Source: Hyalangium gracile
GTDB taxonomy: Bacteria; Myxococcota; Myxococcia; Myxococcales; Myxococcaceae
DNA length: 64,000 nt
NCBI RefSeq assembly: GCF_020103725.1
Contig: NZ_JAHXBG010000006.1
Span: forward strand, 310,001-374,000
Direction: 5' to 3'
Under the pieces are notes generated by a model. The model made no database searches, was not told the origin of the DNA, and worked only from the letters and a program-made list of their open reading frames with translations. This document shows, piece by piece, positions 1 through 64,000 of the stretch. Made by a program: the position numbers and the translations under genes. Every line of letters begins with the position of its first letter. Within the stretch, counting starts at the first letter, position 1.

Positions 1-56
1 GCCACTCCCGGGGCGCCACCCGCGTGCCGGAGCCCGGCGGAGGCTGCTCCCCCTCG

Positions 57-1172
57 CTACGTGGGGGAGTGGCCTCGCCAGTCGGCGAAGCACTTGACGA
101 AGAGCCGGGCGATGCGGCGCGCCTCCGCCTCGTCATCCGGGTAGTCGAGCTGCTGGTAGAAGCCCTTCATCCGCTCTACCCGGTGCAGCTCCAGCTCCGC
201 CTCGAAGAGCGCCTGCCAGTGGGACAGGAGCACCAGGCTGTAGCCCCGCTGCACGCTGTCGAGGTGCTCGCCGCTGAAGCCCCAGGCCTCGGTGGTGAAG
301 CGGAAGTAGCGCTCGGCGAAGGTGAGCAGCCGCGGGCTGAACGTCTCCAGCCGCTGGAGGATGCGTGCCGGCCGGTCCAGCTGCACCGCGCGCAGCATCC
401 GAATCACGTACTCCGGGAAGAAGTGCGCGGAGCCCACCGGCCGGCCCAGCCGGTTCGCCAGCACCAGGTCCAGCTCCGCCACCGGGCCTGACTCCGCCAG
501 CGACTGCAGGGACACCGTGTCCAGCTCCAGCGTGTCTCGCTCCAGCTGCACCGGCTGGCGCACGTTGCGGGCGTAGTCCTCCATGAAGCGCCTCAGCTCG
601 ACGAACTCGCTGTCGGCGATCTCCAGCAGCCCCGCCAGGCGCGAGAACCGACGCCGGATGGGCAGCGGGACGGACTCCGGCGACTTGTAGCCGAGGTCAT
701 GCTCGATCTCGGCCCAGGCGTGCTGGAGGATGGTGCGGATCTGGATCTCGAAGGGCCAGTCCCACTCGGGGTGCTGCTCGACCAGCTCCTTGGGCGGATG
801 GCAGATGTAGTGCAGCGAGCGGTAGCCGAAGCTGTTCGGATCCTGGCGCAGCCGCTTGTCCACCGAGCGGTCGATGTCGACGCGGAAGTGCTCCTCGATG
901 AGCCGGGCCACTTGCTCGATGGAGTCCTCGAAGAAGGTGATGATCCGCAGCCCCACCAGGTCGGTGAGGTCATCCAGGCGCTGGTAGATCTTGTCGGGCC
1001 GGGCCAGCTTCCGGGCCAGGCTGGCGGGCGCCTTCACCCGGTGGCTGACGCCATGGACGTTCACGCCGCCCCGCTCGAGCACTCCCTGGAGATGGGTGTG
1101 CAGCGCCCGGCCCATGGCCTCGAAGGTCGGGTGACGGCTCACATAGGCGTCCAGCAGGTCCTGCTTGAGCAT
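57..1172 (-). CDS. RelA/SpoT-domain (p)ppGpp synthetase-like protein
   Basis: Likely makes (p)ppGpp-type alarmones by moving pyrophosphate from ATP to GDP/GTP in the cytoplasm. The RelA_SpoT nucleotidyltransferase fold covers roughly residues 45-200 of 371: DLVGLRIITFF, GYRSLHYI, and the hallmark EIQIRTILQHAWAEIEH. There is no HD hydrolase domain before it and no TGS/ACT regulatory tail, so it resembles a small alarmone synthetase. The C-terminal 170 residues are helical, charged and without a domain I recognise. No hydrolase partner is adjacent. Activity as a synthetase is inferred from motifs; some relatives make other nucleotides or act as toxins. Confidence 0.8.
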   Translation of the reverse strand: MLKQDLLDAYVSRHPTFEAMGRALHTHLQGVLERGGVNVHGVSHRVKAPASLARKLARPDKIYQRLDDLTDLVGLRIITFFEDSIEQVARLIEEHFRVDIDRSVDKRLRQDPNSFGYRSLHYICHPPKELVEQHPEWDWPFEIQIRTILQHAWAEIEHDLGYKSPESVPLPIRRRFSRLAGLLEIADSEFVELRRFMEDYARNVRQPVQLERDTLELDTVSLQSLAESGPVAELDLVLANRLGRPVGSAHFFPEYVIRMLRAVQLDRPARILQRLETFSPRLLTFAERYFRFTTEAWGFSGEHLDSVQRGYSLVLLSHWQALFEAELELHRVERMKGFYQQLDYPDDEAEARRIARLFVKCFADWRGHSPT

Positions 1173-1224
1173 GCTCCCCCCTTCTTGCCATGAGCGCAGG
1201 CGTCATGGAACCAGGCCCGGGGCC

Positions 1225-2484
1225 TCACTTCGGCGTCTCGCGCAGCCGGGCCGCGTGCGTCAGGAGGTAGTTCCGCTCGGACACGCTCGTCGTGCGAGCC
1301 GCCGCGCGTTGGTAGTGCTCGATGGCGCCCTCGCGGTCGCCCGCCCGCTCCAGCAGATGCGCGCGGACCGCGTCGAGGCGATGGTGCCCGTCCATGCGCG
1401 GGTCTTTATCGAGCGCGTCCAGGAGCTCGAGCCCCGCGGCCGGGCCTTGAACCATGGCCGTGGCGATCGCGTGGTTGAGCGTCACCATCGGGTTGTCGGA
1501 CATGCGCTGCAGGAGGCTGTACAGCCCGAGGATCTGCGGCCAGTCCGTCTCCTCGGTGCTCGCCGCCTCGTCGTGCACCGCCGCGATCGCCGCCTGCAGT
1601 TGATATGGGCCGACATTGCCCTTCGGCAGCGTCGCGGTGAGCAGCGCCACGCCCTCGTCGATCTCGCTCCGGTCCCACAAGGAGCGGTCCTGCTGATCGA
1701 GCGGAATGAGCTCTCCGGAGGGGCCGGTCCGCGCCACCCGTCGCGCGTCGGTCAGGAGCATGAGCGCGAGGAGCCCCGCCACCTCGCAGTCGTCTGGCAC
1801 GAGGCGATGGAGCATGCGCGTGAGCCGGAGGGCCTCGCCCGAGAGGTCGCTGCGCTGGAGCTCCGGGCCCGACGTGGCCGTGTATCCCTCGCTGAAGATC
1901 AGATACAGCACGTGCATCACGGACCCGAGGCGCTCGGCGCGCTCCTCGGCCGTGGGCGCCTGGAAGGGCACCCCCGAGGCCTTGATGCTCTGCTTCGCCC
2001 GGCTGATCCGCTGCGCCATGGTCGCCTCCGGCACCAGGAACGCCTTGGCGATCTCGAAGGTCGTCAGGCCTCCCACGGCGCGCAGCGTGAGCGCGATCGC
2101 CGACGAGGGCGAGAGCACCGGGTGGCAGCACATGAAGAGCAGGTCCAGGGTGTCGTCCCGCTCCGCGAAGCCCGCCTCGTCCGCGGCGAGGGCGATCTGG
2201 TCCTCCGGTGGCACCAGGCTGACCACGAGCTCCTCGCGGTGGCGGCGGGCAGCCTCCGCGCGGACATGATCGGTGATGCGGCGCGAGGCGACGTGGATCA
2301 GCCAGGCGCGCGGGTTCTCGGGAACGCCATCCCGCACCCACTGCGCCGCCGCCGCGATGAGGGCCTCCTGGACCGCGTCCTCCGCGGCCGGGAAGTCGCG
2401 GAACCGCCGCATGACGACGCCCAGCACCCGCGGCGCGAGCTCGCGCAACAGGTGCTGGGTGCGAGGGTCCAGGGACGGGAGCAT
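1225..2484 (-). CDS. ECF42-type RNA polymerase sigma factor with C-terminal extension
   Basis: Extracytoplasmic-function sigma factor. Region 2 lies near residues 10-80 (AAEDAVQEALIAAAAQW, ENPRAWLIHVASRRITDH) and region 4 near 115-170 (LTLRAVGGLTTFEIAKAFLV). It is followed by a TPR-like extension of about 220 residues, which is the hallmark of group ECF42 and explains the 419-residue length. Its start overlaps the stop of the upstream DGPF gene as TGATG, so the two are translationally coupled. In this group the extension, not an anti-sigma factor, is thought to control activity; no anti-sigma gene is visible here. Confidence 0.92.
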   Translation of the reverse strand: MLPSLDPRTQHLLRELAPRVLGVVMRRFRDFPAAEDAVQEALIAAAAQWVRDGVPENPRAWLIHVASRRITDHVRAEAARRHREELVVSLVPPEDQIALAADEAGFAERDDTLDLLFMCCHPVLSPSSAIALTLRAVGGLTTFEIAKAFLVPEATMAQRISRAKQSIKASGVPFQAPTAEERAERLGSVMHVLYLIFSEGYTATSGPELQRSDLSGEALRLTRMLHRLVPDDCEVAGLLALMLLTDARRVARTGPSGELIPLDQQDRSLWDRSEIDEGVALLTATLPKGNVGPYQLQAAIAAVHDEAASTEETDWPQILGLYSLLQRMSDNPMVTLNHAIATAMVQGPAAGLELLDALDKDPRMDGHHRLDAVRAHLLERAGDREGAIEHYQRAAARTTSVSERNYLLTHAARLRETPK

Positions 2485-2879
2485 CAGGGCACGTCGACAG
2501 GGGGCGCGCTCATCACCTGCCGCACCTCGATCTCCAGGTTGAGGGGCACGCCACCAGGGCCAGGCGCGGCGGAGGCCTGCGCGGCGATCTCATAGGCGCG
2601 CTCGGGGCTGTCGACATCCACGATCCAGAACCCGGCGAGGAACTCCTTCGACTCGGGGAACACGCCGTCGGTGATGGGCTTGCCGTCCTTGCCGGCGCGC
2701 ACGCGCTTCGCCTGGTCGGGGCCGGCCAACCCCTCGGCCGCCACCAGCTCTCCCGACTGGCCGAGCTTCTGCGCGAAGTTCTTCATGAAGGCGATATGCG
2801 CCTTGAGGTCCTGCTCCGGCCACCGGGCGACCTGGTAGGGACCTCCACCCGGGGTGTTCATCATCAGCATGTACTTCAT
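2484..2879 (-). CDS. DGPF/YciI-family protein, ECF42 partner
   Basis: Small (131-residue) ferredoxin-like-fold protein of the YciI/DGPF family, opening with MKYMLMM and containing the ITDGVFPESKEFLAGFWIVD segment that carries the DG-x-F motif. Such genes almost always sit directly before ECF42 sigma genes and are their main predicted targets. The biochemical role is unknown. The start is supported by an AAAAAGGAG ribosome site a few bases upstream. The stop overlaps the sigma-factor start, so it is the first gene of a two-gene operon. Confidence 0.88.
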   Translation of the reverse strand: MKYMLMMNTPGGGPYQVARWPEQDLKAHIAFMKNFAQKLGQSGELVAAEGLAGPDQAKRVRAGKDGKPITDGVFPESKEFLAGFWIVDVDSPERAYEIAAQASAAPGPGGVPLNLEIEVRQVMSAPPVDVP

Positions 2880-2930
2880 GGTCGACTCCTTTTTATGAGC
2901 GCCCCTCCATGGAGCGCGCGTTCACCGGGG

Positions 2931-2958
2931 AGTCGGAGCCGAAAATCGGTTCTCGACA
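2931..2958 (-). promoter_or_regulatory. Candidate ECF42-dependent autoregulated promoter
   Basis: Read on the minus strand, TGTCGA (2958-2953) is followed after 16-17 bases by CCGAC, about 55 bp before the DGPF start. As I recall, ECF42 promoters carry TGTCGA at -35 and a CGA-type -10, which suits autoregulation of the DGPF-sigma operon. The intervening AACCGATTTTCGG is also partly palindromic. Confidence 0.5.
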
Positions 2959-3033
2959 TCGGTGGCGCCTCTCTTTCGATATTTTTTCTCGGGCGCCGCA
3001 AGTCCTTGAAAGGATTGGGGATTGAGGGGCTGG

Positions 3034-4281
3034 CTATGCGGCCTGCTTGCGCCGACGGAGCAGCAGCAGGCCGGCTACCATCATGAAGGCCAGTGCGGAC
3101 ACCGCGAGCGACATGTGGATGTTGGTGATGCTCCCCAGGAGCCCGACGGTCACTCCGCTGAAGGCCCGCAGGCCGGAGGCCGACATGCTGAAGAGCCCCA
3201 GCACGCGGCCACGGATGGTGTCCGGCGCGTTCAGCTGCACGAGCGCCTGCGTCATGCTGCTGAAGGAGAGCTCGACGAAGCCGGCCAGGAAGAGCACGAG
3301 GATGGCCACCGGGTACGCGCGCATCAGCGAGAACGTGAAGAGCGCGCCGCCCCACAGCAAGGCCAGCCTCAGCGCGGAAGCGGGCGTCGTCCGCAGCCAG
3401 CCCCTGTTCGTCTCGAGCAGGATGCCCGCGAGCAGGGCGCCGGCCGCGTCCGCTCCCAGCAGGAGCGTGTAGGTCAGGCCCGGGTCTCCATGGCCCAGGT
3501 CATGGGCGAAGCCCGGCATCTGCGCGTGGTAGCTGTTGCCGATGAAGAAGGACGCCGCCCCCGCGAGCATCACCATGCCCGCGACCACGGGCAGCTCGCG
3601 TACGTCACGCAGCGTCTGGATGATGTCGGCCAGGCCTCGGACAGGGCGCTTGGGGCCTGGCGTCACCCCGCGGAAGTGCCGGCCATAGGGCGCGCGCACC
3701 AGCCAGAGCAGCAGGGGCAGATAGAACACCGTGTTGACGAAGATGCCCCAGGTGGGCCCGAGCGTCCGCATGATGATGCTGCCCACGCCGGGACCCACCA
3801 GGATTCCGAGATACCGGGCCGTGGCGTTCAGGCGGACCGCGCTCGCCAGGGAGCCGGGCCCCACGATGTCGTAGAGCAACATCTGGCTGGAGGTGCTCCA
3901 CAGGACGCCGGCGCAGCCGTGAATCGTCAGCAGGACCATCGCGTGCCACACCTGTAGCGAGTCCGTGACGAAGAAGTACCCCCAGCCCACCGAGGCGATG
4001 ATGAAGAGCACCATCCCGGCCTGGATGAGGCGCCTGGAGTCGAACCGGTCATTGAGCGCGCCCACCGGCACCGAGAACACCAGGAACGGCAGCCAGTGGG
4101 ACACCACCGCGAAGCCACCCAGCGCCGCCGAGTGGAACTTCTGGAACGCGACCCAGTAGCTGATCACGTGCTCGATGTTGTCGGCCATCATCGCCAACAT
4201 GAACGTGAGCAGGAAGGTCCGATAGCCCGGGACTTGGAGCGCGCTCGAACCCGAGGGGGCCGCGCTTGCAGCGGAGGTCAT
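3034..4281 (-). CDS. MFS transporter, EntS-like exporter family
   Basis: 415-residue inner-membrane protein with about twelve hydrophobic helices, such as MVMLAGAASFFIGN and ALLAGILLETN. The MFS signature GALNDRFDSRRLI lies between helices 2 and 3, followed by a weaker second-half equivalent. The overall pattern matches the enterobactin exporter-like branch of the major facilitator superfamily, so it probably exports a small molecule with proton-motive force. The substrate cannot be read from sequence. It lies 154 bp upstream of the ECF42 operon on the same strand, separated by that operon's candidate promoter. Confidence 0.85.
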   Translation of the reverse strand: MTSAASAAPSGSSALQVPGYRTFLLTFMLAMMADNIEHVISYWVAFQKFHSAALGGFAVVSHWLPFLVFSVPVGALNDRFDSRRLIQAGMVLFIIASVGWGYFFVTDSLQVWHAMVLLTIHGCAGVLWSTSSQMLLYDIVGPGSLASAVRLNATARYLGILVGPGVGSIIMRTLGPTWGIFVNTVFYLPLLLWLVRAPYGRHFRGVTPGPKRPVRGLADIIQTLRDVRELPVVAGMVMLAGAASFFIGNSYHAQMPGFAHDLGHGDPGLTYTLLLGADAAGALLAGILLETNRGWLRTTPASALRLALLWGGALFTFSLMRAYPVAILVLFLAGFVELSFSSMTQALVQLNAPDTIRGRVLGLFSMSASGLRAFSGVTVGLLGSITNIHMSLAVSALAFMMVAGLLLLRRRKQAA

Positions 4282-4354
4282 GGATGTTCACGCTCAGGAG
4301 AGTGAGGACCCACCGTACCCCAGGCGTCCACGAACGCGGAGCCTTCTCGGGCGG

Positions 4355-5110
4355 TCAGCTGCTCTCTCCAGGCGCTCTCGCTGGAGCGCCGACGAGGCGA
4401 GCGATCTGCCGCGCGACCTCCTCATCCACGCCGTAGAAGTCCCACCCGCCCTCCTTGTGCTCCGGGGGCACTCCATCATGCGCGCCCAGGAGTCCGAGCG
4501 CCTTCGCTCGAGCGATCCCCGCCACACGCGAGGGGCTCACGTAGAACGCCGCGAGGCGCATGGGTTTGATGGGGATGGAGCGCGAGCGGGCGTGCTCTCC
4601 TTCTGGGCCCTGCTCGAGGCGCGTGAACCGGACGTGGAAGATGTCCGCCGCGAGCGTCAGGCACCGCTCCGCGAGCTCGGTCGGCAGCTTCCGGTTCGCA
4701 CCTCGGGTCCGGGCGGCCTCGGCGATGAAGTCGAGGAGGGGATCGAACCCCTCGCGCTGCCATGCGGCGACGAAGGCGGGCAGTGCCTCGTTGAATCGCG
4801 CGATGCGCTGGTGCATCGCCGCCTCGAGCTCGTCGCGCTCGGCCTGGCGCGTGTCGACGGCCGGCTCGGGGTGCGCCGCCGTTCCGTCCTCGAGGAAGCC
4901 CTTCGCGAGGAGTGTCGCGATGCGCTTCTCGATGCCCCGTGCCGCCGCGGCCGCCGATGCGAGCTCCTTGCGTGACTCGCGCGGCTCGTCACCCCGGCGT
5001 CCACGTCGCTCGAAGATGAGGTTGTCGCGGGTCGCAAGCTCGACGACCGCCTCGCCCTTCTCGTCATCGTCCCGAACGAAGCGCTGCCAGGTGAGGACGT
5101 GCTGTGGCAT
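4355..5110 (-). CDS. WGR-domain-like protein
   Basis: About 251 residues if started at MPQHVLTWQRF; the open frame extends 54 codons further but that part reads like non-coding GC-rich sequence. Residues 1-70 resemble a WGR domain: a variable strand region, then FERRGRRGDEPRES, a helical stretch and a terminal KGF like the usual KGY. The signature WGR is degenerate here (RRG). WGR modules bind nucleic acid in PARP-like and other proteins. The rest is helical and contains FYVSPSRVAGIARAKAL, of unknown function. Function is not assigned. Confidence 0.6.
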   Translation of the reverse strand: MPQHVLTWQRFVRDDDEKGEAVVELATRDNLIFERRGRRGDEPRESRKELASAAAAARGIEKRIATLLAKGFLEDGTAAHPEPAVDTRQAERDELEAAMHQRIARFNEALPAFVAAWQREGFDPLLDFIAEAARTRGANRKLPTELAERCLTLAADIFHVRFTRLEQGPEGEHARSRSIPIKPMRLAAFYVSPSRVAGIARAKALGLLGAHDGVPPEHKEGGWDFYGVDEEVARQIARLVGAPARAPGESS

Positions 5111-5233
5111 GGCCCCGAACCTATGCGAACGGTACGACTGCGTCCGTGGGATCGCCGGACCGCAACCGGGCCTCGTCTCTCTCGGGCCTCGTGCGCGCTC
5201 GGCAGGTCGGTGGGGAGCCTCTCGAGCAGCGAC

Positions 5234-5552
5234 GGATCGTCGAGGACCAGCGAGCCTTGGGCCCAGGCCCATCGCGCGCTGATGGAACGTGCCGCCCGTC
5301 GAGGCGAGATCCCTGCGTCCGCGGACATCGACACGCTCGCGCAGGTCATCCCGGCGATGGCCGCGTTCCGCAGCCTGGTCCAGCGTAAACCGTTCGACCT
5401 GGCGTTCCTCGTCTCGATGGTGGATGGCGTCGTGTTGCCCGCCCTCGGACTCAAGCCCCTCACAGACGTGGTCCCCGCGCTACGGGATGCTCGAGGATCG
5501 CTTCGGCACCACCTGGGTGCTCGATGTCGCCGTCCCGTACAAGGCGCAGTGA
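5234..5552 (+). pseudogene. Scar joining a TetR C-terminus to a VOC-family C-terminus
   Basis: Two unrelated gene ends are spliced in different frames. In frame from about 5234 to 5462 comes a typical TetR ligand-domain end (RRGEIPASADIDTLAQVIP, then FLVSMVDGVVLPALGL). About 20 bp later, in another frame, comes the last 23 residues of a PhnB-like glyoxalase/VOC protein (MLEDRFGTTWVLDVAVPYK) with its stop at 5550-5552. Neither has an N-terminus. This is best read as the product of a deletion that removed the DNA between two former genes. Confidence 0.6.
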
Positions 5553-5635
5553 CCGTATGCTCGATGCCCTGACTCGCATCCATCAAATGGATCGGCGTCG
5601 CCCTCGCCACGGTCGCGGCGTATAGCAGGAAGGGG

Positions 5636-6004
5636 TCAGGGACCCCCGTCCTCCGGAGGATACGGAGGAAAGCAGTAGTGCGTTCCGGTCTGGTACTCAC
5701 ACCCATGAGGATCGGTCTGCACGATTGTGGGAGGCGCCAGATCGCAAGTGGTCGGGCAGCGAGAGGGAGCATCCACGGGAACCCAGCCACCGTTCTTGAA
5801 GCAGCTGCAACGCGCGGGCTCCCCGGGACAGCAGAAGCCCACGCCGGATGGCGCGGGACTGAGCAGGGTCGTCCTGCCTGCATCCATTCCTGCGTCGACT
5901 CCCGCGTCCGGGTCCTGCTCGGTCGAGGTGCCGCTACAGGCGGCCAGCAGCCCCCAGCACAGCACGAGGAGGGCAGGGGAGGAGGTCTTCGATCGAGAGC
6001 GCAT
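5636..6004 (-). CDS. Small Cys-rich lipoprotein
   Basis: 122-residue predicted lipoprotein. The signal MRSRSKTSSPALLVLCWG is followed by the lipobox LLAAC, then an Asp/Gly/Ala linker (DPDAGVDAGMDAG) typical of myxobacterial surface lipoproteins. The mature part is short and rich in Cys and Pro (GFCCPGEPARCSCF, then a CPTTC segment). The start at 6004 was chosen because the frame runs further upstream but the signal begins here. No family recognised. The Asp/Gly-rich linker suggests transport to the cell surface. Confidence 0.65.
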   Translation of the reverse strand: MRSRSKTSSPALLVLCWGLLAACSGTSTEQDPDAGVDAGMDAGRTTLLSPAPSGVGFCCPGEPARCSCFKNGGWVPVDAPSRCPTTCDLAPPTIVQTDPHGCEYQTGTHYCFPPYPPEDGGP

Positions 6005-6165
6005 GCGAGGCCACACTCTAAAGATATCTCGCTCCTCGCGCAGTACTCCACGTACCCACCCGCCGGCTGTCGGCGCGCGGCTCAGTTCCCTCAGCCGCGC
6101 ACGCTCCTCCTCGTCCACCTCCAGAGGCTCCATACCGGAGGTGTACAACATCTATGTCCGGGGGC

Positions 6166-8064
6166 TTAGTGATGCTTGCGCTTGCGCTCGGTCGAGCTCT
6201 GTCCCTGGTCACTTGCCTCTCTCTGCCGCTCTCGCTCTCTCTCCGCCTCCTTCTCTCGCACTCTCCGCCGAGCCCTCTCCTCATCTCGCGCTTTCTCCAG
6301 CTCCCTCCTCTCCCGCTCTCTCTCCCTCCGCGCTCGCTCCCTCTCCTCCCGCTCCCGCAGCCTGCGGCGATGCTCGATATAGGAGCGGTCCAGGTTGCGC
6401 TTGTCGGTCACCGCCGAGCTTGGGTACTGGGCCAGATGTACTTCCCGGTTTCGGAGGCTCGTCTCCGAGGCGACCCTGGCTTCGAAGTGGAAGTTCTGAC
6501 GGTGATAGGGGAGCCGTGAACGGGCCTGGAAGTCCTGCAGTCCCCACTTCTCGAGATCCGGGCGCGGATCGTTGTACTGATGCAGGATGTGCTCCCGAGG
6601 CACCTTGGCCAGATCGATGGTCACCGTGCCGAACTTCGCGAAGTCAGCACCGTGGTTCGAGGTGACCTGTTTCGTCGTCGAGGTGGCGGAGAAGAGCTTG
6701 GTGGCGCCCTTGCGCTCTTGCAGGAAGGGCAGCAGCTCTTCGGGGATGGTGTCCAGTTGGGTCCCCAGCCTTCTGTTGAGCCATTCGAGATCGGTCTCGA
6801 CATGATTCCCCTCCCGGTTCCTCTCCCGCCGCGGCTCATGCTCGTGGGAGCTCTCGTTGTAGAAGTAGCCGCGGTGCTCCTGGAGCCGCTCCCGCGGATC
6901 GTGAATCAAGGGCTTGATGTCTTTGTACCCCCTGTCGAGCTCATAGGCTTCCCTGGGCAGGATGCCTCGGCTGACCTCGCGCCGCAGATAGCCCTGGTCG
7001 GTCTTGATGTACTCGGTGTCACTCGGGCCGCGAAGGGTATGTTTCCTGTAGACCGGGTTCACGAGAGCTTCTTCATCGTCCGCGTCCTTCAGTTCGTAGA
7101 GCGCATCGCCGTGTAGCAACGTGGCGATGGGGACGGTCTGGTACTGGAGCTCATCTCCGTTGAAGGTGAACCCATACCCGGGGAGCTCTCTTCTCAAGGT
7201 CTCCTCGGTGAGCTCCGCCTCGCGGAGGACGCGGACGTAGTCCTGGCGCACACGGTCCGGGACGGTGGCTCCCCTCGGCAGGCGCGCGACCGCGTCGTCA
7301 TAGTTTCTCTTGGCCGCCTGCTTGCGCGCGCGGAGATGCGCCTTGTAGTTGTCGATCAACCGCTGCAGCACCTCGACGGCCTGCTCGCCTTCCTGGTTGA
7401 GCCCCTCAGCCTTCTTGAAGCCGATCTTCAGTCCGCCGACGCGCTGGATCACCGCGCGCTGGGCCGCTGGCGCGGACGCCACGTGGGCCGGCGGAGCCCC
7501 CTCCATGAGGGCGGGCTCTCCGCGAGCGGCCCGGCCCCCCAGCACATCCGCCTCGCGCTCCAGGCTGGAGTCCTCGTTGAGCGGAAGTCCCTCGACCTCG
7601 CCTGTCGCGCGCACCCGTCCCTGGGATTGCTGGACGATGTGGGCCAGCTCGTGGCCCAGGAGCCGCTGACCGTGCTGGCTATGGGGCTGATACAGGCCGG
7701 GAGCGAAGTGGATGTCCGTGCCGCAGGTATAGGCCAGGGCACCGGCCGTCTCGGCCTCGCGGCCCTGGTGGATGCGCACGGACGAGAAGCTCGTACCGAA
7801 GGCGGCCTCCATCCGGGCCTGCACCGTGGGGGGCAGCTTCTGCCCGGGCTCCCGCGGCCTGTCGGCCGTCGTGCGTTGGACTCCATCGAAGCGGTGGCCG
7901 AAGCGCGCCACTTGCTCGGCCTGGGCCCGGATGTCCGCGAGCAGCTCCGCCGAAGCGGTGGCCTCCGTGGGCGAGTGCAGGGAGGCCGAAGCAGGCTCGG
8001 CCTGCCCACGGGACTTGCTCACCGACCGCGCGGAACGGGGAGCGGATTGTCGGGCTCCAGCCAT
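6166..8064 (-). CDS. DUF4157 protein with Arg/Glu-rich C-terminal tail
   Basis: 632 residues from the ATG at 8064. Residues 76-175 form a DUF4157 (zincin-like) domain with the metal motif [10 protein letters not shown] at 137-146; such domains often accompany contractile injection system cargo or polymorphic toxins. The middle has [14 protein letters not shown] (457-470) and, later, REVHLAQYP (540-548). These recall the STS-like and E motifs of ADP-ribosyltransferases, but this is a weak guess. Residues 556-632 are almost pure Arg, Glu and Lys, predicting a long single alpha helix. No injection-system genes are adjacent. Confidence 0.75.
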
Positions 8065-8255
8065 GGTTCTCTCCTCTGCTGCCGGGCTCGTGCTGCGCGA
8101 GGCAATTCTAGCGCAGGGACAGGAGCGCGGCCCACCCGTGCTCGGCCTGGCGGAGCCGGGGTGTACCCGCTCAACCGACACCGAGATTTGTTCGGAGCCG
8201 CCACGCCTGGATGCCGAGCCGCGGGACAGCGAGGCACCCTGTGAGCGGACCGGTG

Positions 8256-8286
8256 GCGAACTGGTATGACAAGCAGACCAGTTCGC
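8256..8286. repeat. Palindromic intergenic repeat, copy 1
   Basis: Perfect 10-bp arms GCGAACTGGT / ACCAGTTCGC around an 11-base centre, in the gap between the divergent DUF4157 gene and the DNase II-like gene. The core ACTGGTATGACAAGC recurs at 45336 and 63537 in the same orientation. It could be an operator for the DNase II-like gene (start 120 bp downstream) or a dispersed repeat. The rest of the 8065-8405 gap shows nothing else I can name. Confidence 0.6.
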
Positions 8287-8405
8287 ACAGAGCGCTCCCG
8301 ACAGGAGGAGCCGTGCCATGCCCTCTCGAAGCTCTCGGCGGTGGCTCGCACGGGGTATGCTCGTGGTCATCGGTATTCCGAAGGGGAATGCCTGGGAGGG
8401 GGACC

Positions 8406-9710
8406 ATGAGAAGCTCGGAGTCTTCGTTGGCAGCCGTCGCATCTGGTTGGGTGGGCTGGGCCGCCGTTGCCCTGATGATCTTCTCGCTGGCACTCGCCGG
8501 CCCCGCATCCGCTCAGGGCGCGAAGAAGGCCGCGTCGGCCCCGGCGCCGCTCCTGAACACCGGGAAGCCCGTGCCCTGGTGGGTGGCGTTCAAGTTCAAC
8601 TCCGCCAACTTCCCCCAGTGCCCGAGCACCGCTCAGCGTCAGTGCATCTTTGGCGGCCAGGTGCAGGACTACAAGCTGTTCAGCCAGCAGTACGTCTTCA
8701 CCTCGAGCGGTGACGGTACCCTCCGCATGGGGAACGACTGCATCGGCGACGACACGACGGATCCGCTGGGCGCCACCTTCGCCCAGGTCTACCAGGGCTC
8801 TTCCTATTTCTACGTGCTCTGGAATGACCAGTTCTATGGGGATCCGGCGATCAAGGGCTGCAGCGGGAACTCGTGCAGCTCACCCTGGGGCCACTCCAAG
8901 GGCATGGTGGCCTGGAACGCCCAGGGGCAGGGCTTCGTGCTGCAGGTCAGCACTCCGTCCTGGCCCGCCTCCGGCAACAGCTCCCAGCCTCGGAAGACGG
9001 ACGGAAACACCCTGGGCTGCATCAAGGACGACGACGTCGAGGTCAGCCAGCACTTCTTCGCCCTCACGCTCGACAAGGATGACCTCGAGGTGCTCCTGAA
9101 GGCCCTGGCGAACGCCAGCGTGGTCACCGACCCCAGCAACCCGCAGCTCGTGCGCAACGGCGGCCCGGCGGACATCCAGGCGCTGGTGAAGGCCCTGGGC
9201 AAGAAGTCCAACAGCAACGCGCTCACCAACGACGTGCTGTCCAGCGGCGTCCGCTTGATTTCCAAGCCCTCCAAGCTGCAGGTGCCGCCCTGGCAGCTCG
9301 TCTCCGCCACGCTCGGCGGCGTCCCGCTGCGCGTCGCCACCTGGTGGGCGAGTCCGCAGATTCCTTCCACCACGGGCGGGGCGCCCGAGTGCTGGCAGCC
9401 CGGGCTGGGCACGCCCGGGCCTGTCGAGATCGCCACCACGGGCACCTGGGAGAAGGTGGAGCTGGGACTCACCGGTGGCATGGGGGCGAACTACAATCAC
9501 GCCAAGATCGGCGTCTCGCTCGACGCGGCCCAGCCGCTGGCCATCTTTGGCGACATGAACCAGCAGGGAGCGCTCTCCGACAAGTGCGGCAGCAGCCAGA
9601 ACGGGCGGGGTGGCCTGTTCTATGTGGTGCGCGACAAGGCCCTCTTCGAGAGTGTCAGCGCGCTGCTCAAGGGTGCTACCGCCCCCGCGCAGGGCGCTCC
9701 CCAGAAGTGA
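8406..9710 (+). CDS. Secreted DNase II-like nuclease
   Basis: 434 residues with an N-terminal signal peptide ([18 protein letters not shown]). Two H-x-K motifs of the phospholipase D-like DNase II fold are present: [12 protein letters not shown] near residue 160 and [12 protein letters not shown] near 360. They are spaced as in acid deoxyribonucleases, which cut DNA without metal ions. The start at 8406 is preceded by GGGAGGGGG; upstream in-frame codons lack a signal peptide. Prey or extracellular DNA digestion would suit a predatory myxobacterium, but that role is inferred. A terminator follows. Confidence 0.8.
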
Positions 9711-9832
9711 GCTTCTCCGGGTGCGCGACGCGACCCATGAAGCACCCTGACCGGGCCGGCGGAGCCATCGCTCTGCCAGGCGATGTTCCGCATCATGGGG
9801 ACGGTGAGCTTCCGTAGACGGGAACGATGGAG

Positions 9833-9864
9833 CCGGGGAGACATAGCGGCCGCTCCCCGGTTTT
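9833..9864 (+). terminator. Rho-independent terminator
   Basis: Perfect 8-bp stem CCGGGGAG / CTCCCCGG with a 12-base loop, followed by TTTT. It lies between the converging DNase II-like and M13 peptidase genes and is oriented to stop the former. Confidence 0.7.
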
Positions 9865-9879
9865 CCATCGCGAAGGCGC

Positions 9880-11991
9880 CTACCAGATGACGACCTGCTG
9901 GTCGCCCTGGCGCACCATGGACTGGCCCGGCTTGCACGAGAACGCCGCCGCGAAGGCCGGCATGTTCGACGGCGCGCCGATGGCGCGGAAGGGCGCCGGC
10001 GCGTGCGGATCCGTGGCCAGGCGCACCTTCAGCTCCTCGGGCGTGAAGCTGCGGCGCCACACCGTGGCCCAGTTGAGGAAGAAGCGCTGGTCGCGCGTCA
10101 GCCCGTCCACCTTCGGGTCCGGCTGGCCCTCCGTGGCCCGCTTCAGCGCGTCGTAGGCCGTGGCCAGCCCGCCCAGGTCCGCGATGTTCTCGCCCAGCGT
10201 GAGGTTGCCGTTGACCTTGGCGCCCGGGGTGACTTCGTAGGCGTTGAACTGGGCCACCAGCTTGCCCGTCAGCGCCTTGAACGCCTTGCTGTCCGCCTCC
10301 GTCCACCACTGCTCGAAGTTGCCGCTCGCCCCGAAGCGCGCGCCCTGGTCGTCATAGCCGTGCGTCATCTCGTGGCCGATCACCGAGCCGATGCCGCCGT
10401 AGTTCATGGCGTCGTCGGCGTTCGGATCGAAGAACGGCGGTTGCAGGATCGCCGCCGGGAAGACGATCTCGTTCTGCAGGGGGTTGTAGTAGGCATTCAC
10501 CATCTGCGGAGGCATGCCCCACTCGGTGCGATCGACCGGCTTGCCAATCTTGCCCACGCTCCACTTGTGGTTGAACTCCTGGGCCGCCTTCACGTTGCCC
10601 AGGTAGCTGTCACGGCTCGTCTTCAGCCCGCTCCAGTCGCGCCACTTGTCCGGGTAGCCGATCTTCGGCGTGAAGCTGGCCCACTTCTCCAGCGCCCGCT
10701 GCTTCGTCTCCGGGCCCATCCAGGTCAGCTTCTCGATGCGAGCCTTCAAGGCCTCGCGGAGGTTCTTGACCAGCGTCTCCATGCGCGCCTTCGACTCGGG
10801 CGGGAACGCGACCTTGACGTACATCTGGCCCAGCGCCTCGCCCGTCTCGCTCTCGATGGTGTCGAGCACGCGCTTGCTGCGCTCCTTCAGCTCCTGCTGG
10901 CCCCGCAGCGTCTTGCCATAGAAGAGGAAGTTCTCCTGCACGAATGGGTCCGACAGGTACGGCGAGGCCGAGTCCACGGCGTGGAAGCGCAGGTAGCTCT
11001 GCCACTGCGCGGCCGGAACCTCCGCCAGCATCTTGCTGATCTCCTGGTGGAAGGCCGGGATGGCCAGCGAGAACATCTTCGGCTGGACCATGCCGTGCGC
11101 CTCGAAGAAGCGCGTCCACGAGAAGTTCGGCGTCAGCTTGTCCGCGTCGGCCGGGCTGACCGGGTTGTAGAACAGCGAGACGTCGCGCGACAGCTCCTCC
11201 CGGGACTTGGAGACCCGCGCCAGGCGCGTCTCGAAGGCGACCACGTCCCGCGCCTGCTGGGCGGCGCCCGCCGCCGGGATGCCCGACAGCTCCAGCACCC
11301 GGGCGACGTGCTTCTCGTAGGCGGCCAGCTTGTCCTTCTTGTCCGCGTCGAAGTAGTAGGCGCGATCCGGCAGGCCCAGGCCGCCCTGCATCACGTAGCC
11401 GAGCTCGAAGTTGGAGTCCTTGAAGTCCGCCTGGGAGCCGAAGCCGAACAGGATGCCCTCGCCCTTGGCCGTCTGGGTGCGCACGTATTCGGCGATCTGC
11501 TCCTTGTTTCCGAGCTGGGAGATGGCGTCCAGCTGGGCCTTCAGCGGCTCCAGGCCCTGGGCGTTGATGCGGGCCTCATCCATGCCCGTGGCGTAGAGGT
11601 CGCTGACGATCTTCTCCACGCCGGTGGCGCCCGTCATGGCCGCGGCCTGCTGGGCCAGCTGCTTCTGCACGGCGATGGAGCGCTCGTCGAGCATCTCGAA
11701 CGCGCCCCACGAGGTGCGGTCCCCGGGGATCTTGTTCGCCGCGAGCCACTTGCCGTTCACGTAGCCGGCGAAGTCGGTGCACGCGTCCTTGGAGGGGTCC
11801 AGGTCGCTGACCTGGAAGCGGTTGACGCCGGGCAGCTGGCTCTCGTCGAGCTTCAGCGCGGGGCTCGAGGCGGCGGGCTTCTCGAGCCCGGCCTCCGCGG
11901 TCGGGGCGGCCTTGTCCTGCTTCGAGCACGCGGCCAGGGGCGTGGAGAGGGCAAGGGACAGCAGCAGCACTTGCGGTTTCTTCTGGGTCAC
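9880..11991 (-). CDS. M13-family zinc metallopeptidase lipoprotein
   Basis: 703-residue neprilysin/PepO-type endopeptidase. It carries a lipoprotein signal (lipobox PLAAC, Cys22), a large helical N-terminal domain, and then the catalytic set. VIGHEMTHGYDDQG provides the HExxH zinc ligands and general base. GENIADLGGL provides the third zinc ligand (ExxxD). NAYYNP gives the substrate-binding Asn-Ala. It ends in the family-typical CKPGQSM segment and a terminal Trp. Length is normal. It probably degrades peptides in the periplasm or at the outer membrane. Confidence 0.93.
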   Translation of the reverse strand: MTQKKPQVLLLSLALSTPLAACSKQDKAAPTAEAGLEKPAASSPALKLDESQLPGVNRFQVSDLDPSKDACTDFAGYVNGKWLAANKIPGDRTSWGAFEMLDERSIAVQKQLAQQAAAMTGATGVEKIVSDLYATGMDEARINAQGLEPLKAQLDAISQLGNKEQIAEYVRTQTAKGEGILFGFGSQADFKDSNFELGYVMQGGLGLPDRAYYFDADKKDKLAAYEKHVARVLELSGIPAAGAAQQARDVVAFETRLARVSKSREELSRDVSLFYNPVSPADADKLTPNFSWTRFFEAHGMVQPKMFSLAIPAFHQEISKMLAEVPAAQWQSYLRFHAVDSASPYLSDPFVQENFLFYGKTLRGQQELKERSKRVLDTIESETGEALGQMYVKVAFPPESKARMETLVKNLREALKARIEKLTWMGPETKQRALEKWASFTPKIGYPDKWRDWSGLKTSRDSYLGNVKAAQEFNHKWSVGKIGKPVDRTEWGMPPQMVNAYYNPLQNEIVFPAAILQPPFFDPNADDAMNYGGIGSVIGHEMTHGYDDQGARFGASGNFEQWWTEADSKAFKALTGKLVAQFNAYEVTPGAKVNGNLTLGENIADLGGLATAYDALKRATEGQPDPKVDGLTRDQRFFLNWATVWRRSFTPEELKVRLATDPHAPAPFRAIGAPSNMPAFAAAFSCKPGQSMVRQGDQQVVIW

Positions 11992-12117
11992 AGCGGTCTC
12001 CCACCTGAGGGGTTGAGAAAGGGCGCCGCACCATAGACCCGATTCCGCTCCAGCGCTCCTGAGTCGTTCGATGAGTGAAGTCTCTCAGGGCGTCGAGGGG
12101 TCGTGTACCCTTGGGAG

Positions 12118-12774
12118 ATGACCCGCGCTCGTACTCTTGGAGTGACCGTTCGTCTCGCTCGGCTGTGGCTCTGTGCCCTGCTGGTCACCACCGTCGCCTG
12201 TCGCTCCGAGAGCGGGAAGGCCCCCACGACACAGCCGCCCGTCGAGCTGCATGGGGTGGGCGGCGTCGAGGGAGTGAACCCCACCTATGACCGCTCCCGT
12301 CAGCCGGCGAAGTTCGTCGCCGAGCTGAAGATCGCTCCGGGACAGCGCATCGCCGATGTCGGAGCCGGGCTCGGCTACTTCACGGTCCGACTCTCGGACG
12401 CGGTCGGCCCGACAGGGCAGGTAGTCGCCACCGACATCAACGACGAGGTCCTCTCGAGGCTCCGCGCGCGTGTGTCCGATCGGAAGAACGTCGTGGTGCG
12501 GAAGGTGCCGCCGGACGACCCTGGCCTCGAGGAGGGCACGTACGATCTCATCATCCTCTCCGAGGTGGACCACTTCCTCGCGGACCGGGTGGCCTACCTC
12601 ACGAAGCTGCGCTCCGCGCTCGCTCCGAATGGCCGCCTCGCGGTGACGCACGTCCGCGCCATGCGTCCGCCGCTCGTCGCCGCGGCCCAGTCCGCGGGCT
12701 ACGCCGTCGTCTCCGAGTACGACGGCCTGCCGGACCACTACCTGCTCTTCCTGCAGCCTTCGTTCAGTCAGTGA
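12118..12774 (+). CDS. Lipoprotein class I SAM-dependent methyltransferase
   Basis: 218 residues from the ATG (a GTG five codons upstream, behind GAGGGG, is an alternative). It starts with a signal and lipobox (LLVTTVAC) and then carries a clear Rossmann methyltransferase. Motif I is ADVGAGLGYFTVRLS, the acidic SAM ligand is in VVATDIND, and motif IV-like LIILSEVDHF follows. An exported SAM-dependent enzyme is odd because SAM is cytoplasmic, yet the family is recurrent in Proteobacteria and Myxococcota. Substrate unknown. Confidence 0.8.
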   Translation: MTRARTLGVTVRLARLWLCALLVTTVACRSESGKAPTTQPPVELHGVGGVEGVNPTYDRSRQPAKFVAELKIAPGQRIADVGAGLGYFTVRLSDAVGPTGQVVATDINDEVLSRLRARVSDRKNVVVRKVPPDDPGLEEGTYDLIILSEVDHFLADRVAYLTKLRSALAPNGRLAVTHVRAMRPPLVAAAQSAGYAVVSEYDGLPDHYLLFLQPSFSQ

Positions 12775-12832
12775 CGGGAGGCGCCTGCGTTCGGGCCGGT
12801 GCCCGTCCCGCGTCACGGTATGATGGCCGGGC

Positions 12833-14215
12833 ATGGAAAAGGATCCGTCGACCCTGCAGCCCAGCGGACTGACGTCCGGCAAGGGCTCGGAGGAGGAGCG
12901 CATCCCGGGCCTGCTGCAGCTCATGTCCGCGGGCAGCGTCAGGGTGGCGACGCTGCCGCTGCAAGGCCGTGAGCTGGAGCTGGGGCGAGGCCATGCCGAG
13001 CTCGGCGAGGCGCAGGACCCGCGGATGTCGCGCCGTCACGCGCGCATCCACTTCGACGGGCGGCGCTGGCAGGTCACCGACCTGGGGAGCCAGAACGGCA
13101 CCTTCGTGGATGGAGAGCGGCTGACTCCCCAGACGCCGCGCGAGGCCCAGCGCGTCATCCGCATGGGGGACTCGCTCTTCGTGCCCTCCGCGGACGTGGG
13201 TCCGGTGAAGAAGCGAGGTGTCGTGCTCGTGGACGGCTTCGTGCGCGGCCCGGCGCTCCAGGGGCTCCTGGACGAGGTGACGCGCGCGGCGCAGCTCGGG
13301 TTCTCGCTGCACATCCATGGCGAGAGCGGCGCGGGCAAGGAGGGCGTGGCGCGCACGTTCCACCAGCACGGCCCCCAGCGCGAAGGGCCCTTCATCGCGG
13401 TCAACTGCGCGGCCATTCCCCAGGGCGTCGCCGAGCGGCTCCTGTTCGGCTCCAGGAAGGGCGCCTTCTCCGGGGCGGATGACGCGGAGGGGTATCTCCA
13501 GGCGGCCCATGGCGGCACGCTGTTCCTCGACGAGGTGGTGGAGCTGGAGCTGGCCGTGCAGGCCAAGCTGCTGCGCGTCCTGGAGACGCGCGAGGTGCTC
13601 CCCCTGGGCAGCGCCAGGTCCCGGAAGGTGGACATCCGGGTGTGCTCGGCCAGCAACAAGAACCTGCGCGGGCTGGTGGCCGAGGGAAAGCTGCGTGAGG
13701 ACCTGTACTTCCGCATCGGCCGTCCGGAGGTGATGCTGCCGCCGCTGCGCCAGCGCCCCGAGGAGCTCCCCCTGCTCCTCCAGCAGGCCGTCCAGCAGGT
13801 CGCCTCCGGGCCCGGGCTGCATGTCTCGCTGCTCGAGGCCTGTCTGCTGCGGCCCTGGCCGGGCAACGTCCGGGAGCTGTTCGTGGAGATCCGCACCGCC
13901 GCCCAGGCGGCGCTCATGCAGGGCGCCCAGCGCATCGAGGCGCGCCACCTGAGCCCCAGCGCGGGCACGGCGTTCGGGCCCTCCACGCCGCTCCAGGTGA
14001 CAAACGAGAAGGTGCCCCCGGTGGTCCCGGAGGCACCCTCTCGAGCCAGCCCCCTCGATGCCGCCGAGCGGGCTCGCATCGAGGAGGCGCTGCGACAGCA
14101 CGGCGGCAACGTGGCGGCCACCGCTCGCGCGCTCGGCATGCACCGCACCCAGCTGCGGCGCCTGCTGGAGCGCCACGCCATCGTGGCGCCCACGGGCGGC
14201 GAGGACGATCAGTAG
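12833..14215 (+). CDS. FHA-domain sigma-54-dependent activator
   Basis: 460-residue enhancer-binding protein typical of myxobacteria. An N-terminal FHA phosphothreonine-binding domain (residues 45-115: SRRHARIHF, DLGSQNGTFV) is followed by the AAA+ domain (about 135-365). The AAA+ part has Walker A GESGAGKE, Walker B GGTLFLDEV and the sigma-54 loop GAFSGA. A Fis-type HTH ends the protein (GGNVAATARALGMHRTQLRR). The loop has Ser where Thr is canonical. It probably links a Ser/Thr kinase signal to sigma-54 transcription; the kinases in this window are possible partners but nothing ties them directly. Confidence 0.92.
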   Translation: MEKDPSTLQPSGLTSGKGSEEERIPGLLQLMSAGSVRVATLPLQGRELELGRGHAELGEAQDPRMSRRHARIHFDGRRWQVTDLGSQNGTFVDGERLTPQTPREAQRVIRMGDSLFVPSADVGPVKKRGVVLVDGFVRGPALQGLLDEVTRAAQLGFSLHIHGESGAGKEGVARTFHQHGPQREGPFIAVNCAAIPQGVAERLLFGSRKGAFSGADDAEGYLQAAHGGTLFLDEVVELELAVQAKLLRVLETREVLPLGSARSRKVDIRVCSASNKNLRGLVAEGKLREDLYFRIGRPEVMLPPLRQRPEELPLLLQQAVQQVASGPGLHVSLLEACLLRPWPGNVRELFVEIRTAAQAALMQGAQRIEARHLSPSAGTAFGPSTPLQVTNEKVPPVVPEAPSRASPLDAAERARIEEALRQHGGNVAATARALGMHRTQLRRLLERHAIVAPTGGEDDQ

Positions 14216-15417
14216 ATGGAGCGCCAGTACATCATCAGGTCGCCCAGCCACTGATCGATGCGGAACGCGATGTTCGGCGTGGTGCCGGTGCAGTCCGAGC
14301 CCGTGCACGACTCGGCGATGTTGGTGGCCAGCAGGTAGGGGCCGTTGGAGCCCGGGCTCCACGAGTAGAGCGGCCCGCCGCTGTGCCCGCCGGACATGTC
14401 ACAGCCGTGGTAGAAGTTCCGGTTCCACCCGTTCACCGAGTTGAAGAACGAGCCCGTGGTGCAGGCGAAGCTCTGCCCCCACATGGAGTTGTTCACGCAG
14501 CCCGCCGGAGCCCCGCCGGAGCCGCAGCCCGGGTAGCCGTAGTGGTACTTCGTGTACGAGCTCACCCCGCTGTCCGAGGAGTTGTAATAGACGCCCATGT
14601 AGCCGGGCGCCACGCCGGTCGAGCTGCGCGGCGTGGTGCCGAGCACCAGCACCGCCCAGTCATACTTCTCGCAGACCTGGCGGTAGCCCGTCACCTTCCA
14701 CTTGTGGCACTCGTTGTCCACGAAGCCCTGGTCCCAGTACTTCCACGTGTGGTCGACGGCGGCGTAGGGCTGCGTGGTGCCGTCCTGGCCCGCGCGGAAC
14801 TGCGCGCCGCCCACCCAGTTGCCGTAGCCGTCCCACAGGCAGTGGAACGCGGTCAGCACCAGCCGATCCTCGAACAGGGTGCCCGTGCACCAGCTCGAGC
14901 CATTGGGAGACACCACGCCGATGGTGTCCCGAGGCCAGTCCGAGGCCGTGTTGACCGACCGCGCCCGGCTGTCGATGCCGTTGGACCACCCGCTCTCGCT
15001 GCGCGGCGCCTCCGAGGGAAAGCTGCTGCCGGTGAGGTTGCGCTGCCGCAGCTCGAATCCCACCCGCGCCAGGTCCGCCTCCGGCACGACCACCTCGTAG
15101 ATCGTCCCGTCCGGGCCCATCGTGCGGATCTGCCCGCCCGGTTTCTCCAGCCCGAGCTGGGGCTCGATCTTCCGGATGGCCGGCAGCTCCCCCGGCTGGA
15201 GCTGGGCGAAGCGGGTCACCTTCTCCACCGGGCGGAGGCGGGGCGCGCTCAGGCCCAGCTGGTGGCCGATCCAGTCGGCGGGCACCTCGAGCGTCTGCTC
15301 CTGGGTGGAGGTGACGGGCTCGCTCGTGCTGGAGTCGAGCTCCTCGGTGCCGCACGCGCCGAGGGCGAGCGAAGCGATGCATGCCACGCCGAAACGCTTG
15401 ATCGTCATGAACTTCAT
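14209..15417 (-). CDS. Secreted trypsin-like serine protease (V8/S1B type)
   Basis: 402-residue lipoprotein or secreted protein (signal MKFMTIKRFGVACIASLALG, lipobox LGAC). A propeptide-like region of about 140 residues precedes the chymotrypsin-fold domain. Catalytic His is in LTAFHCLW, Asp in YDWAVLVLG and Ser in SGGHSGGPLYS. The usual GDSGGP is GHSGGP here, as seen in glutamyl-endopeptidase-like enzymes. The start at 15417 follows GGAG with good spacing; the longer frame lacks a signal. Overlaps the last bases of the converging activator gene. Confidence 0.85.
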   Translation of the reverse strand: MKFMTIKRFGVACIASLALGACGTEELDSSTSEPVTSTQEQTLEVPADWIGHQLGLSAPRLRPVEKVTRFAQLQPGELPAIRKIEPQLGLEKPGGQIRTMGPDGTIYEVVVPEADLARVGFELRQRNLTGSSFPSEAPRSESGWSNGIDSRARSVNTASDWPRDTIGVVSPNGSSWCTGTLFEDRLVLTAFHCLWDGYGNWVGGAQFRAGQDGTTQPYAAVDHTWKYWDQGFVDNECHKWKVTGYRQVCEKYDWAVLVLGTTPRSSTGVAPGYMGVYYNSSDSGVSSYTKYHYGYPGCGSGGAPAGCVNNSMWGQSFACTTGSFFNSVNGWNRNFYHGCDMSGGHSGGPLYSWSPGSNGPYLLATNIAESCTGSDCTGTTPNIAFRIDQWLGDLMMYWRSIY

Positions 15418-15580
15418 GGGGCTCTCCTGCTCGCAGCGGAGGATCGCCTCGGTGCTCCGGGCAAAGTCCCTCGCTGCCGTCGTCCTCGGGTTCATTCCCG
15501 AGACACGCCGGACATGAGCAAGCGCCAGGCCAGCCGCTCTCCGCCGGGATTTCGTGGGGATGCGCGGCCGGGCGAGGGGA

Positions 15581-15638
15581 GGTGGCACAGCCGGGGAGGG
15601 CGGGTGGCACAGCGCCACCTGTGCCACCTGTGCCACCC
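15581..15638. repeat. Cluster of four CTGTGCCACC elements
   Basis: The 10-mer CTGTGCCACC appears twice forward (15619-15628, 15628-15637) and twice inverted (15581-15590, 15603-15612). The inner pair forms an 11-bp perfect inverted repeat (15602-15612 with 15628-15638). It lies in the 350-bp gap between the divergent protease and ADYC-like genes and may be an operator or an RNA hairpin. No other feature seen in the gap apart from the ribosome site AGGAG before 15769. Confidence 0.55.
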
Positions 15639-15768
15639 GTACCACCGCGGCACCGTGCCGCATCCATGGAGGTCGAAGGGGCAGGGCCTGTGAGCCGCTG
15701 TTGATGGCAACCGTGGCACGAATCTGGCTCAAATCCAGGCGACCTCTCGGTTTCCAGGAGACATCACG

Positions 15769-16923
15769 GTGACGACAATCACGAAGCTCGTGGCGGTGGT
15801 CTTGATGGCCAGCGGCGTGAGCGGCTGCCATTGGCTGTTCCCCAAGAAGGACCCGGCCACCACCTCGAGCGTGCTGCCCATCAATGACTGCGGCATCAGC
15901 AACTGCGGCCTCAGCATGGCCACGGCGAATCTGGATGCGACGGAGTGCCCCACGGGGCAGTGCGATCCGGATGGCAACGGCCTGGGCATCTATGTGGTGG
16001 AGGGCGGCAACTACTGCTTCAAGGATGAGGGGAGCGGGCGGCTGGGCTTCTGTCCGGAGGCCTTCGTCAATACCCCGAACGGGCCGGTGCTCAAGGGGCG
16101 GAGCGCCGCGAGCGGGAACATGCGGTTCGAGCAGTACACCCTCGGCGCCACGGTCGACGGCCAGAGCGCGAAGGTGCTCAGCATCAACGGGGCGGGCAGC
16201 GCGCTCTCCATCACGTACAGCCTCCAGGGTTCCCAGCGCACCGCGATGGGGGCCGACCTGAGCCGGGTGACGCTCCAGCTCATCGCCGGCACGGCGGGGA
16301 CTCGCTACGAGCTGAGCGTGAAGCCCGAGGGCGTATCACCCGAGTCCATCCACGGCTACAAGGTCCAATACCGCTCGGTCTTCGCGGGCAAGCCCGGCAT
16401 CTGGGCGCAGCACTGCCTGCGGCAGGACCAGAGCCCGGACGTCGTCTCCTTCCTCCCGGGCCGGACTATCAATGGCATGAACGCGGCCGTCACCACCGAC
16501 GGCCTGGTGACGACGATGGGGTGCGGCTCCGGCGCCATCGTCACGTGCCTCAACTGGGGCTACAAGCCGTGGGAGCCCCAGACGGCCCAGTCCGACGAGA
16601 GGCGCAGCTATGTCTACGGCGCCTGTCTCCAGGCCAAGCGCGCGGCGTACTTCGTCCGCTTCAACGATCTCAAGAGCTACACCGCCACCGGCACCCCGAT
16701 CCTCAAGCGGGACCAGTACGGGTTTGGCCACTCCCAGGATCCGATCGACGAGCGGAACATCGAGGCGCTCTGGAGCCCTGGCGGCGCGCTGTGCCTCACC
16801 GAGGAGCACCGGCGGCACAAGCAGGACATCCCCATCGGCAACTACCACGGCCTGAAGCCCTGCGGCTCGCCGCTGGAGTGGACGCCCGACGCCAAGCTCG
16901 CCACCGCCCAGCCGCAGCCCTGA
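15769..16923 (+). CDS. ADYC-like lipoprotein
   Basis: 384-residue lipoprotein starting at GTG (AGGAG eight bases upstream), with lipobox VSGC. The N-terminal half is Cys-rich. The C-terminal half matches the myxobacterial ADYC-domain pattern: GAIVTCLNWGYKPW, then YVYGACLQAKRAAYFV, where the eponymous Ala-Asp-Tyr-Cys is degenerate (AAYF), then ALWSPGGALCLTEEHRR. The family is secreted and of unknown function, and is expanded in Myxococcota. Converges with the kinase gene downstream. Confidence 0.7.
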   Translation: MTTITKLVAVVLMASGVSGCHWLFPKKDPATTSSVLPINDCGISNCGLSMATANLDATECPTGQCDPDGNGLGIYVVEGGNYCFKDEGSGRLGFCPEAFVNTPNGPVLKGRSAASGNMRFEQYTLGATVDGQSAKVLSINGAGSALSITYSLQGSQRTAMGADLSRVTLQLIAGTAGTRYELSVKPEGVSPESIHGYKVQYRSVFAGKPGIWAQHCLRQDQSPDVVSFLPGRTINGMNAAVTTDGLVTTMGCGSGAIVTCLNWGYKPWEPQTAQSDERRSYVYGACLQAKRAAYFVRFNDLKSYTATGTPILKRDQYGFGHSQDPIDERNIEALWSPGGALCLTEEHRRHKQDIPIGNYHGLKPCGSPLEWTPDAKLATAQPQP

Positions 16924-16936
16924 GCGCCCGCGGGAG

Positions 16937-19900
16937 TCATCCCGGAGGCGAGCCCATCGCCTCCGCCTCCCGCGCGGTGTCCTCGTACTGCCACCGCAGC
17001 AGGGGATTGAGCTCGAAGGCCCTCGCGAGCGCGGCCTTGCTCTCACGGGCGGCGTCGCGGCGGGCCTCGGTCTGGCGCTCCGTCCGCGCCCGCTCCAGCA
17101 GCAGGGCTCCGCGAAGGGCGTGGGCGTGGGCCAGGTTCGGGTCGAGCTGGAGCGCCAGCTGGGTCTGCCCCAGGCCCTCGGTGACGGCGTTCACGGCCTC
17201 TCGCGGCGGCAGCGCCCGAGCCAGCTTCCACCAGGCCCGGGCCAGCTCCAGGTGGGACTCGTAATAGGGGTACATCTTCACGGCCTGCTGCGCCTCGGCG
17301 AGCGCCTGCCGGAGGTGCGGCAGGACGGGGCGCCCCTGCCGCTTCGCCTGGTCCGCCTCCGTCAGGCTCAGCCGCGCATGGAGGATCCGGCAGTCGGCGC
17401 AGCGCGGATCGTTGCGGAGGGACTCCGCCAGCGCCTGCCGCCCCGCCTCGAGCGCGGTGGCCGGGTCACGCTCCTCCTTCAGCGCATGGAGCGCCAGCAG
17501 CAGGTGGCCCAGGGCCCGGTAGAAGGACGTCCGCCCGGCCTTGGCGTTGATGCTCAGGGACTGGTCGAGGTGCTGGAAGGCCCGCGCGATCGCCGGGCGC
17601 GGATCTGCCTGGGTGTCCACGAGGTACCGGGCGCGCGTCAGCTCCGCGCTGGCCACGTGGTTGAGCGCCGAGTAGAGGTTCTTGTCGATGGCGAAGGCCT
17701 GCTGGCCGGCCTCGAGCGCCTTCTGGACCTCCGCCTCGGGATCGAGCCCACGCGAGAGGCGGTACGACGCCATCGCGTTGTACAGGTCCACCAGGTTCGA
17801 GTGGGCGAAGAGGTACTTCGGGTCGCTGGCCGCCGCGCGGCGGAAGTGGCGCTCCGCCTCCGCGTAGGCCTGGGTGGGATCCTGGCCGTGCTCCCGCTGG
17901 TAGTTTCCCCTCCAGCGTTGGACGAGCCCCAGATCGTTCAGCCCCCAGAGATAGTCGGGCTCGAGCTCCAGCGCCCGGGTGAGCATGGCGGTGGCCTCGT
18001 CCCAGGAGCGGCTCGGATCCTGGCGCTCCCATGCCTCCTGGAGCCCGCGCATGAACCAGGCGTAGCCCAGCGTGTCGTAGGCGTGGGCGTTGCGCGCATC
18101 CAGCTCCACGGCGCGCGAGGCGGTGGCGAGCCACTGGGAGAGGATGGGCTTGGGCTCCTGCCCGCCTCGCTCGAAGTTCATCACCCGGTACCAGTGCATC
18201 AGCACATAGGCCTTCTGGGTGTGGCTGGAGGAGCGCAGCGCCGCCGCCTGGATGCCCTTGTCCGCCGCCTCCAGGGCGCGCTCGACCGACTCCTTGCGTG
18301 AGCGGCCCTGCCGCTTGTCGATCTCCGCCTGCTGCAGCCATACCTGGGAGAGGGCCTCGTAGTTCCACGCGTCGCTGCGGCCGGACTCCACCGCCTGCGC
18401 GTACAGGCGGTCCGCTTCCAGCAGCCGCTCGCGCGCCGCGTCGTACTCGCCACGCTCCAGCCGCTCCATGGCGCGGGCATAGGCCACGTCCCCCGCGAGC
18501 TTCCGGGCCTCGTACACCCAGGGCGCCCGGGCGATGGCCTCCGCCGCGGCCTGCTCCGCCACGTCGTACTCCCGGCGGTAGAGGGCGATGAGCCCCTCGA
18601 GGTAGCGCGGGGACTCCAGATCGATCCCCCGGCTCCGCTCCAGCGACTGGAGCGCGGGCTCCAGGTACTGCTTCTCGAGCGCGCGCTGCTGCTCGGCCAC
18701 CCAGGCCGCGTCACCGCCGCGGCGCGTCTCCTCCATGGCCTGGTGGAACAGCTCTCCGAGCACCCGCCCCAGCGCGTAGTGCAGCTCGGGCGAGTCGATC
18801 CCCCGCTCGCGCGCGCGAGTCAGCTCCTGGTGCGCGTTCTCGAACTCGTGCATCGCCAGGTAGCCGCGCCCCAGGGCATGGTGGACGAGCCCCTGGCCGT
18901 GCGCGTCCAGCTCGTGCTGTCGGGCGGAGATTCCCGCCATGCGCTCGCGGACCAGCTGCTGCTCCTGGCTGGTGTCGTGCAGCGGCAGCGCGTAGGTGGT
19001 GCGCAGGAACCACTCGATCTCCTTCACCTGCTGCCCGAGCTGCTCCGCCAGCCGAGCGCGCTCCTCGGACTGCTGCTGGGTGCGCCGGGCCTCCAGCCAC
19101 GAGCGCACACCGAAGGCGGAGAGGACCAGGATGGTCGCCAGCGACGCCGCTGAGACACCCACCAGCGCGCGGTGCTTCCGCGCTCGCCGCCGCAGCCGGT
19201 ACATCAGGCTCGGCCGCCGCCCGAGGATGGGCTCGCCGTCGATGAAGCGGGCCAGATCCTCGGCCAGCGCGCGCGCGGACGGATAGCGCTGGCTGGGCTC
19301 CTTGTTCAGGCACTTGAGGACGATGATCTCCAGATCGCTCTCGAGCTGTGGCACCCGCGAGCGCAGGGGCGGCGGCTCCTCATGGAGCACCTTGTTCAGG
19401 GTGTCCACGAGGGTGGTATCGGTGAAGGGGGCCTCGCCGGCCAGCAGCTCGTAGAGCGTCGCGCCGAGGCTGTAGACATCCGAGCGGCGATCGATGCTCC
19501 GCAGCTCACCGCGGGCCTGCTCGGGCGCCATGTACGACGGCGTGCCCATCAGCGCGCCCGTCACGGTGAGGCCGTGGCCATGGCTGACCTCGTACGCCAG
19601 GCCGAAGTCCATGATGACGGGGAAGCAGCGCCCGTCCTCGCCGCGCTCGACCAGGATGTTGGAGGGCTTGAGGTCGCGGTGGATGACGCCCAGCCTGTGG
19701 GCCTCGTGCATGGCCAGGGCCGCGTCCTTCATCACCTGCAGCTTCTCGGGCAGGGACATGCTCGCGGCGGCCCGGTCGAGCCGCTCGCCGCCCACCACCT
19801 GCATGGCGATATAGGCCTTCCCGTTGACCTCACCCGCCTCGTAGACCTTGCAGACGTGGGGGTGATCGATGCGGGCCTGGGCGCGCGCTTCCTGGAGGAA

Positions 19901-20203
19901 GCGCATGACCAGGTCGGGGTCCGCGCCGCGGATGAACTTCAGCGCGACGGTGCGCCCCAGGAGCCGATCGCGGGCCTTGTACACCTCGCCCATGCCGCCC
20001 CGGCCCAGCAGCGAGATGAACTCATAGCGGCTCCACTGGGAGACGGGGAACTGCTCGCCCGGCCCCTCCGTGGGGGCGGGGGCCGACACGCCCTCGGAGG
20101 ACTGCTCCCCGGCCAGTGTCGGCTGCGCCGCCTCCGTGGACGCGGGGAGCTCCGGAACGAGGGTGGGCTCGAGGACTGGCGCTTTGTCCGCAGGGTCCGG
20201 CAT
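16937..20203 (-). CDS. Ser/Thr protein kinase with TPR sensor region
   Basis: 1,088-residue transmembrane kinase. The kinase domain spans residues 60-321: glycine loop LGRGGMGEV, VALKFIRG lysine, catalytic HRDLKPSN, DFGLA, and APEQA. A single membrane helix at about 345-366 (LVGVSAASLATILVLSAFG) separates it from about 700 residues of helical TPR-like repeats, which would lie outside the membrane. All catalytic residues are intact. This is a common myxobacterial receptor layout; ligand and substrate are unknown. Confidence 0.93.
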   Translation of the reverse strand: MPDPADKAPVLEPTLVPELPASTEAAQPTLAGEQSSEGVSAPAPTEGPGEQFPVSQWSRYEFISLLGRGGMGEVYKARDRLLGRTVALKFIRGADPDLVMRFLQEARAQARIDHPHVCKVYEAGEVNGKAYIAMQVVGGERLDRAAASMSLPEKLQVMKDAALAMHEAHRLGVIHRDLKPSNILVERGEDGRCFPVIMDFGLAYEVSHGHGLTVTGALMGTPSYMAPEQARGELRSIDRRSDVYSLGATLYELLAGEAPFTDTTLVDTLNKVLHEEPPPLRSRVPQLESDLEIIVLKCLNKEPSQRYPSARALAEDLARFIDGEPILGRRPSLMYRLRRRARKHRALVGVSAASLATILVLSAFGVRSWLEARRTQQQSEERARLAEQLGQQVKEIEWFLRTTYALPLHDTSQEQQLVRERMAGISARQHELDAHGQGLVHHALGRGYLAMHEFENAHQELTRARERGIDSPELHYALGRVLGELFHQAMEETRRGGDAAWVAEQQRALEKQYLEPALQSLERSRGIDLESPRYLEGLIALYRREYDVAEQAAAEAIARAPWVYEARKLAGDVAYARAMERLERGEYDAARERLLEADRLYAQAVESGRSDAWNYEALSQVWLQQAEIDKRQGRSRKESVERALEAADKGIQAAALRSSSHTQKAYVLMHWYRVMNFERGGQEPKPILSQWLATASRAVELDARNAHAYDTLGYAWFMRGLQEAWERQDPSRSWDEATAMLTRALELEPDYLWGLNDLGLVQRWRGNYQREHGQDPTQAYAEAERHFRRAAASDPKYLFAHSNLVDLYNAMASYRLSRGLDPEAEVQKALEAGQQAFAIDKNLYSALNHVASAELTRARYLVDTQADPRPAIARAFQHLDQSLSINAKAGRTSFYRALGHLLLALHALKEERDPATALEAGRQALAESLRNDPRCADCRILHARLSLTEADQAKRQGRPVLPHLRQALAEAQQAVKMYPYYESHLELARAWWKLARALPPREAVNAVTEGLGQTQLALQLDPNLAHAHALRGALLLERARTERQTEARRDAARESKAALARAFELNPLLRWQYEDTAREAEAMGSPPG

Positions 20204-20396
20204 GGCGCCACGCTAGTCGGCCTGACCCGCGAGAGGGATTCGACGGCGCCCTCGCCCTCCGGACTCTCGACGCATTGCATCCAGGAAATGCCGCACTACC
20301 AGTAAAAACTGTTTAAGCTGACAAGTTTAATAAATCTGATAAAGAGTGATTCCAGGCCGTGCGTCCCGCCCGGCACTTCTCCCGGAGTTTCCATTC

Positions 20397-20678
20397 GTGA
20401 AGCTGAAGACCCTGATGATGAGCCTGGCGTTCGGTGCCCTCCTCTCCGCCTGTGGCGGCCCGCTGCCCGAGGAGGGCGTGAGCTCGGGGGACGAGCTCGG
20501 CGTCGCGGAGCAGGGCGTCTGTGAGGGCTGGGAGAACGGCGGGCGTCGGTGTACCTGGAAGTGCAGCGCCGACGGCCGGTGGATCTACGCCACCAGCAAC
20601 GTGTCCTATGGCGGGTGCACGGCGTACGCGAACGACTTCTGCAAGGGCAACGCGGTCTCCGTCTGCTGGAGCCGCTAG
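20397..20678 (+). CDS. Small Cys-rich lipoprotein, tandem copy 1
   Basis: 93 residues from GTG, with GGAG upstream. Signal KLKTLMMSLAFGALL and lipobox LSAC are followed by an acidic linker and a compact module with six Cys in the pattern C-x9-C-x3-C-x17-C-x7-C-x7-C (CEGWENGGRRCTWKC and so on). Six evenly placed Cys suggest three disulfides, like a small secreted effector or binding module. Its neighbour is a clear paralog. An AT-rich stretch with a possible -35 CTGACA lies at 20315-20345. Function unknown. Confidence 0.75.
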   Translation: MKLKTLMMSLAFGALLSACGGPLPEEGVSSGDELGVAEQGVCEGWENGGRRCTWKCSADGRWIYATSNVSYGGCTAYANDFCKGNAVSVCWSR

Positions 20679-20756
20679 CACCTTCCGGGCGGTCAAGGCC
20701 GTGAGGCGCCGCCCGCCATCCCGATTGCTCGACCACACCCTTTGAAAGGCATTCCC

Positions 20757-21050
20757 ATGAAGCTGAAGACCCTGATGATGAGCGTGGCGTTTGGTGCCCT
20801 CCTCTCCGCCTGCGGCGGCCCCATCCCCGAGGAGACGGAGATCAGCACGGAGCAGGAGCTCGGCACGACGAGCCAGGCCCTCTGCGAGGGTTGGGAGAAC
20901 GGCGGCCGTTACTGTACGTTCCGGTGCACCTCCTCGCAGACCACGCACTACTTCGCCGGCTACGGCGACGTGCCCTACGGCAACTGCCGCGAGTACGCCG
21001 ACAGGTACTGCGGCCGGACTGCGGTCAGCGTCTGCTGGAGCAAGCTCTAG
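20757..21050 (+). CDS. Small Cys-rich lipoprotein, tandem copy 2
   Basis: 97-residue paralog of the gene 79 bp upstream. The leader is nearly identical (MKLKTLMMSVAFGALLSAC) and the module keeps the same six Cys with C-x9-C-x3-C-x19-C-x7-C-x7-C and the shared CEGWENGGR and AVSVCWS segments. The start at 20757 follows AAAGGC. The signal is conserved more than the body, as expected for tandem duplicates under diversification. The stop overlaps the end of the converging lipocalin-like gene by four bases; a CCCC/GGGG hairpin lies just beyond. Confidence 0.75.
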   Translation: MKLKTLMMSVAFGALLSACGGPIPEETEISTEQELGTTSQALCEGWENGGRYCTFRCTSSQTTHYFAGYGDVPYGNCREYADRYCGRTAVSVCWSKL

Positions 21051-21526
21051 TCAGTCCCCACCGTGGGGGGCGGTGCCGACACGGAGAGGAATGACACCCG
21101 TCGCCATTCCAGGACGACCTCGGCTTCGTTTCCCCCCATCAGCAGGGGGCCCGTGCTCAAGACCAGCCGGGTGCCTTCCACGGTGGCCTTCCTTCTCTGC
21201 ACGGTACCGATCCAGTTCGGGAAGACGCTGCCCTTGATGTGGTGACAGACGGTGTCCGTCTGCTCGTCGGTGTCGTAGGTCCCGAAGTACACGGCGGCCC
21301 CGTCCAGCGCTTCTTTCGCCTCCTGCGCCGTGCCCCCCTTCAAGTCCGCGGACTTGAAGGAGGGGCGGTCCCGGCCCATGAGCTGCACCGCCATGTTCCC
21401 GTCACGGTCGTAGATCAGCATGCCGAGGGGATCGTGCCCGTAGGGGTGGTTCCTGCTTCCATCCGGCAAGCGGCCCTCCACCGCGATGAGCTGCCAGGTG
21501 CCGACAAGTCTCTCCTTGAGCGTCAT
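21047..21526 (-). CDS. Lipocalin-like domain protein
   Basis: 159 residues with the single-domain lipocalin-like pattern: the opening LVGTWQLIAVE carries the conserved G-x-W. A strand-rich body follows (NHPYGHDPLGMLIYDRDG, MAVQLMGRDRP) and ends with LVLSTGPLLMGG. It has no signal peptide and is probably cytoplasmic, binding a small hydrophobic molecule. The start at 21526 has GGGAG upstream. It lies 17 bp after the hotdog gene on the same strand, so the two form an operon. Confidence 0.75.
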   Translation of the reverse strand: MTLKERLVGTWQLIAVEGRLPDGSRNHPYGHDPLGMLIYDRDGNMAVQLMGRDRPSFKSADLKGGTAQEAKEALDGAAVYFGTYDTDEQTDTVCHHIKGSVFPNWIGTVQRRKATVEGTRLVLSTGPLLMGGNEAEVVLEWRRVSFLSVSAPPPTVGTD

Positions 21527-21543
21527 GGTGTCTCCCTCGGGGC

Positions 21544-22392
21544 TCAGCGCCGATGCGCTCGCGCGTCGATTTGAAACGTGGACAGGAGCTTGCCCTGGCC
21601 ATTGTGGGCTGTGACCGTGAAATGGTCGTCCCGTTCCCGTACACAGCCGAGGTGTAGCTTCTCCCCGGGAAGCGACGCCTGCTTGCAGGTGAGGACGCAC
21701 CGGGTGATTTGATAGGCGTCGAACCCAGGGAAGTGGCGCAGCAGAGAGCAGGCGTTTCCCCCCAGGATCGACACAGGACACATCGCCCGCATGTCGAAGT
21801 GGCCGGCGAAGTCCTCGCGGCGGAACCCCTCCAGGGTGGCTCGCAGTTCCTCGCCGGGCCGTATCCACTCCAGCTGCATCGGCCGCACGGGGTTCACGTA
21901 CGGGCTGGGCTGACCGGGCACCCGGGCCATCGTGGGTGCCGCATCGGTCCCCTTGAGCTTCACGAACTCCTCTTCGTTGAGGCCCACGCACGTCAACTCG
22001 AGAGCCGCGTAGCGCTCGCCCTTCTCCGTGAAGCACGTCACGGTCGTCGTATAGAAGGGGAAGTTCTTGGCTCGAGCGATCCGATCGACGCGTCCCATGC
22101 AACGGAAGGAGTTTGCCGTGGTGGCGTGGACCGGGAACACCTGGAGATCCGCCTGGGTGGCAAGGTAGTAATGCCTGGACTTGATCGGATTGGCCGCGGC
22201 GCAGGTCATGACGCCGTGGACAGCCAGGGTCCGCAGCCCCTCGGAGCAGCTCATCAACGTCGTCTCGGCGTAGCGCTGCTGCTCCGGCCTGAACTGGCTG
22301 TAGACAACGCCATTGTCCACGGCAACGTCATACACCTCGACATAAGGAGCAGACTCGCCAATGAGTTCGAACAGGTTCTCCATGGAGTTCAT
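21544..22392 (-). CDS. Predicted double-hotdog-fold protein
   Basis: 282 residues without signal or membrane segment. Two halves each read like a hotdog fold. The second half has FAGHFDMRAMCPVSILGGNA, similar in layout to the FabA/FabZ-type central helix with its His, and strands such as VLTCKQASLPGEKLHLGC. It may be a dehydratase- or thioesterase-like enzyme acting on acyl groups, possibly with the lipocalin-like partner encoded 17 bp downstream. This assignment rests on pattern only. Confidence 0.5.
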   Translation of the reverse strand: MNSMENLFELIGESAPYVEVYDVAVDNGVVYSQFRPEQQRYAETTLMSCSEGLRTLAVHGVMTCAAANPIKSRHYYLATQADLQVFPVHATTANSFRCMGRVDRIARAKNFPFYTTTVTCFTEKGERYAALELTCVGLNEEEFVKLKGTDAAPTMARVPGQPSPYVNPVRPMQLEWIRPGEELRATLEGFRREDFAGHFDMRAMCPVSILGGNACSLLRHFPGFDAYQITRCVLTCKQASLPGEKLHLGCVRERDDHFTVTAHNGQGKLLSTFQIDARAHRR

Positions 22393-22553
22393 CCCTTCCA
22401 GTCAGTGAATGGCAAGCGCTGGTAGCCCTGGCGAAGCCCTCAGGCTTGAAACAAGCCGGCGCGACCCGCTCCGCATGCCTGGATGCAAGGGTGGTTCCAC
22501 TCTCGAGTCGCGCACGCTCCCCGAGGCATCGACGCGAAGTCACAGCTCTTCAG

Positions 22554-22593
22554 GTGTCAATTCGCGGAGCTGACACGGCGCTGACGTGTCAGC
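22554..22593. promoter_or_regulatory. TGACAC/GTGTCA operator-like cluster
   Basis: In the gap between the divergent hotdog and MORN genes, GTGTCA (22554), TGACAC (22571) and GTGTCA (22586) alternate. The last two form perfect 8-bp arms GCTGACAC / GTGTCAGC around nine bases. A dimeric repressor could bind here, or it could form a hairpin. Nothing else is evident in this 280-bp gap. Confidence 0.45.
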
Positions 22594-22670
22594 GAGCCAT
22601 GGATACATCTCTGACGGGGACCTCCGGGCTGCTGACCGGATATGCTCCGGGCGTTACGGAGACCTCCACC

Positions 22671-23482
22671 ATGAGCCTGCGATTGCCTCTGGCGCTGCTG
22701 CCCTTCCTGTTGGCGCTGGTCCCTCTGGAGCGAGCGGAGGCAAGCTGCAGCGTCCTGAGCGGCGAGGACCTGAAGCGCTGCCTCGAAGCGGGGCATCGGT
22801 CCATGCTCGACTACCACGATGCGTACGAGAAGTCGGTTCGGTTCGAGGTCTCCGTGGGGAGCCACACCCAGCAGATCAACTTGTTCGACTACAAGAGAGC
22901 GGGGCTCTGTGCCCTCACGATGCGTGACAGTGTCACACCCTGGAGCCTGTCGAGAACTACGTCGACTTCGACACGTATCGCGCGGGTACGCTCTACAAGC
23001 CCGTGAGCTGCAAGGCCGGCAAGCAGCACGGCGAGGAGTTCCGGTACTTCGCCAGTGGCAAGCTGGAGAAGCGCACCCTGTTCAAGGACGGCCGGGAACA
23101 GGGCCGGTTCGAGCACTTCCATCGCGATGGCACGCTCTTCTCAAGCGGCGAGTACGTGGATGGCGAGCTGCGCCTCCTGTCCTACTTCTGGACGCCCGAT
23201 GGCGTCGAGGAGCGGCGGCATCGCTCGCCCGAGGTGCGGAAGGAGAAGACCACCTATTGGAAGGACGGGCGTCCCTTCACGGGAGTCTGGAAGCGCTAGG
23301 TGTCGGAACACTACGTGATCATCACCACCATCAAGAACGGTGAGAGACACGGGGACTACGAGGAATACGATGGCGATCGCCGGGTGGTCCAGCGCACCTA
23401 CGAGAATGGAGAGCTCGTCGAGACGCCGCCCAAGCAGGGGGACTCGCCAGTGCCCTCGGATCCCGGCCCGAAGCAGCGGTAG
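22671..23482 (+). pseudogene. Broken MORN-repeat exported protein
   Basis: Starts with a signal peptide (MSLRLPLALLPFLLALVPL) and reads well to about 22930. A -1 shift is then needed to continue (HTLEPVENYVDFDTYRAG and onward). The second part has MORN/YwqK-type repeats (HGEEFRYFASGKLEKRTLFK, HRDGTLFSSGEYVDGELR). An in-frame TAG at 23297-23299 interrupts it, after which MORN sequence resumes in the same frame to 23482 (NGERHGDYEEYDGDRRVV). One frameshift plus one nonsense codon argue for decay, although either could be a sequencing error. A GTGAC-AGT-GTCAC palindrome marks the shift site. Confidence 0.7.
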
Positions 23483-23641
23483 CCGAAGCCGAGGCACCAC
23501 CCTGGATCGTGCGTCCGTGCCGGTGGTAAGGGGGGCTCAGTGCGCACGGCCTTCGCACCCCGTGGGTGCGGATACGCCAGCATGCTGCGCCTAGCACTAC
23601 AGCGGGCGCAAGCAAAGACGTCCAGCGCTTTCCGTGATTCT

Positions 23642-23686
23642 GGTAGAGGTTTTGCATCGGTGCGGGTTCGATTCCCGCCTCTATCC
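23642..23686 (+). other. tRNA 3'-end-like fragment (possible att site)
   Basis: A canonical T-arm, GCGGG-TTCGATT-CCCGC (23662-23678), is followed by CTCTATCC. GGTAGAG (23642-23648) could pair with CTCTATC like an acceptor stem, allowing one G-T wobble, but only 13 bases lie between, so there is no D-arm or anticodon arm. It is either a collapsed tRNA or a leftover of an integration site. The rest of 23483-23890 holds no gene I can support. Confidence 0.45.
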
Positions 23687-23889
23687 TTCTCAAGGGGTAT
23701 CGCATCAGCTGTGCCGATACCGGATGCAGCGCACAGGCGGTGCTCCCCTCCAGCACGAGCCCTACAGCGAGAATCAGTGGGGCGACCAACTCCAAGCATG
23801 CCTGGCAAGGGGATTGTGGAGGATGAACTTCCCTATCACACAACGGAATAGACACCCGGACCCTAGGCGACTGCGGGGCGCTGCTGCGC

Positions 23890-24290
23890 CTCGCTAAACA
23901 CAGGCGAGGGATTGGCCGAGATGGGAGCAGAGACATCTGTCCCTATGTGGGCTAATGGGATGACCTGCTCAATCCCGGAGGGCAACGCGCCCTGGGAGCC
24001 GCGCCCTTCTGAGCTTCAACGGGGGCGGTGCGTCGCAGTCTGCGGAGCGCTTCAAGGGAGCACTCAGTGCGAGAAGTGGAGGTCGGAGTCTACGATTCCT
24101 GGAAGTACCTCCCGTCAAGCCGAGGAACTCGTCGCCGCTGGAGCGTGGGGGCCAGCACTGCGCCTGTACATGACGTGCCGGAGGCCCCCCGGTCGCTGTG
24201 GGCTGCGCGCGGGGCCCATGACGGCAAGAGGTTGCAGGAGGGCGCTGGCTCCCCGGCGAGAGCTTGCCGCCCCCGTGGATGGTTGTTGAG
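23890..24290 (-). pseudogene. Decayed copy of a lipoprotein-gene leader
   Basis: Read on the minus strand, this segment aligns over about 300-400 bases with the promoter, leader and first about 60 codons of the gene at 33877. Shared pieces include TTGACGGGAGGTAC before the start and GCACTGAGTGCTC in the signal. The start codon has become AGG where the intact copy has ATG, and the frame decays downstream. It is a dead duplicate or the 5' remnant of a paralog cut off by the neighbouring insertion. Confidence 0.65.
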
Positions 24291-24365
24291 GTACAGAGCG
24301 CCCCAGCGTTGCCCTACACCTGCTCGGGCTCCGGCTCGAAAGTGAACATGTACGTTCAGGCAGGG

Positions 24366-27300
24366 CTAGAAGCTCATCTGGAAGTCCGGGTCCGGCGCAC
24401 GCGCAGACTTGGACGCACGGATGTATGTGAACTTCCAGCGGCTCTCCGCGTGCACTGCCTCGAACCCTAACCGCCCAATGCCGCGCTGGAATTCTTGGAG
24501 ATCTCTAAAGCGCGAGGTTGCCTCCCAGATGTGGAGTTGGCCATCAACGCGGAGCGCCCGGTGGGCCTCTCGTAGATACTCAGTAAAGTTCGCCCCCATG
24601 AGGGATAGCGAGAAGACCGCCACGTCGAGTACGCCATCGGCAAGCGGAACATGGGCTAGGTCGGCCGCTACGACGCCGGGGTTCGCAGCCACGTGATCGA
24701 AGCTGTGCACGGTATGGCGCCCCTGGAGTGCCCGCGCCAATTCCGCCTCCCCACAGCCAAAGTCACCGATGACGCGCCCCTGCCGCTCCAAGAGGAAGCG
24801 GATCATTTCCTGATAGGGCACCACCATCCAGTCGGCTCGGGCAGCGCGGTAGAGCGTGTGATACTGCGCCCACTCCTCCGGATTCTCGGCGAGCCGCGCA
24901 TGCGTCGTAGCGCTGTGCGTGGCATTCCAGCGGTTGTTCATCTGAGAGAAGTCCCCATAAGAGGCTCGCCGGGCAACGTCCACAGGTCCGCCTAGGGGGA
25001 GAGGAACCATCAACTGCATCCGTGCCACCTCCACCGTCTCTCCCTGCTCAAGCCGCTGAAGCCAGCTCATCACATCCCGGTAGGCCTGCTCCGGGGTGCG
25101 CAGATGCCCCTCGGGCACGACGCCGTCCACCGCTGCATCGGCAATCGACTTCTTGAAGCGGAGCCGCTCCATCTTCGATTCGCACCAGGACCAGCGGCCA
25201 CCTGGGAGGTCGGCATAGGTGAGAGGTAGCACGATGGTCACCTTCCGGTCGCGCTGCCCTTGGCGATACAAGCGGCCCTTGAGCTGCTCGTACTCGGCGT
25301 GGGTCCACGGCAACACGTTGATGATCAGCCGGCTGCACACCGCCTGAAGCCCATCCACTCCCGTGCCGATAGCGGCGGTGCCGATTAGCACGTCCACCTC
25401 TCCCCGTAGGAACTGCTCAAGCCCGCTCTTATCCTCCCCCGTGTAGAAGCCCACCCGCAGGTGGGCCTTCTCCAACGCGACACGCAGCGTCTCGCCGATG
25501 CCGTCGATTAGGTGGGTGTAGATGAGCGTCCCGCGGCTCACGTGTTGGAGAATCACCCCGAGACGTGCACGCGTAAGCAGTTGTTCCAGAGCGAGCGGTC
25601 CTTTCGTCTGTTCCAGTGCGCGCAGTTCGTCCAGCAGTGGAGCGCAGTCCACACTCACGACCTCCTCTATGCACTCCAAGTCATACGCCGGCAGCCAGCG
25701 CGTCCCTAGTGTGACGAGCCGCTGGTGCAGCGCCATGCAGTTCGAGACTGTGGGCTGGATCCTGAGGTCGTCATGTTCCAGCCCCGTGATGAGCTCTACA
25801 AGGCTGCGTCCCTCCTGCAGGTTGTTGATGACGGGCGTTGCCGACATGCCGAGGACGTGAAGTCCGGTATTCCGCGCCGAGGCTTGAGCGAGTAGCCGTG
25901 CCAGCCGCTGCTTGCGCAGTGACATCTCCTCGGAGTTGCGTTGCTTGGCAAAGTGGACCTCGTCGATGATGACGAAGTCGATCTCTTCCCGTTCGACCAG
26001 TGCAGCCACGTGCTTGTCTGACGCAGGCTGCTGCAGCTTCTCGTAGTTCAGTATCAGGTAGCGTGGGCGCCCCGCATTCCCCGTCATTCCCGTCTCATCG
26101 CCCGCCAGAGACTTCCAGTTGGGCGTGAATCCGCCGGTGGCTATGAGGCTGTCGGGAAAGCTCTGCCGGATCGCGTTCTCCCAGCCCGCGACCACCGCAT
26201 TGGGGCAGCAGATGACGGTGAATCGTGCGCCAACAACGCGGCTGGCGAGGATGGCCGAGAGCGTTTTCCCAGCGCCCGTTCCCGACCAGTTGCCGACCCG
26301 GCGCTTGTCCCGAACACGGGTTGCGACGAAGCGCTGCATGAGGTTCGGCGGCGTGGACACTCCGTTGACCGTGAACGCATAGCCATCGGGGATCTTGAGG
26401 CTCCGCGCCTCCCGATACTCACGAAGAAAGTGCTCCCGCACCTCGGTGGCGTAGATGCTTCCGCCCGTGTACTCCTCCGCTTCCCGGAGGGCGGCCGCTT
26501 CATCCACGAATGCGTGCTTCCACAGCTTGGCGAGTCCGGAAGCGACGAGGAACTGCACCGCCTCTTCGTCCGCACTCGAGAGCAGCTTGCTCTCAAGCGA
26601 GCTCAGCACGGCCTTGGTGTGGACGAGCGGGAACTCCACCTCGCCTGGGATGTCCTCCGGCCGTACCTCTCCCAGTTCCTCCACGGTTGGCTCGGAATCC
26701 TCCGTGCCTGACGCGTTTGCAGTATGCGTCTTGTCGAGGGCTTCTACCGAGCCATTGAGGAATCCGTCGGCGAGCGACGCCTCTCCTCGGATGAACTTTT
26801 CCAACTCAGCGCGTGGGAAGCGCCCCGTCGTGAGAGCCTTCGCGAAAGCCTTGGCGCTTCCCTGCACTCGCAACAAGCCGTTTTGCTGGAAGAGGAGGTA
26901 GAGCTCGGCGGGTGAGAACGTGTCGAGGTGCTCGGTGAGCGATGCCACGAAGTGGCGGATGTTATCCACAGTCCAGCCGCGATTGCACCTGGGGCAGCCT
27001 ACGCCCTGCAAGGTGCGGTTGCCGATAAAGGCTTGGTACTCGTGAGTGCTGTCGTTCGGGCAAAGCCACCAGTACTTCCTCATTGCCGTGGCGTATACGT
27101 CTGCGGGGGTATGCTTCCCGTTGTGTGTCGGGTGCCACTCACGAGCGATCTCCGGGTATCGGTGCGCCAGAGAGAGCGTCTCCTGCCGGAATGAGTCGGC
27201 CCAGGCGATCCAGTTCTTCCGCAGGCCTTTAAACCCGGGAGTGCGACCGAGGAGCGTACGCAACGCATAGGGGTTGAGGTTCCCGGTTTCCAGGCCCGCC

Positions 27301-28796
27301 TGCCGCATCTCGGCAAGGAGTGTCACCGTGGACAACTGCTCGGTCTGGTTTTTCGCCCGCTCTGTGCACCATACCACGAGGTGCTCCCATGCACTGTCGG
27401 ACAGCGTCAGGAGACTTCGATGTGCGAAAGTGCCCTTGTCCCAGATCAGGATGTCGGGCGAGCGATACAGCGCCGCGAAGGCTCGCGGGAGACTCTCCGC
27501 TTCCGTCCAATCTCCTTCGATTTCGTCCGCAGTCATTTCAATCCTTAGCTCCGCTGCGAAGCGTGGGGCAATCTCCCGCACGTGCAGAGGACGCTTTGCC
27601 AGGGCAAGGAACTCGCTCAGGCGTTCGTGGAAGGGAGTGTTCGTCAGCCGGAAATGACCGTCCGGCAGTTGTTCGAGGGGGAGTAGTTTGTTGGCCAGCT
27701 TCGCGGCCACATCCGCGGAAACGTGCAGCGAAGCGCACTCGGTTATCCATCCGGCCAGTTCCGCCGTGCTCACGCCGCTGTGTGCGCGCGTACGCATCCG
27801 CGCGTGCAAGAGGCGTTGCAGCGTCTTGAATTTGGGCAGGGTCTCCCGGGCCAGGAACTCGTCTGCCCGGAGTTCCACGTTCTCCACTCCCGCGACGGAG
27901 ACCATGAGTCTGGCCCGTGGAAGCGTGAGATGAGGATAGGACGCGAATGCATCAGCATGGACTAGGCCGCCCGTCCGCGTGAGTTCCTCCATCACGGGGG
28001 CAAGGGCCCGGCGGAAGGCGCTCCCCCACTGCTCGCGCAGGCTTTCCATCCCCTTGGTGACAATCTGGCGGACGCGCTCGCGAGTCACATCCATCTCGGC
28101 TCCCACGTCCTCAAGTGTCCTGCCTTCGAGGAAGTGGGCAACGGTGGCGCGACGCTGGTTCGGCGTCAGGGTGCCCAATCCCCGTTCCAGCAGCGCATCC
28201 GGATTCTCGAGCAGCCCCGCGAGTTTGCTCAGCATGTCGGGCATGCCTTCACTCGCGAGCCGCTCAAGGGCGGAGAGAAGTTCGTGCCGCGACTGGCGGC
28301 CGAAGTTGGCGAGCTTCCCGTTCAGACTCTCATTCTTGGCCCAGTTGAGCACTTGGCCGAGCGTCGTTACTCCTGCGTTCTTGAGCGCTCCTCGGATTCG
28401 GGTGGAAAGCTTTGGCAGAGCCTCCGTCCATGCTGTCTCCAGCGAGATATCCCTGGCCGCTAACTGCTGCTCGAGACTGATGTGTCGCTCGTACCTCTGA
28501 TGGGCCGCTTCGCCCTCCATTTCGTTCAGCCTGAGACTCTCGAGCGCGGTGCGGAGTGTTTGTCGCGAGGTCCTCCCGAAGTTGCGGACAGGTTCGGTTT
28601 TGCCCTGCTCCCATGCCAGCACGTCGCGGACGGTGTGTACTCCCGCTTGCTCTAGCGTGCTGATGATCCGCGCGGGAAGAGAGCCGAGTACCTCCCGCCA
28701 TGGAAGGTCCAGCACGGCTGCCGCAGACGCCGATTCCTGAGGGGCGGCAGGGGACTGCGCGTTATTCACTGCTTTATTCTGGACGGCGTCTGACAT
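24366..28796 (-). CDS. RRP8-like methyltransferase / SNF2-type helicase / sigma-like HTH fusion
   Basis: 1,476-residue single protein. Residues 30-96 and 115-185 are RNA polymerase alpha-CTD-like helix-hairpin repeats. Residues 207-255 resemble sigma region 4 (LTPNQRRATVAHFLEGRTLE, VTRERVRQI). A zinc ribbon follows (C579, H585, C601, C604 in YWWLC...GVGCPRC). The SF2/SNF2-type helicase at 830-1200 has GTGAGKT, DEVH, GMSATP and GRLYRQGQR. The C-terminus (1325-1465) is strikingly like eukaryotic RRP8: VIGDFGCGEAELA, HTVHSFDHVAANPGVVAADL, VAVFSLSLMGANF. The start follows GGGGAG. GC is visibly lower than in neighbours. It probably remodels and modifies nucleic acid; the target is unknown. Confidence 0.88.
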   Translation of the reverse strand: MSDAVQNKAVNNAQSPAAPQESASAAAVLDLPWREVLGSLPARIISTLEQAGVHTVRDVLAWEQGKTEPVRNFGRTSRQTLRTALESLRLNEMEGEAAHQRYERHISLEQQLAARDISLETAWTEALPKLSTRIRGALKNAGVTTLGQVLNWAKNESLNGKLANFGRQSRHELLSALERLASEGMPDMLSKLAGLLENPDALLERGLGTLTPNQRRATVAHFLEGRTLEDVGAEMDVTRERVRQIVTKGMESLREQWGSAFRRALAPVMEELTRTGGLVHADAFASYPHLTLPRARLMVSVAGVENVELRADEFLARETLPKFKTLQRLLHARMRTRAHSGVSTAELAGWITECASLHVSADVAAKLANKLLPLEQLPDGHFRLTNTPFHERLSEFLALAKRPLHVREIAPRFAAELRIEMTADEIEGDWTEAESLPRAFAALYRSPDILIWDKGTFAHRSLLTLSDSAWEHLVVWCTERAKNQTEQLSTVTLLAEMRQAGLETGNLNPYALRTLLGRTPGFKGLRKNWIAWADSFRQETLSLAHRYPEIAREWHPTHNGKHTPADVYATAMRKYWWLCPNDSTHEYQAFIGNRTLQGVGCPRCNRGWTVDNIRHFVASLTEHLDTFSPAELYLLFQQNGLLRVQGSAKAFAKALTTGRFPRAELEKFIRGEASLADGFLNGSVEALDKTHTANASGTEDSEPTVEELGEVRPEDIPGEVEFPLVHTKAVLSSLESKLLSSADEEAVQFLVASGLAKLWKHAFVDEAAALREAEEYTGGSIYATEVREHFLREYREARSLKIPDGYAFTVNGVSTPPNLMQRFVATRVRDKRRVGNWSGTGAGKTLSAILASRVVGARFTVICCPNAVVAGWENAIRQSFPDSLIATGGFTPNWKSLAGDETGMTGNAGRPRYLILNYEKLQQPASDKHVAALVEREEIDFVIIDEVHFAKQRNSEEMSLRKQRLARLLAQASARNTGLHVLGMSATPVINNLQEGRSLVELITGLEHDDLRIQPTVSNCMALHQRLVTLGTRWLPAYDLECIEEVVSVDCAPLLDELRALEQTKGPLALEQLLTRARLGVILQHVSRGTLIYTHLIDGIGETLRVALEKAHLRVGFYTGEDKSGLEQFLRGEVDVLIGTAAIGTGVDGLQAVCSRLIINVLPWTHAEYEQLKGRLYRQGQRDRKVTIVLPLTYADLPGGRWSWCESKMERLRFKKSIADAAVDGVVPEGHLRTPEQAYRDVMSWLQRLEQGETVEVARMQLMVPLPLGGPVDVARRASYGDFSQMNNRWNATHSATTHARLAENPEEWAQYHTLYRAARADWMVVPYQEMIRFLLERQGRVIGDFGCGEAELARALQGRHTVHSFDHVAANPGVVAADLAHVPLADGVLDVAVFSLSLMGANFTEYLREAHRALRVDGQLHIWEATSRFRDLQEFQRGIGRLGFEAVHAESRWKFTYIRASKSARAPDPDFQMSF

Positions 28797-28848
28797 GTGC
28801 TCTCCCCACTGAGGAACCCACGATAGCAAGACACTGCAGAAGTAGCCT

Positions 28849-29226
28849 ATGGAGGGCGGGTTGACGTACAAGCAGGCGGCGGGCCTGCAGCTCAACCACG
28901 AGCAGCCGGGCGAGGCGCTCATCGACGTGCCGGATGAGAAGGGGCGGGTGACGACGAGGCCCTTCAAGGAGTGCCGCGTGGAGCAGATGCGCCAGGCGCT
29001 GAAGCTCAAGCGCAAGCCGACCTCCAGCAAGCTCCTGCCGCCGGAGGCAGAGGCGCGGGCCGAGCAGTACCGGCAGGCGGTCGCGGTCCAGTTCCCCAAG
29101 GGCAAGGGCACGCGCGTGAAGGTCCTGGCGCGCAACGACAAGGGCTCGGCGGTGCTCGACTTCACGGGCGTTCCCATGGAGAAGGTGGACCAGCTGCTCC
29201 AGGCGCTGAAGGCGATGCAGGGGTAG
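28849..29226 (+). CDS. ParB C-terminal-like protein, possibly truncated
   Basis: 125 residues starting MEGGLTYKQAAGL, divergent from the helicase fusion gene and only 52 bp from its start. The last 45 residues (GKGTRVKVLARNDKGSAVLD, VDQLLQAL) resemble the ParB C-terminal dimerization domain. The first part reads like the internal end of a longer ParB-like protein, and no ParB N-terminal or HTH domain is present. It may be the 3' end of a partition gene cut by insertion of the fusion gene. The family call is tentative. Confidence 0.5.
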   Translation: MEGGLTYKQAAGLQLNHEQPGEALIDVPDEKGRVTTRPFKECRVEQMRQALKLKRKPTSSKLLPPEAEARAEQYRQAVAVQFPKGKGTRVKVLARNDKGSAVLDFTGVPMEKVDQLLQALKAMQG

Positions 29227-29333
29227 AGGCGGCGGTGGAGCATGGTCCGCGGCCTGAGCCGCGAGGACTGGAAGAGGGACACGGGCAGCGCCGTCACCGG
29301 ATGCGGACGGCGAGGCCCACGTTCTTTTTGAGG

Positions 29334-29354
29334 AGCCTACTCATGGAGTAGGCT
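29334..29354. repeat. Perfect 9-bp inverted repeat
   Basis: AGCCTACTC-ATG-GAGTAGGCT, 50 bp before the kinase start and just after a TTCTTTTT tract. It could be an operator or a hairpin. It is the only clear structure in 29227-29402. Confidence 0.45.
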
Positions 29355-29402
29355 GCGCGGGTCCCCGGGAGCGCAGCCGGCTTCCTCTCACGAGGCCCCA
29401 GC

Positions 29403-30236
29403 ATGGAGCGCGCGCCTGACTTCGAGCTGCACCCAGCCCTGCTTCCCGCAGGCACGGTGGTGGGGCTCTGGCGCGTGGTGGCCTGGGCCGGTCGCGGCGT
29501 CCACGGTGCCGTCTATCGCGCGGTCCAGGTGGGCCAGGAGCAGGCACCCGCCGTGGCACTCAAGCTGGCCCTGTTCCCGGAAGATCCCCGCTTCACGCGC
29601 GAGGCGGAGCTGCTGTCACGCCTGCGCCACCCGAGCATTCCGCGCCTGTGGGACTCCGGAGCGTGGCAGGTGCCGGGCGGCGCGCTCCATCCGTTCCTCG
29701 CCATGGATTGGGTGGACGGAGCGCCTCTCTACGAGCAGGCGTTGTATCCGCGTGCATCTCCGCAAGTGCGGCGGATGCTGGCTCAGCTCGCCCGAGCCCT
29801 CCATGAGCTTCACGCCCACGGTGCCGTCCACCGGGACATCAAGGGTGACAACATCCTGGTGCGCTACGCGGATGGCCGAGCGCTGCTCACGGACTTCGGA
29901 ACGTGCCACTACCCGGGTGCCACCACGCTCACGCCACCTACCGTGCACCCAGGCACTCCCGCCTACCGCTCCCCGGAGGCGTGGTGCGTGGAGTTCAACC
30001 GTGCCCGCTCGGTGCAGTACCGCGCTCGAGCGGCCGATGACCTCTTCGCGCTGGGCGTGACGGCGTGCCGGCTCGTCACCGGCGAGTACCCGGAGCTGAG
30101 CGCACCCCGGAGGGACGAGCACGGGCTGTGGCACGTGGACTCCGTGATGCTTCCTGCCGCGCTGCGGAGAAAGGGGCGCATCGAGCCGGTGCTGCGCACG
30201 TGGGTTCTGCGCCTGCTGTGCCTGCGCCTGTCGTGA
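29403..30236 (+). CDS. Truncated Ser/Thr protein kinase
   Basis: 277 residues covering only a kinase domain: VVAWAGRGVHGAVYRAVQ loop, VALKLALF lysine, VHRDIKGDNILV catalytic loop, TDFGTCHYPG and PAYRSPEAW. It stops shortly after the last kinase helix (RTWVLRLLCLRLS), where relatives continue to a membrane helix. A membrane-helix-like stretch does follow, but in another frame. Catalytic residues are intact, so a soluble kinase could still be made, but the gene looks shortened by deletion or frameshift. Confidence 0.75.
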   Translation: MERAPDFELHPALLPAGTVVGLWRVVAWAGRGVHGAVYRAVQVGQEQAPAVALKLALFPEDPRFTREAELLSRLRHPSIPRLWDSGAWQVPGGALHPFLAMDWVDGAPLYEQALYPRASPQVRRMLAQLARALHELHAHGAVHRDIKGDNILVRYADGRALLTDFGTCHYPGATTLTPPTVHPGTPAYRSPEAWCVEFNRARSVQYRARAADDLFALGVTACRLVTGEYPELSAPRRDEHGLWHVDSVMLPAALRRKGRIEPVLRTWVLRLLCLRLS

Positions 30237-30238
30237 GC

Positions 30239-30440
30239 ACGGGAAGCAGGCGAGTTCGGCTCGTCGTGGCGGCGGCGGCGGCGGCAGTACTGGCCGGAGA
30301 GGCCACCTGGTATGAGAACCAGCTCTTCCTGCCCAACCGCCGCGGCTTCGCCGAGGAGGTGTACTTCACCCTGTCGCACAGCCCCATCCGCGACGCCGCG
30401 CGGCGGAGGCGAAGCGGCAGGCCGCGGCGCCCGCCGAATA
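30239..30440 (+). pseudogene. Kinase membrane-helix and PAS-domain scraps
   Basis: In a frame different from the kinase come a short hydrophobic stretch (VRLVVAAAAAAVLAGEA) and then a classic end of a PAS domain from sensor histidine kinases (RRGFAEEVYFTLSHSPIRDA). Neither has the rest of its gene. The order suggests that a deletion joined the end of a kinase gene to the middle of a sensor kinase gene. Nothing else is recognisable up to 30544. Confidence 0.5.
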
Positions 30441-30544
30441 GAAGCGCCGCGAGTCTCACGTCTTCATTGGACATCTTCGCCGTGCGGACCGCGCCGGTCG
30501 TCTACGGCTCCAGTCAGCCACCCGGCCCCACCACCCCCGCCGGC

Positions 30545-31495
30545 TCAGGGGTCCTTCCGCTCGGGCCAGAGCTCGTTGGAGAGCGAGACCTGCTTCTTGG
30601 GTCTCGAGCCCGTCCAGTCCCCCTTCTTGCCCCACTCGATGCCGATGAGGGGGAACTTCCAGGCCTCCTGCAGCTCCGTCACCACGTCCATCTGGTAGTA
30701 GAAGGTCCAGTTGTTCGAGCTGTCGCGCAGGCCCCAGACCACGCCCCGGTTGCTGGCGTTGAGGGACATGTAGAACGCCGGATCGAAGACGGTGACGTCC
30801 TTGCCGAGCAGCCCGCGCTGCTGGAGCAGCTCGCGCGCGGCGGTGTACTGCCGGGTGTACTCCGGGTTCTGCTGCTGCTTGATCGTCCGGAGGTCCGAGG
30901 AGTTCACGTCGGGGATGACCTCCTTGAAGTTCACGTGGAACACCGTGGGAGTCGCCCGTGGGCCGGCGATCATCACGCAGCACCCGTTCATGGCGGCGGT
31001 GATGAAGAGATCCGACTGGAGATCCAGCTTCATGGAGAAGAAGCAGTCCGAGCGCCATGGCAGGAAGAAGCACTTCTTGGCGCCGTTGGCGTCGAGATCG
31101 AAGCGCGCCGTCTTGTGCTGCTGCGCGTAGGAGAAGCGCACCTTCCTGAAGCGATCCTCCCCCTCCAGCTTCGTCCAGGGGTACTCGCGCTGGAGGACCT
31201 TGAGCCGGCCGTCGCCCGCGTCGCCCGTGTTGCCGGGCATGTCGAGGCGGATCGCCTGACCATTCAGCCAGGTCGAGCCATGCGTCACGAAGTTCAGGAG
31301 TGCGTTCGCATGGAAGGAGGCCTCCTGGCGCTCATTCTCTTCGTTCGCCTTGCGATCCTCCTCGATGCACTTCGCGCACCTGCTGCCGACCTTGAACGGG
31401 AGCTGGTGCTTCGCGCACTTCGGGCACTCGGAGCAGCTCTCGTTGAGGCACTGCCCCTTGTGGTTCAACGGCATGTTGCAGACCTTGCACTTCAT
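30545..31495 (-). CDS. Zinc-ribbon protein of unknown function
   Basis: 316 residues. The N-terminal 45 residues carry paired CxxC knuckles (MKCKVCNMPL, CSECPKCAKH, RCAKCIEED), a zinc-ribbon array as found in effector- or toxin-linked proteins. The globular remainder has FITAAMNGCCVMIAGPR followed by VFHVNFKEV, a Cys-then-His arrangement that could be catalytic, and ends in an IGIEWGKKGDW segment. No family recognised. The start at 31495 is preceded by GAGGG. Adjacent to the divergent DyP peroxidase gene. Confidence 0.65.
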   Translation of the reverse strand: MKCKVCNMPLNHKGQCLNESCSECPKCAKHQLPFKVGSRCAKCIEEDRKANEENERQEASFHANALLNFVTHGSTWLNGQAIRLDMPGNTGDAGDGRLKVLQREYPWTKLEGEDRFRKVRFSYAQQHKTARFDLDANGAKKCFFLPWRSDCFFSMKLDLQSDLFITAAMNGCCVMIAGPRATPTVFHVNFKEVIPDVNSSDLRTIKQQQNPEYTRQYTAARELLQQRGLLGKDVTVFDPAFYMSLNASNRGVVWGLRDSSNNWTFYYQMDVVTELQEAWKFPLIGIEWGKKGDWTGSRPKKQVSLSNELWPERKDP

Positions 31496-31576
31496 GGCAG
31501 CCCTCGGCGCATGGAGCGATCCGGAGATGGAGCGCTCCCCTCCACTGCGGTCTTCATCTACGATAATCGCGCACCC

Positions 31577-32461
31577 ATGCTCGAGAACGCACAACCTTCA
31601 GTCCTTGCCGACCGTCCCCAGGTAGGCCGTACCCTCACCTTCCGTATCGCACCCGAGACGGACGTGCTCGGGGCACTGCGCCGTCTCCGCGATGGCATCT
31701 CCATGGATTGCGGCGTCATCGGCATTGGCGAGCCGGTGGTGCTGGCGCTCGGGAAGTCGATTCCCGGGCTGCGGACGTTTCCAGCCATGTCCGGTCCGGC
31801 CTGCAGCGTCCCGTCGACACAGGAGGCGCTCTGCTTCCTGCTGCGCGGTCCCGATCGCGGCGCCGTGTTCGATCTGACCCAGCACATCCGCGAGCTCGTC
31901 GCCGATGCCTTCCTCCTCGTCGACTCGAACGACACCTTCACCTACCGGGAGGGCCGCGACCTGACGCGCTTCGAGGACGGGACCGAGAACCCCCAGGGCG
32001 AGCTCGCGGTCCAGTCGGCGATCGTGTCCAAGGGCGAGCACCTGCGTGGCTCGAGCTTCGTCGTCGTCCAGCGGTGGGTGCATGACCTCGCGCGCTTCCG
32101 CCGCTTCAGCGAGGAGCGGCGCGAGATGCTGATCGGCCGGCGCGCCGACTCGAACGACGAGATCGAAGAGGCGCCAGAGTCCGCGCACGTGAAGCGGACG
32201 GCGCAGGAGAGCTTCGAGCCCCCCGCCTTCATGGTCCGCCGCTCCATGCCCTGGGCGACGGCCACGCAGGAGGGGCTCGAGTTCATCGCCCAGGTCGAGT
32301 CCCTCGATCGTTTCGAGATCATGATGCGCCGGATGGTGGGCTCCGAGGACGGCATCGTGGATGGGCTCTTCACGTTCTCGCGGCCCGTCACCGGCGGCTA
32401 CTACTGGTGCCCACCGGTGGAGAACGGTCGCCTGGACCTCGCGCTGCTCGGCGTTGGCTGA
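31577..32461 (+). CDS. DyP-type heme peroxidase
   Basis: 294 residues of the dye-decolorizing peroxidase family (YfeX-like, no Tat signal, so cytoplasmic). Seen are the distal-site motif FEDGTENPQGE (Asp of GxxDG), the likely proximal heme ligand His in SAHVKRTAQ, and the conserved distal Arg in FMVRRSMPW. Length is normal for the compact class. It would oxidise dyes, phenols or porphyrins with hydrogen peroxide. The start at 31577 lies 81 bp from the divergent zinc-ribbon gene. Confidence 0.9.
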   Translation: MLENAQPSVLADRPQVGRTLTFRIAPETDVLGALRRLRDGISMDCGVIGIGEPVVLALGKSIPGLRTFPAMSGPACSVPSTQEALCFLLRGPDRGAVFDLTQHIRELVADAFLLVDSNDTFTYREGRDLTRFEDGTENPQGELAVQSAIVSKGEHLRGSSFVVVQRWVHDLARFRRFSEERREMLIGRRADSNDEIEEAPESAHVKRTAQESFEPPAFMVRRSMPWATATQEGLEFIAQVESLDRFEIMMRRMVGSEDGIVDGLFTFSRPVTGGYYWCPPVENGRLDLALLGVG

Positions 32462-32504
32462 CGTGCCCGGTGGGCATCCGACCCAGGAGTGCTAGAGAGA
32501 GCGA

Positions 32505-33668
32505 ATGACCGCCAGACACCTGTCCCTCGCGCTCGTGCTCTCCATGCTGCCGGCTTGCAAGAGCCAGAAGGAGGAGCCACCCGCCGCGCCGAAGCCGGCT
32601 CCGGCGGCGACGGCATCGGCCACCCCCGCGGAGAAGCCCCGGATCGGGCTCGTGCTGGGGCTGGGGGGCCGCGGCGACCAATCCTTCAACGACTCGGCGC
32701 TGCGCGGGCTGGAGCTCTGGGGCGCGGGCCTGAAGTACGAGCAGAACGCTTATAAGGATGCGTCGCCGGAGGAGTTGCAGTCCTCGCTCGGGCCGGAGCT
32801 GGCGCGGCACCAGCCGCCCATCACCCCGCTGGGCATCACTCCGTCCATCGTGCAGAGCCGGGTGGCGGAGGACTACGAGCCCAACCTGCAGCTGATGGTG
32901 GAGCAGAACGTGTCGCTCATCGTCGCCGTGGGCTTCATGCTGGAGAACGCGGTGGAGACGGTGGCGCAGCGCCACCCCGGCAAGCGGTTCCTCTTCGTGG
33001 ACAGCCCGCTGATCAACGCGCGGAACGAGCCGTACACGCTGCCCAACGTGCGCTCGGTCATCTATCGCGCCGAGGAGGGCTGCTACCTGGCCGGAGCGCT
33101 GGCGGGCCTGGCGACGAAGGGAGGACGGATCGGCTTCGTGGGCGGCATGGAGATTCCACTCGTCAAGCAGTACGAGGCGGGCTTCCGGGCGGGAGTGGCC
33201 GCGACCAACCCGAAGGCCACCGTCATCTCCAACTACACCGGCAGCTTCACCAACTTCGCGCTCGGCAAGCAGGTGGGACAGGATCTGCTGGCCAAGAGCA
33301 CGGACGTCATCTTCGCCGCGGCCGGCGTGGACGGGCTCGGGGCCATCCAGGCCGTCAAGGAGGCGCGGGACGAGGGACGGGAGGTGTTCGTCATCGGGGT
33401 GGACTCGGATCAGTTCCACCTGGCACCGAAGGCGATGCTGACCACCGTGCTGAAGCGTGTGGACCTGACGATCTACGAGGGCGTGCGCGACCACCTCCAG
33501 GGCCGCTTCCAGGCAGGGCTCCATGTCCAGGGGCTGAAGGAGGGCGGCATTGCCCTGGCCCCGGTCCGGCTGGACTTCCCCGGCAAGGAGGAGGCGCTGC
33601 GCAAGGTGGAGGCGCTGAAGGCTCGGATCATCGCGGGGGAGATCCAGATCCCCAAGGACCCGCGCTAG
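32505..33668 (+). CDS. BMP/PnrA-like ABC transporter substrate-binding lipoprotein
   Basis: 387-residue lipoprotein (lipobox MLPAC) with a Pro/Ala linker and then a basic membrane protein (Med/TmpC/PnrA) fold: IGLVLGLGGRGDQSFNDSA, VAVGFMLENAVETVA, FVDSPL, GFVGGMEIPLVKQYEAGF and VIGVDSDQF. These proteins bind nucleosides for ABC import. No permease or ATPase gene is adjacent, so it is an orphan or acts with a transporter elsewhere, or as a sensor. Confidence 0.88.
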   Translation: MTARHLSLALVLSMLPACKSQKEEPPAAPKPAPAATASATPAEKPRIGLVLGLGGRGDQSFNDSALRGLELWGAGLKYEQNAYKDASPEELQSSLGPELARHQPPITPLGITPSIVQSRVAEDYEPNLQLMVEQNVSLIVAVGFMLENAVETVAQRHPGKRFLFVDSPLINARNEPYTLPNVRSVIYRAEEGCYLAGALAGLATKGGRIGFVGGMEIPLVKQYEAGFRAGVAATNPKATVISNYTGSFTNFALGKQVGQDLLAKSTDVIFAAAGVDGLGAIQAVKEARDEGREVFVIGVDSDQFHLAPKAMLTTVLKRVDLTIYEGVRDHLQGRFQAGLHVQGLKEGGIALAPVRLDFPGKEEALRKVEALKARIIAGEIQIPKDPR

Positions 33669-33704
33669 CTCCAGGCGGCCGACGCGGAGAGCCCTCGGCA
33701 GGTT

Positions 33705-33744
33705 TTTGCCGGCCGGCAAACGCCCCCGGCAACTTCTTGCCGGG
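33705..33744. other. Palindrome plus stable tetraloop hairpin
   Basis: TTTGCCGGCCGGCAAA (33705-33720) is a perfect 16-bp palindrome. It is followed by CCCGGCAA-CTTC-TTGCCGGG (33725-33744), an 8-bp stem with a CUUC loop. No T-run follows, so it is not a classical terminator. It may end the BMP-gene transcript or act in the leader or enhancer of the repeat-lipoprotein gene; a degraded form is seen upstream of the dead copy near 24.2 kb. Confidence 0.5.
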
Positions 33745-33794
33745 AGGGGGCCCGAGAGCCGTCCGCGAAGGCTGGATGAGCCAGGGGGGACCAC

Positions 33795-33809
33795 TGGCAC
33801 ACCTCGTGC
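33795..33809 (+). promoter_or_regulatory. Candidate sigma-54 promoter
   Basis: TGGCAC, with GG at 33796-33797 followed after exactly ten bases by GC at 33808-33809, fits the -24/-12 spacing of sigma-54. It lies about 70 bp before the repeat-lipoprotein start. In the dead copy near 24.2 kb the equivalent GC is changed to AC. Confidence 0.4.
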
Positions 33810-33876
33810 TCAGGCGCGGAGCTGGCCCGCACGCTTCAGCGGCAGCCAGCTCCTCGGTTTGACGGGAGGTACCCCC

Positions 33877-36800
33877 ATGACCTGCAGACTTCGACTTCCA
33901 TTCCTGACACTGAGTGCTCTCCTGACGCTGTCCGCGGGCTGCGGCTCGCCCTCCTCCGTTGAACCCGCGCAGGCGCGAGGCCCCGAGGGCGCGCTGCCCT
34001 CCGAGGTAGAGCGGGTCATCCAGTCGCTCTCGGAGGTCTCCTCCTCCATCCAGGTCAACCCCTCTCCGGCGTCCGGCGAGACGCAGCAGCGCCCCGCGGT
34101 CGCCCAGGGCCAGGGCGTCTATCTCGTCGTCTGGGAGGTGAGCTCCACCGCCACGGGCTCCTCGCCAGACATCGTGGGCGTGCGCGTCCGGGCCTCGGAT
34201 GGAGCGTTGCTGGACTCCAGCCCGCTGCCCATCGCCACGGGAGCCTCCTCGCAGACCGAGCCCGCCGTGGCCTTCGACGGCACCCACTTCCTGGTCGTCT
34301 GGGCGGAGAGCGGTGGAGCGCCCAGCATCCAGGGCAGGCGGGTGAATGCCTCGGATGGATCGCTGGTCGACTCCACGTCCTTCCGCGCCAGCATCTCCAG
34401 CTTTCCCGCGGACTATGATCGCGCGTACACCACCCCGTCCGTGGCCTGCAATGGGACGAATTGTCTGGTGTCCTGGTCCTACGCCTGGAGCCCCGCGCCA
34501 GGGTACTTGTTCAACCAGCTCTCCGGGACCTTCCTCCGCGCCTCGGATGTGACGCACCTCGACATGTGGCCGCTCTCCTTCTCCTATTCACCCTCGACTG
34601 CCGCCCGGGTCGCCTTCTCGAACGGCTACTACATGGCGACGTGGGTGGAAGGCTCGAACCTCAAGGCGCTCGGCATCAACGCTCGCACACGGGGGCATTC
34701 GAGCCCCGTCACCGTGTCGACCTCCGCCGATCAGCAGGTTCCCGACGTCGCCGGCCAGGGAGGCGAGTTCCTGGTGACGTGGCTGGAGGCTGGCAACGTC
34801 TGGGCGCGGCGGGTGAAGTACAACCATACCTTGCTGGGCTCCGCGAACACCCAGGTGGGGACGAACGCCCTGGCGCCGCCCTCGGTGACGGTGGACGGGG
34901 CTGACTATCGTGTCCTCTGGAACAGCCCGCGGAATGGAGTCACCCGAGCGCTCAGCACGCGGGTCTCCGCGCTGGCCGAGCTTGCTCCCAACGCGGAGCT
35001 CGGCTTGAGCGAGGCCTCCTCGGCCCGCGGAGCCATCGCCGCGATGGACTCGGGCCGCTACCTGGCCGCCTACGCCACGGACGCGGCGACAGTGGGTCCC
35101 CGCGTGAGCGCCAGGCTCGTCACGGAGGGCAGGGTGCACGTCTCTCCAGAGCGCATGGCGGACCCCCTGGTGCCGAGCACCGTTCCCCACTACATGCCCA
35201 CGGTCGGCGCGGGCAACGGCGTCTACCTGATGGCCTGGTCTCACCCTGTCTCTGGAGGAGGCTTCATCCTGCAGGGCCTCCGCGTCAGTGCTTCGACGGG
35301 CCAGGTGCTGGACTCCGTTCCCCTGACGATCAACAGCAGCTCCGGCCCCAACTTTGATCCGGCGGTGGCCTTCGACGGCACGAACTTCCTGGTCGTCTGG
35401 GTCTCGTACAATTCGACTCCCACCATCTACGGTGCCCGTGTGCGGGCCTCGGATGGCGCGGTGCTCGATAGCACGCCGTTCCGCATCAGCACCCTGCCCG
35501 CAGGGGCTCCCTCGGTCCCGCACGAGGAGCCGGCCCTGGCCTTCGATGGGACGAACTACCTGGTCACCTGGCAAGGGTATGGCTATGACGCCAACGGCGC
35601 GTTCGTCTCGGGAGTGTATGGGATTCGAGTGTCTTCGTATGCCACGCTCGTGGACTCCAGCAGCTTCCTCCTCGCGCAGGGCGGCCAGAACAGCCGTGTG
35701 GCGTACTCGGACGGCAAGTACCTGGTGACGTGGGAGCGGAACCAGAACATCGAGGCCGCCCGCATCAACGCCTCCACGCGGCAGGTGCTGGACAGCCCGG
35801 CCATCTCCCTGGCCGCGAGTCCGGGCAATGAGCGCCTCCCGGCGGTGGCGGGCGAGGGGGGCAGGTTCCTCGTGACGTGGATTGGCGGAGACGACAACCT
35901 GTGGGCTCGGCGGGTGAGCGGCCTCGATGGGGCCTTGCTGGACTCGGGAGACATCTCCGTGGGCCCGGCGGCCGTGATGGGGCCCGAGGTGACCTTCGAT
36001 GGGAGGGACTACTGGATTGGCTGGCAGGGCACCCGCGGCGGGGTGCGCAAGGTGCTCGGCACGCGAGTGACGGCGCTGGGCACCCTGGAGGCTGACTCGG
36101 AGGTCGCGCTCTCCACAGTGGATCCCGCCACCAACAATGGGAGCTATCCGCAGGTCCGGGGTGGCATCGCCGCGGCGGGCCCTGGCCACATCCTGAGCAC
36201 CTACCTCCAGGATGATCCGTCGATCTCCACCTCCTTGTCGACCTTCTACTCCAGCCCCCGGTTCCAGCTCGTGAGCGCGAGCCTCGGGTCCGCGCTCCCG
36301 CTCGTCAGTGAGGCTCGTGCGTCCTGGGCGGGCTGCGACTACGCGATCCAGGCCAGGCGGGACGTCGTGAACGAGCCGTATCCGTATCCGCATCAGGTCA
36401 CCCTCTACCGGCTCTTCGCTCAGGTCTCGGCGGATGCTTCCGGTACCTGCGCGGCGGCGCCGACGAGCACCGCGCTCGGAGAGTCGGAGACCGTGCCGGT
36501 GTTGGCCATCGTGGCGAACGGCGCGGGGGTCGCGGTGGGCTATTCCGAAGAGTTCTCCTACAGGTGGGTTGGAAGCCTCAGCAGTGGCTTCGTGGCCCAG
36601 CTGAACCCCAGCACCCTGGGCATCGTGAGGCGTCTCGAGCTGGACGCGGGCTCGCTGCCTCCGTCGTGCGCGGCGGGTGGCCCTGGCTCTCTCTCCGTGG
36701 GGCAGATCTCCCTCACGAACGGCTCGGACCTGGTCGTCGAGGGCCCCATGGGGGGCAACACCATCACCCTCTCGGGGCTCGGCGCGGGAGTGGACACGAG

Positions 36801-36900
36801 CACTCCGTGCGACGGGAGCACGGCGCGGGCCACCACCTTCACCGCGACCATCCCCGGGTTCCTCACCAGCCCGCAGGCGCCCACCATCGTCATTCACTGA
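33877..36900 (+). CDS. Large repeat-containing surface lipoprotein
   Basis: 1,007 residues with signal MTCRLRLPFLTLSALLTLS and lipobox SAGC. The body is built of roughly 50-residue repeats with the pattern AFDGTNFLVVW, then a short variable loop, then GARVRASDGAVLDSTPF. This resembles a beta-propeller or beta-helix of secreted myxobacterial proteins. A distinct C-terminal domain of about 200 residues follows. Start context is GGGAGGT with ideal spacing. A candidate sigma-54 promoter and hairpins lie upstream. Probably displayed on the outer membrane; ligand unknown. Confidence 0.8.
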   Translation: MTCRLRLPFLTLSALLTLSAGCGSPSSVEPAQARGPEGALPSEVERVIQSLSEVSSSIQVNPSPASGETQQRPAVAQGQGVYLVVWEVSSTATGSSPDIVGVRVRASDGALLDSSPLPIATGASSQTEPAVAFDGTHFLVVWAESGGAPSIQGRRVNASDGSLVDSTSFRASISSFPADYDRAYTTPSVACNGTNCLVSWSYAWSPAPGYLFNQLSGTFLRASDVTHLDMWPLSFSYSPSTAARVAFSNGYYMATWVEGSNLKALGINARTRGHSSPVTVSTSADQQVPDVAGQGGEFLVTWLEAGNVWARRVKYNHTLLGSANTQVGTNALAPPSVTVDGADYRVLWNSPRNGVTRALSTRVSALAELAPNAELGLSEASSARGAIAAMDSGRYLAAYATDAATVGPRVSARLVTEGRVHVSPERMADPLVPSTVPHYMPTVGAGNGVYLMAWSHPVSGGGFILQGLRVSASTGQVLDSVPLTINSSSGPNFDPAVAFDGTNFLVVWVSYNSTPTIYGARVRASDGAVLDSTPFRISTLPAGAPSVPHEEPALAFDGTNYLVTWQGYGYDANGAFVSGVYGIRVSSYATLVDSSSFLLAQGGQNSRVAYSDGKYLVTWERNQNIEAARINASTRQVLDSPAISLAASPGNERLPAVAGEGGRFLVTWIGGDDNLWARRVSGLDGALLDSGDISVGPAAVMGPEVTFDGRDYWIGWQGTRGGVRKVLGTRVTALGTLEADSEVALSTVDPATNNGSYPQVRGGIAAAGPGHILSTYLQDDPSISTSLSTFYSSPRFQLVSASLGSALPLVSEARASWAGCDYAIQARRDVVNEPYPYPHQVTLYRLFAQVSADASGTCAAAPTSTALGESETVPVLAIVANGAGVAVGYSEEFSYRWVGSLSSGFVAQLNPSTLGIVRRLELDAGSLPPSCAAGGPGSLSVGQISLTNGSDLVVEGPMGGNTITLSGLGAGVDTSTPCDGSTARATTFTATIPGFLTSPQAPTIVIH

Positions 36901-36980
36901 GAGTCCGGTAGGTTCTCTTTGAGACGCTCGGTGCTCGGGCCCCCCTCCTCGCCGGAGGGGGCTGCTAAGGGAGACGCGGC

Positions 36981-37997
36981 ATGCTCCCTACGGAACGGCT
37001 GAACCTGCTCTGGCTCGATGTCTCCCAGAACCCGGATCTGCTCGCCCAGCTTCGAAAGGAGCTGGACGGCCTCTTCCAGTCCTCGCGCTACCAGCGGTGG
37101 CTGAAGGAGGACAGCCGGACGCCCTTCACCGTCTCGGGCCTCCAGGCGCTGGAGCAGGTGGGGCTGCTCGTGGACGGCCGCCTGCAGGTGAAGGTGAACC
37201 GCATCGGCGACAGGCTCTTCATCACCGATGGCGCCTGGGTCTCGCACCTGATGCGTGTCTTCCCGGATCCCGACGAGTCGCTGCTGCTCCTCGACACCGT
37301 CCGGCAGCGAGGGCTGCGGGACTGGGCGAGCTGGGTCATCGATCCTGCGGCTGGCTGTGGGCACACGCCCATCGGCTTCCCGGGCCCGGCGCGGCGGGTG
37401 TCCTGCGATGCCAATGCCCGTGCCATCCTCTATGCCTCGCTCAACGCCCGGCTGAACGGGCTGGGGCCCGACCAGTTCACCGCGCTGCTCAACGACATGA
37501 CCCAGGGCTTCCCGCCCTCCCTGCGCATCGACGGGAACGTCCTGTTCCTGGCCAACGTGCCCTTCGCGCCTTCGCCTCGCCGGGGCGCGCTGGCCTTGAA
37601 CTCCGCCGGAGGCCGCACGGGCGCGGATCTCCAGCTGGCCTCGTTCCGGCTCGTGCGCCGCTTCCATGACACGTACCGCCTGCCCGTGAAGGCGTGCTTC
37701 CTGACGTGGACGGTGGGCTCGCAGGAGCGCGACACGTGGGAGGTGCCCCAGCTCTGCCGCGAGCTCTTCCCGGGACGGAGCCTCCAGTGGTCGATCGTCC
37801 AGCACGACTACGACGCCCCGGAGCTGCCCAACCCCGCGCCCGTCACGGACACCTTGCGGTATCTGGCCTCCTCTCAGTACGCCGTCCAACCCGGTGAGCG
37901 CGGCGTGGAGGCGGCCTACGCGGAGCTGTCGCGGGAGCTGCTCCAGCAAGGCCACACGCACGTGGCCTACGGGCTGCTGGAGCTGGACTTGAGCTGA
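36981..37997 (+). CDS. Methyltransferase-like protein
   Basis: 338 residues, cytoplasmic. The segment WVIDPAAGCGHTPIGFPG followed by CDANARAILYASLNARLNG resembles the SAM-binding motif I and acidic loop of class I methyltransferases, but with unusual spacing, so catalytic competence is uncertain. The flanking parts are not recognised. It converges with, and overlaps by 31 bp, the SET-domain gene of the YqcI/DUF1989/SET operon, so it may belong to the same function although on the other strand. Confidence 0.5.
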   Translation: MLPTERLNLLWLDVSQNPDLLAQLRKELDGLFQSSRYQRWLKEDSRTPFTVSGLQALEQVGLLVDGRLQVKVNRIGDRLFITDGAWVSHLMRVFPDPDESLLLLDTVRQRGLRDWASWVIDPAAGCGHTPIGFPGPARRVSCDANARAILYASLNARLNGLGPDQFTALLNDMTQGFPPSLRIDGNVLFLANVPFAPSPRRGALALNSAGGRTGADLQLASFRLVRRFHDTYRLPVKACFLTWTVGSQERDTWEVPQLCRELFPGRSLQWSIVQHDYDAPELPNPAPVTDTLRYLASSQYAVQPGERGVEAAYAELSRELLQQGHTHVAYGLLELDLS

Positions 37998-38542
37998 GCC
38001 CTCCGGGCCTGGATCTTCTTCTGGATGAAGGGGAGCCACTCCGGCCAGAGCTGCGCGGCGACGACGGGGTTCTCCCAGTCATGGCTGCTGATGGTGCCTC
38101 GGCATACCGGCGAGCGGCAGAGGCACTGGAAGCTCCAGTCCCGGAAGCCCGAGACCAGCGGGGCATAGTCGATGGTGAGCTCCTCGCCGGGAGCGATGTC
38201 CCGCTTGGCCACGTAGACGAGCCCGCCATAGCGCGCCACGTTCGAGGCGCAGTTGTGGTTGAGGAAGAAGATCGGCTCGAGCCGCTCGTAGTCCCTCGGC
38301 GCCAGCCAGAGGCCGTCACCGATGAGCGCCACGTAGTTCTTGTCCGACAGCACGTCGTCGATCGCCGAGACGACCACGCCACCGTCCCGGGCGATGGTGG
38401 CGCCCCGGGGGATGAACTCCGTGGAGAAGGCTCCGCGAAACCCCTCCGAGATGGTCCGGACCTCGATGGGGTAGTAGTTCTCCGAGGTGGAGGGAGCGAG
38501 CTCGTGGCTGTTCTCCAGCTCGTACGGTGACTTGTAGCTCAT
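37967..38542 (-). CDS. SET-domain lysine methyltransferase-like protein
   Basis: 191 residues with the SET core: RGAFSTEFIPRGATI, the catalytic pseudoknot FFLNHNCASNVARYG (N-H-x-C) and ELTIDYAPL. A post-SET zinc-binding end follows (CLCRSPVCRG). The eukaryote-type histone methyltransferase fold also occurs in bacteria, where it modifies basic proteins or, possibly, small amines. It is the third gene of a tight minus-strand operon, overlapping the DUF1989 gene by four bases. The substrate may be a protein partner or the operon's product. Confidence 0.85.
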   Translation of the reverse strand: MSYKSPYELENSHELAPSTSENYYPIEVRTISEGFRGAFSTEFIPRGATIARDGGVVVSAIDDVLSDKNYVALIGDGLWLAPRDYERLEPIFFLNHNCASNVARYGGLVYVAKRDIAPGEELTIDYAPLVSGFRDWSFQCLCRSPVCRGTISSHDWENPVVAAQLWPEWLPFIQKKIQARRAQLKSSSSSP

Positions 38543-39153
38543 GCGCGGGGCTCGTCGAGGACCTGGTATTGGATGGGCTTGCAGACGCCGGCGTTGGTCC
38601 CCTCATGGGAGCAGGCCGTCAGCCCGACGAGGAGATCCATCTCCGCGCGCAGCAGCACGGAGGCGCCCGCGCGGGACAGCGGCGGCGCGATCTGGATGGC
38701 ACCCCGGGGGTCCACCGAGACGTTCATGAAGATGTTGAACGTCGTGCCGATGGCGTCCGGCCCGAAGCCGAAGCGTCCCAGGCTGCGGGCCAGGTTCTCG
38801 TGGCAGCTCGGGTGGTAGTCCTCGTTGCCCGCGACGATCTGGAACATCCGCAGGCTGCACGGGGGCATGAGCAGGTCATGCCGGCCGCAGCTGTCCTCCA
38901 CGATGCGCAGCATGGCCTGGCTGCGGTTCGAGTAGAGGACGTGGCCGGTGGTGAGAAAGAGCGTGTCCGCGTAGTCGATGGAGCGGCTGGCGGAGAAGTG
39001 CTCGGCCGGGTCCGCCGCCGAGAAGCAGAAGAGATCCGACACCTGGGCGCCCTGGGGATCCACCACGCGCAGCAGCTGTCCGCGCTTCAGCTCGAACGCC
39101 ACGCCTGTCTGCGCGGGGATGGTCTGGAGCGGCGCTGGCGAGAGCACCCTCAC
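38539..39153 (-). CDS. DUF1989 / urea carboxylase-associated family protein
   Basis: 204 residues from the GTG at 39153, which overlaps the preceding stop as GTGA. Family features: RVVDPQGAQVSDLFCFSA, the His/Cys-rich CHENLARSLGRFG and GRHDLLMPPCS with likely metal ligands, and FNIFMNVSVDP. Members sit beside urea carboxylase or amino acid genes and are probably metal-binding hydrolases or aminomethyltransferase-like proteins. Here it is placed between the heme N-oxygenase-like gene and the SET gene, which suggests processing of a guanidino or carbamoyl compound. Confidence 0.85.
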   Translation of the reverse strand: MRVLSPAPLQTIPAQTGVAFELKRGQLLRVVDPQGAQVSDLFCFSAADPAEHFSASRSIDYADTLFLTTGHVLYSNRSQAMLRIVEDSCGRHDLLMPPCSLRMFQIVAGNEDYHPSCHENLARSLGRFGFGPDAIGTTFNIFMNVSVDPRGAIQIAPPLSRAGASVLLRAEMDLLVGLTACSHEGTNAGVCKPIQYQVLDEPRA

Positions 39154-39917
39154 GACGGGTTCTCCGGCGGCTTGAGCCCGTGCTGGAAGGGGCACTTCCA
39201 CTCGGCAGGGTTGTCCTTGCCCGAGAACTGGATGGCCTCCCACTTGTCCCCGTGCTGCTCGACCATGGGGTTGAGCGAGCCCTGGAACTTCAGCTCGCGC
39301 GCGCGGTTGGTCTTCACGGTGGACTCGTAGCGGCCCTCGCGGGAGAGCTGCTCGAACTGGTCATAGAGGTTGAAGACCACCGTGGGGAAGGGGAAGCGCC
39401 GCGCCAGCCGGGAGCTGTTCGGGTGCATGCCGACGATGAAGAAGGCCTCGCCGCCGAAGCTCGGGCAGAACCTGGGGTCGGCCGGATCATCGCTGAAGTT
39501 CACGTCCCAGCCGGCCGCCGGATCCTGGTGCGAGGAGACATAGGAGATCTCCCGCCACAGCCGCTCCTCGAAGGCCGTCTCGTCGAACTCGCTCTGGCCG
39601 GAGAAGAAGGCCCAGAACGTCATGTAGGCGGAGCCGGACTGCTTCTGCTGCTCGCGGAAGTACAGCAGGTCCTCCAGCAGGGCCCGGCTCGAGGCCCCCG
39701 AGCCCAGCTCTCCGGGGTAGAGGCCGACGAGGAACTCCTCCAGCTTGTACGAGCGCAGCGCCGGGACGCAGGGGTAGTTCTTGCGCCCCAGCAGCTCGCC
39801 GATGGCCGCGTGACACCGGAGCGGGTCCAGGGAGCCCGCGTGCGAGGCAAGCTCGGGCCGAACGCGCTGCAGCTCGTTACCACGAGGCCGGAACAGTGAA
39901 GAGGAACAGGTGTGCAT
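39150..39917 (-). CDS. YqcI/YcgG-family heme-dependent N-oxygenase-like protein
   Basis: 255 residues from MHTCSSSLFRP. The YqcI/YcgG pattern is clear: FCPSFGGEAFFIVGMHPNSS, then RRFPFPTVVFNLYDQFEQLS, then LKFQGSLNPMV, and a terminal WKCPF. Characterised members (GntA, DcsA) are heme proteins that N-hydroxylate guanidine groups. First gene of a translationally coupled three-gene operon (stop overlaps the next start). It shares a 148-bp intergenic region with the divergent membrane-protein gene. Activity on an arginine-like substrate is inferred. Confidence 0.85.
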   Translation of the reverse strand: MHTCSSSLFRPRGNELQRVRPELASHAGSLDPLRCHAAIGELLGRKNYPCVPALRSYKLEEFLVGLYPGELGSGASSRALLEDLLYFREQQKQSGSAYMTFWAFFSGQSEFDETAFEERLWREISYVSSHQDPAAGWDVNFSDDPADPRFCPSFGGEAFFIVGMHPNSSRLARRFPFPTVVFNLYDQFEQLSREGRYESTVKTNRARELKFQGSLNPMVEQHGDKWEAIQFSGKDNPAEWKCPFQHGLKPPENPS

Positions 39918-40065
39918 GGCGGATGGGGTCGGAACGTAGCCAGCAAACCCCGGGGCGGCAGGCTCGTCGGGCGGGGACAGAGGCCGTTCTCGCGGGGCGT
40001 CGCCCAGGCGACAGGCGGAGTGTCCGCGAGTCCTCACCTCCCAGGCTCGACATAAGCTTGGCTCC

Positions 40066-41178
40066 ATGAAGGTCGCCTGCGTGCTGCTGATGGTGGTGCT
40101 GTCTGGGGCGGGTCCGGCTTCTGCCTCGCAGAGCCCCGAGTCCACGGACGCGCCTCGTCAGCCCTTGTCCACGCCGCCGCTCGTCCCCGCGAACGACGCT
40201 GGCGAGCTCATTCCCCGTCAGGAGTCCTCCCGAAGGAAGGAGCCGGGCTTCTTGTCGCGCGCGGGGATCGGGCTGCTCGGGGGGATGGGAGGAGGCCTGG
40301 TGGGAGCAGGGGGAGGCGCGCTGATGGGGCACCTGCTCGCCCAGCCTGCTGGATGTGAGAGGAAGGTGTGTGCCGGAGCTCAGCTCTCGGGGGCCTACGT
40401 CGGGGCGCTCTTCGGAGTGCCTGCCGGGACCTACTTCGCGAGCAGGTACTCGGAAGGGCGGGGCTCGTACGTCTCCGCCCTTGCCGGCAGCATGGTGGGG
40501 TGGGGTGCAGTGGCGGTTGGCCAGTTCGTCCTCCTCTCCGCCGAGGGCATCAGCGAGGCGGATCCGGACGATGCGTTCCCTCTGGCGGTGCTGCTGACGC
40601 TGCCGGCCCTGGGCTCGACGCTGGGCTATCAGCTCTCGCACTCCCTCTCGCCCCAGAGGACCTACGACGATGACGCATGGGTGGTGGGCCGCGTGCTGCT
40701 CGAGCTTCTGTTTGGCAGCGTGGGCGGAGCCGCGGGGGCCGTGGGTGGGTTCGTCGGCGGCGTGGGCGCCTCCAACTGCCCGATCAGCGAGTCGTGCATC
40801 TCGACCGGGGATGAGCTCATCCTCAACAGCGTCACCTTCGCCAGCCTCACGGTGGGCAGCGTGCTCGGCGTGTATGGGGCTGGGGTGCTGTTTCGCAGCC
40901 GCGGAGGCTTCCTGCCAACGCTCGTCGGTGGAGTGCTGGGGGGTGGCATGGGCGGCCTCGTCCTGGCCACGCTCGAGAGCGACTGGTCGGTGCTCGTCAT
41001 CGCGACGGCTCCCCTGGTGGGCGCCATCATTGGATACGAGGTGTCCAACGCCTTCGCCGAGTCCGAGGCGGCCCCGGCGGTGGGCACGCTCCGTCCAGCG
41101 ACGAGTCTCGAGGTGCTGCCCGTCGTCGCCGCGACTCCGTCCGGAGGAATCCTCGGCGGAGTCGTGGGGCGGTTCTAG
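40066..41178 (+). CDS. Gly-rich multi-spanning membrane protein
   Basis: 370 residues. A signal-like start (MKVACVLLMVVLSGAG) precedes a Pro/Ser-rich linker. About eight hydrophobic, strongly Gly-rich helices follow (GIGLLGGMGGGLVGAGGGAL, VGGVLGGGMGGLVLA). Repeated glycine zippers of this kind recur in small outer- or inner-membrane proteins of myxobacteria with no known role. The end FGRSVVG-like tail is also Gly-rich (GGILGGVVGRF). No homologous function recognised; it may pack as an oligomeric membrane assembly. Confidence 0.7.
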   Translation: MKVACVLLMVVLSGAGPASASQSPESTDAPRQPLSTPPLVPANDAGELIPRQESSRRKEPGFLSRAGIGLLGGMGGGLVGAGGGALMGHLLAQPAGCERKVCAGAQLSGAYVGALFGVPAGTYFASRYSEGRGSYVSALAGSMVGWGAVAVGQFVLLSAEGISEADPDDAFPLAVLLTLPALGSTLGYQLSHSLSPQRTYDDDAWVVGRVLLELLFGSVGGAAGAVGGFVGGVGASNCPISESCISTGDELILNSVTFASLTVGSVLGVYGAGVLFRSRGGFLPTLVGGVLGGGMGGLVLATLESDWSVLVIATAPLVGAIIGYEVSNAFAESEAAPAVGTLRPATSLEVLPVVAATPSGGILGGVVGRF

Positions 41179-41255
41179 GCCTTGGGGACGATGACTCGCG
41201 ATTCAATGAGCTTGGAATGGCAAGACCCTGAGCCCAGCCTGGCAGGCAGGACGCA

Positions 41256-41657
41256 CTATCTGTCCCAGCCCTCCTGCTTCAGCAGCGCCGAGACGCGGGA
41301 GCGGACGTCATCGCGAATCTCGCGCACACGCTCCACCGGCTTGCCCTTGGGGTCCTCCAGCGGCCAGTCGCCACGCTTCAGCCCAGGCACATACGGGCAG
41401 GCGTCCCCGCAGCCCATGGTGATGAGCCACTGAGCGCCCCGGGCCAGCTCGTCCGTGAGGCGCTGGGGCCTGGCCCCCGACAGATCGATGCCCACCTCGG
41501 CCATGGCGGCCTGCACCTCGGGATGGACACGCTCCCCCGGCTGGGTGCCCGCGGACACGGCACGTGCCTTGGCGGGGTCCGCCAGCGCGTTGAAGAAGGC
41601 CGCCGCCATCTGCGAGCGACCGGCGTTGTGCACGCAGGCGAAGATGACCGTGTTCAT
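41256..41657 (-). CDS. arsC: Arsenate reductase, low-molecular-weight phosphatase fold
   Basis: 133 residues with the P-loop CVHNAGRSQMA (C-x5-R) and the later DPKGKPVERVREIRDDV segment typical of the ArsC branch coupled to thioredoxin or mycothiol. It reduces arsenate to arsenite in the cytoplasm for export. Thirty bases after acr3 on the same strand, it is the last gene of an arsR-acr3-arsC operon. Confidence 0.9.
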   Translation of the reverse strand: MNTVIFACVHNAGRSQMAAAFFNALADPAKARAVSAGTQPGERVHPEVQAAMAEVGIDLSGARPQRLTDELARGAQWLITMGCGDACPYVPGLKRGDWPLEDPKGKPVERVREIRDDVRSRVSALLKQEGWDR

Positions 41658-41686
41658 GAGGATGGCTCCTGGGAAGCGGTGTGGGG

Positions 41687-42820
41687 CTACGGAGAGACCT
41701 TGCCCGGCTCGGACGGGGGCGCCTGGCCCTCGAAGCGGCGGGGCAGGACGGCGTCAGGGGCTTCAGGGAAGAGCCGACGCTTGAGCCCCAGCGAGAGGTA
41801 GACGAGCGCGATGAGGGCGGGCACCTCGATGAGCGGACCGACCACGCCCGCCAGCGCCTCCCCCGAGGCCATGCCGAACACGCCGACCGCCACCGCGATG
41901 GCCAGCTCGAAGTTGTTGCCCGCCGCCGTGAAGGAGAGCGACGCCGTCTCCTCGTAGCTGAAGCCCAGCCGGCGCGAGAGGAAGAAGGCGCTGGTGAACA
42001 TGACGACGAAGTAGACGAGCAGCGGCAGGGAGATGCGCACCACGTCCAGCGGCAGGCGGGTGATCTTCTCTCCCTGCATCGCGAACATCAGGACGATGGT
42101 GTAGAGCAGGCCGAGCAGCGCGGTGGGGCCGAGGCGCGGCAGGAAGCGCTGCTCGTACCACTGCTCGCCCTTGAGGCGGGTGAGCCCGATGCGCGTCAGC
42201 GCGCCAGCCACCAGCGGCACGCCCAGGAAGATGAGCACGCTCCTGGCGATGCTCCCCATGGACACGTCGAAGGCGGTAACATCCGCGCCGAGCCAGCCCG
42301 GGATGACGGTGAGGAAGAGCCAGCCCAGCACCGAGTAGAAGAGGATCTGGAAGACGGAGTTGAGCGCCACCAGCACGGCGGCTACCTCGTTGCTGCCGCA
42401 AGCCAGCATGTTCCAGATGAGGACCATGGCGATGCAGCGGGCCAGGCCGATGAGCACCAGGCCATTGCGGTAGTGCGGCAGGTCCGGGAGGAAGAGCCAG
42501 GCCAGCGCGAACATCAGCACCGGCCCCACCACCCAGTTGAGCACCAGCGAGGTGGTGAAGAGCCTGCCGCGCGTGCGCAGCCGGCCCAGCTCTCCGTAGC
42601 GCACCTTCGCGAGCACCGGGTACATCATCCACAAGAGGCCGATGGCGATGGGCAGCGAGACGGTGTCCAGCTTCACCGTGTCCAGCCGGGCGCCCAGGTC
42701 CGGGAAGGCGCGGCCGAGGCCGATTCCCAGTCCCATGGCGGCGAAGATCCACACCGGCAGGAACCGGTCGATGACGGAGAGCTTCTTGACGATGCTGGGG
42801 GAAGGGGCGGTGGCGGTCAT
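41687..42820 (-). CDS. acr3: Arsenite efflux transporter Acr3
   Basis: 377-residue, ten-helix bile acid:sodium symporter-fold carrier. Signatures include MYPVLAKVRYGEL, the conserved Cys in LARCIAMVLIW and the ACGSNEVAAVLVALNS segment. It exports arsenite with the proton gradient. Second gene of the arsenic operon, 36 bp after arsR. The length and motifs are those of a complete Acr3. Confidence 0.92.
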   Translation of the reverse strand: MTATAPSPSIVKKLSVIDRFLPVWIFAAMGLGIGLGRAFPDLGARLDTVKLDTVSLPIAIGLLWMMYPVLAKVRYGELGRLRTRGRLFTTSLVLNWVVGPVLMFALAWLFLPDLPHYRNGLVLIGLARCIAMVLIWNMLACGSNEVAAVLVALNSVFQILFYSVLGWLFLTVIPGWLGADVTAFDVSMGSIARSVLIFLGVPLVAGALTRIGLTRLKGEQWYEQRFLPRLGPTALLGLLYTIVLMFAMQGEKITRLPLDVVRISLPLLVYFVVMFTSAFFLSRRLGFSYEETASLSFTAAGNNFELAIAVAVGVFGMASGEALAGVVGPLIEVPALIALVYLSLGLKRRLFPEAPDAVLPRRFEGQAPPSEPGKVSP

Positions 42821-42856
42821 GGGAAGGAAGGCGGGAGGAGGGGAGAGGGCCGGGTG

Positions 42857-43222
42857 CTACTTGCAGGCGTTGGGACCACGGCTCTTGAGGAGGCGCTCGA
42901 CGTCCTCGCGGAGCACCTCGCGCCTGGTGAAGGCGGCGACCAGGGCCTTGAGCTGCGCCTTGCACAGCTCGTCCAGCTGGGGGGCCAGCCGGTAGTAGAC
43001 CCAGCTTGCGTCCCGGCGGGCCTCGACGACGCCGGCGTTCTTCAGCACGGCGAGCTGGCGGGAGGTGTTCGATTGCGTCAGCTGGAGGGCGGACTCGAAG
43101 TGGCAGACGCACAGCTCCCCGTGGCTGAGCAGCGCGACCATGCGCAGGCGCGTCTCGTCCCCCAGCGCCTTGAAGAGCCGGGAGGCGAAGCGGACATCCA
43201 GGGACTTGATGGCGGCCGACAT
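42857..43222 (-). CDS. arsR: ArsR-family metalloid-responsive repressor
   Basis: 121 residues from MSAAIKSLD (an ATG nine codons upstream is possible). The ArsR winged helix has ALGDETRLRMVALLSHG, the metal-box sequence ELCVCHFE with the two Cys that bind As(III), then LTQSNTSRQLAVLKNAGVV. It represses the operon until arsenite binds. The CATGAC/GTCATG inverted repeat at its start is a likely self-operator. Confidence 0.9.
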   Translation of the reverse strand: MSAAIKSLDVRFASRLFKALGDETRLRMVALLSHGELCVCHFESALQLTQSNTSRQLAVLKNAGVVEARRDASWVYYRLAPQLDELCKAQLKALVAAFTRREVLREDVERLLKSRGPNACK

Positions 43223-43250
43223 GACGGAATTACGATATTGGAATGTCATG
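43220..43250. promoter_or_regulatory. Candidate ArsR operator
   Basis: CATGAC and GTCATG form inverted arms around 19 bases containing ATTACGATATTGGAAT, an AT-rich block unusual for this GC-rich DNA and placed at the arsR start. Overlap with the translation start would fit a leaderless, autorepressed transcript. Confidence 0.5.
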
Positions 43251-43410
43251 GTTCCGCAAGCCCCGTCTCCGTGACGGTTGTGTGACAGGCCCCCGAGTGG
43301 GCAGGCGCCTGGGGAGGTGACCGTGGTGGGCTCCGCTCGGAAGGAGGGCTCCGGCCACCGGGCCGCGGGCGCTTCACGCGGGCCTGGAAAGCCGACTACG
43401 CTTCGGGCCC

Positions 43411-45195
43411 GTGACCCCTTACACGGTGCTGCACCTCGCGCTCGCGGGAGCGTTCTGCGTTCTCGCGCTGCTGCACTTCGTGACGTGGATGGCGGTGAGG
43501 ACCCAGCGGGTTCAGCTCTGGCTCGCCTCGAGCTTCCTCGGGTTCGCGGTGCTGAGCCTCACCACCGGCCTCACCAGCGACGAAGCCAGCTCGATGATCT
43601 CCGACACTCGCCCCTGGCTCCTGCTGGGCGTGCTCCCGTCGGTCCCGCTGCCCTACACGCTGCTGCGGGCGGCCTGGTCGCTGCTGGACGTGCCGCTCAC
43701 GCTGTGGAGGCGCGTGATGCTGGGGGTGGCCCTCGTGCTGGGCGGGGTTCGCGTGCTGGATGTGTCCTGGTCCCTCTTCAGGCTGCCCGCGACGGGGATG
43801 ACCGCGGAGACGCTCTCGCAGACCACCGCGGGCCTGAGCCTGCCGCTGTTCTGGCTCCTGGCCACCTGCGTGACGGGGCTCTGGGCCGTGGAGGCGGTAC
43901 GGCTGCTGAGGCGCCGGGGCGCGATGGCCGTGGCGGTGCTCGGCGCGGCCCTGGTCGCGCTCGCGCTCCTGGGCCGTGAGCTCGCCATCGATCTGGGGTG
44001 GCTCCCGGGGCCCTCGCTCTTCGTGCTCGTGGGGCTGCCCTTCCTGATGCTCGCCTCCGCCTCGCTGGCCATCCTCACCGCGCGCTCCCTGCGAGGCGCG
44101 GACCTGGGCACCGGCATCCATCGCTACCGCCGGCTGCTCCAGCTCGGCCGGGGCGGCATGGGAGAAGTGTGGCTGGCGGTGCGGACCGGGCGCGCGGGGT
44201 TTCATCGGCTGGTGGTCCTCAAGCGGATGCTCGAGGACGAGCAGGAGGACCTGACCGTCCAGGTCCAGCGCTTCATCGGTGAGGCGCGGACCTCCGCGCG
44301 CCTGCATCACCCGAACATCGTCTCGGTCCACGATCTCGGGCAGATCGACGGCGCGTGGTTCATCGTCATGGAGTACCTGAGCGGTGTGAGCGTGTTCGAG
44401 CTCTTCCGGCGCGTCGCCCAGGGAGGCAGGCTGCCGCTCGAGGTGATCGTCGAGATCGGCCAGCAGGCCCTGCGCGGGCTGGCCTACGCGCACGAGCATG
44501 GCGTCATCCACCGCGACATCAGCGCGGACAACCTGTTCGTGTCCTTCGATGGCGTGGTGAAGGTGGTCGACTTCGGGATCGCCCACCGCTCCGGGGAAGC
44601 CCAGGAGCGCACCGCCCCGAGAGCCGCCGCGCCCGTCGACACGCGGCTCACGCAGGCAGGGCTCGTCATCGGAAAGGCCGCGTACATGCCTCCCGAGCGG
44701 CTCGAAGGGGCGGATGCGACCGTGTCCGGCGATCTCTTCGCGCTGGGCTGCGTGCTCCATGAGCTGCTGTTCGGCGAGCTTCCCGACGTGGCGACTCATG
44801 GCAACGCGCTGCCGAGCCTGGAACGTCGCGACGCGCCCGCCGCGTATCAGCTGCTCCGAGGAGTTCTCGAGACCGCGCTCCACCCACAGGCGGAGCAGCG
44901 CTTCGCCGACGCGAGGGCCTTCCTGCTTGGGCTCGAGCAGGTCCGGCATGCGCTACCGGCGGTCGAGCTCGCGACCTGGTTGCGCGAGAACTTCGCGGAC
45001 CGGTGGGCGCGCGAGCGGGCGCTGCTGGAGCTCAGCGATCCGACGCCCGAGGAGGTGGAAGCGCTGCGCACGGGCGAGCTGCCCAAGTCCCCCGCCGCGG
45101 CGGCGGAGACCACGCGGCTCGTCGCGCCGCGAGCCGCACCCGGGCCCGTGGCGGAGCAGGAGACGCAGCTCAAGCCGCGAGGCCAGCAGCGCTGA
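43411..45195 (+). CDS. Ser/Thr kinase with N-terminal seven-helix membrane domain
   Basis: 594 residues starting at GTG. Residues 1-225 form about seven hydrophobic helices (a sensor domain of unknown ligand). A cytoplasmic kinase covers 239-510: loop LGRGGMGEV, VVLKRM lysine, HRDISADN, DFGIA and a PPERLEG segment. In the catalytic loop the usual Lys after HRD-x is Ser, as in some active myxobacterial kinases. The C-terminal tail is Ala/Pro-rich. No kinase partner is adjacent. Serpentine membrane kinases like this are less common than single-pass ones. Confidence 0.9.
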   Translation: MTPYTVLHLALAGAFCVLALLHFVTWMAVRTQRVQLWLASSFLGFAVLSLTTGLTSDEASSMISDTRPWLLLGVLPSVPLPYTLLRAAWSLLDVPLTLWRRVMLGVALVLGGVRVLDVSWSLFRLPATGMTAETLSQTTAGLSLPLFWLLATCVTGLWAVEAVRLLRRRGAMAVAVLGAALVALALLGRELAIDLGWLPGPSLFVLVGLPFLMLASASLAILTARSLRGADLGTGIHRYRRLLQLGRGGMGEVWLAVRTGRAGFHRLVVLKRMLEDEQEDLTVQVQRFIGEARTSARLHHPNIVSVHDLGQIDGAWFIVMEYLSGVSVFELFRRVAQGGRLPLEVIVEIGQQALRGLAYAHEHGVIHRDISADNLFVSFDGVVKVVDFGIAHRSGEAQERTAPRAAAPVDTRLTQAGLVIGKAAYMPPERLEGADATVSGDLFALGCVLHELLFGELPDVATHGNALPSLERRDAPAAYQLLRGVLETALHPQAEQRFADARAFLLGLEQVRHALPAVELATWLRENFADRWARERALLELSDPTPEEVEALRTGELPKSPAAAAETTRLVAPRAAPGPVAEQETQLKPRGQQR

Positions 45196-45335
45196 GCGCC
45201 GCCGGCAGGCGCAGCCTCGCCACTAGAGAGCGGGGCAGGTGGGACCCAGGGGGCGTTCCGGCTCGAAGTGGAACACGAGCTGGTGCCCCCTTCCTCGTGG
45301 ACCGGGCCCCTGCCTGTCGGCCGGACTGGTTGCGA

Positions 45336-45358
45336 ACTGGTATGACAAGCATACCAGT
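45336..45358. repeat. Palindromic intergenic repeat, copy 2
   Basis: ACTGGTATG-ACAAG-CATACCAGT: perfect 9-bp arms with a 5-base centre. It shares ACTGGTATGACAAGC with the copies at 8260 and 63537. It sits 109 bp before the next gene on the plus strand; the rest of 45196-45444 shows nothing else I can identify. Confidence 0.6.
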
Positions 45359-45444
45359 CGGCGGAGTTCTCGCCCGACACGGACGAGTGGCACAGCCAGG
45401 AGCGAGGGGGCCTCAGGTGACGCAGTCCTCGTCATGCTCCTACA

Positions 45445-45894
45445 ATGAGCAGGGAGGGGGCCCGCGGCCCTCCGTCCGAGTGCGACATGGCCTGTGCTGT
45501 GATCTCGATACTGCTGGTCGCCACCGTGGTGGTGTGGCCGATGCTTCTCGACGGATACGAGAAGCAGCCCAGGTGGCGCTGGGGAGAGGGGGGCCGTGGG
45601 CAGCCCGTATCCCTTCGGAGCCGATGGATCATCGGCTCCTGTCTCGTGGCCCTCCCCCTGCTCCTCATCCCCGAGGTCAGGGAGCTGATTCCCGTGCGGC
45701 TGCGGTTGGCCCCCGTGCAGGGCCTCGTGGTGGTGTTCCTGATGCTCCTGCTGGCCGTATGGCTCGTCCAGCGGCTCCCGCTCATTCCCAGGCGGCGACG
45801 CCCTTCCTCGCTCAGCCGTGGCGAGCAGCGCCAGCTACGGCGGGAGAGGAAGGAGCAGCGGCTGCGCCGGGCCCAGGCGCGTCGGAACGGCTAA
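45445..45894 (+). CDS. Small membrane protein with basic tail
   Basis: 149 residues (a start at 45487, MACAVISILL, is equally possible; neither has a strong ribosome site). Three hydrophobic helices (about residues 16-34, 62-78 and 90-108) are followed by a very basic tail (RGEQRQLRRERKEQRLRRAQ). The tail is encoded by a 94-bp stretch repeated at 47.5 kb as an orphan. The gene is otherwise unrecognised. It lies just downstream of palindromic repeat copy 2. Confidence 0.55.
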   Translation: MSREGARGPPSECDMACAVISILLVATVVVWPMLLDGYEKQPRWRWGEGGRGQPVSLRSRWIIGSCLVALPLLLIPEVRELIPVRLRLAPVQGLVVVFLMLLLAVWLVQRLPLIPRRRRPSSLSRGEQRQLRRERKEQRLRRAQARRNG

Positions 45895-45895
45895 T
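45802..45895 (+). repeat. 94-bp repeat, copy A
   Basis: Encodes the basic tail and stop of the small membrane protein. It is 83 of 94 bases identical to copy B at 47492-47585, as counted by eye. The two are direct repeats flanking the 45896-47491 segment. Confidence 0.7.
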
Positions 45896-46468
45896 TCCGT
45901 ACCCTACGGGGAGGGGCCCCCGGTCATCCTCTATCCCACGCAGGAGAGGGAGCAGTGGGTCCGGGTGACGTTCGAGGCCTTTGATTCGCTCCGGGTGTGT
46001 CGCGGCGAGTATGTGCCCTATGAATATGAGGACGAGGAGTACTCCGGCGTGTTCCTCGTCGAGAACTCCGCGTGGCTCCAGGAGCGGCACGCCTACGAGG
46101 CGAAGCACTGCCGCCGCTCATGCGAGTTCGGCGGGGATGTGGACGAGATGCTGACGGACTTCAAGCTGTTCGCGCGAGGAGTGTGGTTCGAGGCGTCACG
46201 GAGGCGGTTCGTGCTCGGAGCCAGGCCCAAGGCGCACCCGCTGGCGGAGCTGCCGGAGTCCCGCACGACACAGCGCTTCACGGTGGCGGGAATCACCTGT
46301 CAGGTGCGGACCGATCCCCGTCCGCTGGAGGAACTCGTGAAGGGGGCACGGTACTGCTCGCAGCCGCTGTTCCACTTCGCGCTCGAGTTGGAGGGCCGGC
46401 CCAGGGTCTCCAGGAGCGTGGTCCTCCGGGAACGGGGCCCTGGGGCGCGGCCCGAGCCCTGGGGCTGA
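45818..46468 (+). CDS. Myxobacterial hypothetical protein, start uncertain
   Basis: Open frame of 216 residues. The first 27 are an out-of-frame reading of repeat copy A, so the true protein probably starts near VILYPTQEREQWVRV, although no good start codon is visible there. The body (EAFDSLRVCRGEYVPYEYED, DVDEMLTDFKLFARGVWFE, FTVAGITCQVRTDP, ARYCSQPLFHFALELEG) matches a family I recall as recurrent in Myxococcales with no known function. The N-terminus may have been lost to the repeat. Confidence 0.6.
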   Translation: MASSASYGGRGRSSGCAGPRRVGTANSVPYGEGPPVILYPTQEREQWVRVTFEAFDSLRVCRGEYVPYEYEDEEYSGVFLVENSAWLQERHAYEAKHCRRSCEFGGDVDEMLTDFKLFARGVWFEASRRRFVLGARPKAHPLAELPESRTTQRFTVAGITCQVRTDPRPLEELVKGARYCSQPLFHFALELEGRPRVSRSVVLRERGPGARPEPWG

Positions 46469-46527
46469 GCTTCCTCGGGCTGTGGCGGAACCGGCTCGAA
46501 TCAGCTACGCCTGCCAGCGGCCAACCC

Positions 46528-47460
46528 ATGCCCAACCCTCCTATCGTCCTTGCTGGTGCCACGGGTGATCTCGGCGGACGCATCGCGCGCGAATTGACCC
46601 AACGCGGTGCCTCCGTTCGGGCGCTCGTGCGTCCAGGAACCCCCGCCGAGCGGACCGAGGCGCTGCGAAAGCACGGCGTCTCGATCTCCGAGGTGAACCT
46701 CGCCGATGCGACCAGTGTCGCTCGCGCCTGCGAAGGCGCCCCGTGTGTCGTCTCCGCGCTCTCCGGACTGCGCGAGGTGATCATCGATGCCCAGGGCGTG
46801 CTGCTCGAGGGCGCCGTCAAGGCCGGGGTGCCGCGCTTCATTCCCTCCGACTTCTCGATCGACTTCACCCGGCTGCCTGCTGGCTCGAACCGCAACCTCG
46901 ACCTGCGCCGGGAGTTTCATACGCGGCTGGAGCGCGCGCCCATCGCGGCCACGTCCATCTTCAACGGGATGTTCACGGATCTGCTCGTCGGTCCCGCGCC
47001 GATGATCCTCTTCCGGTTCCACCGGGTGCTGTTCTGGGGGAGCGCGGAGCAGCGGCTGCCCTTCACGACCATCCAGGACACCGCGGCGTTCACGGCGCTG
47101 GCCGCGATGGACTCCCAGACGCCCCGTGTGCTGCGCGTCGCGGGCGATGTGCTCGATGCGCGGGGGCTGGCCGCGGTGGCGACCGAGGTGACCGGCGAGC
47201 GCTTCCAGCCGCTGCGAGCCGGAGGGCTCGGGCGCCTGGGTGCGATGATCCGTGTGATGCGCATCCTCGGCCCTGGGCGCCACGGCGTGTTTCCGCCGTG
47301 GCAGGGGATGCAGTACATGCACAACATGTTCAGCGGCCTTGCTCCCATCGAGCCGCTGGACAACGAGCGCTATCCCGGTCTGCGCTGGACCTCCGTCCGC
47401 GACGTGCTCGCCGAGAACGAGCCGAGGCGGCGCAGGGCAGGGGGGAAGGCTCGAGCGTAG
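46528..47460 (+). CDS. NmrA-like NAD(P)-binding protein
   Basis: 310 residues with the Rossmann motif VLAGATGDLGGRIARELTQR, the SALSGLREV segment and an FIPSDFSIDFTRLP stretch typical of isoflavone-reductase/NmrA relatives. These act as reductases or redox-sensing regulators, not usually as classic dehydrogenases, and the catalytic Tyr is not obvious. Substrate unknown. It lies between the two copies of the 94-bp repeat, so it may have moved with them. Confidence 0.82.
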   Translation: MPNPPIVLAGATGDLGGRIARELTQRGASVRALVRPGTPAERTEALRKHGVSISEVNLADATSVARACEGAPCVVSALSGLREVIIDAQGVLLEGAVKAGVPRFIPSDFSIDFTRLPAGSNRNLDLRREFHTRLERAPIAATSIFNGMFTDLLVGPAPMILFRFHRVLFWGSAEQRLPFTTIQDTAAFTALAAMDSQTPRVLRVAGDVLDARGLAAVATEVTGERFQPLRAGGLGRLGAMIRVMRILGPGRHGVFPPWQGMQYMHNMFSGLAPIEPLDNERYPGLRWTSVRDVLAENEPRRRRAGGKARA

Positions 47461-47491
47461 TGCGCCCGAGGTGCCGACGCCGGGCCTGGTG

Positions 47492-47585
47492 CCTTCCTCT
47501 CTCAGCAGTGGCGAGCGGCGCCAACCGCGACGGGAGAGGAAGCAGCAGCGGCTGCGCCGGACCCAGTCGCGCCGGAACGGCTAAT
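47492..47585 (+). repeat. 94-bp repeat, copy B
   Basis: Second copy of the 94-bp repeat, reading SSGERRQPRRERKQQRLRR then a stop. It has no upstream membrane gene, so it is the orphan tail of a lost paralog. Confidence 0.65.
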
Positions 47586-47591
47586 CCGGGC

Positions 47592-47783
47592 TCACCGGTT
47601 CACATGGCCGTCGTAGAGGTTGATGTCGATGTGCTCCGCCGTGATGTCGCCGTCGAAGTGCGTGTAGCGGATTGGCGCGTGTCGTCGGACGTGTTGGCGC
47701 ATGAGGCAATGGTCGTGACGGCCGTGAGACATCGGGCTCGCTCGAGTGCTGCTCTCCGCACACTCAGGCGGCCGGAGCGTCAC
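47592..47783 (-). pseudogene. Possible BON-domain remnant
   Basis: A 63-codon minus-strand frame whose end (DGDITAEHIDINLYDGHVNR) and the preceding HGRHDHCLMRQHVRR piece recall the first strands of BON-domain lipid-binding proteins with much of the domain missing. It could equally be chance. The flanking 47784-47829 carries nothing clear. Confidence 0.25.
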
Positions 47784-47829
47784 GTGGAGAGGAGGGAATC
47801 ATCTCCCATCGGGCAGGATCCGCGCCGCT

Positions 47830-49164
47830 ATGGATGCCATCACTTCCTGCCGCTCCTTCCTGCGTGCCATGCCGTGGGGCATGGCTGCGCTGCTTGCACC
47901 GCTCGCCCAGGCCTGGCCAGGCGAGGAGGCGCCCACGGCGGCTTCCCAGCCGGCGCAGCCCGCCGAGTCCCCGCCGCCGCCCGCTTCCGACAGTCCAGCG
48001 ACGAGGATTCGCTGGCGGCCCGGCAAGGGCTTGGAGATCAACAGCGAGGATGAGCGCTTCCGGCTGGTGACGCGGCTGCGCGGGCAGTTCCTCTACCAGG
48101 CGGAGGACACGCCCGCGGAGGACGAGGGGCGTACGTTCGAGCACGGCTTCATGCTCCGCCGCGCCCGGGTGGCCTTCTCCGGCTTCATGTTCGGGGAGCA
48201 CAACACGTTCAAGCTGGAGCTGGCCTTCTCGCCGAGAGACATTGGCTTCACGGACCTGTCGGGCGACGAGAGTCCGCCCCAGACGAACCGCGACAACGTC
48301 GCGACGCTGTCGCCGCTGCTCGAGCTGTACATGGAGTTCGACCACCTGCGCGACCTGACGCTCCGGGTGGGGCAGTACAAGGTGCCCTTCAACCGCCAGC
48401 GGGTCATCTCATCGGGGGACCTGATGCTCGTGGATCGCTCCATCGTGAACAGCGAGTTCAACCTGGACCGGGACATTGGAGTGGACCTGCGCTCCGAGGA
48501 CCTCTTCGGTCTGGGGCTGCTCCGGTACTACGCGGGCGTCTTCATTGGAGGAGGGCACAGCTACAACGCCATCGCGGCGCCGGGGCTGATGGCGCTGGCC
48601 CGGGTGGAGGTGCTCCCCTTCGGAAGCTTCGAGGACTACAGCGAGGCGGACCTGAAGCGCTCCGAGAAGCCGGGCCTGTCGCTCGGAGCGGCCTTCGCGC
48701 ACCTGGAGAAGGCCCGTGCCACGCGGGGCATTCTCGGACGCGCTCCGCGAGACGACGGGACGACCGACTACGACGTGTTCACCGTGGATGCGATGTTCAA
48801 ATGGCGGGGGTTCTCCGCCCAGTCGGAGTTCAGCTCCCGCCGTGGCAGCCGCAACGCGGGGGATGCGGTGGATGACGAAGGAGCCCCGGTGCCCACCGAG
48901 GCCGCGCGCAACGGCTACGGCTGGTTCCTCCAGGCGGGCTACCTGCTCCCGAGGATCGACCTGGAGTTCTCGGCCCGCTATTCCCTCGTTCGGGGCAGCG
49001 GCGACGACACCAGCCTCTCCCACGCGAACGAGGCCGGCGTGGGCGTGAGCTACTACTTCCACGAGCACTCCTTCAAGCTGCAGGGCGACGTGTTCCGGAT
49101 CTGGGAGCCGGGCTCGGGCGAGCGCGACAATCAGTTCCGCGTCCAGCTGCAGACCGCGTTCTGA
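47830..49164 (+). CDS. Phosphate-selective-type porin (OprO/OprP family)
   Basis: 444 residues with a signal peptide and Pro-rich linker. The body is rich in alternating strands such as FRLVTRLRGQFLYQAED, the conserved RRARVAFSGFMFGEHNTFKL and LRVGQYKVPFNRQR, and it ends in a terminal Phe (QLQTAF), the outer-membrane insertion signal. Its trimeric barrel likely passes anions. The start at 47830 was chosen for its signal peptide. Confidence 0.88.
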   Translation: MDAITSCRSFLRAMPWGMAALLAPLAQAWPGEEAPTAASQPAQPAESPPPPASDSPATRIRWRPGKGLEINSEDERFRLVTRLRGQFLYQAEDTPAEDEGRTFEHGFMLRRARVAFSGFMFGEHNTFKLELAFSPRDIGFTDLSGDESPPQTNRDNVATLSPLLELYMEFDHLRDLTLRVGQYKVPFNRQRVISSGDLMLVDRSIVNSEFNLDRDIGVDLRSEDLFGLGLLRYYAGVFIGGGHSYNAIAAPGLMALARVEVLPFGSFEDYSEADLKRSEKPGLSLGAAFAHLEKARATRGILGRAPRDDGTTDYDVFTVDAMFKWRGFSAQSEFSSRRGSRNAGDAVDDEGAPVPTEAARNGYGWFLQAGYLLPRIDLEFSARYSLVRGSGDDTSLSHANEAGVGVSYYFHEHSFKLQGDVFRIWEPGSGERDNQFRVQLQTAF

Positions 49165-49208
49165 CCCCGTGTCTTGACTCGGTACGCCATTTCACAGAGG
49201 GTCCTGGC

Positions 49209-49856
49209 ATGCGGATCAAGAAGCCCTACTCCGAGGAAGACAGGAAGATCACGGAGAAGATCTACACCTACTGCCTGATGGAGAACCTGGATGACTTGTG
49301 GGTGGAGGAAGATCAGCACGAGAACTTCAAGATGCTTCTGGAGATAGAAGGCCTCGCGCGTCATCCCTTGAAGGGCGCGTCGGTGCTGGACGTGGGCTGT
49401 GGCACGGGGGATCTCGTCGCGGTGCTCGAGCCGTACGAGGTGGGCGAGTACCTGGGGATCGACATCGTCGAGCCTTCCATCGGGCTCGCTCGTGTGAAGC
49501 ATCCCCATCGCGTGTTCGAGCGAGCGGACTTCCTCGCGGTGGAGCTGAAGCAGAAGTACGACTTCGTCTTCGGGTCAGGGACGCTCGCCCTGAGGCTTGA
49601 AACGGATAACCACGTCATCATGGAGGCCTTGATCGACAAGATGTGGGAGGCAGCTCGCGTTGGCGTGGCATTCAACTTCCTGGTGCCGAAGCATGAGGGA
49701 CAGACGGATGACTCGCTCTTTCTCTATGACCTGGACAGAGTCTTGTCGTTCTGCGGAAAGGTGACAGCCGGGGCACGGATGGAGCACCGGATGAACCATG
49801 CCGGGCCTGAAGGGCTGTTCCAGCAGGCTCACGTCTATCTTTACGGCAAGTCCTGA
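49209..49856 (+). CDS. Class I SAM-dependent methyltransferase
   Basis: 215 residues: motif I VLDVGCGTGDLVAVLEPYE, acidic SAM ligand in YLGIDIVEPS, motif IV-like DFVFGSGTLAL and C-terminal strand VAFNFLVPKHE. It is cytoplasmic, with no clue to the substrate and no partner nearby. The preceding porin ends 44 bp upstream, so co-transcription is possible. Base composition is a little more AT-rich than in neighbours. Confidence 0.88.
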   Translation: MRIKKPYSEEDRKITEKIYTYCLMENLDDLWVEEDQHENFKMLLEIEGLARHPLKGASVLDVGCGTGDLVAVLEPYEVGEYLGIDIVEPSIGLARVKHPHRVFERADFLAVELKQKYDFVFGSGTLALRLETDNHVIMEALIDKMWEAARVGVAFNFLVPKHEGQTDDSLFLYDLDRVLSFCGKVTAGARMEHRMNHAGPEGLFQQAHVYLYGKS

Positions 49857-50078
49857 GCGCATCACGCCCACGAGGCGAAGCATCGCCAGGGGCGGACCGA
49901 TGAACGTGTGGGGCCCGGGGGCCACAGGGTGTGGGGTGGGCCCTCCTTGATTCCACGCGCAGGGTGCGCCTCATGGGCCATGTTCCCAGGAGCGCCCGCG
50001 CAAACGCCCCATGGCATGTGACTTGCCTTGGGGTCGCACCTGCTTCCGTGCCGTTCAGCGCCTTCCAGGGAGTGGTGC

Positions 50079-51557
50079 ATGCCCGCAGTCAGTCCTCGCC
50101 GACGTTCATCCTCTTGGGTCCTCATCCTGTCGCTCTCCGTCGCGGGAGTGCTCGCTGGCTGCGGGTCGTCGGAGCCACCCGATGAGACTCCTTCACCCGA
50201 CGCGGGGAGTCCTCCAACCGACGGGGGGATTCCAACCGACGGGGGAGCTCCAACCGACGGCGGGTATCCACCCCCACCGCCCCCTCCGTTCACCTGGGGC
50301 ACTGGCACGGACACCGGCACGCTCTCGGGCAACGTGTGGACCCCTGGGCGTGACGCGACAGGGCTCGTGAACGAGGTGTCGTGGGCCATCGTCCCCAAGG
50401 GGCGGTGGATCGAGGTGGCTGGCACGCCGCTCACCTCGCTCGATGCGGCGATCAAGGCGGCGATCCCTGGCTTCCGGGACCTCGGTTCCCTGGGGCTGGC
50501 CGGCGTCATCAACGCCTACTCCGGCGTGGGGGTCGACGCGCCTCGCGCCCGCTGGTGGGCCTTCGGCGGCGGGCACAACGACAGCACCAACAACGGCCTC
50601 TACCGCTTCGACATGGCGACGATGCGCTGGAGCATCGAGCAGCTCCCCGACAACCCGGCGAACTGGGCGGGAGTCCCCTGGGGGATCACCTACAGCTCCT
50701 ACCCGCCCGCCATGGACTACGCCAAGGCCCACCCGGACAGCGACGTCTTCTCCGATGAGTTCTTCGATCCGGCCCGGCCCGCCGCGTCCACCGGCCACCC
50801 GGTGGCTCGCCACACGTACAACGGCATCGTCTACAACCCGGACCTCCAGGAGGTGGCCTTTGGCATCCGGCGGATGTGGCGCTACAGCCTGGTCACCCAC
50901 TCCTGGAAACGCCACAACCCCTTCAACACTCCGGGAGCCACCTACAGCGGGGAGACCGGTTACGGCGGCGCGCTGGGCTGGACGTTCTGGGACGAGGTGA
51001 ACCACCGTTATCTGTTTGGTCCCACGGAGAACTACAACTATTCGAGGTGGTGGTCCTTCGACACCGACGACCAGACCTGGAACTGGGAGGTGATCACTCC
51101 CCCCGCCTGGTCCTTCGCCCAGATGGTCCGGGTCGGTCGCAAGCTGGTGAGTTTCCCCTATCCGGATCCGAGGCACGTGTCCTTCCCTCCGAGGCTGGTC
51201 ACGTACGACATGGACACGACGAAGTGGGAGTACCTTCTCCTGGGGAGCACCCTCGAGGAGTCACGCATCAACAAGAGCGATGACTTCGAGGGGATGATCT
51301 TCACCTACGTCCCGTCGCTCCAGCGCTACATCGCCGCGTTCCCGTATGACCGCGATGGGGATGGCACGTTCGAGTACCGGACCTTCAAGATCGACCTGAG
51401 CGACCTCAAGCTCATCGAGGCTCCGGAGTACGAGGCCGGCGCCTTCGGCGGGTGGCACAACCTCGTCAAGAACCGCTTCTTCTACCTGGCCACGCACGAC
51501 GCTCTCGTCTACGTGCGCAAGGGAGAAGAGAACCTGCGCGTCTTCCGGCTCCCCTGA
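50079..51557 (+). CDS. Surface lipoprotein with kelch/galactose-oxidase-like body
   Basis: 492 residues with AGGGAG six bases before the start, lipobox VLAGC, then a Pro/Asp/Gly linker containing PTDGG three times (DNA period about 21-24 bp at 50210-50275). The remaining 400 residues have repeated strand motifs ending in Trp-rich turns (RWWAFGGGHNDSTNN, WKRHNPFNTPG, YNYSRWWSFDTDDQTWNWE), like a beta-propeller. It is probably on the cell surface, possibly sugar-binding; the galactose-oxidase-like copper site is not evident. Confidence 0.78.
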   Translation: MPAVSPRRRSSSWVLILSLSVAGVLAGCGSSEPPDETPSPDAGSPPTDGGIPTDGGAPTDGGYPPPPPPPFTWGTGTDTGTLSGNVWTPGRDATGLVNEVSWAIVPKGRWIEVAGTPLTSLDAAIKAAIPGFRDLGSLGLAGVINAYSGVGVDAPRARWWAFGGGHNDSTNNGLYRFDMATMRWSIEQLPDNPANWAGVPWGITYSSYPPAMDYAKAHPDSDVFSDEFFDPARPAASTGHPVARHTYNGIVYNPDLQEVAFGIRRMWRYSLVTHSWKRHNPFNTPGATYSGETGYGGALGWTFWDEVNHRYLFGPTENYNYSRWWSFDTDDQTWNWEVITPPAWSFAQMVRVGRKLVSFPYPDPRHVSFPPRLVTYDMDTTKWEYLLLGSTLEESRINKSDDFEGMIFTYVPSLQRYIAAFPYDRDGDGTFEYRTFKIDLSDLKLIEAPEYEAGAFGGWHNLVKNRFFYLATHDALVYVRKGEENLRVFRLP

Positions 51558-51579
51558 GCGCCCGCGGCGCGCGAGGAGC

Positions 51580-52233
51580 CTACCTGGCGCGCCGAATCAT
51601 CTCGTAGGCGGCATTGATGGTCCGCGTCTCCTCCTCGGCCACCTCCTTGAGCTTCTTGCCAAGGTTCGCCACCCGGTCAGGGTGGTACTCCAACGCCCGC
51701 GTCTTCCAGGCGGTGCGGACATCCTGGCTCGAGGCGTCCGGACCCACTCCCAGCACGTCGTACGGATTGAGCCTGGCGGGGGAGGTGGGCAAGCCGGGTG
51801 CTTGCCTGCCACTGCCGCCACGGGCGTTGTCCGCCAGCGTCTTCAGCCGCTTGACGAACTCCTGGCGGAGCCGCTGCTTACGCTCGTCGGCCCGGGCGCG
51901 AACCATGAGCCGGCTCAGGGTGTCCACCAGAGGACCCTCACCCGTGCTGTCCGGGTGGGACTCGCGCCACACGGCCCGCGCGCCCTTGAAGATGACCGGC
52001 TCGTCCGGGCCCAGCTGCTCGGCCCAGGCCCCACTGAGCCGCTCCAGACAGGTCTGGAGCGCCCACGGAGAGGCCACCGCCATTCCGATGCTCTCGCCCA
52101 CGTACTGGATGCAGCTGACCAACTCCCGCGGAAACACCGAGGCGGCCTTGCCAGGGTGCACCACGCACAGGTGGGACCTCTCGAGGAACCACCTCAGGGC
52201 TGCTGTACTCTCACAGTAGATGATGGCGGCCAT
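51580..52233 (-). CDS. J-domain protein
   Basis: 217 residues from MAAIIYCES. The C-terminal 60 residues are a DnaJ J domain (NPYDVLGVGPDASSQDVRTA, then the essential HPD in LEYHPDRV). The N-terminal about 130 residues are unrecognised and may choose clients for DnaK. Such C-terminal-J layouts (cf. TerB/DjlA relatives) recruit Hsp70 to a specific target. An AT-rich stretch at about 52370-52400 is upstream on the opposite strand. Confidence 0.88.
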   Translation of the reverse strand: MAAIIYCESTAALRWFLERSHLCVVHPGKAASVFPRELVSCIQYVGESIGMAVASPWALQTCLERLSGAWAEQLGPDEPVIFKGARAVWRESHPDSTGEGPLVDTLSRLMVRARADERKQRLRQEFVKRLKTLADNARGGSGRQAPGLPTSPARLNPYDVLGVGPDASSQDVRTAWKTRALEYHPDRVANLGKKLKEVAEEETRTINAAYEMIRRAR

Positions 52234-52461
52234 GGGCGGTGGACCGTGGGAGACCTGTGCTACAGGGCACAACAGCCCTGTGGCGCGATTAGACTTGCGC
52301 GGCGGAGCGCGTCAAGAAACTGGCCGCCTGCCTCACATGGGGGAGCCCCGGTAGGCCCCCCTGTTTTCCACCTCACGAAAAAATTCTTCGTCCATTTCCG
52401 GGTCCCCGAGCATTTGAGGACATGAGTCACCGCAAGGGTGCGGGTGGAGGGGGCATTCGAG

Positions 52462-54972
52462 ATGCGCGCGCGTTCGAAGGCGAGGCGTTGGGGTGGGGGG
52501 CGGGAGGCGGTAGGGGTGGGAGGGCGACGCGGGTGGGTGCTGGCGGCGCTGGCGCTCGCGGCCTGTGGAGGGGGAGCGCTCTCCACGCCCGCCGAGGAAC
52601 CGGTCCCCATCATCGTGCCAGACGTGGTGCCAGACGTGGAGACGCCGACAGTTCCCGGCCCGGAGGGGACGGTCGATGGCCCCACCCAGCCTCCCCCCGA
52701 CTCAGGGGCACCCGAGCCAGCGCCGGAGCCGGAGCCCAAGCCGCCACACAGCCCCGTGTCGCGGAGTGCCTGGTGGCGGGCCTCCTTCTACGCGGGGGTT
52801 GCGCCGGCGGGCCTGGCCGTGGGCGACTTCAACCATGACGGCGCTCCCGATGTCGCCATCAATGGGAGCGGCCGCAACTACACCAGCGAGTATGTCTCCC
52901 GAGTGGGTGAGTTCCTCGTGTTGCTCAACGACGGGACTGGCGAGCTCTCGACGGTGTCGGGCTGGCGCCGGACGAGCAGCCTGTTGGCGCCCCTCGTGGT
53001 CGCGGACGTCAACGGGGATGGCCAGCTGGATGCGCTCGGGGGAGGCCCCTATGGCGCCTTTGTGTTGCTCGGTCGGGGAGATGGCGGCTTCGCCCCTGAT
53101 GCCTGGGGCATGGGCTCATCCATCGTCTCCAGTCTCGGAGTCTGGACGAGCGGCACTGGGACACCGCTGCTCTGGTCCCTGCACAGCTACGACGCCATCG
53201 ACATGATGACTCCGGGGGGCTTCTACCTGCGCGAGGGGAACAGTGACGGGGGCTCCAGGTCTCGTCACCTCTCGTATCCCGATGGGCAGCGGGTCGTTGA
53301 ACCGATGAGCGAGGGCCTGGTGGCCGTGGTGGCGGACTTCAACGAAGACGGGCTCATGGATGTCGTGTTCAGCCATGCGCTCTCCACGCCAGGCGGGCCC
53401 TCGCAGATCTTCATCGGAGATGTTCTCTCCCACGTCAGCGCTGGCGGGCTCCTTCCGTTGAGCCATGCCTTTCAGCAGATGGAGACCGCGGACCTCGATG
53501 GGGATGGCCATCAGGATCTGCTCGCCCTGGCGGGGGACACCGTCTGGGGCTTCCTCGGAGATGGCCACGGTGGCTTCTCCGTGGCGTCGTCGCTGCGGCT
53601 CGACTCGGCTCCCCAGCGCCTGGCCGTCACCCACCTGGACAAGGACGGCGTCCCCGACGCAGTGGCCGTGCACTCCCAGCAAGGGGCGGTGTCCCTCCTG
53701 CGAGGTCTGGGAGATGGGAGGTTCGTCGAGCATGGCGAGCTGGCCGTGGGCCGGACTCCGACCGCCGCGATCGCCGCGGACCTGGATGGAGACGGTACTC
53801 CGGAGCTCCTGGTCACCGAGGCGGATGACAATGCCGTGTCCGTGTATGCGATCCCCGCGCGGTCCGTGCATGAGCCGAGAGCTCCCTTCACCTGCGCCCT
53901 GTCCTCGCAGCCCGAGCAGTCCGACCCGCTTCCGCCTGTCTCTCCGGTGATGACCTGGGAGACGGGAGGCGTCGGCACGGAGGTCGTGGCCGTGGGGGAC
54001 TTCGATGGGGACGGGCGGAAGGACTTCGCCCTCGCGGAGCCCTCGGAGGGAGTGCGCATCGTCGGAAATCCCCTGGGTGCGCCGCTGAGCTGGCGCGTTC
54101 CCGCCGGACCGATGCAGTACCTCGCGGCCGGGGACTTCGACGGAGACGGGAGGGAGGACCTCGCTTTCAGTTCCTACACCGATGAGGCCGGCATCCTCTG
54201 GAACGACCCGGCGGAGGAGCCCTTCAGCTCCGCGCAGATCCTCAAGCGGGGCGAGGGAGGCGGAGGCATCGTGGCCGCGGACTTCAACCGCGACGGGCAC
54301 GAAGAGCTGGTGGTGACGTTCAAGGGCCCCTGCATCGGCTCGGCGAACCTGTTCACGCATCAGGGCAACCGTCAGTTCCGTGCCCAGGCCATGAGTGACT
54401 TCAACCCCGAGCCCGATGACAGGTGCTACGGGCACCGCTCTCCGGTGGCTGGTGATTTCAATGGGGATGGCACGCTGGACTTCGCGGACGTGACGCTGGG
54501 AATCAACCTCCAGCCCATTGCTCCGGACGGCACGTTGCTGCCCGGCCATGGATTCCAGGCGGACTACGCCTACTCCATCTCGTTCGAGGCCGTGGACGCG
54601 GACGGGAACGGAACCCTGGACATGGTCTACAAGCGGCCCGGCAGCCAGAGCGTGACGTTCTTCCTGGGGGATGGGCATGGCACGCTGCAGGCGCCATGGG
54701 CCTGCTCGTTGCCCACGGTGGACTCGGTGCTGACGCTGGAGGACCTGAATGCCGATGGCCTCGCGGACCTGACGGGGACGACGGAGAACGGCACCCGGTT
54801 GTGGGTGTTGCCGGGAGCCGGCGGGGGGAAGTGGGGCCAGCCGAGGACCTACTCCGTGGACGGGCCTGTCAGCTGGGTCAAGTCCGTGGATGTGCTCGGA
54901 GATGCTCGGCCCGAGCTCGTCGTGCTCTCCCAGTCTGGCCGGCTCCACGTGTTTCCCAAGCCAGCGCCGTGA
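52462..54972 (+). CDS. FG-GAP/VCBS repeat lipoprotein
   Basis: 836 residues from MRARSKARRW with lipobox LAAC. A Pro/Glu-rich linker precedes at least twelve calcium-loop repeats of the D-x-[DN]-x-D-G type, such as DFNHDGAPDVAI, DVNGDGQLDA, DLDGDGHQDLLA, DFDGDGRKDFAL, DFNGDGTLDFAD and DLNADGLADLT. These build an integrin-alpha-like beta-propeller that needs calcium. It is likely cell-surface and adhesive or binding. No partner gene adjacent. Confidence 0.9.
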   Translation: MRARSKARRWGGGREAVGVGGRRGWVLAALALAACGGGALSTPAEEPVPIIVPDVVPDVETPTVPGPEGTVDGPTQPPPDSGAPEPAPEPEPKPPHSPVSRSAWWRASFYAGVAPAGLAVGDFNHDGAPDVAINGSGRNYTSEYVSRVGEFLVLLNDGTGELSTVSGWRRTSSLLAPLVVADVNGDGQLDALGGGPYGAFVLLGRGDGGFAPDAWGMGSSIVSSLGVWTSGTGTPLLWSLHSYDAIDMMTPGGFYLREGNSDGGSRSRHLSYPDGQRVVEPMSEGLVAVVADFNEDGLMDVVFSHALSTPGGPSQIFIGDVLSHVSAGGLLPLSHAFQQMETADLDGDGHQDLLALAGDTVWGFLGDGHGGFSVASSLRLDSAPQRLAVTHLDKDGVPDAVAVHSQQGAVSLLRGLGDGRFVEHGELAVGRTPTAAIAADLDGDGTPELLVTEADDNAVSVYAIPARSVHEPRAPFTCALSSQPEQSDPLPPVSPVMTWETGGVGTEVVAVGDFDGDGRKDFALAEPSEGVRIVGNPLGAPLSWRVPAGPMQYLAAGDFDGDGREDLAFSSYTDEAGILWNDPAEEPFSSAQILKRGEGGGGIVAADFNRDGHEELVVTFKGPCIGSANLFTHQGNRQFRAQAMSDFNPEPDDRCYGHRSPVAGDFNGDGTLDFADVTLGINLQPIAPDGTLLPGHGFQADYAYSISFEAVDADGNGTLDMVYKRPGSQSVTFFLGDGHGTLQAPWACSLPTVDSVLTLEDLNADGLADLTGTTENGTRLWVLPGAGGGKWGQPRTYSVDGPVSWVKSVDVLGDARPELVVLSQSGRLHVFPKPAP

Positions 54973-55010
54973 CTGCTGGAGGTGCCGACAAGGGCCCCGG
55001 ACGGGGTGGC

Positions 55011-56021
55011 TCAGCCCGGCTCGTGCTGGCGGCGGTACTCGCCGGGGGTGGTGCCCGTCCAGCGGCGGAAGGCTCGGTAGAAGGCGCTCAGCTCCGTGAA
55101 GCCGGCGGCGAACGCCACCTCGATGATCTCCATGCGGCTCCGGGCGATGAACTGCTGCGCCACCTCGCGCTTCACCTCATCGAGAAGCCGCGTGAAGGAG
55201 GTGCCCTCCTGCTGGAGCTCGCGCTGAAGGGTGCGCGGGCTCGCCTTCAGCTCCGCCGCGGTCTCCTCGAGCGTGGCGCGCCCCTCCGGGAGTAGATCGA
55301 GCAGCACGGTCCGGACCCGGTCGCAGGCGCTCCGCGAGCCCATCCTGTGCAGCATCTCGTTGGCGTGGCGCTGGAGGACCTCGAGGAGGAAGGGGTCCGG
55401 CTCGCGCAGCGGCAGGTCGAGCACCGAGGCGGGAAGGACGAACTCGTCATGGGGGCAGCCGAAGCGCACCGGAGCTCCCAGGATGCGCTCGCGCTCGGCC
55501 CGCGGCTCGATGGGAGGATGGCTGAAGCGCACCTCCAGCGCTCGCCAGGGCGCCACGGTGGCCTCGCGGGCGGTGCGCAGCAGGCTGCCCGCGTAGAACT
55601 CGGACCCCTGGGGATTCATCGGAGGGGAGGGGGGGCGGACCCGCCAACGCACGAACGCCTGCGAGCCGCGCACCTCGAGCTCCGTCTCCTGGCTGTCGTT
55701 GGTCAGCGGGAGGTAGCGGATGATGCGCTCGAAGGCCGAGCGCAGCGTCGGGCTGGCGCGGAACAGGTACACCTTGACGCCGTGAGCCGTGCTGCGGATG
55801 CGCTCGGTGAGGTGGAGGCCGATCGTGGGATCGCCCGTCATGCGCTCCAGCTCGCGGAAGAGGGTCATCGCGACGGCGACCGGGAGGCGGCCGTCCCTCT
55901 CCTGAAGCGCTTCCGGCGTGACGCCAATCGCGCCCAGGAGCGCCTCCCGCGAGATGCCCATCTCCTCGGCCGCATCCACCACCGTGGCAATCGCCTGAGC
56001 CGCGATCGAGCCTCTGCGCAT
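55011..56021 (-). CDS. AraC-family transcriptional regulator
   Basis: 336 residues. The N-terminal about 200 residues are of the type found in OruR/ArgR-like AraC regulators (MGISREALLGAIGVTPEALQ, LHLTERIRSTAHGVKVYLFR). The C-terminal double HTH has TLEETAAELKASPRTLQREL and AFAAGFTELSAFYRAFRRW. It binds DNA as an activator in response to a small effector. Divergent from nothing; the amidohydrolase gene lies upstream on the same strand, a possible target. Confidence 0.9.
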   Translation of the reverse strand: MRRGSIAAQAIATVVDAAEEMGISREALLGAIGVTPEALQERDGRLPVAVAMTLFRELERMTGDPTIGLHLTERIRSTAHGVKVYLFRASPTLRSAFERIIRYLPLTNDSQETELEVRGSQAFVRWRVRPPSPPMNPQGSEFYAGSLLRTAREATVAPWRALEVRFSHPPIEPRAERERILGAPVRFGCPHDEFVLPASVLDLPLREPDPFLLEVLQRHANEMLHRMGSRSACDRVRTVLLDLLPEGRATLEETAAELKASPRTLQRELQQEGTSFTRLLDEVKREVAQQFIARSRMEIIEVAFAAGFTELSAFYRAFRRWTGTTPGEYRRQHEPG

Positions 56022-56128
56022 GGCTGGTCACTATATCGAGGGTGTGCTCCGGCCGGCTTCGTCCCCGGCGGAGCACTCCGACACCCCTGGAGGGCAGGAA
56101 GAATCCAGCCTGCCTGTCCGAGGTGGAC

Positions 56129-58162
56129 TCAGCGTCCGCCCGCCGTCGGCTCGCCGTTGAGGTACGTCTGGACTACCCGGATCTTGCTGATCTTCGTCGG
56201 GTCTCCACCCCGGCTCGGGTCGAAGTCGAGCGGGTTGGCGTCGAGCACGACGAAGTCCGCGATCTTGCCCTGCTCGATGCTCCCGAGCCACGCGTCCAGC
56301 TCATGTTGCCGCGCCGGCTCCAGGGTGATGGCCCGCAGCGCCTCCTGGACGGTGGCGACATGCTCTGGACCGAGTACGAAGGACTTCTCGAGCGCGGGAT
56401 AGGCCCAGGTGCGCCGGGTGACGGCCTGCTCGACGTACCAGAGCGGGCGCGGCGGCGTCACGAACGAGTCGCTGTGCAGCGAGAACGGGACGCCATACTG
56501 GCGATCGAAGCCGACCGGGTCGATGTTCCGCGCCGCGTCCTCGCCGAGCATCCCCACGAAGGCGTTGCCCCAGTAGGCGACGTGGCCGATGAGGTGGGTC
56601 ACCCGGGCATCGAGCGGGGGCGTCTTCTTGCCGTCCTTCGCCACGTAGCTCCCATTGCGCAGGCCGGCGATGCGCTGGGTGGTGTCCAGGGCTCCCACCG
56701 TGTCGTGGATGAACAGCACCCGGTGCGGATTCTGGGCCTCCTGCTGAAGGCTCGCGAACGCATCGATGGCCCACTGGATGGCCTCGTTGCCGTTGGCGTG
56801 CACCTGGAAGCGCCACTCCTTCGCCAACCACAGCGGCCGGAGCTGGTCGGCGACGTCCGCGGGGCCCTTGTAGTTGGCCCGCCCCTCCTCCGAGCCCGCG
56901 CAGTGCCCCGGAGACTGATAGCGGTACGGGAGCTGGAGCTTGGCCGTGCACCCCTGGGTCGAGCCGTCCACCCACAGCTTGATGCTGCCCGCCCCGAGCC
57001 ACTTCGGCAGCTTGCAGGAAGCGTCCCGCTGGGGGTCGCAGGCGGGCCCCGTGGGCCGCAGCAGCTCACGCTTCTCCTTGGCGTCATATGCGGCCTGGTA
57101 GAAGACGACACCGGTCATTCGCATCGGGAACGCCGGATCCTCCGCGAGGAGCTTCGCCGCCTCGAGCTGCTGCTTGCTCATCAGTCCACCTTCGGAGAGG
57201 GTGGTGAGCCCCGCCTCGCGCATCTCCTGGATGGTCCGCTTCATGCTCGCGGTGGACTCCGCGATGAGCCTGCGCGGGTCGGACTCGAGCAGCGCGAGCG
57301 GGGTGAGGCTCTTGCCCATCGCCTGAAGGAACGGCTTGAATCCAGCCTCCTCACGGATGAGCCCGGTGAACTGCCCGTCCTTGCCCTTCACCCACTCTCC
57401 ACCGGTTGCCGCCATGGAGGCGGGAGGGCACTCCTGGTGCTCCTTCTTCAAGGAGGCGCACGTGACGTCGATGGCCTTCTGGTTCACGTAGGCCAGGTGA
57501 CCCGACTGATCCACGATGAAGACCGGGCGGTCCGCGCTCACGCAGGCAGCCAGATACTTCTTCGGCAGGTCCGCGAAGGACGGAGTCGTCTGCTGTCCTG
57601 CGCAGGGGGACGGGCTGAACTGCTGCCGCGAGGGGTCCAGGTTCACCCCGAGCAGGAACTCGTCGGAGGGCGCCTTGGCGGAGGCAGCGGGCTGCATCGT
57701 CTGGAGCGCCTCGAGCAGCTCGTTCTTGCAGCTCGACGGGTTCGCGGAGGAGTAGGGGCCCGGCAGGCACGGAGCCAGATCATGGAGGCCGGCCATGTCC
57801 TGGATCAGCGTCATGAGGGTGTGCATGTGCGGCTCGATGAAGCCGGGCAGCAGCACCTGCTGCGGCTCCAGGCGGACGATCTTCATGCCCTGGCCCCGCG
57901 GCGCCTGGAGGAGCTCCTTCTCCGTGCCCACCTCGAGGATGCGCCCCTTGCTGTCCACCGAGACGGCTTCGGCGATCGTCCCCTGGTCGTCCATGGTGAG
58001 GATCTTCCCGATGAAGACGGTAACGGAGGACTCCGGGGAGGGACGGCCTCCGCCTCCCGTCGTGGCGCAGGCGCAGAGCAGCCCGAGCCCGAGCCCGAGC
58101 AACACCGAGGGCCAGGGCAGGTGACGGAGAGGGAAGGCGCTTCGGGGTGAGCGTCGCGGCAC
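56129..58162 (-). CDS. YtcJ-like amidohydrolase lipoprotein
   Basis: 677 residues with a lipoprotein signal (lipobox LLCAC) and then the amidohydrolase barrel: LLPGFIEPHMHTLMT carries the metal-binding H-x-H, FQVHANGNEAIQWAIDAFA and FIHD give later metal ligands, and the C-terminal GKIADFVVLDANPL closes the composite sheet. It probably hydrolyses an amide, N-acyl or related compound outside the cytoplasm. The N-terminus and length match the large YtcJ class. Transcribed toward the AraC gene. Confidence 0.88.
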   Translation of the reverse strand: MPRRSPRSAFPLRHLPWPSVLLGLGLGLLCACATTGGGGRPSPESSVTVFIGKILTMDDQGTIAEAVSVDSKGRILEVGTEKELLQAPRGQGMKIVRLEPQQVLLPGFIEPHMHTLMTLIQDMAGLHDLAPCLPGPYSSANPSSCKNELLEALQTMQPAASAKAPSDEFLLGVNLDPSRQQFSPSPCAGQQTTPSFADLPKKYLAACVSADRPVFIVDQSGHLAYVNQKAIDVTCASLKKEHQECPPASMAATGGEWVKGKDGQFTGLIREEAGFKPFLQAMGKSLTPLALLESDPRRLIAESTASMKRTIQEMREAGLTTLSEGGLMSKQQLEAAKLLAEDPAFPMRMTGVVFYQAAYDAKEKRELLRPTGPACDPQRDASCKLPKWLGAGSIKLWVDGSTQGCTAKLQLPYRYQSPGHCAGSEEGRANYKGPADVADQLRPLWLAKEWRFQVHANGNEAIQWAIDAFASLQQEAQNPHRVLFIHDTVGALDTTQRIAGLRNGSYVAKDGKKTPPLDARVTHLIGHVAYWGNAFVGMLGEDAARNIDPVGFDRQYGVPFSLHSDSFVTPPRPLWYVEQAVTRRTWAYPALEKSFVLGPEHVATVQEALRAITLEPARQHELDAWLGSIEQGKIADFVVLDANPLDFDPSRGGDPTKISKIRVVQTYLNGEPTAGGR

Positions 58163-58301
58163 GGGGTACCTCCTGGGGGGCAGGGCGGAGTCAACGCCGG
58201 GATGGGGACGTCCCGGCGAGTCATATCAAGCGTGCCATGGCAGGGGAGTGAACGCGTTCACTCGATGCCGGTGAGCCCGCTCACAGCGCCGGCCGGCTGG
58301 C

Positions 58302-58850
58302 TCAGCCCTGGCCCGAGCCCGCGGGATCCGTCGAGAGCAGGCTGTAGACACGAAGGCTGATGTAGTGACCGTCCTTGATCTCGCAGTCGCGCAGGGTGCC
58401 CTCGTAGCGGAACCCCATGCGCTCCAGGAGCCGATTGCTGGCGGTGTTTCCTTCCTCCACCAGCGCCTCGATGCGGTGGATGCCCTTCTCCCGTCGCATG
58501 TAGTGAAGCAGGGCGGGCATCGCTTCCGTGATGATGCCCTGCCCCCAGAAGCGCGGGAGCAGCCAGTAGCCGATCTCGGCTTTCTTGTGCTGGGCTTGAT
58601 GATGGTTGTACCCGATTGCGCCCAGGGGTTCCTGGCTCTGCCTGCTGACGATCTTCCACCACTGCCCGGTCCCCTCCCGCTCCAGGGTCTCGTAGAAGTC
58701 CATCTGGGCCTTGGTGGCTTCGAGTGAATCGTACCGGACCCCGTAGAAGGGAATCACCCGCGGGTGGCTCAGGCCTTCGAAGATGAAGGGCTGGTCCCCT
58801 GGCTCAATCCGCTGCAGGGTGAAGCGGTCCGTCGTGAGGGGTGAGGGCAT
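58302..58850 (-). CDS. GNAT acetyltransferase (RimJ/RimL-like)
   Basis: 182 residues from MPSPLTTDRFTL, with AGGTG before the start. The GNAT fold has GAIGYNHHQAQHKKAEIGYWL, then the acetyl-CoA loop LPRFWGQGIITEAMPALLHY (R/Q-x-x-G-x-G/A-type), and the typical NTASNRLLERMGFRYEGTLR. It acetylates a protein N-terminus or small amine. It lies 46 bp before the recD2-like gene is read (same strand, just downstream of it). Confidence 0.88.
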   Translation of the reverse strand: MPSPLTTDRFTLQRIEPGDQPFIFEGLSHPRVIPFYGVRYDSLEATKAQMDFYETLEREGTGQWWKIVSRQSQEPLGAIGYNHHQAQHKKAEIGYWLLPRFWGQGIITEAMPALLHYMRREKGIHRIEALVEEGNTASNRLLERMGFRYEGTLRDCEIKDGHYISLRVYSLLSTDPAGSGQG

Positions 58851-58895
58851 CACCTGGCACTGAACCACACGAGGTGCGGGTGTCCAAGCCTCCCG

Positions 58896-61184
58896 CTACC
58901 AGCTGGGGGTGGAGTCCCGCAGCCGCGCGGCCAGACGAGTGAAGCGCTTCTGGGTCTCCCCGTTGCGCACCGCGAGCCCCAGCGCCTTCCTGCTCCCCAC
59001 GAGCACCACCAGCTTCCTGCCTCGCGTCACCCCGGTGTAGAGCAGGTTGCGCTGCAGCAGCGTGTAGTGCTGCGTGTGCAGGGGCAGCACCACACACGGG
59101 TACTCGCTGCCTTGCGACTTGTGCACACTGGTGGCGTAGGCGAGCACCAGCTCGTCCAGGTCCGCCCACGCGTAGACCACCCGCCGCCCGTCGTAGCGCA
59201 CCACCAGCTCCTGCTCCTCCCGATCGATGGCCTCCACCCGCCCGATGTCTCCGTTGAAGACGCCGAGCTCGTAGTTGTTGCGCACCTGCATTACCTTGTC
59301 GCCCACCCGGAACGTCCGGTTGCCCCGGGAGAGCTCCTCCCCGGAAGGGTTCAGGTGCTCCTGAAGCGTGGCGTTGAGGTTCGCGGTGCCGATGAGGCCC
59401 CGGTTCATCGGCACGAGCACCTGCACCTCGTCCACCGGGTGCAGCCCGAAGCGGCGCGGAATGCGCTCCTTCACCAGCGTCTTGAGGGCCGCGAGGATGG
59501 CCTCGGGCTCCTCCTTCTCGATGAAGTAGAAGTCGGCCAGCGCGTCCGCGGGGGGCACCTGGGGCAGCTCCCCCTGGTTGATGCGGTGGGCGTTGGTGAT
59601 GATGAGGCTCTCCTGGGCCTGGCGGAAGATGTGCTTCAGCCGCACCACTGGCACGTGCCCGGAGGCGATGATGTCCTGGAGGACGCTGCCCGGGCCCACG
59701 CTCGGCAGCTGGTCCACATCCCCCACCAGCAGCAGCTGACAGTGGGGCGGCAGCGCCTTGAGCACGTTGAGCATGAGCAAGGTGTCCACCATGGACACCT
59801 CGTCGAGCACCAGCACATCGGCCTGGAGCGGGTTGTGCCGATCGCGCTGGAAGCTGTGGGTGCGCGGGTTGTACTCGAGCAGCCGGTGGATGGTCTCCGC
59901 CTCTCGCCCCGTCGTCTCCCCCAGCCGCTTGGCCGCGCGCCCGGTGGGAGCAGACAGCAGGATCCGGCGCTCCTTCTTCTCCAGGATGGAGAGGATGACG
60001 TTGACCAGCGTCGTCTTCCCGGTGCCCGGGCCGCCGGTGATGACGAGCACCTTGGACACCATCGCCTGTCGCACGGCCTCCTTCTGCTCGGGGGCGAGCG
60101 AGAGGCCCTGGTGGCCCTCGGCCCAGGCGATGGCTCGCTCCACGTCCACCTCCAGGGGACGGGCGGGCCAGGCGCACAGCGCCTTGAGGAGGTTGGCGAC
60201 ACCGATCTCCGAGACGTGGAGGGCCTTCAGGTACACCGCCTCGCACGCATCCTCGGGGCGGGGGAGGGCCAGGGCACTGGCCTTCTCCACGGCGATGTAC
60301 TCGGCGGCGTCCAGCCGGGTGATGGCCGCCTCCACGAGCGGGGGCGGTACCTCCAGCAGCTCCACGGTGCGCGCGGTGAGCTCGTCGCGCGGCGCGTAGA
60401 GGTGGCCGTCCTCGGAGAACTCGCGCAGCACGTGCAGCACCCCTGCCTCGGCGCGCTTGGGCGAGTCGGAGGGCACGCCGAGCGAGCGGGCGATGCGGTC
60501 GGCGGTGAGGAAGCCGATGCCGTACACGTCGATGGCCAGCCGGTAGGGGTTCTCGCGCACGACGTCGATGGCTCGGGCGCCGTACTGCTTGTAGACCTTC
60601 ACCGCGAAGCTGGCGGGTACTTCGTGGGACTGCAGGAAGACCATCACCTGGCGGATGTCACGCTGCTCGGCCCAGGTGTCGCGCAGGAGCTTGCGGCGCT
60701 TCTCCCCGAAGCCCTTCACCTCCGCCAGCCGCTCGGGCTTCGAGTCGATGATGTCGAGCGTCTCCAGGCCGAAGTGCTCCACCAGGCGGCGAGCCATGGC
60801 CGGGCCCACGCCCTTGACCAGGCCGCTGCCGAGGTACTTCTCGATGCCCACCAGCGTCGCCGGCTTCACCGTGGAGAAGGAGCTGACGCGGAACTGCTCG
60901 CCGTACTTGCGGTCGTGCACCCACTGGCCTGTGAGGCGCAGGGACTCCCCGGGCTGGACGCCCAGGAGGTTTCCCACGGCGGTGATGGGCTCCTTGCGTC
61001 CGGAGAGCACCACCCTCACCACGCTCCAGCCGGCCTCCTCGTTGGAGTAGGTGACGCGCTCGAGGCTTCCCTCCAGGGTGGTGGGAGGGCGCTCGTCGCG
61101 GCCTGAGGGGCTGCCTTCGCGCGTGGCGGGCAGGCGGCCTCCCCCGTCGGCGGCGGAGCCCGAGGAGGGACGGGAGGCGGACAT
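58896..61184 (-). CDS. recD2: RecD2-type DNA helicase
   Basis: 762-residue superfamily 1B 5'-3' helicase acting without RecBC. The N-terminal helix-hairpin-helix region (VKGFGEKRRKLLRDTWAEQR) is followed by Walker A VITGGPGTGKTTLVN, Walker B VLVLDEVSMVDT, the RLKHIFRQAQES segment and the C-terminal UvrD-like motif YATSVHKSQGSEYP. It is used in repair or replication-fork processing. Complete, with no partner genes adjacent. Confidence 0.93.
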   Translation of the reverse strand: MSASRPSSGSAADGGGRLPATREGSPSGRDERPPTTLEGSLERVTYSNEEAGWSVVRVVLSGRKEPITAVGNLLGVQPGESLRLTGQWVHDRKYGEQFRVSSFSTVKPATLVGIEKYLGSGLVKGVGPAMARRLVEHFGLETLDIIDSKPERLAEVKGFGEKRRKLLRDTWAEQRDIRQVMVFLQSHEVPASFAVKVYKQYGARAIDVVRENPYRLAIDVYGIGFLTADRIARSLGVPSDSPKRAEAGVLHVLREFSEDGHLYAPRDELTARTVELLEVPPPLVEAAITRLDAAEYIAVEKASALALPRPEDACEAVYLKALHVSEIGVANLLKALCAWPARPLEVDVERAIAWAEGHQGLSLAPEQKEAVRQAMVSKVLVITGGPGTGKTTLVNVILSILEKKERRILLSAPTGRAAKRLGETTGREAETIHRLLEYNPRTHSFQRDRHNPLQADVLVLDEVSMVDTLLMLNVLKALPPHCQLLLVGDVDQLPSVGPGSVLQDIIASGHVPVVRLKHIFRQAQESLIITNAHRINQGELPQVPPADALADFYFIEKEEPEAILAALKTLVKERIPRRFGLHPVDEVQVLVPMNRGLIGTANLNATLQEHLNPSGEELSRGNRTFRVGDKVMQVRNNYELGVFNGDIGRVEAIDREEQELVVRYDGRRVVYAWADLDELVLAYATSVHKSQGSEYPCVVLPLHTQHYTLLQRNLLYTGVTRGRKLVVLVGSRKALGLAVRNGETQKRFTRLAARLRDSTPSW

Positions 61185-61278
61185 GACGCGGAGGTTATCA
61201 GGGAGCTGGCCTCGAGGCAGCGGAAGGCCAGGAGCCGTTGAAGGGCCGCACGCCTGGGAGCCGGCCGAGCAGGAGGAC

Positions 61279-61719
61279 CTACTTATCAGCGTCGAGGACG
61301 ACCGAGACGAGGCAGGCCTTGGCGGTGCGCGAGAAGCCCAGACGGAGGCTGCCCCAGGGCTGGGAGTAGCTCAGATAGATTGGAGAGTCCGGGGGCTGGT
61401 GGGGCGTGGGAACGGAGAGCTCCGGGGAAGGCCCGAAGTGGTGCCGTGCTTGCTCCTGGGTCACACACGTGGAGGGGGCGATCTCGAACAGAAGCAAGCC
61501 ATCCTTGCGGTGGGACTTGGAGGTTGGCACACGCAGCTCGACGTTGTGGAGGGGCGCTTTCGCCGTGTCCTTCGCACGGTAGACCGTGAAGTAGGCATTG
61601 GAGACAGAGACCTCGGGCTTGAGAGAGGTCGCCATGAGCCGGTCCACCTCTTCGAGCTTGAAGGGGCGGCTTGCGGCCAGGGTGGAGATCAGCGCCAGGA
61701 TCGTGGATGAGGTCATCAT
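61279..61719 (-). CDS. Secreted hypothetical protein
   Basis: 146 residues (or 145 from the second ATG) with a short N-terminal hydrophobic stretch (STILALISTLAAS) that could be a weak signal. The body has strands (VSVSNAYFTVYRAKDTAK, VELRVPTSKSHRKDGLLLFE) and no recognised motif. It sits next to a tRNA-3'-end-like repeat and the toxin/immunity cassette. Function unknown. Confidence 0.6.
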   Translation of the reverse strand: MMTSSTILALISTLAASRPFKLEEVDRLMATSLKPEVSVSNAYFTVYRAKDTAKAPLHNVELRVPTSKSHRKDGLLLFEIAPSTCVTQEQARHHFGPSPELSVPTPHQPPDSPIYLSYSQPWGSLRLGFSRTAKACLVSVVLDADK

Positions 61720-61798
61720 GACTAGGACAAGGTCTCCAATGTAGCGCCGGTAGGAGGAGGCAGACCATCAACCCTCGAGATTTCTGGGCTTCTCGGGA

Positions 61799-61826
61799 TG
61801 GAGGCGGCGGGAATCGAACCCGCCGC
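61799..61826 (-). other. tmRNA/tRNA 3'-end-like fragment (possible att)
   Basis: On the minus strand, GCGGCGGGTTCGATTCCCGC then CGCCTCCA gives a T-arm plus 3' acceptor strand like the end of tmRNA. No matching 5' half is found upstream, so it is a fragment, as left by site-specific integration. The same GCGGGTTCGATTCCCGCCG core recurs at 63246 in the same orientation. No other structure seen in 61720-62006. Confidence 0.5.
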
Positions 61827-62006
61827 TCGGAGTTTCTGGCGAGCGCGATCCCACTCTGGTCGAGCGCCGTTTCCGTAAGACTGCAATGCTGGGGGAGGCG
61901 AGCGATGTGGGGCACGGCCTGCTCCGGCACGTGGAGCGGGCCTTTACCTGGTACCTGGCGTGCGGAGTATTGGCGCACGGCTTCGCGCAGGTGTGTTGTG
62001 AGAGGC

Positions 62007-63236
<1,230 letters not shown>

Positions 63237-63238
63237 TT

Positions 63239-63262
63239 GGGAGCGGCGGGAATCGAACCCGC
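63239..63262 (-). other. tRNA 3'-end-like fragment (possible att)
   Basis: Minus-strand GCGGGTTCGATTCCCGC (T-arm) followed by CGCTCCC. It is in the same orientation as 61799-61826, so the two bracket the toxin/immunity segment of about 1.4 kb as direct repeats. No complete tRNA is present. Confidence 0.5.
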
Positions 63263-63293
63263 TGACAGGTGATGCGCAAGCAGCCGTTGCCTG

Positions 63294-63500
63294 TCAGGCT
63301 TCCTCGTCGGGCAGGAGTGTGAGGAGTAGCTCATCATCAGGGCCCAGCGGGCGCCAACCGGGCGACGGTGGCGTGGCGAGGAGCGCTGCCGCTACCTGTC
63401 TTGCGCGTTCCTGATGAGCTTCCGGAGTGTAGGCAATCCACGCGCTGAGCGCCTTGGCAACCTGGAAACGGTTCGCGTCGTCCAGCGGCCAGGGCCGGGC
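63294..63500 (-). pseudogene. C-terminal gene fragment
   Basis: A minus-strand frame ending at a TGA at 63294-63296 reads smoothly (DDANRFQVAKALSAWIAYT, ERARQVAAALLATPPS, LLLTLLPDEEA), like the end of a helical soluble protein. No start or N-terminus is visible; upstream lies palindromic repeat copy 3. Family unknown. Confidence 0.35.
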
Positions 63501-63536
63501 TCTGCTCCTCCAGCCCCGGCTCCGCTCCCGCTCGAG

Positions 63537-63559
63537 ACTGGTATGACAAGCGGACCAGT
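63537..63559. repeat. Palindromic intergenic repeat, copy 3
   Basis: ACTGGTATGACAAGC then GGACCAGT; 6-bp arms ACTGGT / ACCAGT. It is the same orientation as copies 1 and 2, but here no plus-strand gene follows closely, which weakens a simple operator role. The following CGGTCCGGTCC stretch is also partly palindromic. Confidence 0.55.
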
Positions 63560-63611
63560 TCGGTCCGGTCCCGCCCGGTATGGTCTCCTCTTCGGGGACA
63601 TTCCTGAAAAA

Positions 63612-64000
63612 TCAGGCGTTGTCCACCTCTCCTGCGGCCGTATCCTCTTGCGACGACTCCGGGAGGTCTGCTCTCGTTGCTTTTCGATCCTCGAGACCCT
63701 TGCGGTTGAGGAGCGGCCAGCCATACCTCATGCGCCAGGCCATTTCGACAGCCACTCTCGATCGCGCATGCTTGGTGACTAGCTCCTTGAACACGCGCTT
63801 TTCATCATTGGCCAGAACCTCGATGGCATCGATCATTTCGATGTGGAATATACACACGGACCAGCGGTGTTTCCGCACGAGGTCAGGGTAGAGGTTGAGA
63901 CCGATGGAATAAGGGCCCTGATCCGTGGTCGCCGTATGATTCCTCAATCGGGAGAAGACTGTTTCGTGCGTCCCGTTATAGACCACTCGGAATTGCGTAT
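63612..64000 (-). CDS. GIY-YIG-like nuclease domain, partial
   Basis: Open to the window edge, so the N-terminus is missing. The visible part has FRVVYNGTHETVFSRLRNH, like the second strand and catalytic-Arg helix of GIY-YIG nucleases, then YSIGLNLYPDLVRKHRW and a charged helical end. The first GIY strand would lie beyond 64000. The GTG at 63986 is internal to the domain and is not taken as the start. Family call is tentative. Confidence 0.5.
   Translation of the reverse strand, partial: TQFRVVYNGTHETVFSRLRNHTATTDQGPYSIGLNLYPDLVRKHRWSVCIFHIEMIDAIEVLANDEKRVFKELVTKHARSRVAVEMAWRMRYGWPLLNRKGLEDRKATRADLPESSQEDTAAGEVDNA

Follow-up and report, generated by a model that had tools for sequence, protein, structure and literature searches.

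A myxobacterial gene joins alpha-CTD-like and sigma region 4-like domains to an SNF2-fold motor and an RRP8-family methyltransferase

An intact gene with a predicted promoter-reading front end

Exploring a 64-kb stretch of myxobacterial DNA (hereafter the window, at its full length), we found a gene that joins two alpha-CTD-like domains, a sigma region 4-like domain, a winged-helix-like stretch and a DUF4379 finger to an SNF2 motor and an RRP8 methyltransferase. The protein is predicted to bind promoter-like DNA, to open it or move along it and there to methylate adenine, a reading that we consider plausible though somewhat short of an even call. The gene lies on the minus strand at 24366..28796, as do all of its parts described below, and is a single open reading frame of 1,476 codons and a stop codon, with an ATG start, a Shine-Dalgarno-like GGGGAG a few bases 5' of it and zero internal stops; on re-translation both the coordinates and the uninterrupted frame given by an earlier, sequence-only reading proved correct. 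That reading also had the gene AT-richer than its surroundings, and its 1-kb windows indeed carry 62-65% GC versus 67-71% in most of the window, with the adjoining 22-24 kb as low as the gene itself.

The N-terminus begins with two alpha-CTD-like domains, at residues 28-93 (28518..28715) and 118-182 (28251..28445). The Pfam profile RNA_pol_A_CTD (PF03118) matches two stretches at 5.9e-11 (42.4 bits vs cut-off 23.8), the better being residues 130-178 in domain 2. Single-domain matches to the PDB are weak; for domain 2 (1z3e, E 0.006) 13 of 13 are RNA polymerase alpha. Pfam thus confirms the alpha-CTD-like module described earlier, but two domains are present, which differs from the earlier text. 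The sigma region 4-like domain follows at residues 198-262 (28011..28205); its assignment, also made earlier, is borne out by the Sigma70_r4 profile (1e-12, residues 207-255, 47.8 bits vs cut-off 24.1), and its recognition helix TRERVRQI aligns to SigA/RpoS. Residues 263-543 (27168..28010) are winged-helix-like by the order of helices and strands in a low-confidence model, and the Pfam scan of the protein gives no match there. The last unit, at residues 542-606 (26979..27173), is a single DUF4379 finger (PF14311; 4.6e-16, residues 550-606, 59.2 bits vs cut-off 24.5). Its residues C579, H585, C601 and C604 are invariant across 30 aligned relatives and are probable metal ligands; the finger had been called a zinc ribbon, and a finger it is, but the profile matched is DUF4379, a probable treble clef. 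With one DUF4379 unit and two alpha-CTDs the window protein is not a tandem array of one kind of unit, long arrays of this sort being found in relatives. Searching its own genome for a second copy of the N-terminal module returned none, one weak sigma-4-like match standing alone. The alpha-CTD of RNA polymerase contacts the UP element and sigma region 4 the -35 box. The N-terminus may act as an address, the window version carrying the kinds of domain that read these two elements.

The SNF2-RRP8 core

Behind the finger, residues 607-760 (26517..26978) form a helical socket, or adaptor, and linker, with an ELY motif and helices in the model; this conserved socket would link an exchangeable reading module to the SNF2 motor and the RRP8 writer. 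The motor occupies residues 795-1226 (25119..26414) and consists of two RecA-like lobes of SNF2 fold, matched in Pfam by ResIII (1.3e-8), here a motor and not a nuclease, and Helicase_C (1.8e-6). Just as the sequence-only reading stated, all helicase motifs are there: GTGAGKT (Walker A), DEVH (DExH), SATP (SAT) and GRLYRQGQ (VI). Over 255 aligned cores Walker A was found in 248, DExH in 254, SAT in 253 and a strict pattern of motif VI in 125. The phage family phrog_62 matches the motor with 109.5 bits (best stretch 778-1001), and the RRP8 family is absent from the match table of that PHROG search of the window protein; in a viral fold search of the core, phage helicases lead and the 50 best rows, judged by name, are all motor matches.

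The C-terminal domain, residues 1275-1476 (24369..24974), had been likened to eukaryotic RRP8, and this likeness stands: Methyltransf_8 (PF05148, the RRP8 family) matches residues 1275-1453 at 3e-42, and both SAM motif I and SLSLMG are present, the former in 253 and a loose pattern of the latter in 242 of the 255 cores. A generic methyltransferase was considered for this domain and rejected; the nucleomethylin fold and the PF05148 profile extend over all of it. Pfam recognised no nuclease, integrase, transposase or RNA-binding domain in the window protein. A comparison with restriction-modification enzymes thus yielded no Pfam nuclease in the chain, of which the winged-helix-like stretch is free of any Pfam match. 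SNF2 proteins act on duplex DNA, and this motor would do so too. The RRP8 domain may then place the pairing-blocking N1-methyladenine on an exposed DNA strand, as its eukaryotic counterpart, a nucleolar enzyme, is described in the consulted part of the literature to place m1A on 25S/28S (large-subunit) rRNA (PMC6085284).

Exchange of front ends before the same core

A whole-protein search returned 662 proteins at E <= 1e-3. The nearest relatives among the matches listed are two myxobacterial proteins (P0002 and P0003); after these, most of the best 120 cover 56-68% of the query, which in an alignment of 30 corresponds to residue ~540 onward. Among the sources named are cyanobacteria, planctomycetes, Ktedonobacteraceae, Rubrobacter, Heimdallarchaeota and Thermoplasmata. 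A second search, with a relative carrying integrase-repeat units as query, gave 447 proteins, and PF05148 is present in 117 of its best 120. Front ends were tallied over 260 sequences, namely the best 120 of each search and 20 from loci; the best 120 of 605 matches from a search with the RRP8 part stand outside both tally and tree.

DUF4379 units only precede the core in 124 of the 260 and integrase-repeat units only in 110, the tally keeping repeats of the same gene, so that these and the following class proportions are no census. DUF723-like units only are found in five, a GYW repeat only in two, GYW with sigma-4 in one, and integrase-repeat with DUF723-like units in one. With models of alpha-CTD and sigma-4 derived from the window protein itself, the combination of alpha-CTD, sigma-4, winged-helix stretch and one DUF4379 was seen in four (the window gene, P0002, its locus copy L071 and P0003), and alpha-CTD and sigma-4 with three DUF4379 in one (P0324). 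The remaining 12 have no unit; each of them starts within the socket or behind it and is perhaps cut at the N-terminus. Copies range from 1 to 13 for DUF4379 and from 1 to 12 for the integrase repeat. A simple ELY motif was present in 108/124 of the DUF4379, 5/5 of the alpha-CTD, 104/111 of the integrase-repeat, 4/5 of the DUF723-like and 0/3 of the GYW sequences, and in the printed examples of the first three classes it lies 26-27 residues past the last unit.

The 255 cores, compared over 716 columns in a midpoint-rooted FastTree (P0345, P0355, P0358, L077 and L078 being too short in coverage to enter), fall into two large branches, one of 125 mostly integrase-repeat proteins (support 0.996) and one of 129 nearly all of the DUF4379 class (0.574), with L081 outside. 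The myxobacterial alpha-CTD/sigma-4 group (own support 1.0) sits inside the DUF4379 branch (the nodes around it have 0.975 and 0.922, the one that would fix its closest sister 0.0), and P0324, also with alpha-CTD and sigma-4, falls inside the mostly integrase-repeat branch (0.994). The DUF723-like group pairs with L041 (0.999) inside the integrase-repeat branch, within a group of 19 (0.774). Across the relatives the core stays the same and the N-terminal units ahead of it differ; front ends have been exchanged. Between the myxobacterial copies identity is 38-40% in the N-terminus and 66-67% in the core; the N-terminus changes faster than the core.

The main rival to action on DNA is that the N-terminus addresses DNA while the RRP8 domain methylates nascent or R-loop RNA near the site, making the protein a transcription-coupled RNA modifier. 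The spread of front ends argues against it, because most relatives listed carry other units, some distantly akin to homing endonuclease units, so the promoter link is not general; nor was an RNA-binding domain recognised in the window protein. We regard this rival as possible but doubtful.

The scan of genome contigs with the window protein as single query found four loci, three with the core. In two small cyanobacterial genomes (G334, 1.9 Mb, and G446, 1.7 Mb) the SNF2 motor occurs without a recognised RRP8 domain (L077:7180-10998 and L078:9031-13842). Each of the two has one weak GYW match (E about 0.005), L081 having seven GYW units, and L078 again carries alpha-CTD and sigma-4 matches N-terminal to the motor.

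Front ends as probable DNA readers

By analogy, the front ends of the relatives are probably DNA readers. The homing endonucleases of phage group II introns are described, in the portion of the source consulted, as carrying three to five ~60-residue domains followed by an EDxHD/Vsr-related domain; the ~60-residue domains are distantly related to CapR, DUF4379 and DUF723, and the authors consider the CapR-like domain likely to bind DNA (PMC12350094). The integrase repeat unit itself is a named family, PF14882. In a recognition-code test of eight arrays, the columns most variable elsewhere had a pN above that of other columns in 8/8, which is partly expected since the columns were picked for variability, and pN exceeded pS at those columns in L075 only (0.486 vs 0.414), an array whose close kin helped to pick them; a ninth array, L081, has no reference set. 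The pattern hints at a code and is suggestive at most; we claim no recognition code.

More broadly, and with less confidence than for any reading above, these proteins could form a nuclease-free, addressable class of enzymes in which exchangeable DNA-reading modules on one socket are coupled to an SNF2 motor and N1-methyladenine silencing, a class shared and re-addressed by phages, plasmids, bacteria and archaea. The same rather unlikely reading would have the two alpha-CTDs and sigma region 4 imitate the promoter-reading face of RNA polymerase.

Relation to known systems

The eukaryotic RRP8/nucleomethylin acts on rRNA, whereas here the RRP8 domain is fused to an SNF2 motor and modules of bacterial DNA-binding type. 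The window motor is 15-20% identical to the SNF2 motors of INO80, ISW1, Chd1, CSB and the Sulfolobus SNF2 core, none of which, to our knowledge, has an RRP8 domain. Likeness to phage DNA helicases (phrog_62 and phage SNF2/SSL2 models of BFVD) covers the motor. Likeness to the phage homing endonucleases, as far as the consulted part of that source goes, consists in successive ~60-residue units, in tandem, with a distant kinship to the Pfam types seen here, but the SNF2-RRP8 core replaces the nuclease and the window version has one DUF4379 with alpha-CTD and sigma-4 (PMC12350094). TALE/STAR programmable repeat proteins, as presented in the part of the source consulted, offer a working analogy of tandem similar units for the arrays of relatives, although the units differ (PMC11417379).

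The sequence-only reading knew of no described system with this architecture, and likewise neither an RRP8-SNF2 fusion nor this family is described among the matches listed from the open-access literature, from which differently worded or subscription papers could escape; the consulted part of a jumbo-phage survey mentions SNF2 helicases and methylases, not the fusion (PMC7824862). At NCBI, individual bacterial proteins go under 'RRP8 family class I SAM-dependent methyltransferase' or 'zinc-ribbon domain-containing protein', so the domain already has a label and the system has none. That RRP8 occurs in bacteria, archaea and viral contigs within an SNF2 machine that looks addressable is relevant to the origin of RRP8, to its substrate range and to the question of whether prokaryotes place m1A on DNA. 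If front ends set the address, nature would have supplied in this family a series of DNA-reading modules that can be interchanged on a single effector.

Patchy distribution and genomic context

Counting genomes with the core at E <= 1e-20, we found it in 2/195 of Myxococcota, the phylum of the window (named relatives Corallococcus and Archangium), 8/386 of cyanobacteria (two with the helicase part only), 4/400 of the phylum of the Ktedonobacteraceae locus and 1/396 of that of the Rubrobacter locus; each of the last three counts includes the search-centre genome, and as the whole-genome protein searches scored at most two or four candidates per genome, absences may include misses. Matches occur in 14 of 72,556 plasmid records, three of them over the core, and in one of 50,697 phage records, there to DUF4379 alone, the core being absent. 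Seven viral contigs carry the core, two of them (L044 and L045) with an identical ORF map. A terminase gene lies near the relative on L039, and a phage-type nicotinamide phosphoribosyl transferase gene is nearby on L043. The gene adjoining the relative on L039 (11214-14567) encodes a 1,117-aa protein that resembles a neighbour at L077 and belongs to phrog_7590, function not known.

This distribution speaks against a housekeeping enzyme that methylates host rRNA or tRNA and has acquired unusual additional domains. Membership of the RRP8 family would suit it; occurrence in 2/195 genomes of the phylum, presence on plasmids and viral contigs and an N-terminus evolving faster than the core do not, and we hold it the least probable of the explanations considered. 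In our preferred reading, DNA methylation would leave the chosen DNA silenced or marked, probably in conflicts between phage, plasmid and host, as the gene stands alone, is patchily distributed and is mobile.

No ORF family besides the gene is common to more than two of 24 loci, and an operon is ruled out on this ground; 16 shared neighbour pairs were seen over the 24 loci, 7/16 between viral contigs L042 and L043. Absence of a partner and patchiness, together with the related unit types reported in phage homing endonucleases, would fit a selfish single gene of homing-endonuclease-like life style whose front end directs its own spread, but the window protein has no recognised nuclease, integrase or transposase domain and a repeat search of 19000-34000 found no direct repeat flanking the gene, leaving this explanation very unlikely.

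Stand-alone anti-phage defence, in which the protein recognises invading DNA, translocates and inactivates it by methylation, was one role proposed earlier. A known defence system was rejected: PADLOC gave no full-length match to the window protein, and in NCBIfam the top match, to an anti-phage phospholipase-D helicase, reached 39 bits vs cut-off 1100. MzaA of the MZA anti-phage system matches sigma region 4 (residues 226-257; 27.5 bits vs cut-off 800) and nothing beyond the helix-turn-helix; the SNF2-like helicase DrmD of DISARM matches the second motor lobe (residues 1132-1192; 28.8 bits vs cut-off 610), again short of its full-length profile. The neighbour scan covered 121 ORFs, 112 from 13 loci (of 162 from 16 cellular or plasmid loci, all of L077, L078 and L082 and some far or long ORFs being set aside) and nine from the window. 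Defence profiles were few: at 1e-15, in the 25 of 49 families listed, PADLOC gave PD-T4-6, mad6 and MkoA with two members each and Orf5, C3a189 and LmuA with one each, the PD-T4-6 members being taken as the two window kinases because Pfam Pkinase was found in two members. The lack of a conserved partner and of a recognised nuclease domain, and the presence of the core on viral contigs, also speak against defence; such a role is possible but unlikely and has no support from context. The defence, transcription-coupled or RNA-modifying machine suggested earlier finds support in part. In L034, a few kilobases away from the relative in Phormidium, 1270-3540 encodes a NACHT-domain protein.

In two genomes of the same genus synteny covers parts of 12.8-20.0 kb and stops after the kinase gene 16937-20203; to the right of it no synteny and no empty site were seen in the stretches compared, and the gene therefore probably lies in a genus-variable stretch. 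It had been placed among debris, and nearby there are indeed a diverged repeat and a short ORF for a kinase, but also ordinary genes with full Pfam domains. The window has no tRNA gene, and Rfam has no match in 15000-45000, the repeat included. The kinase ORF (29403-30236, 277 aa) is of Ser/Thr type and perhaps cut. Just upstream of the gene a divergent 125-aa ORF (28849-29226) has no Pfam match; it may resemble a ParB C-terminus. The diverged inverted repeat of ~470 bases (23798-24270 and 33697-34173) is about 70% identical between its copies, with further copies in the genus, and two small lipoprotein-like ORFs in tandem (20346-20678 and 20742-21050) repeat one another, with 71% identity in one part and 92% in a second.
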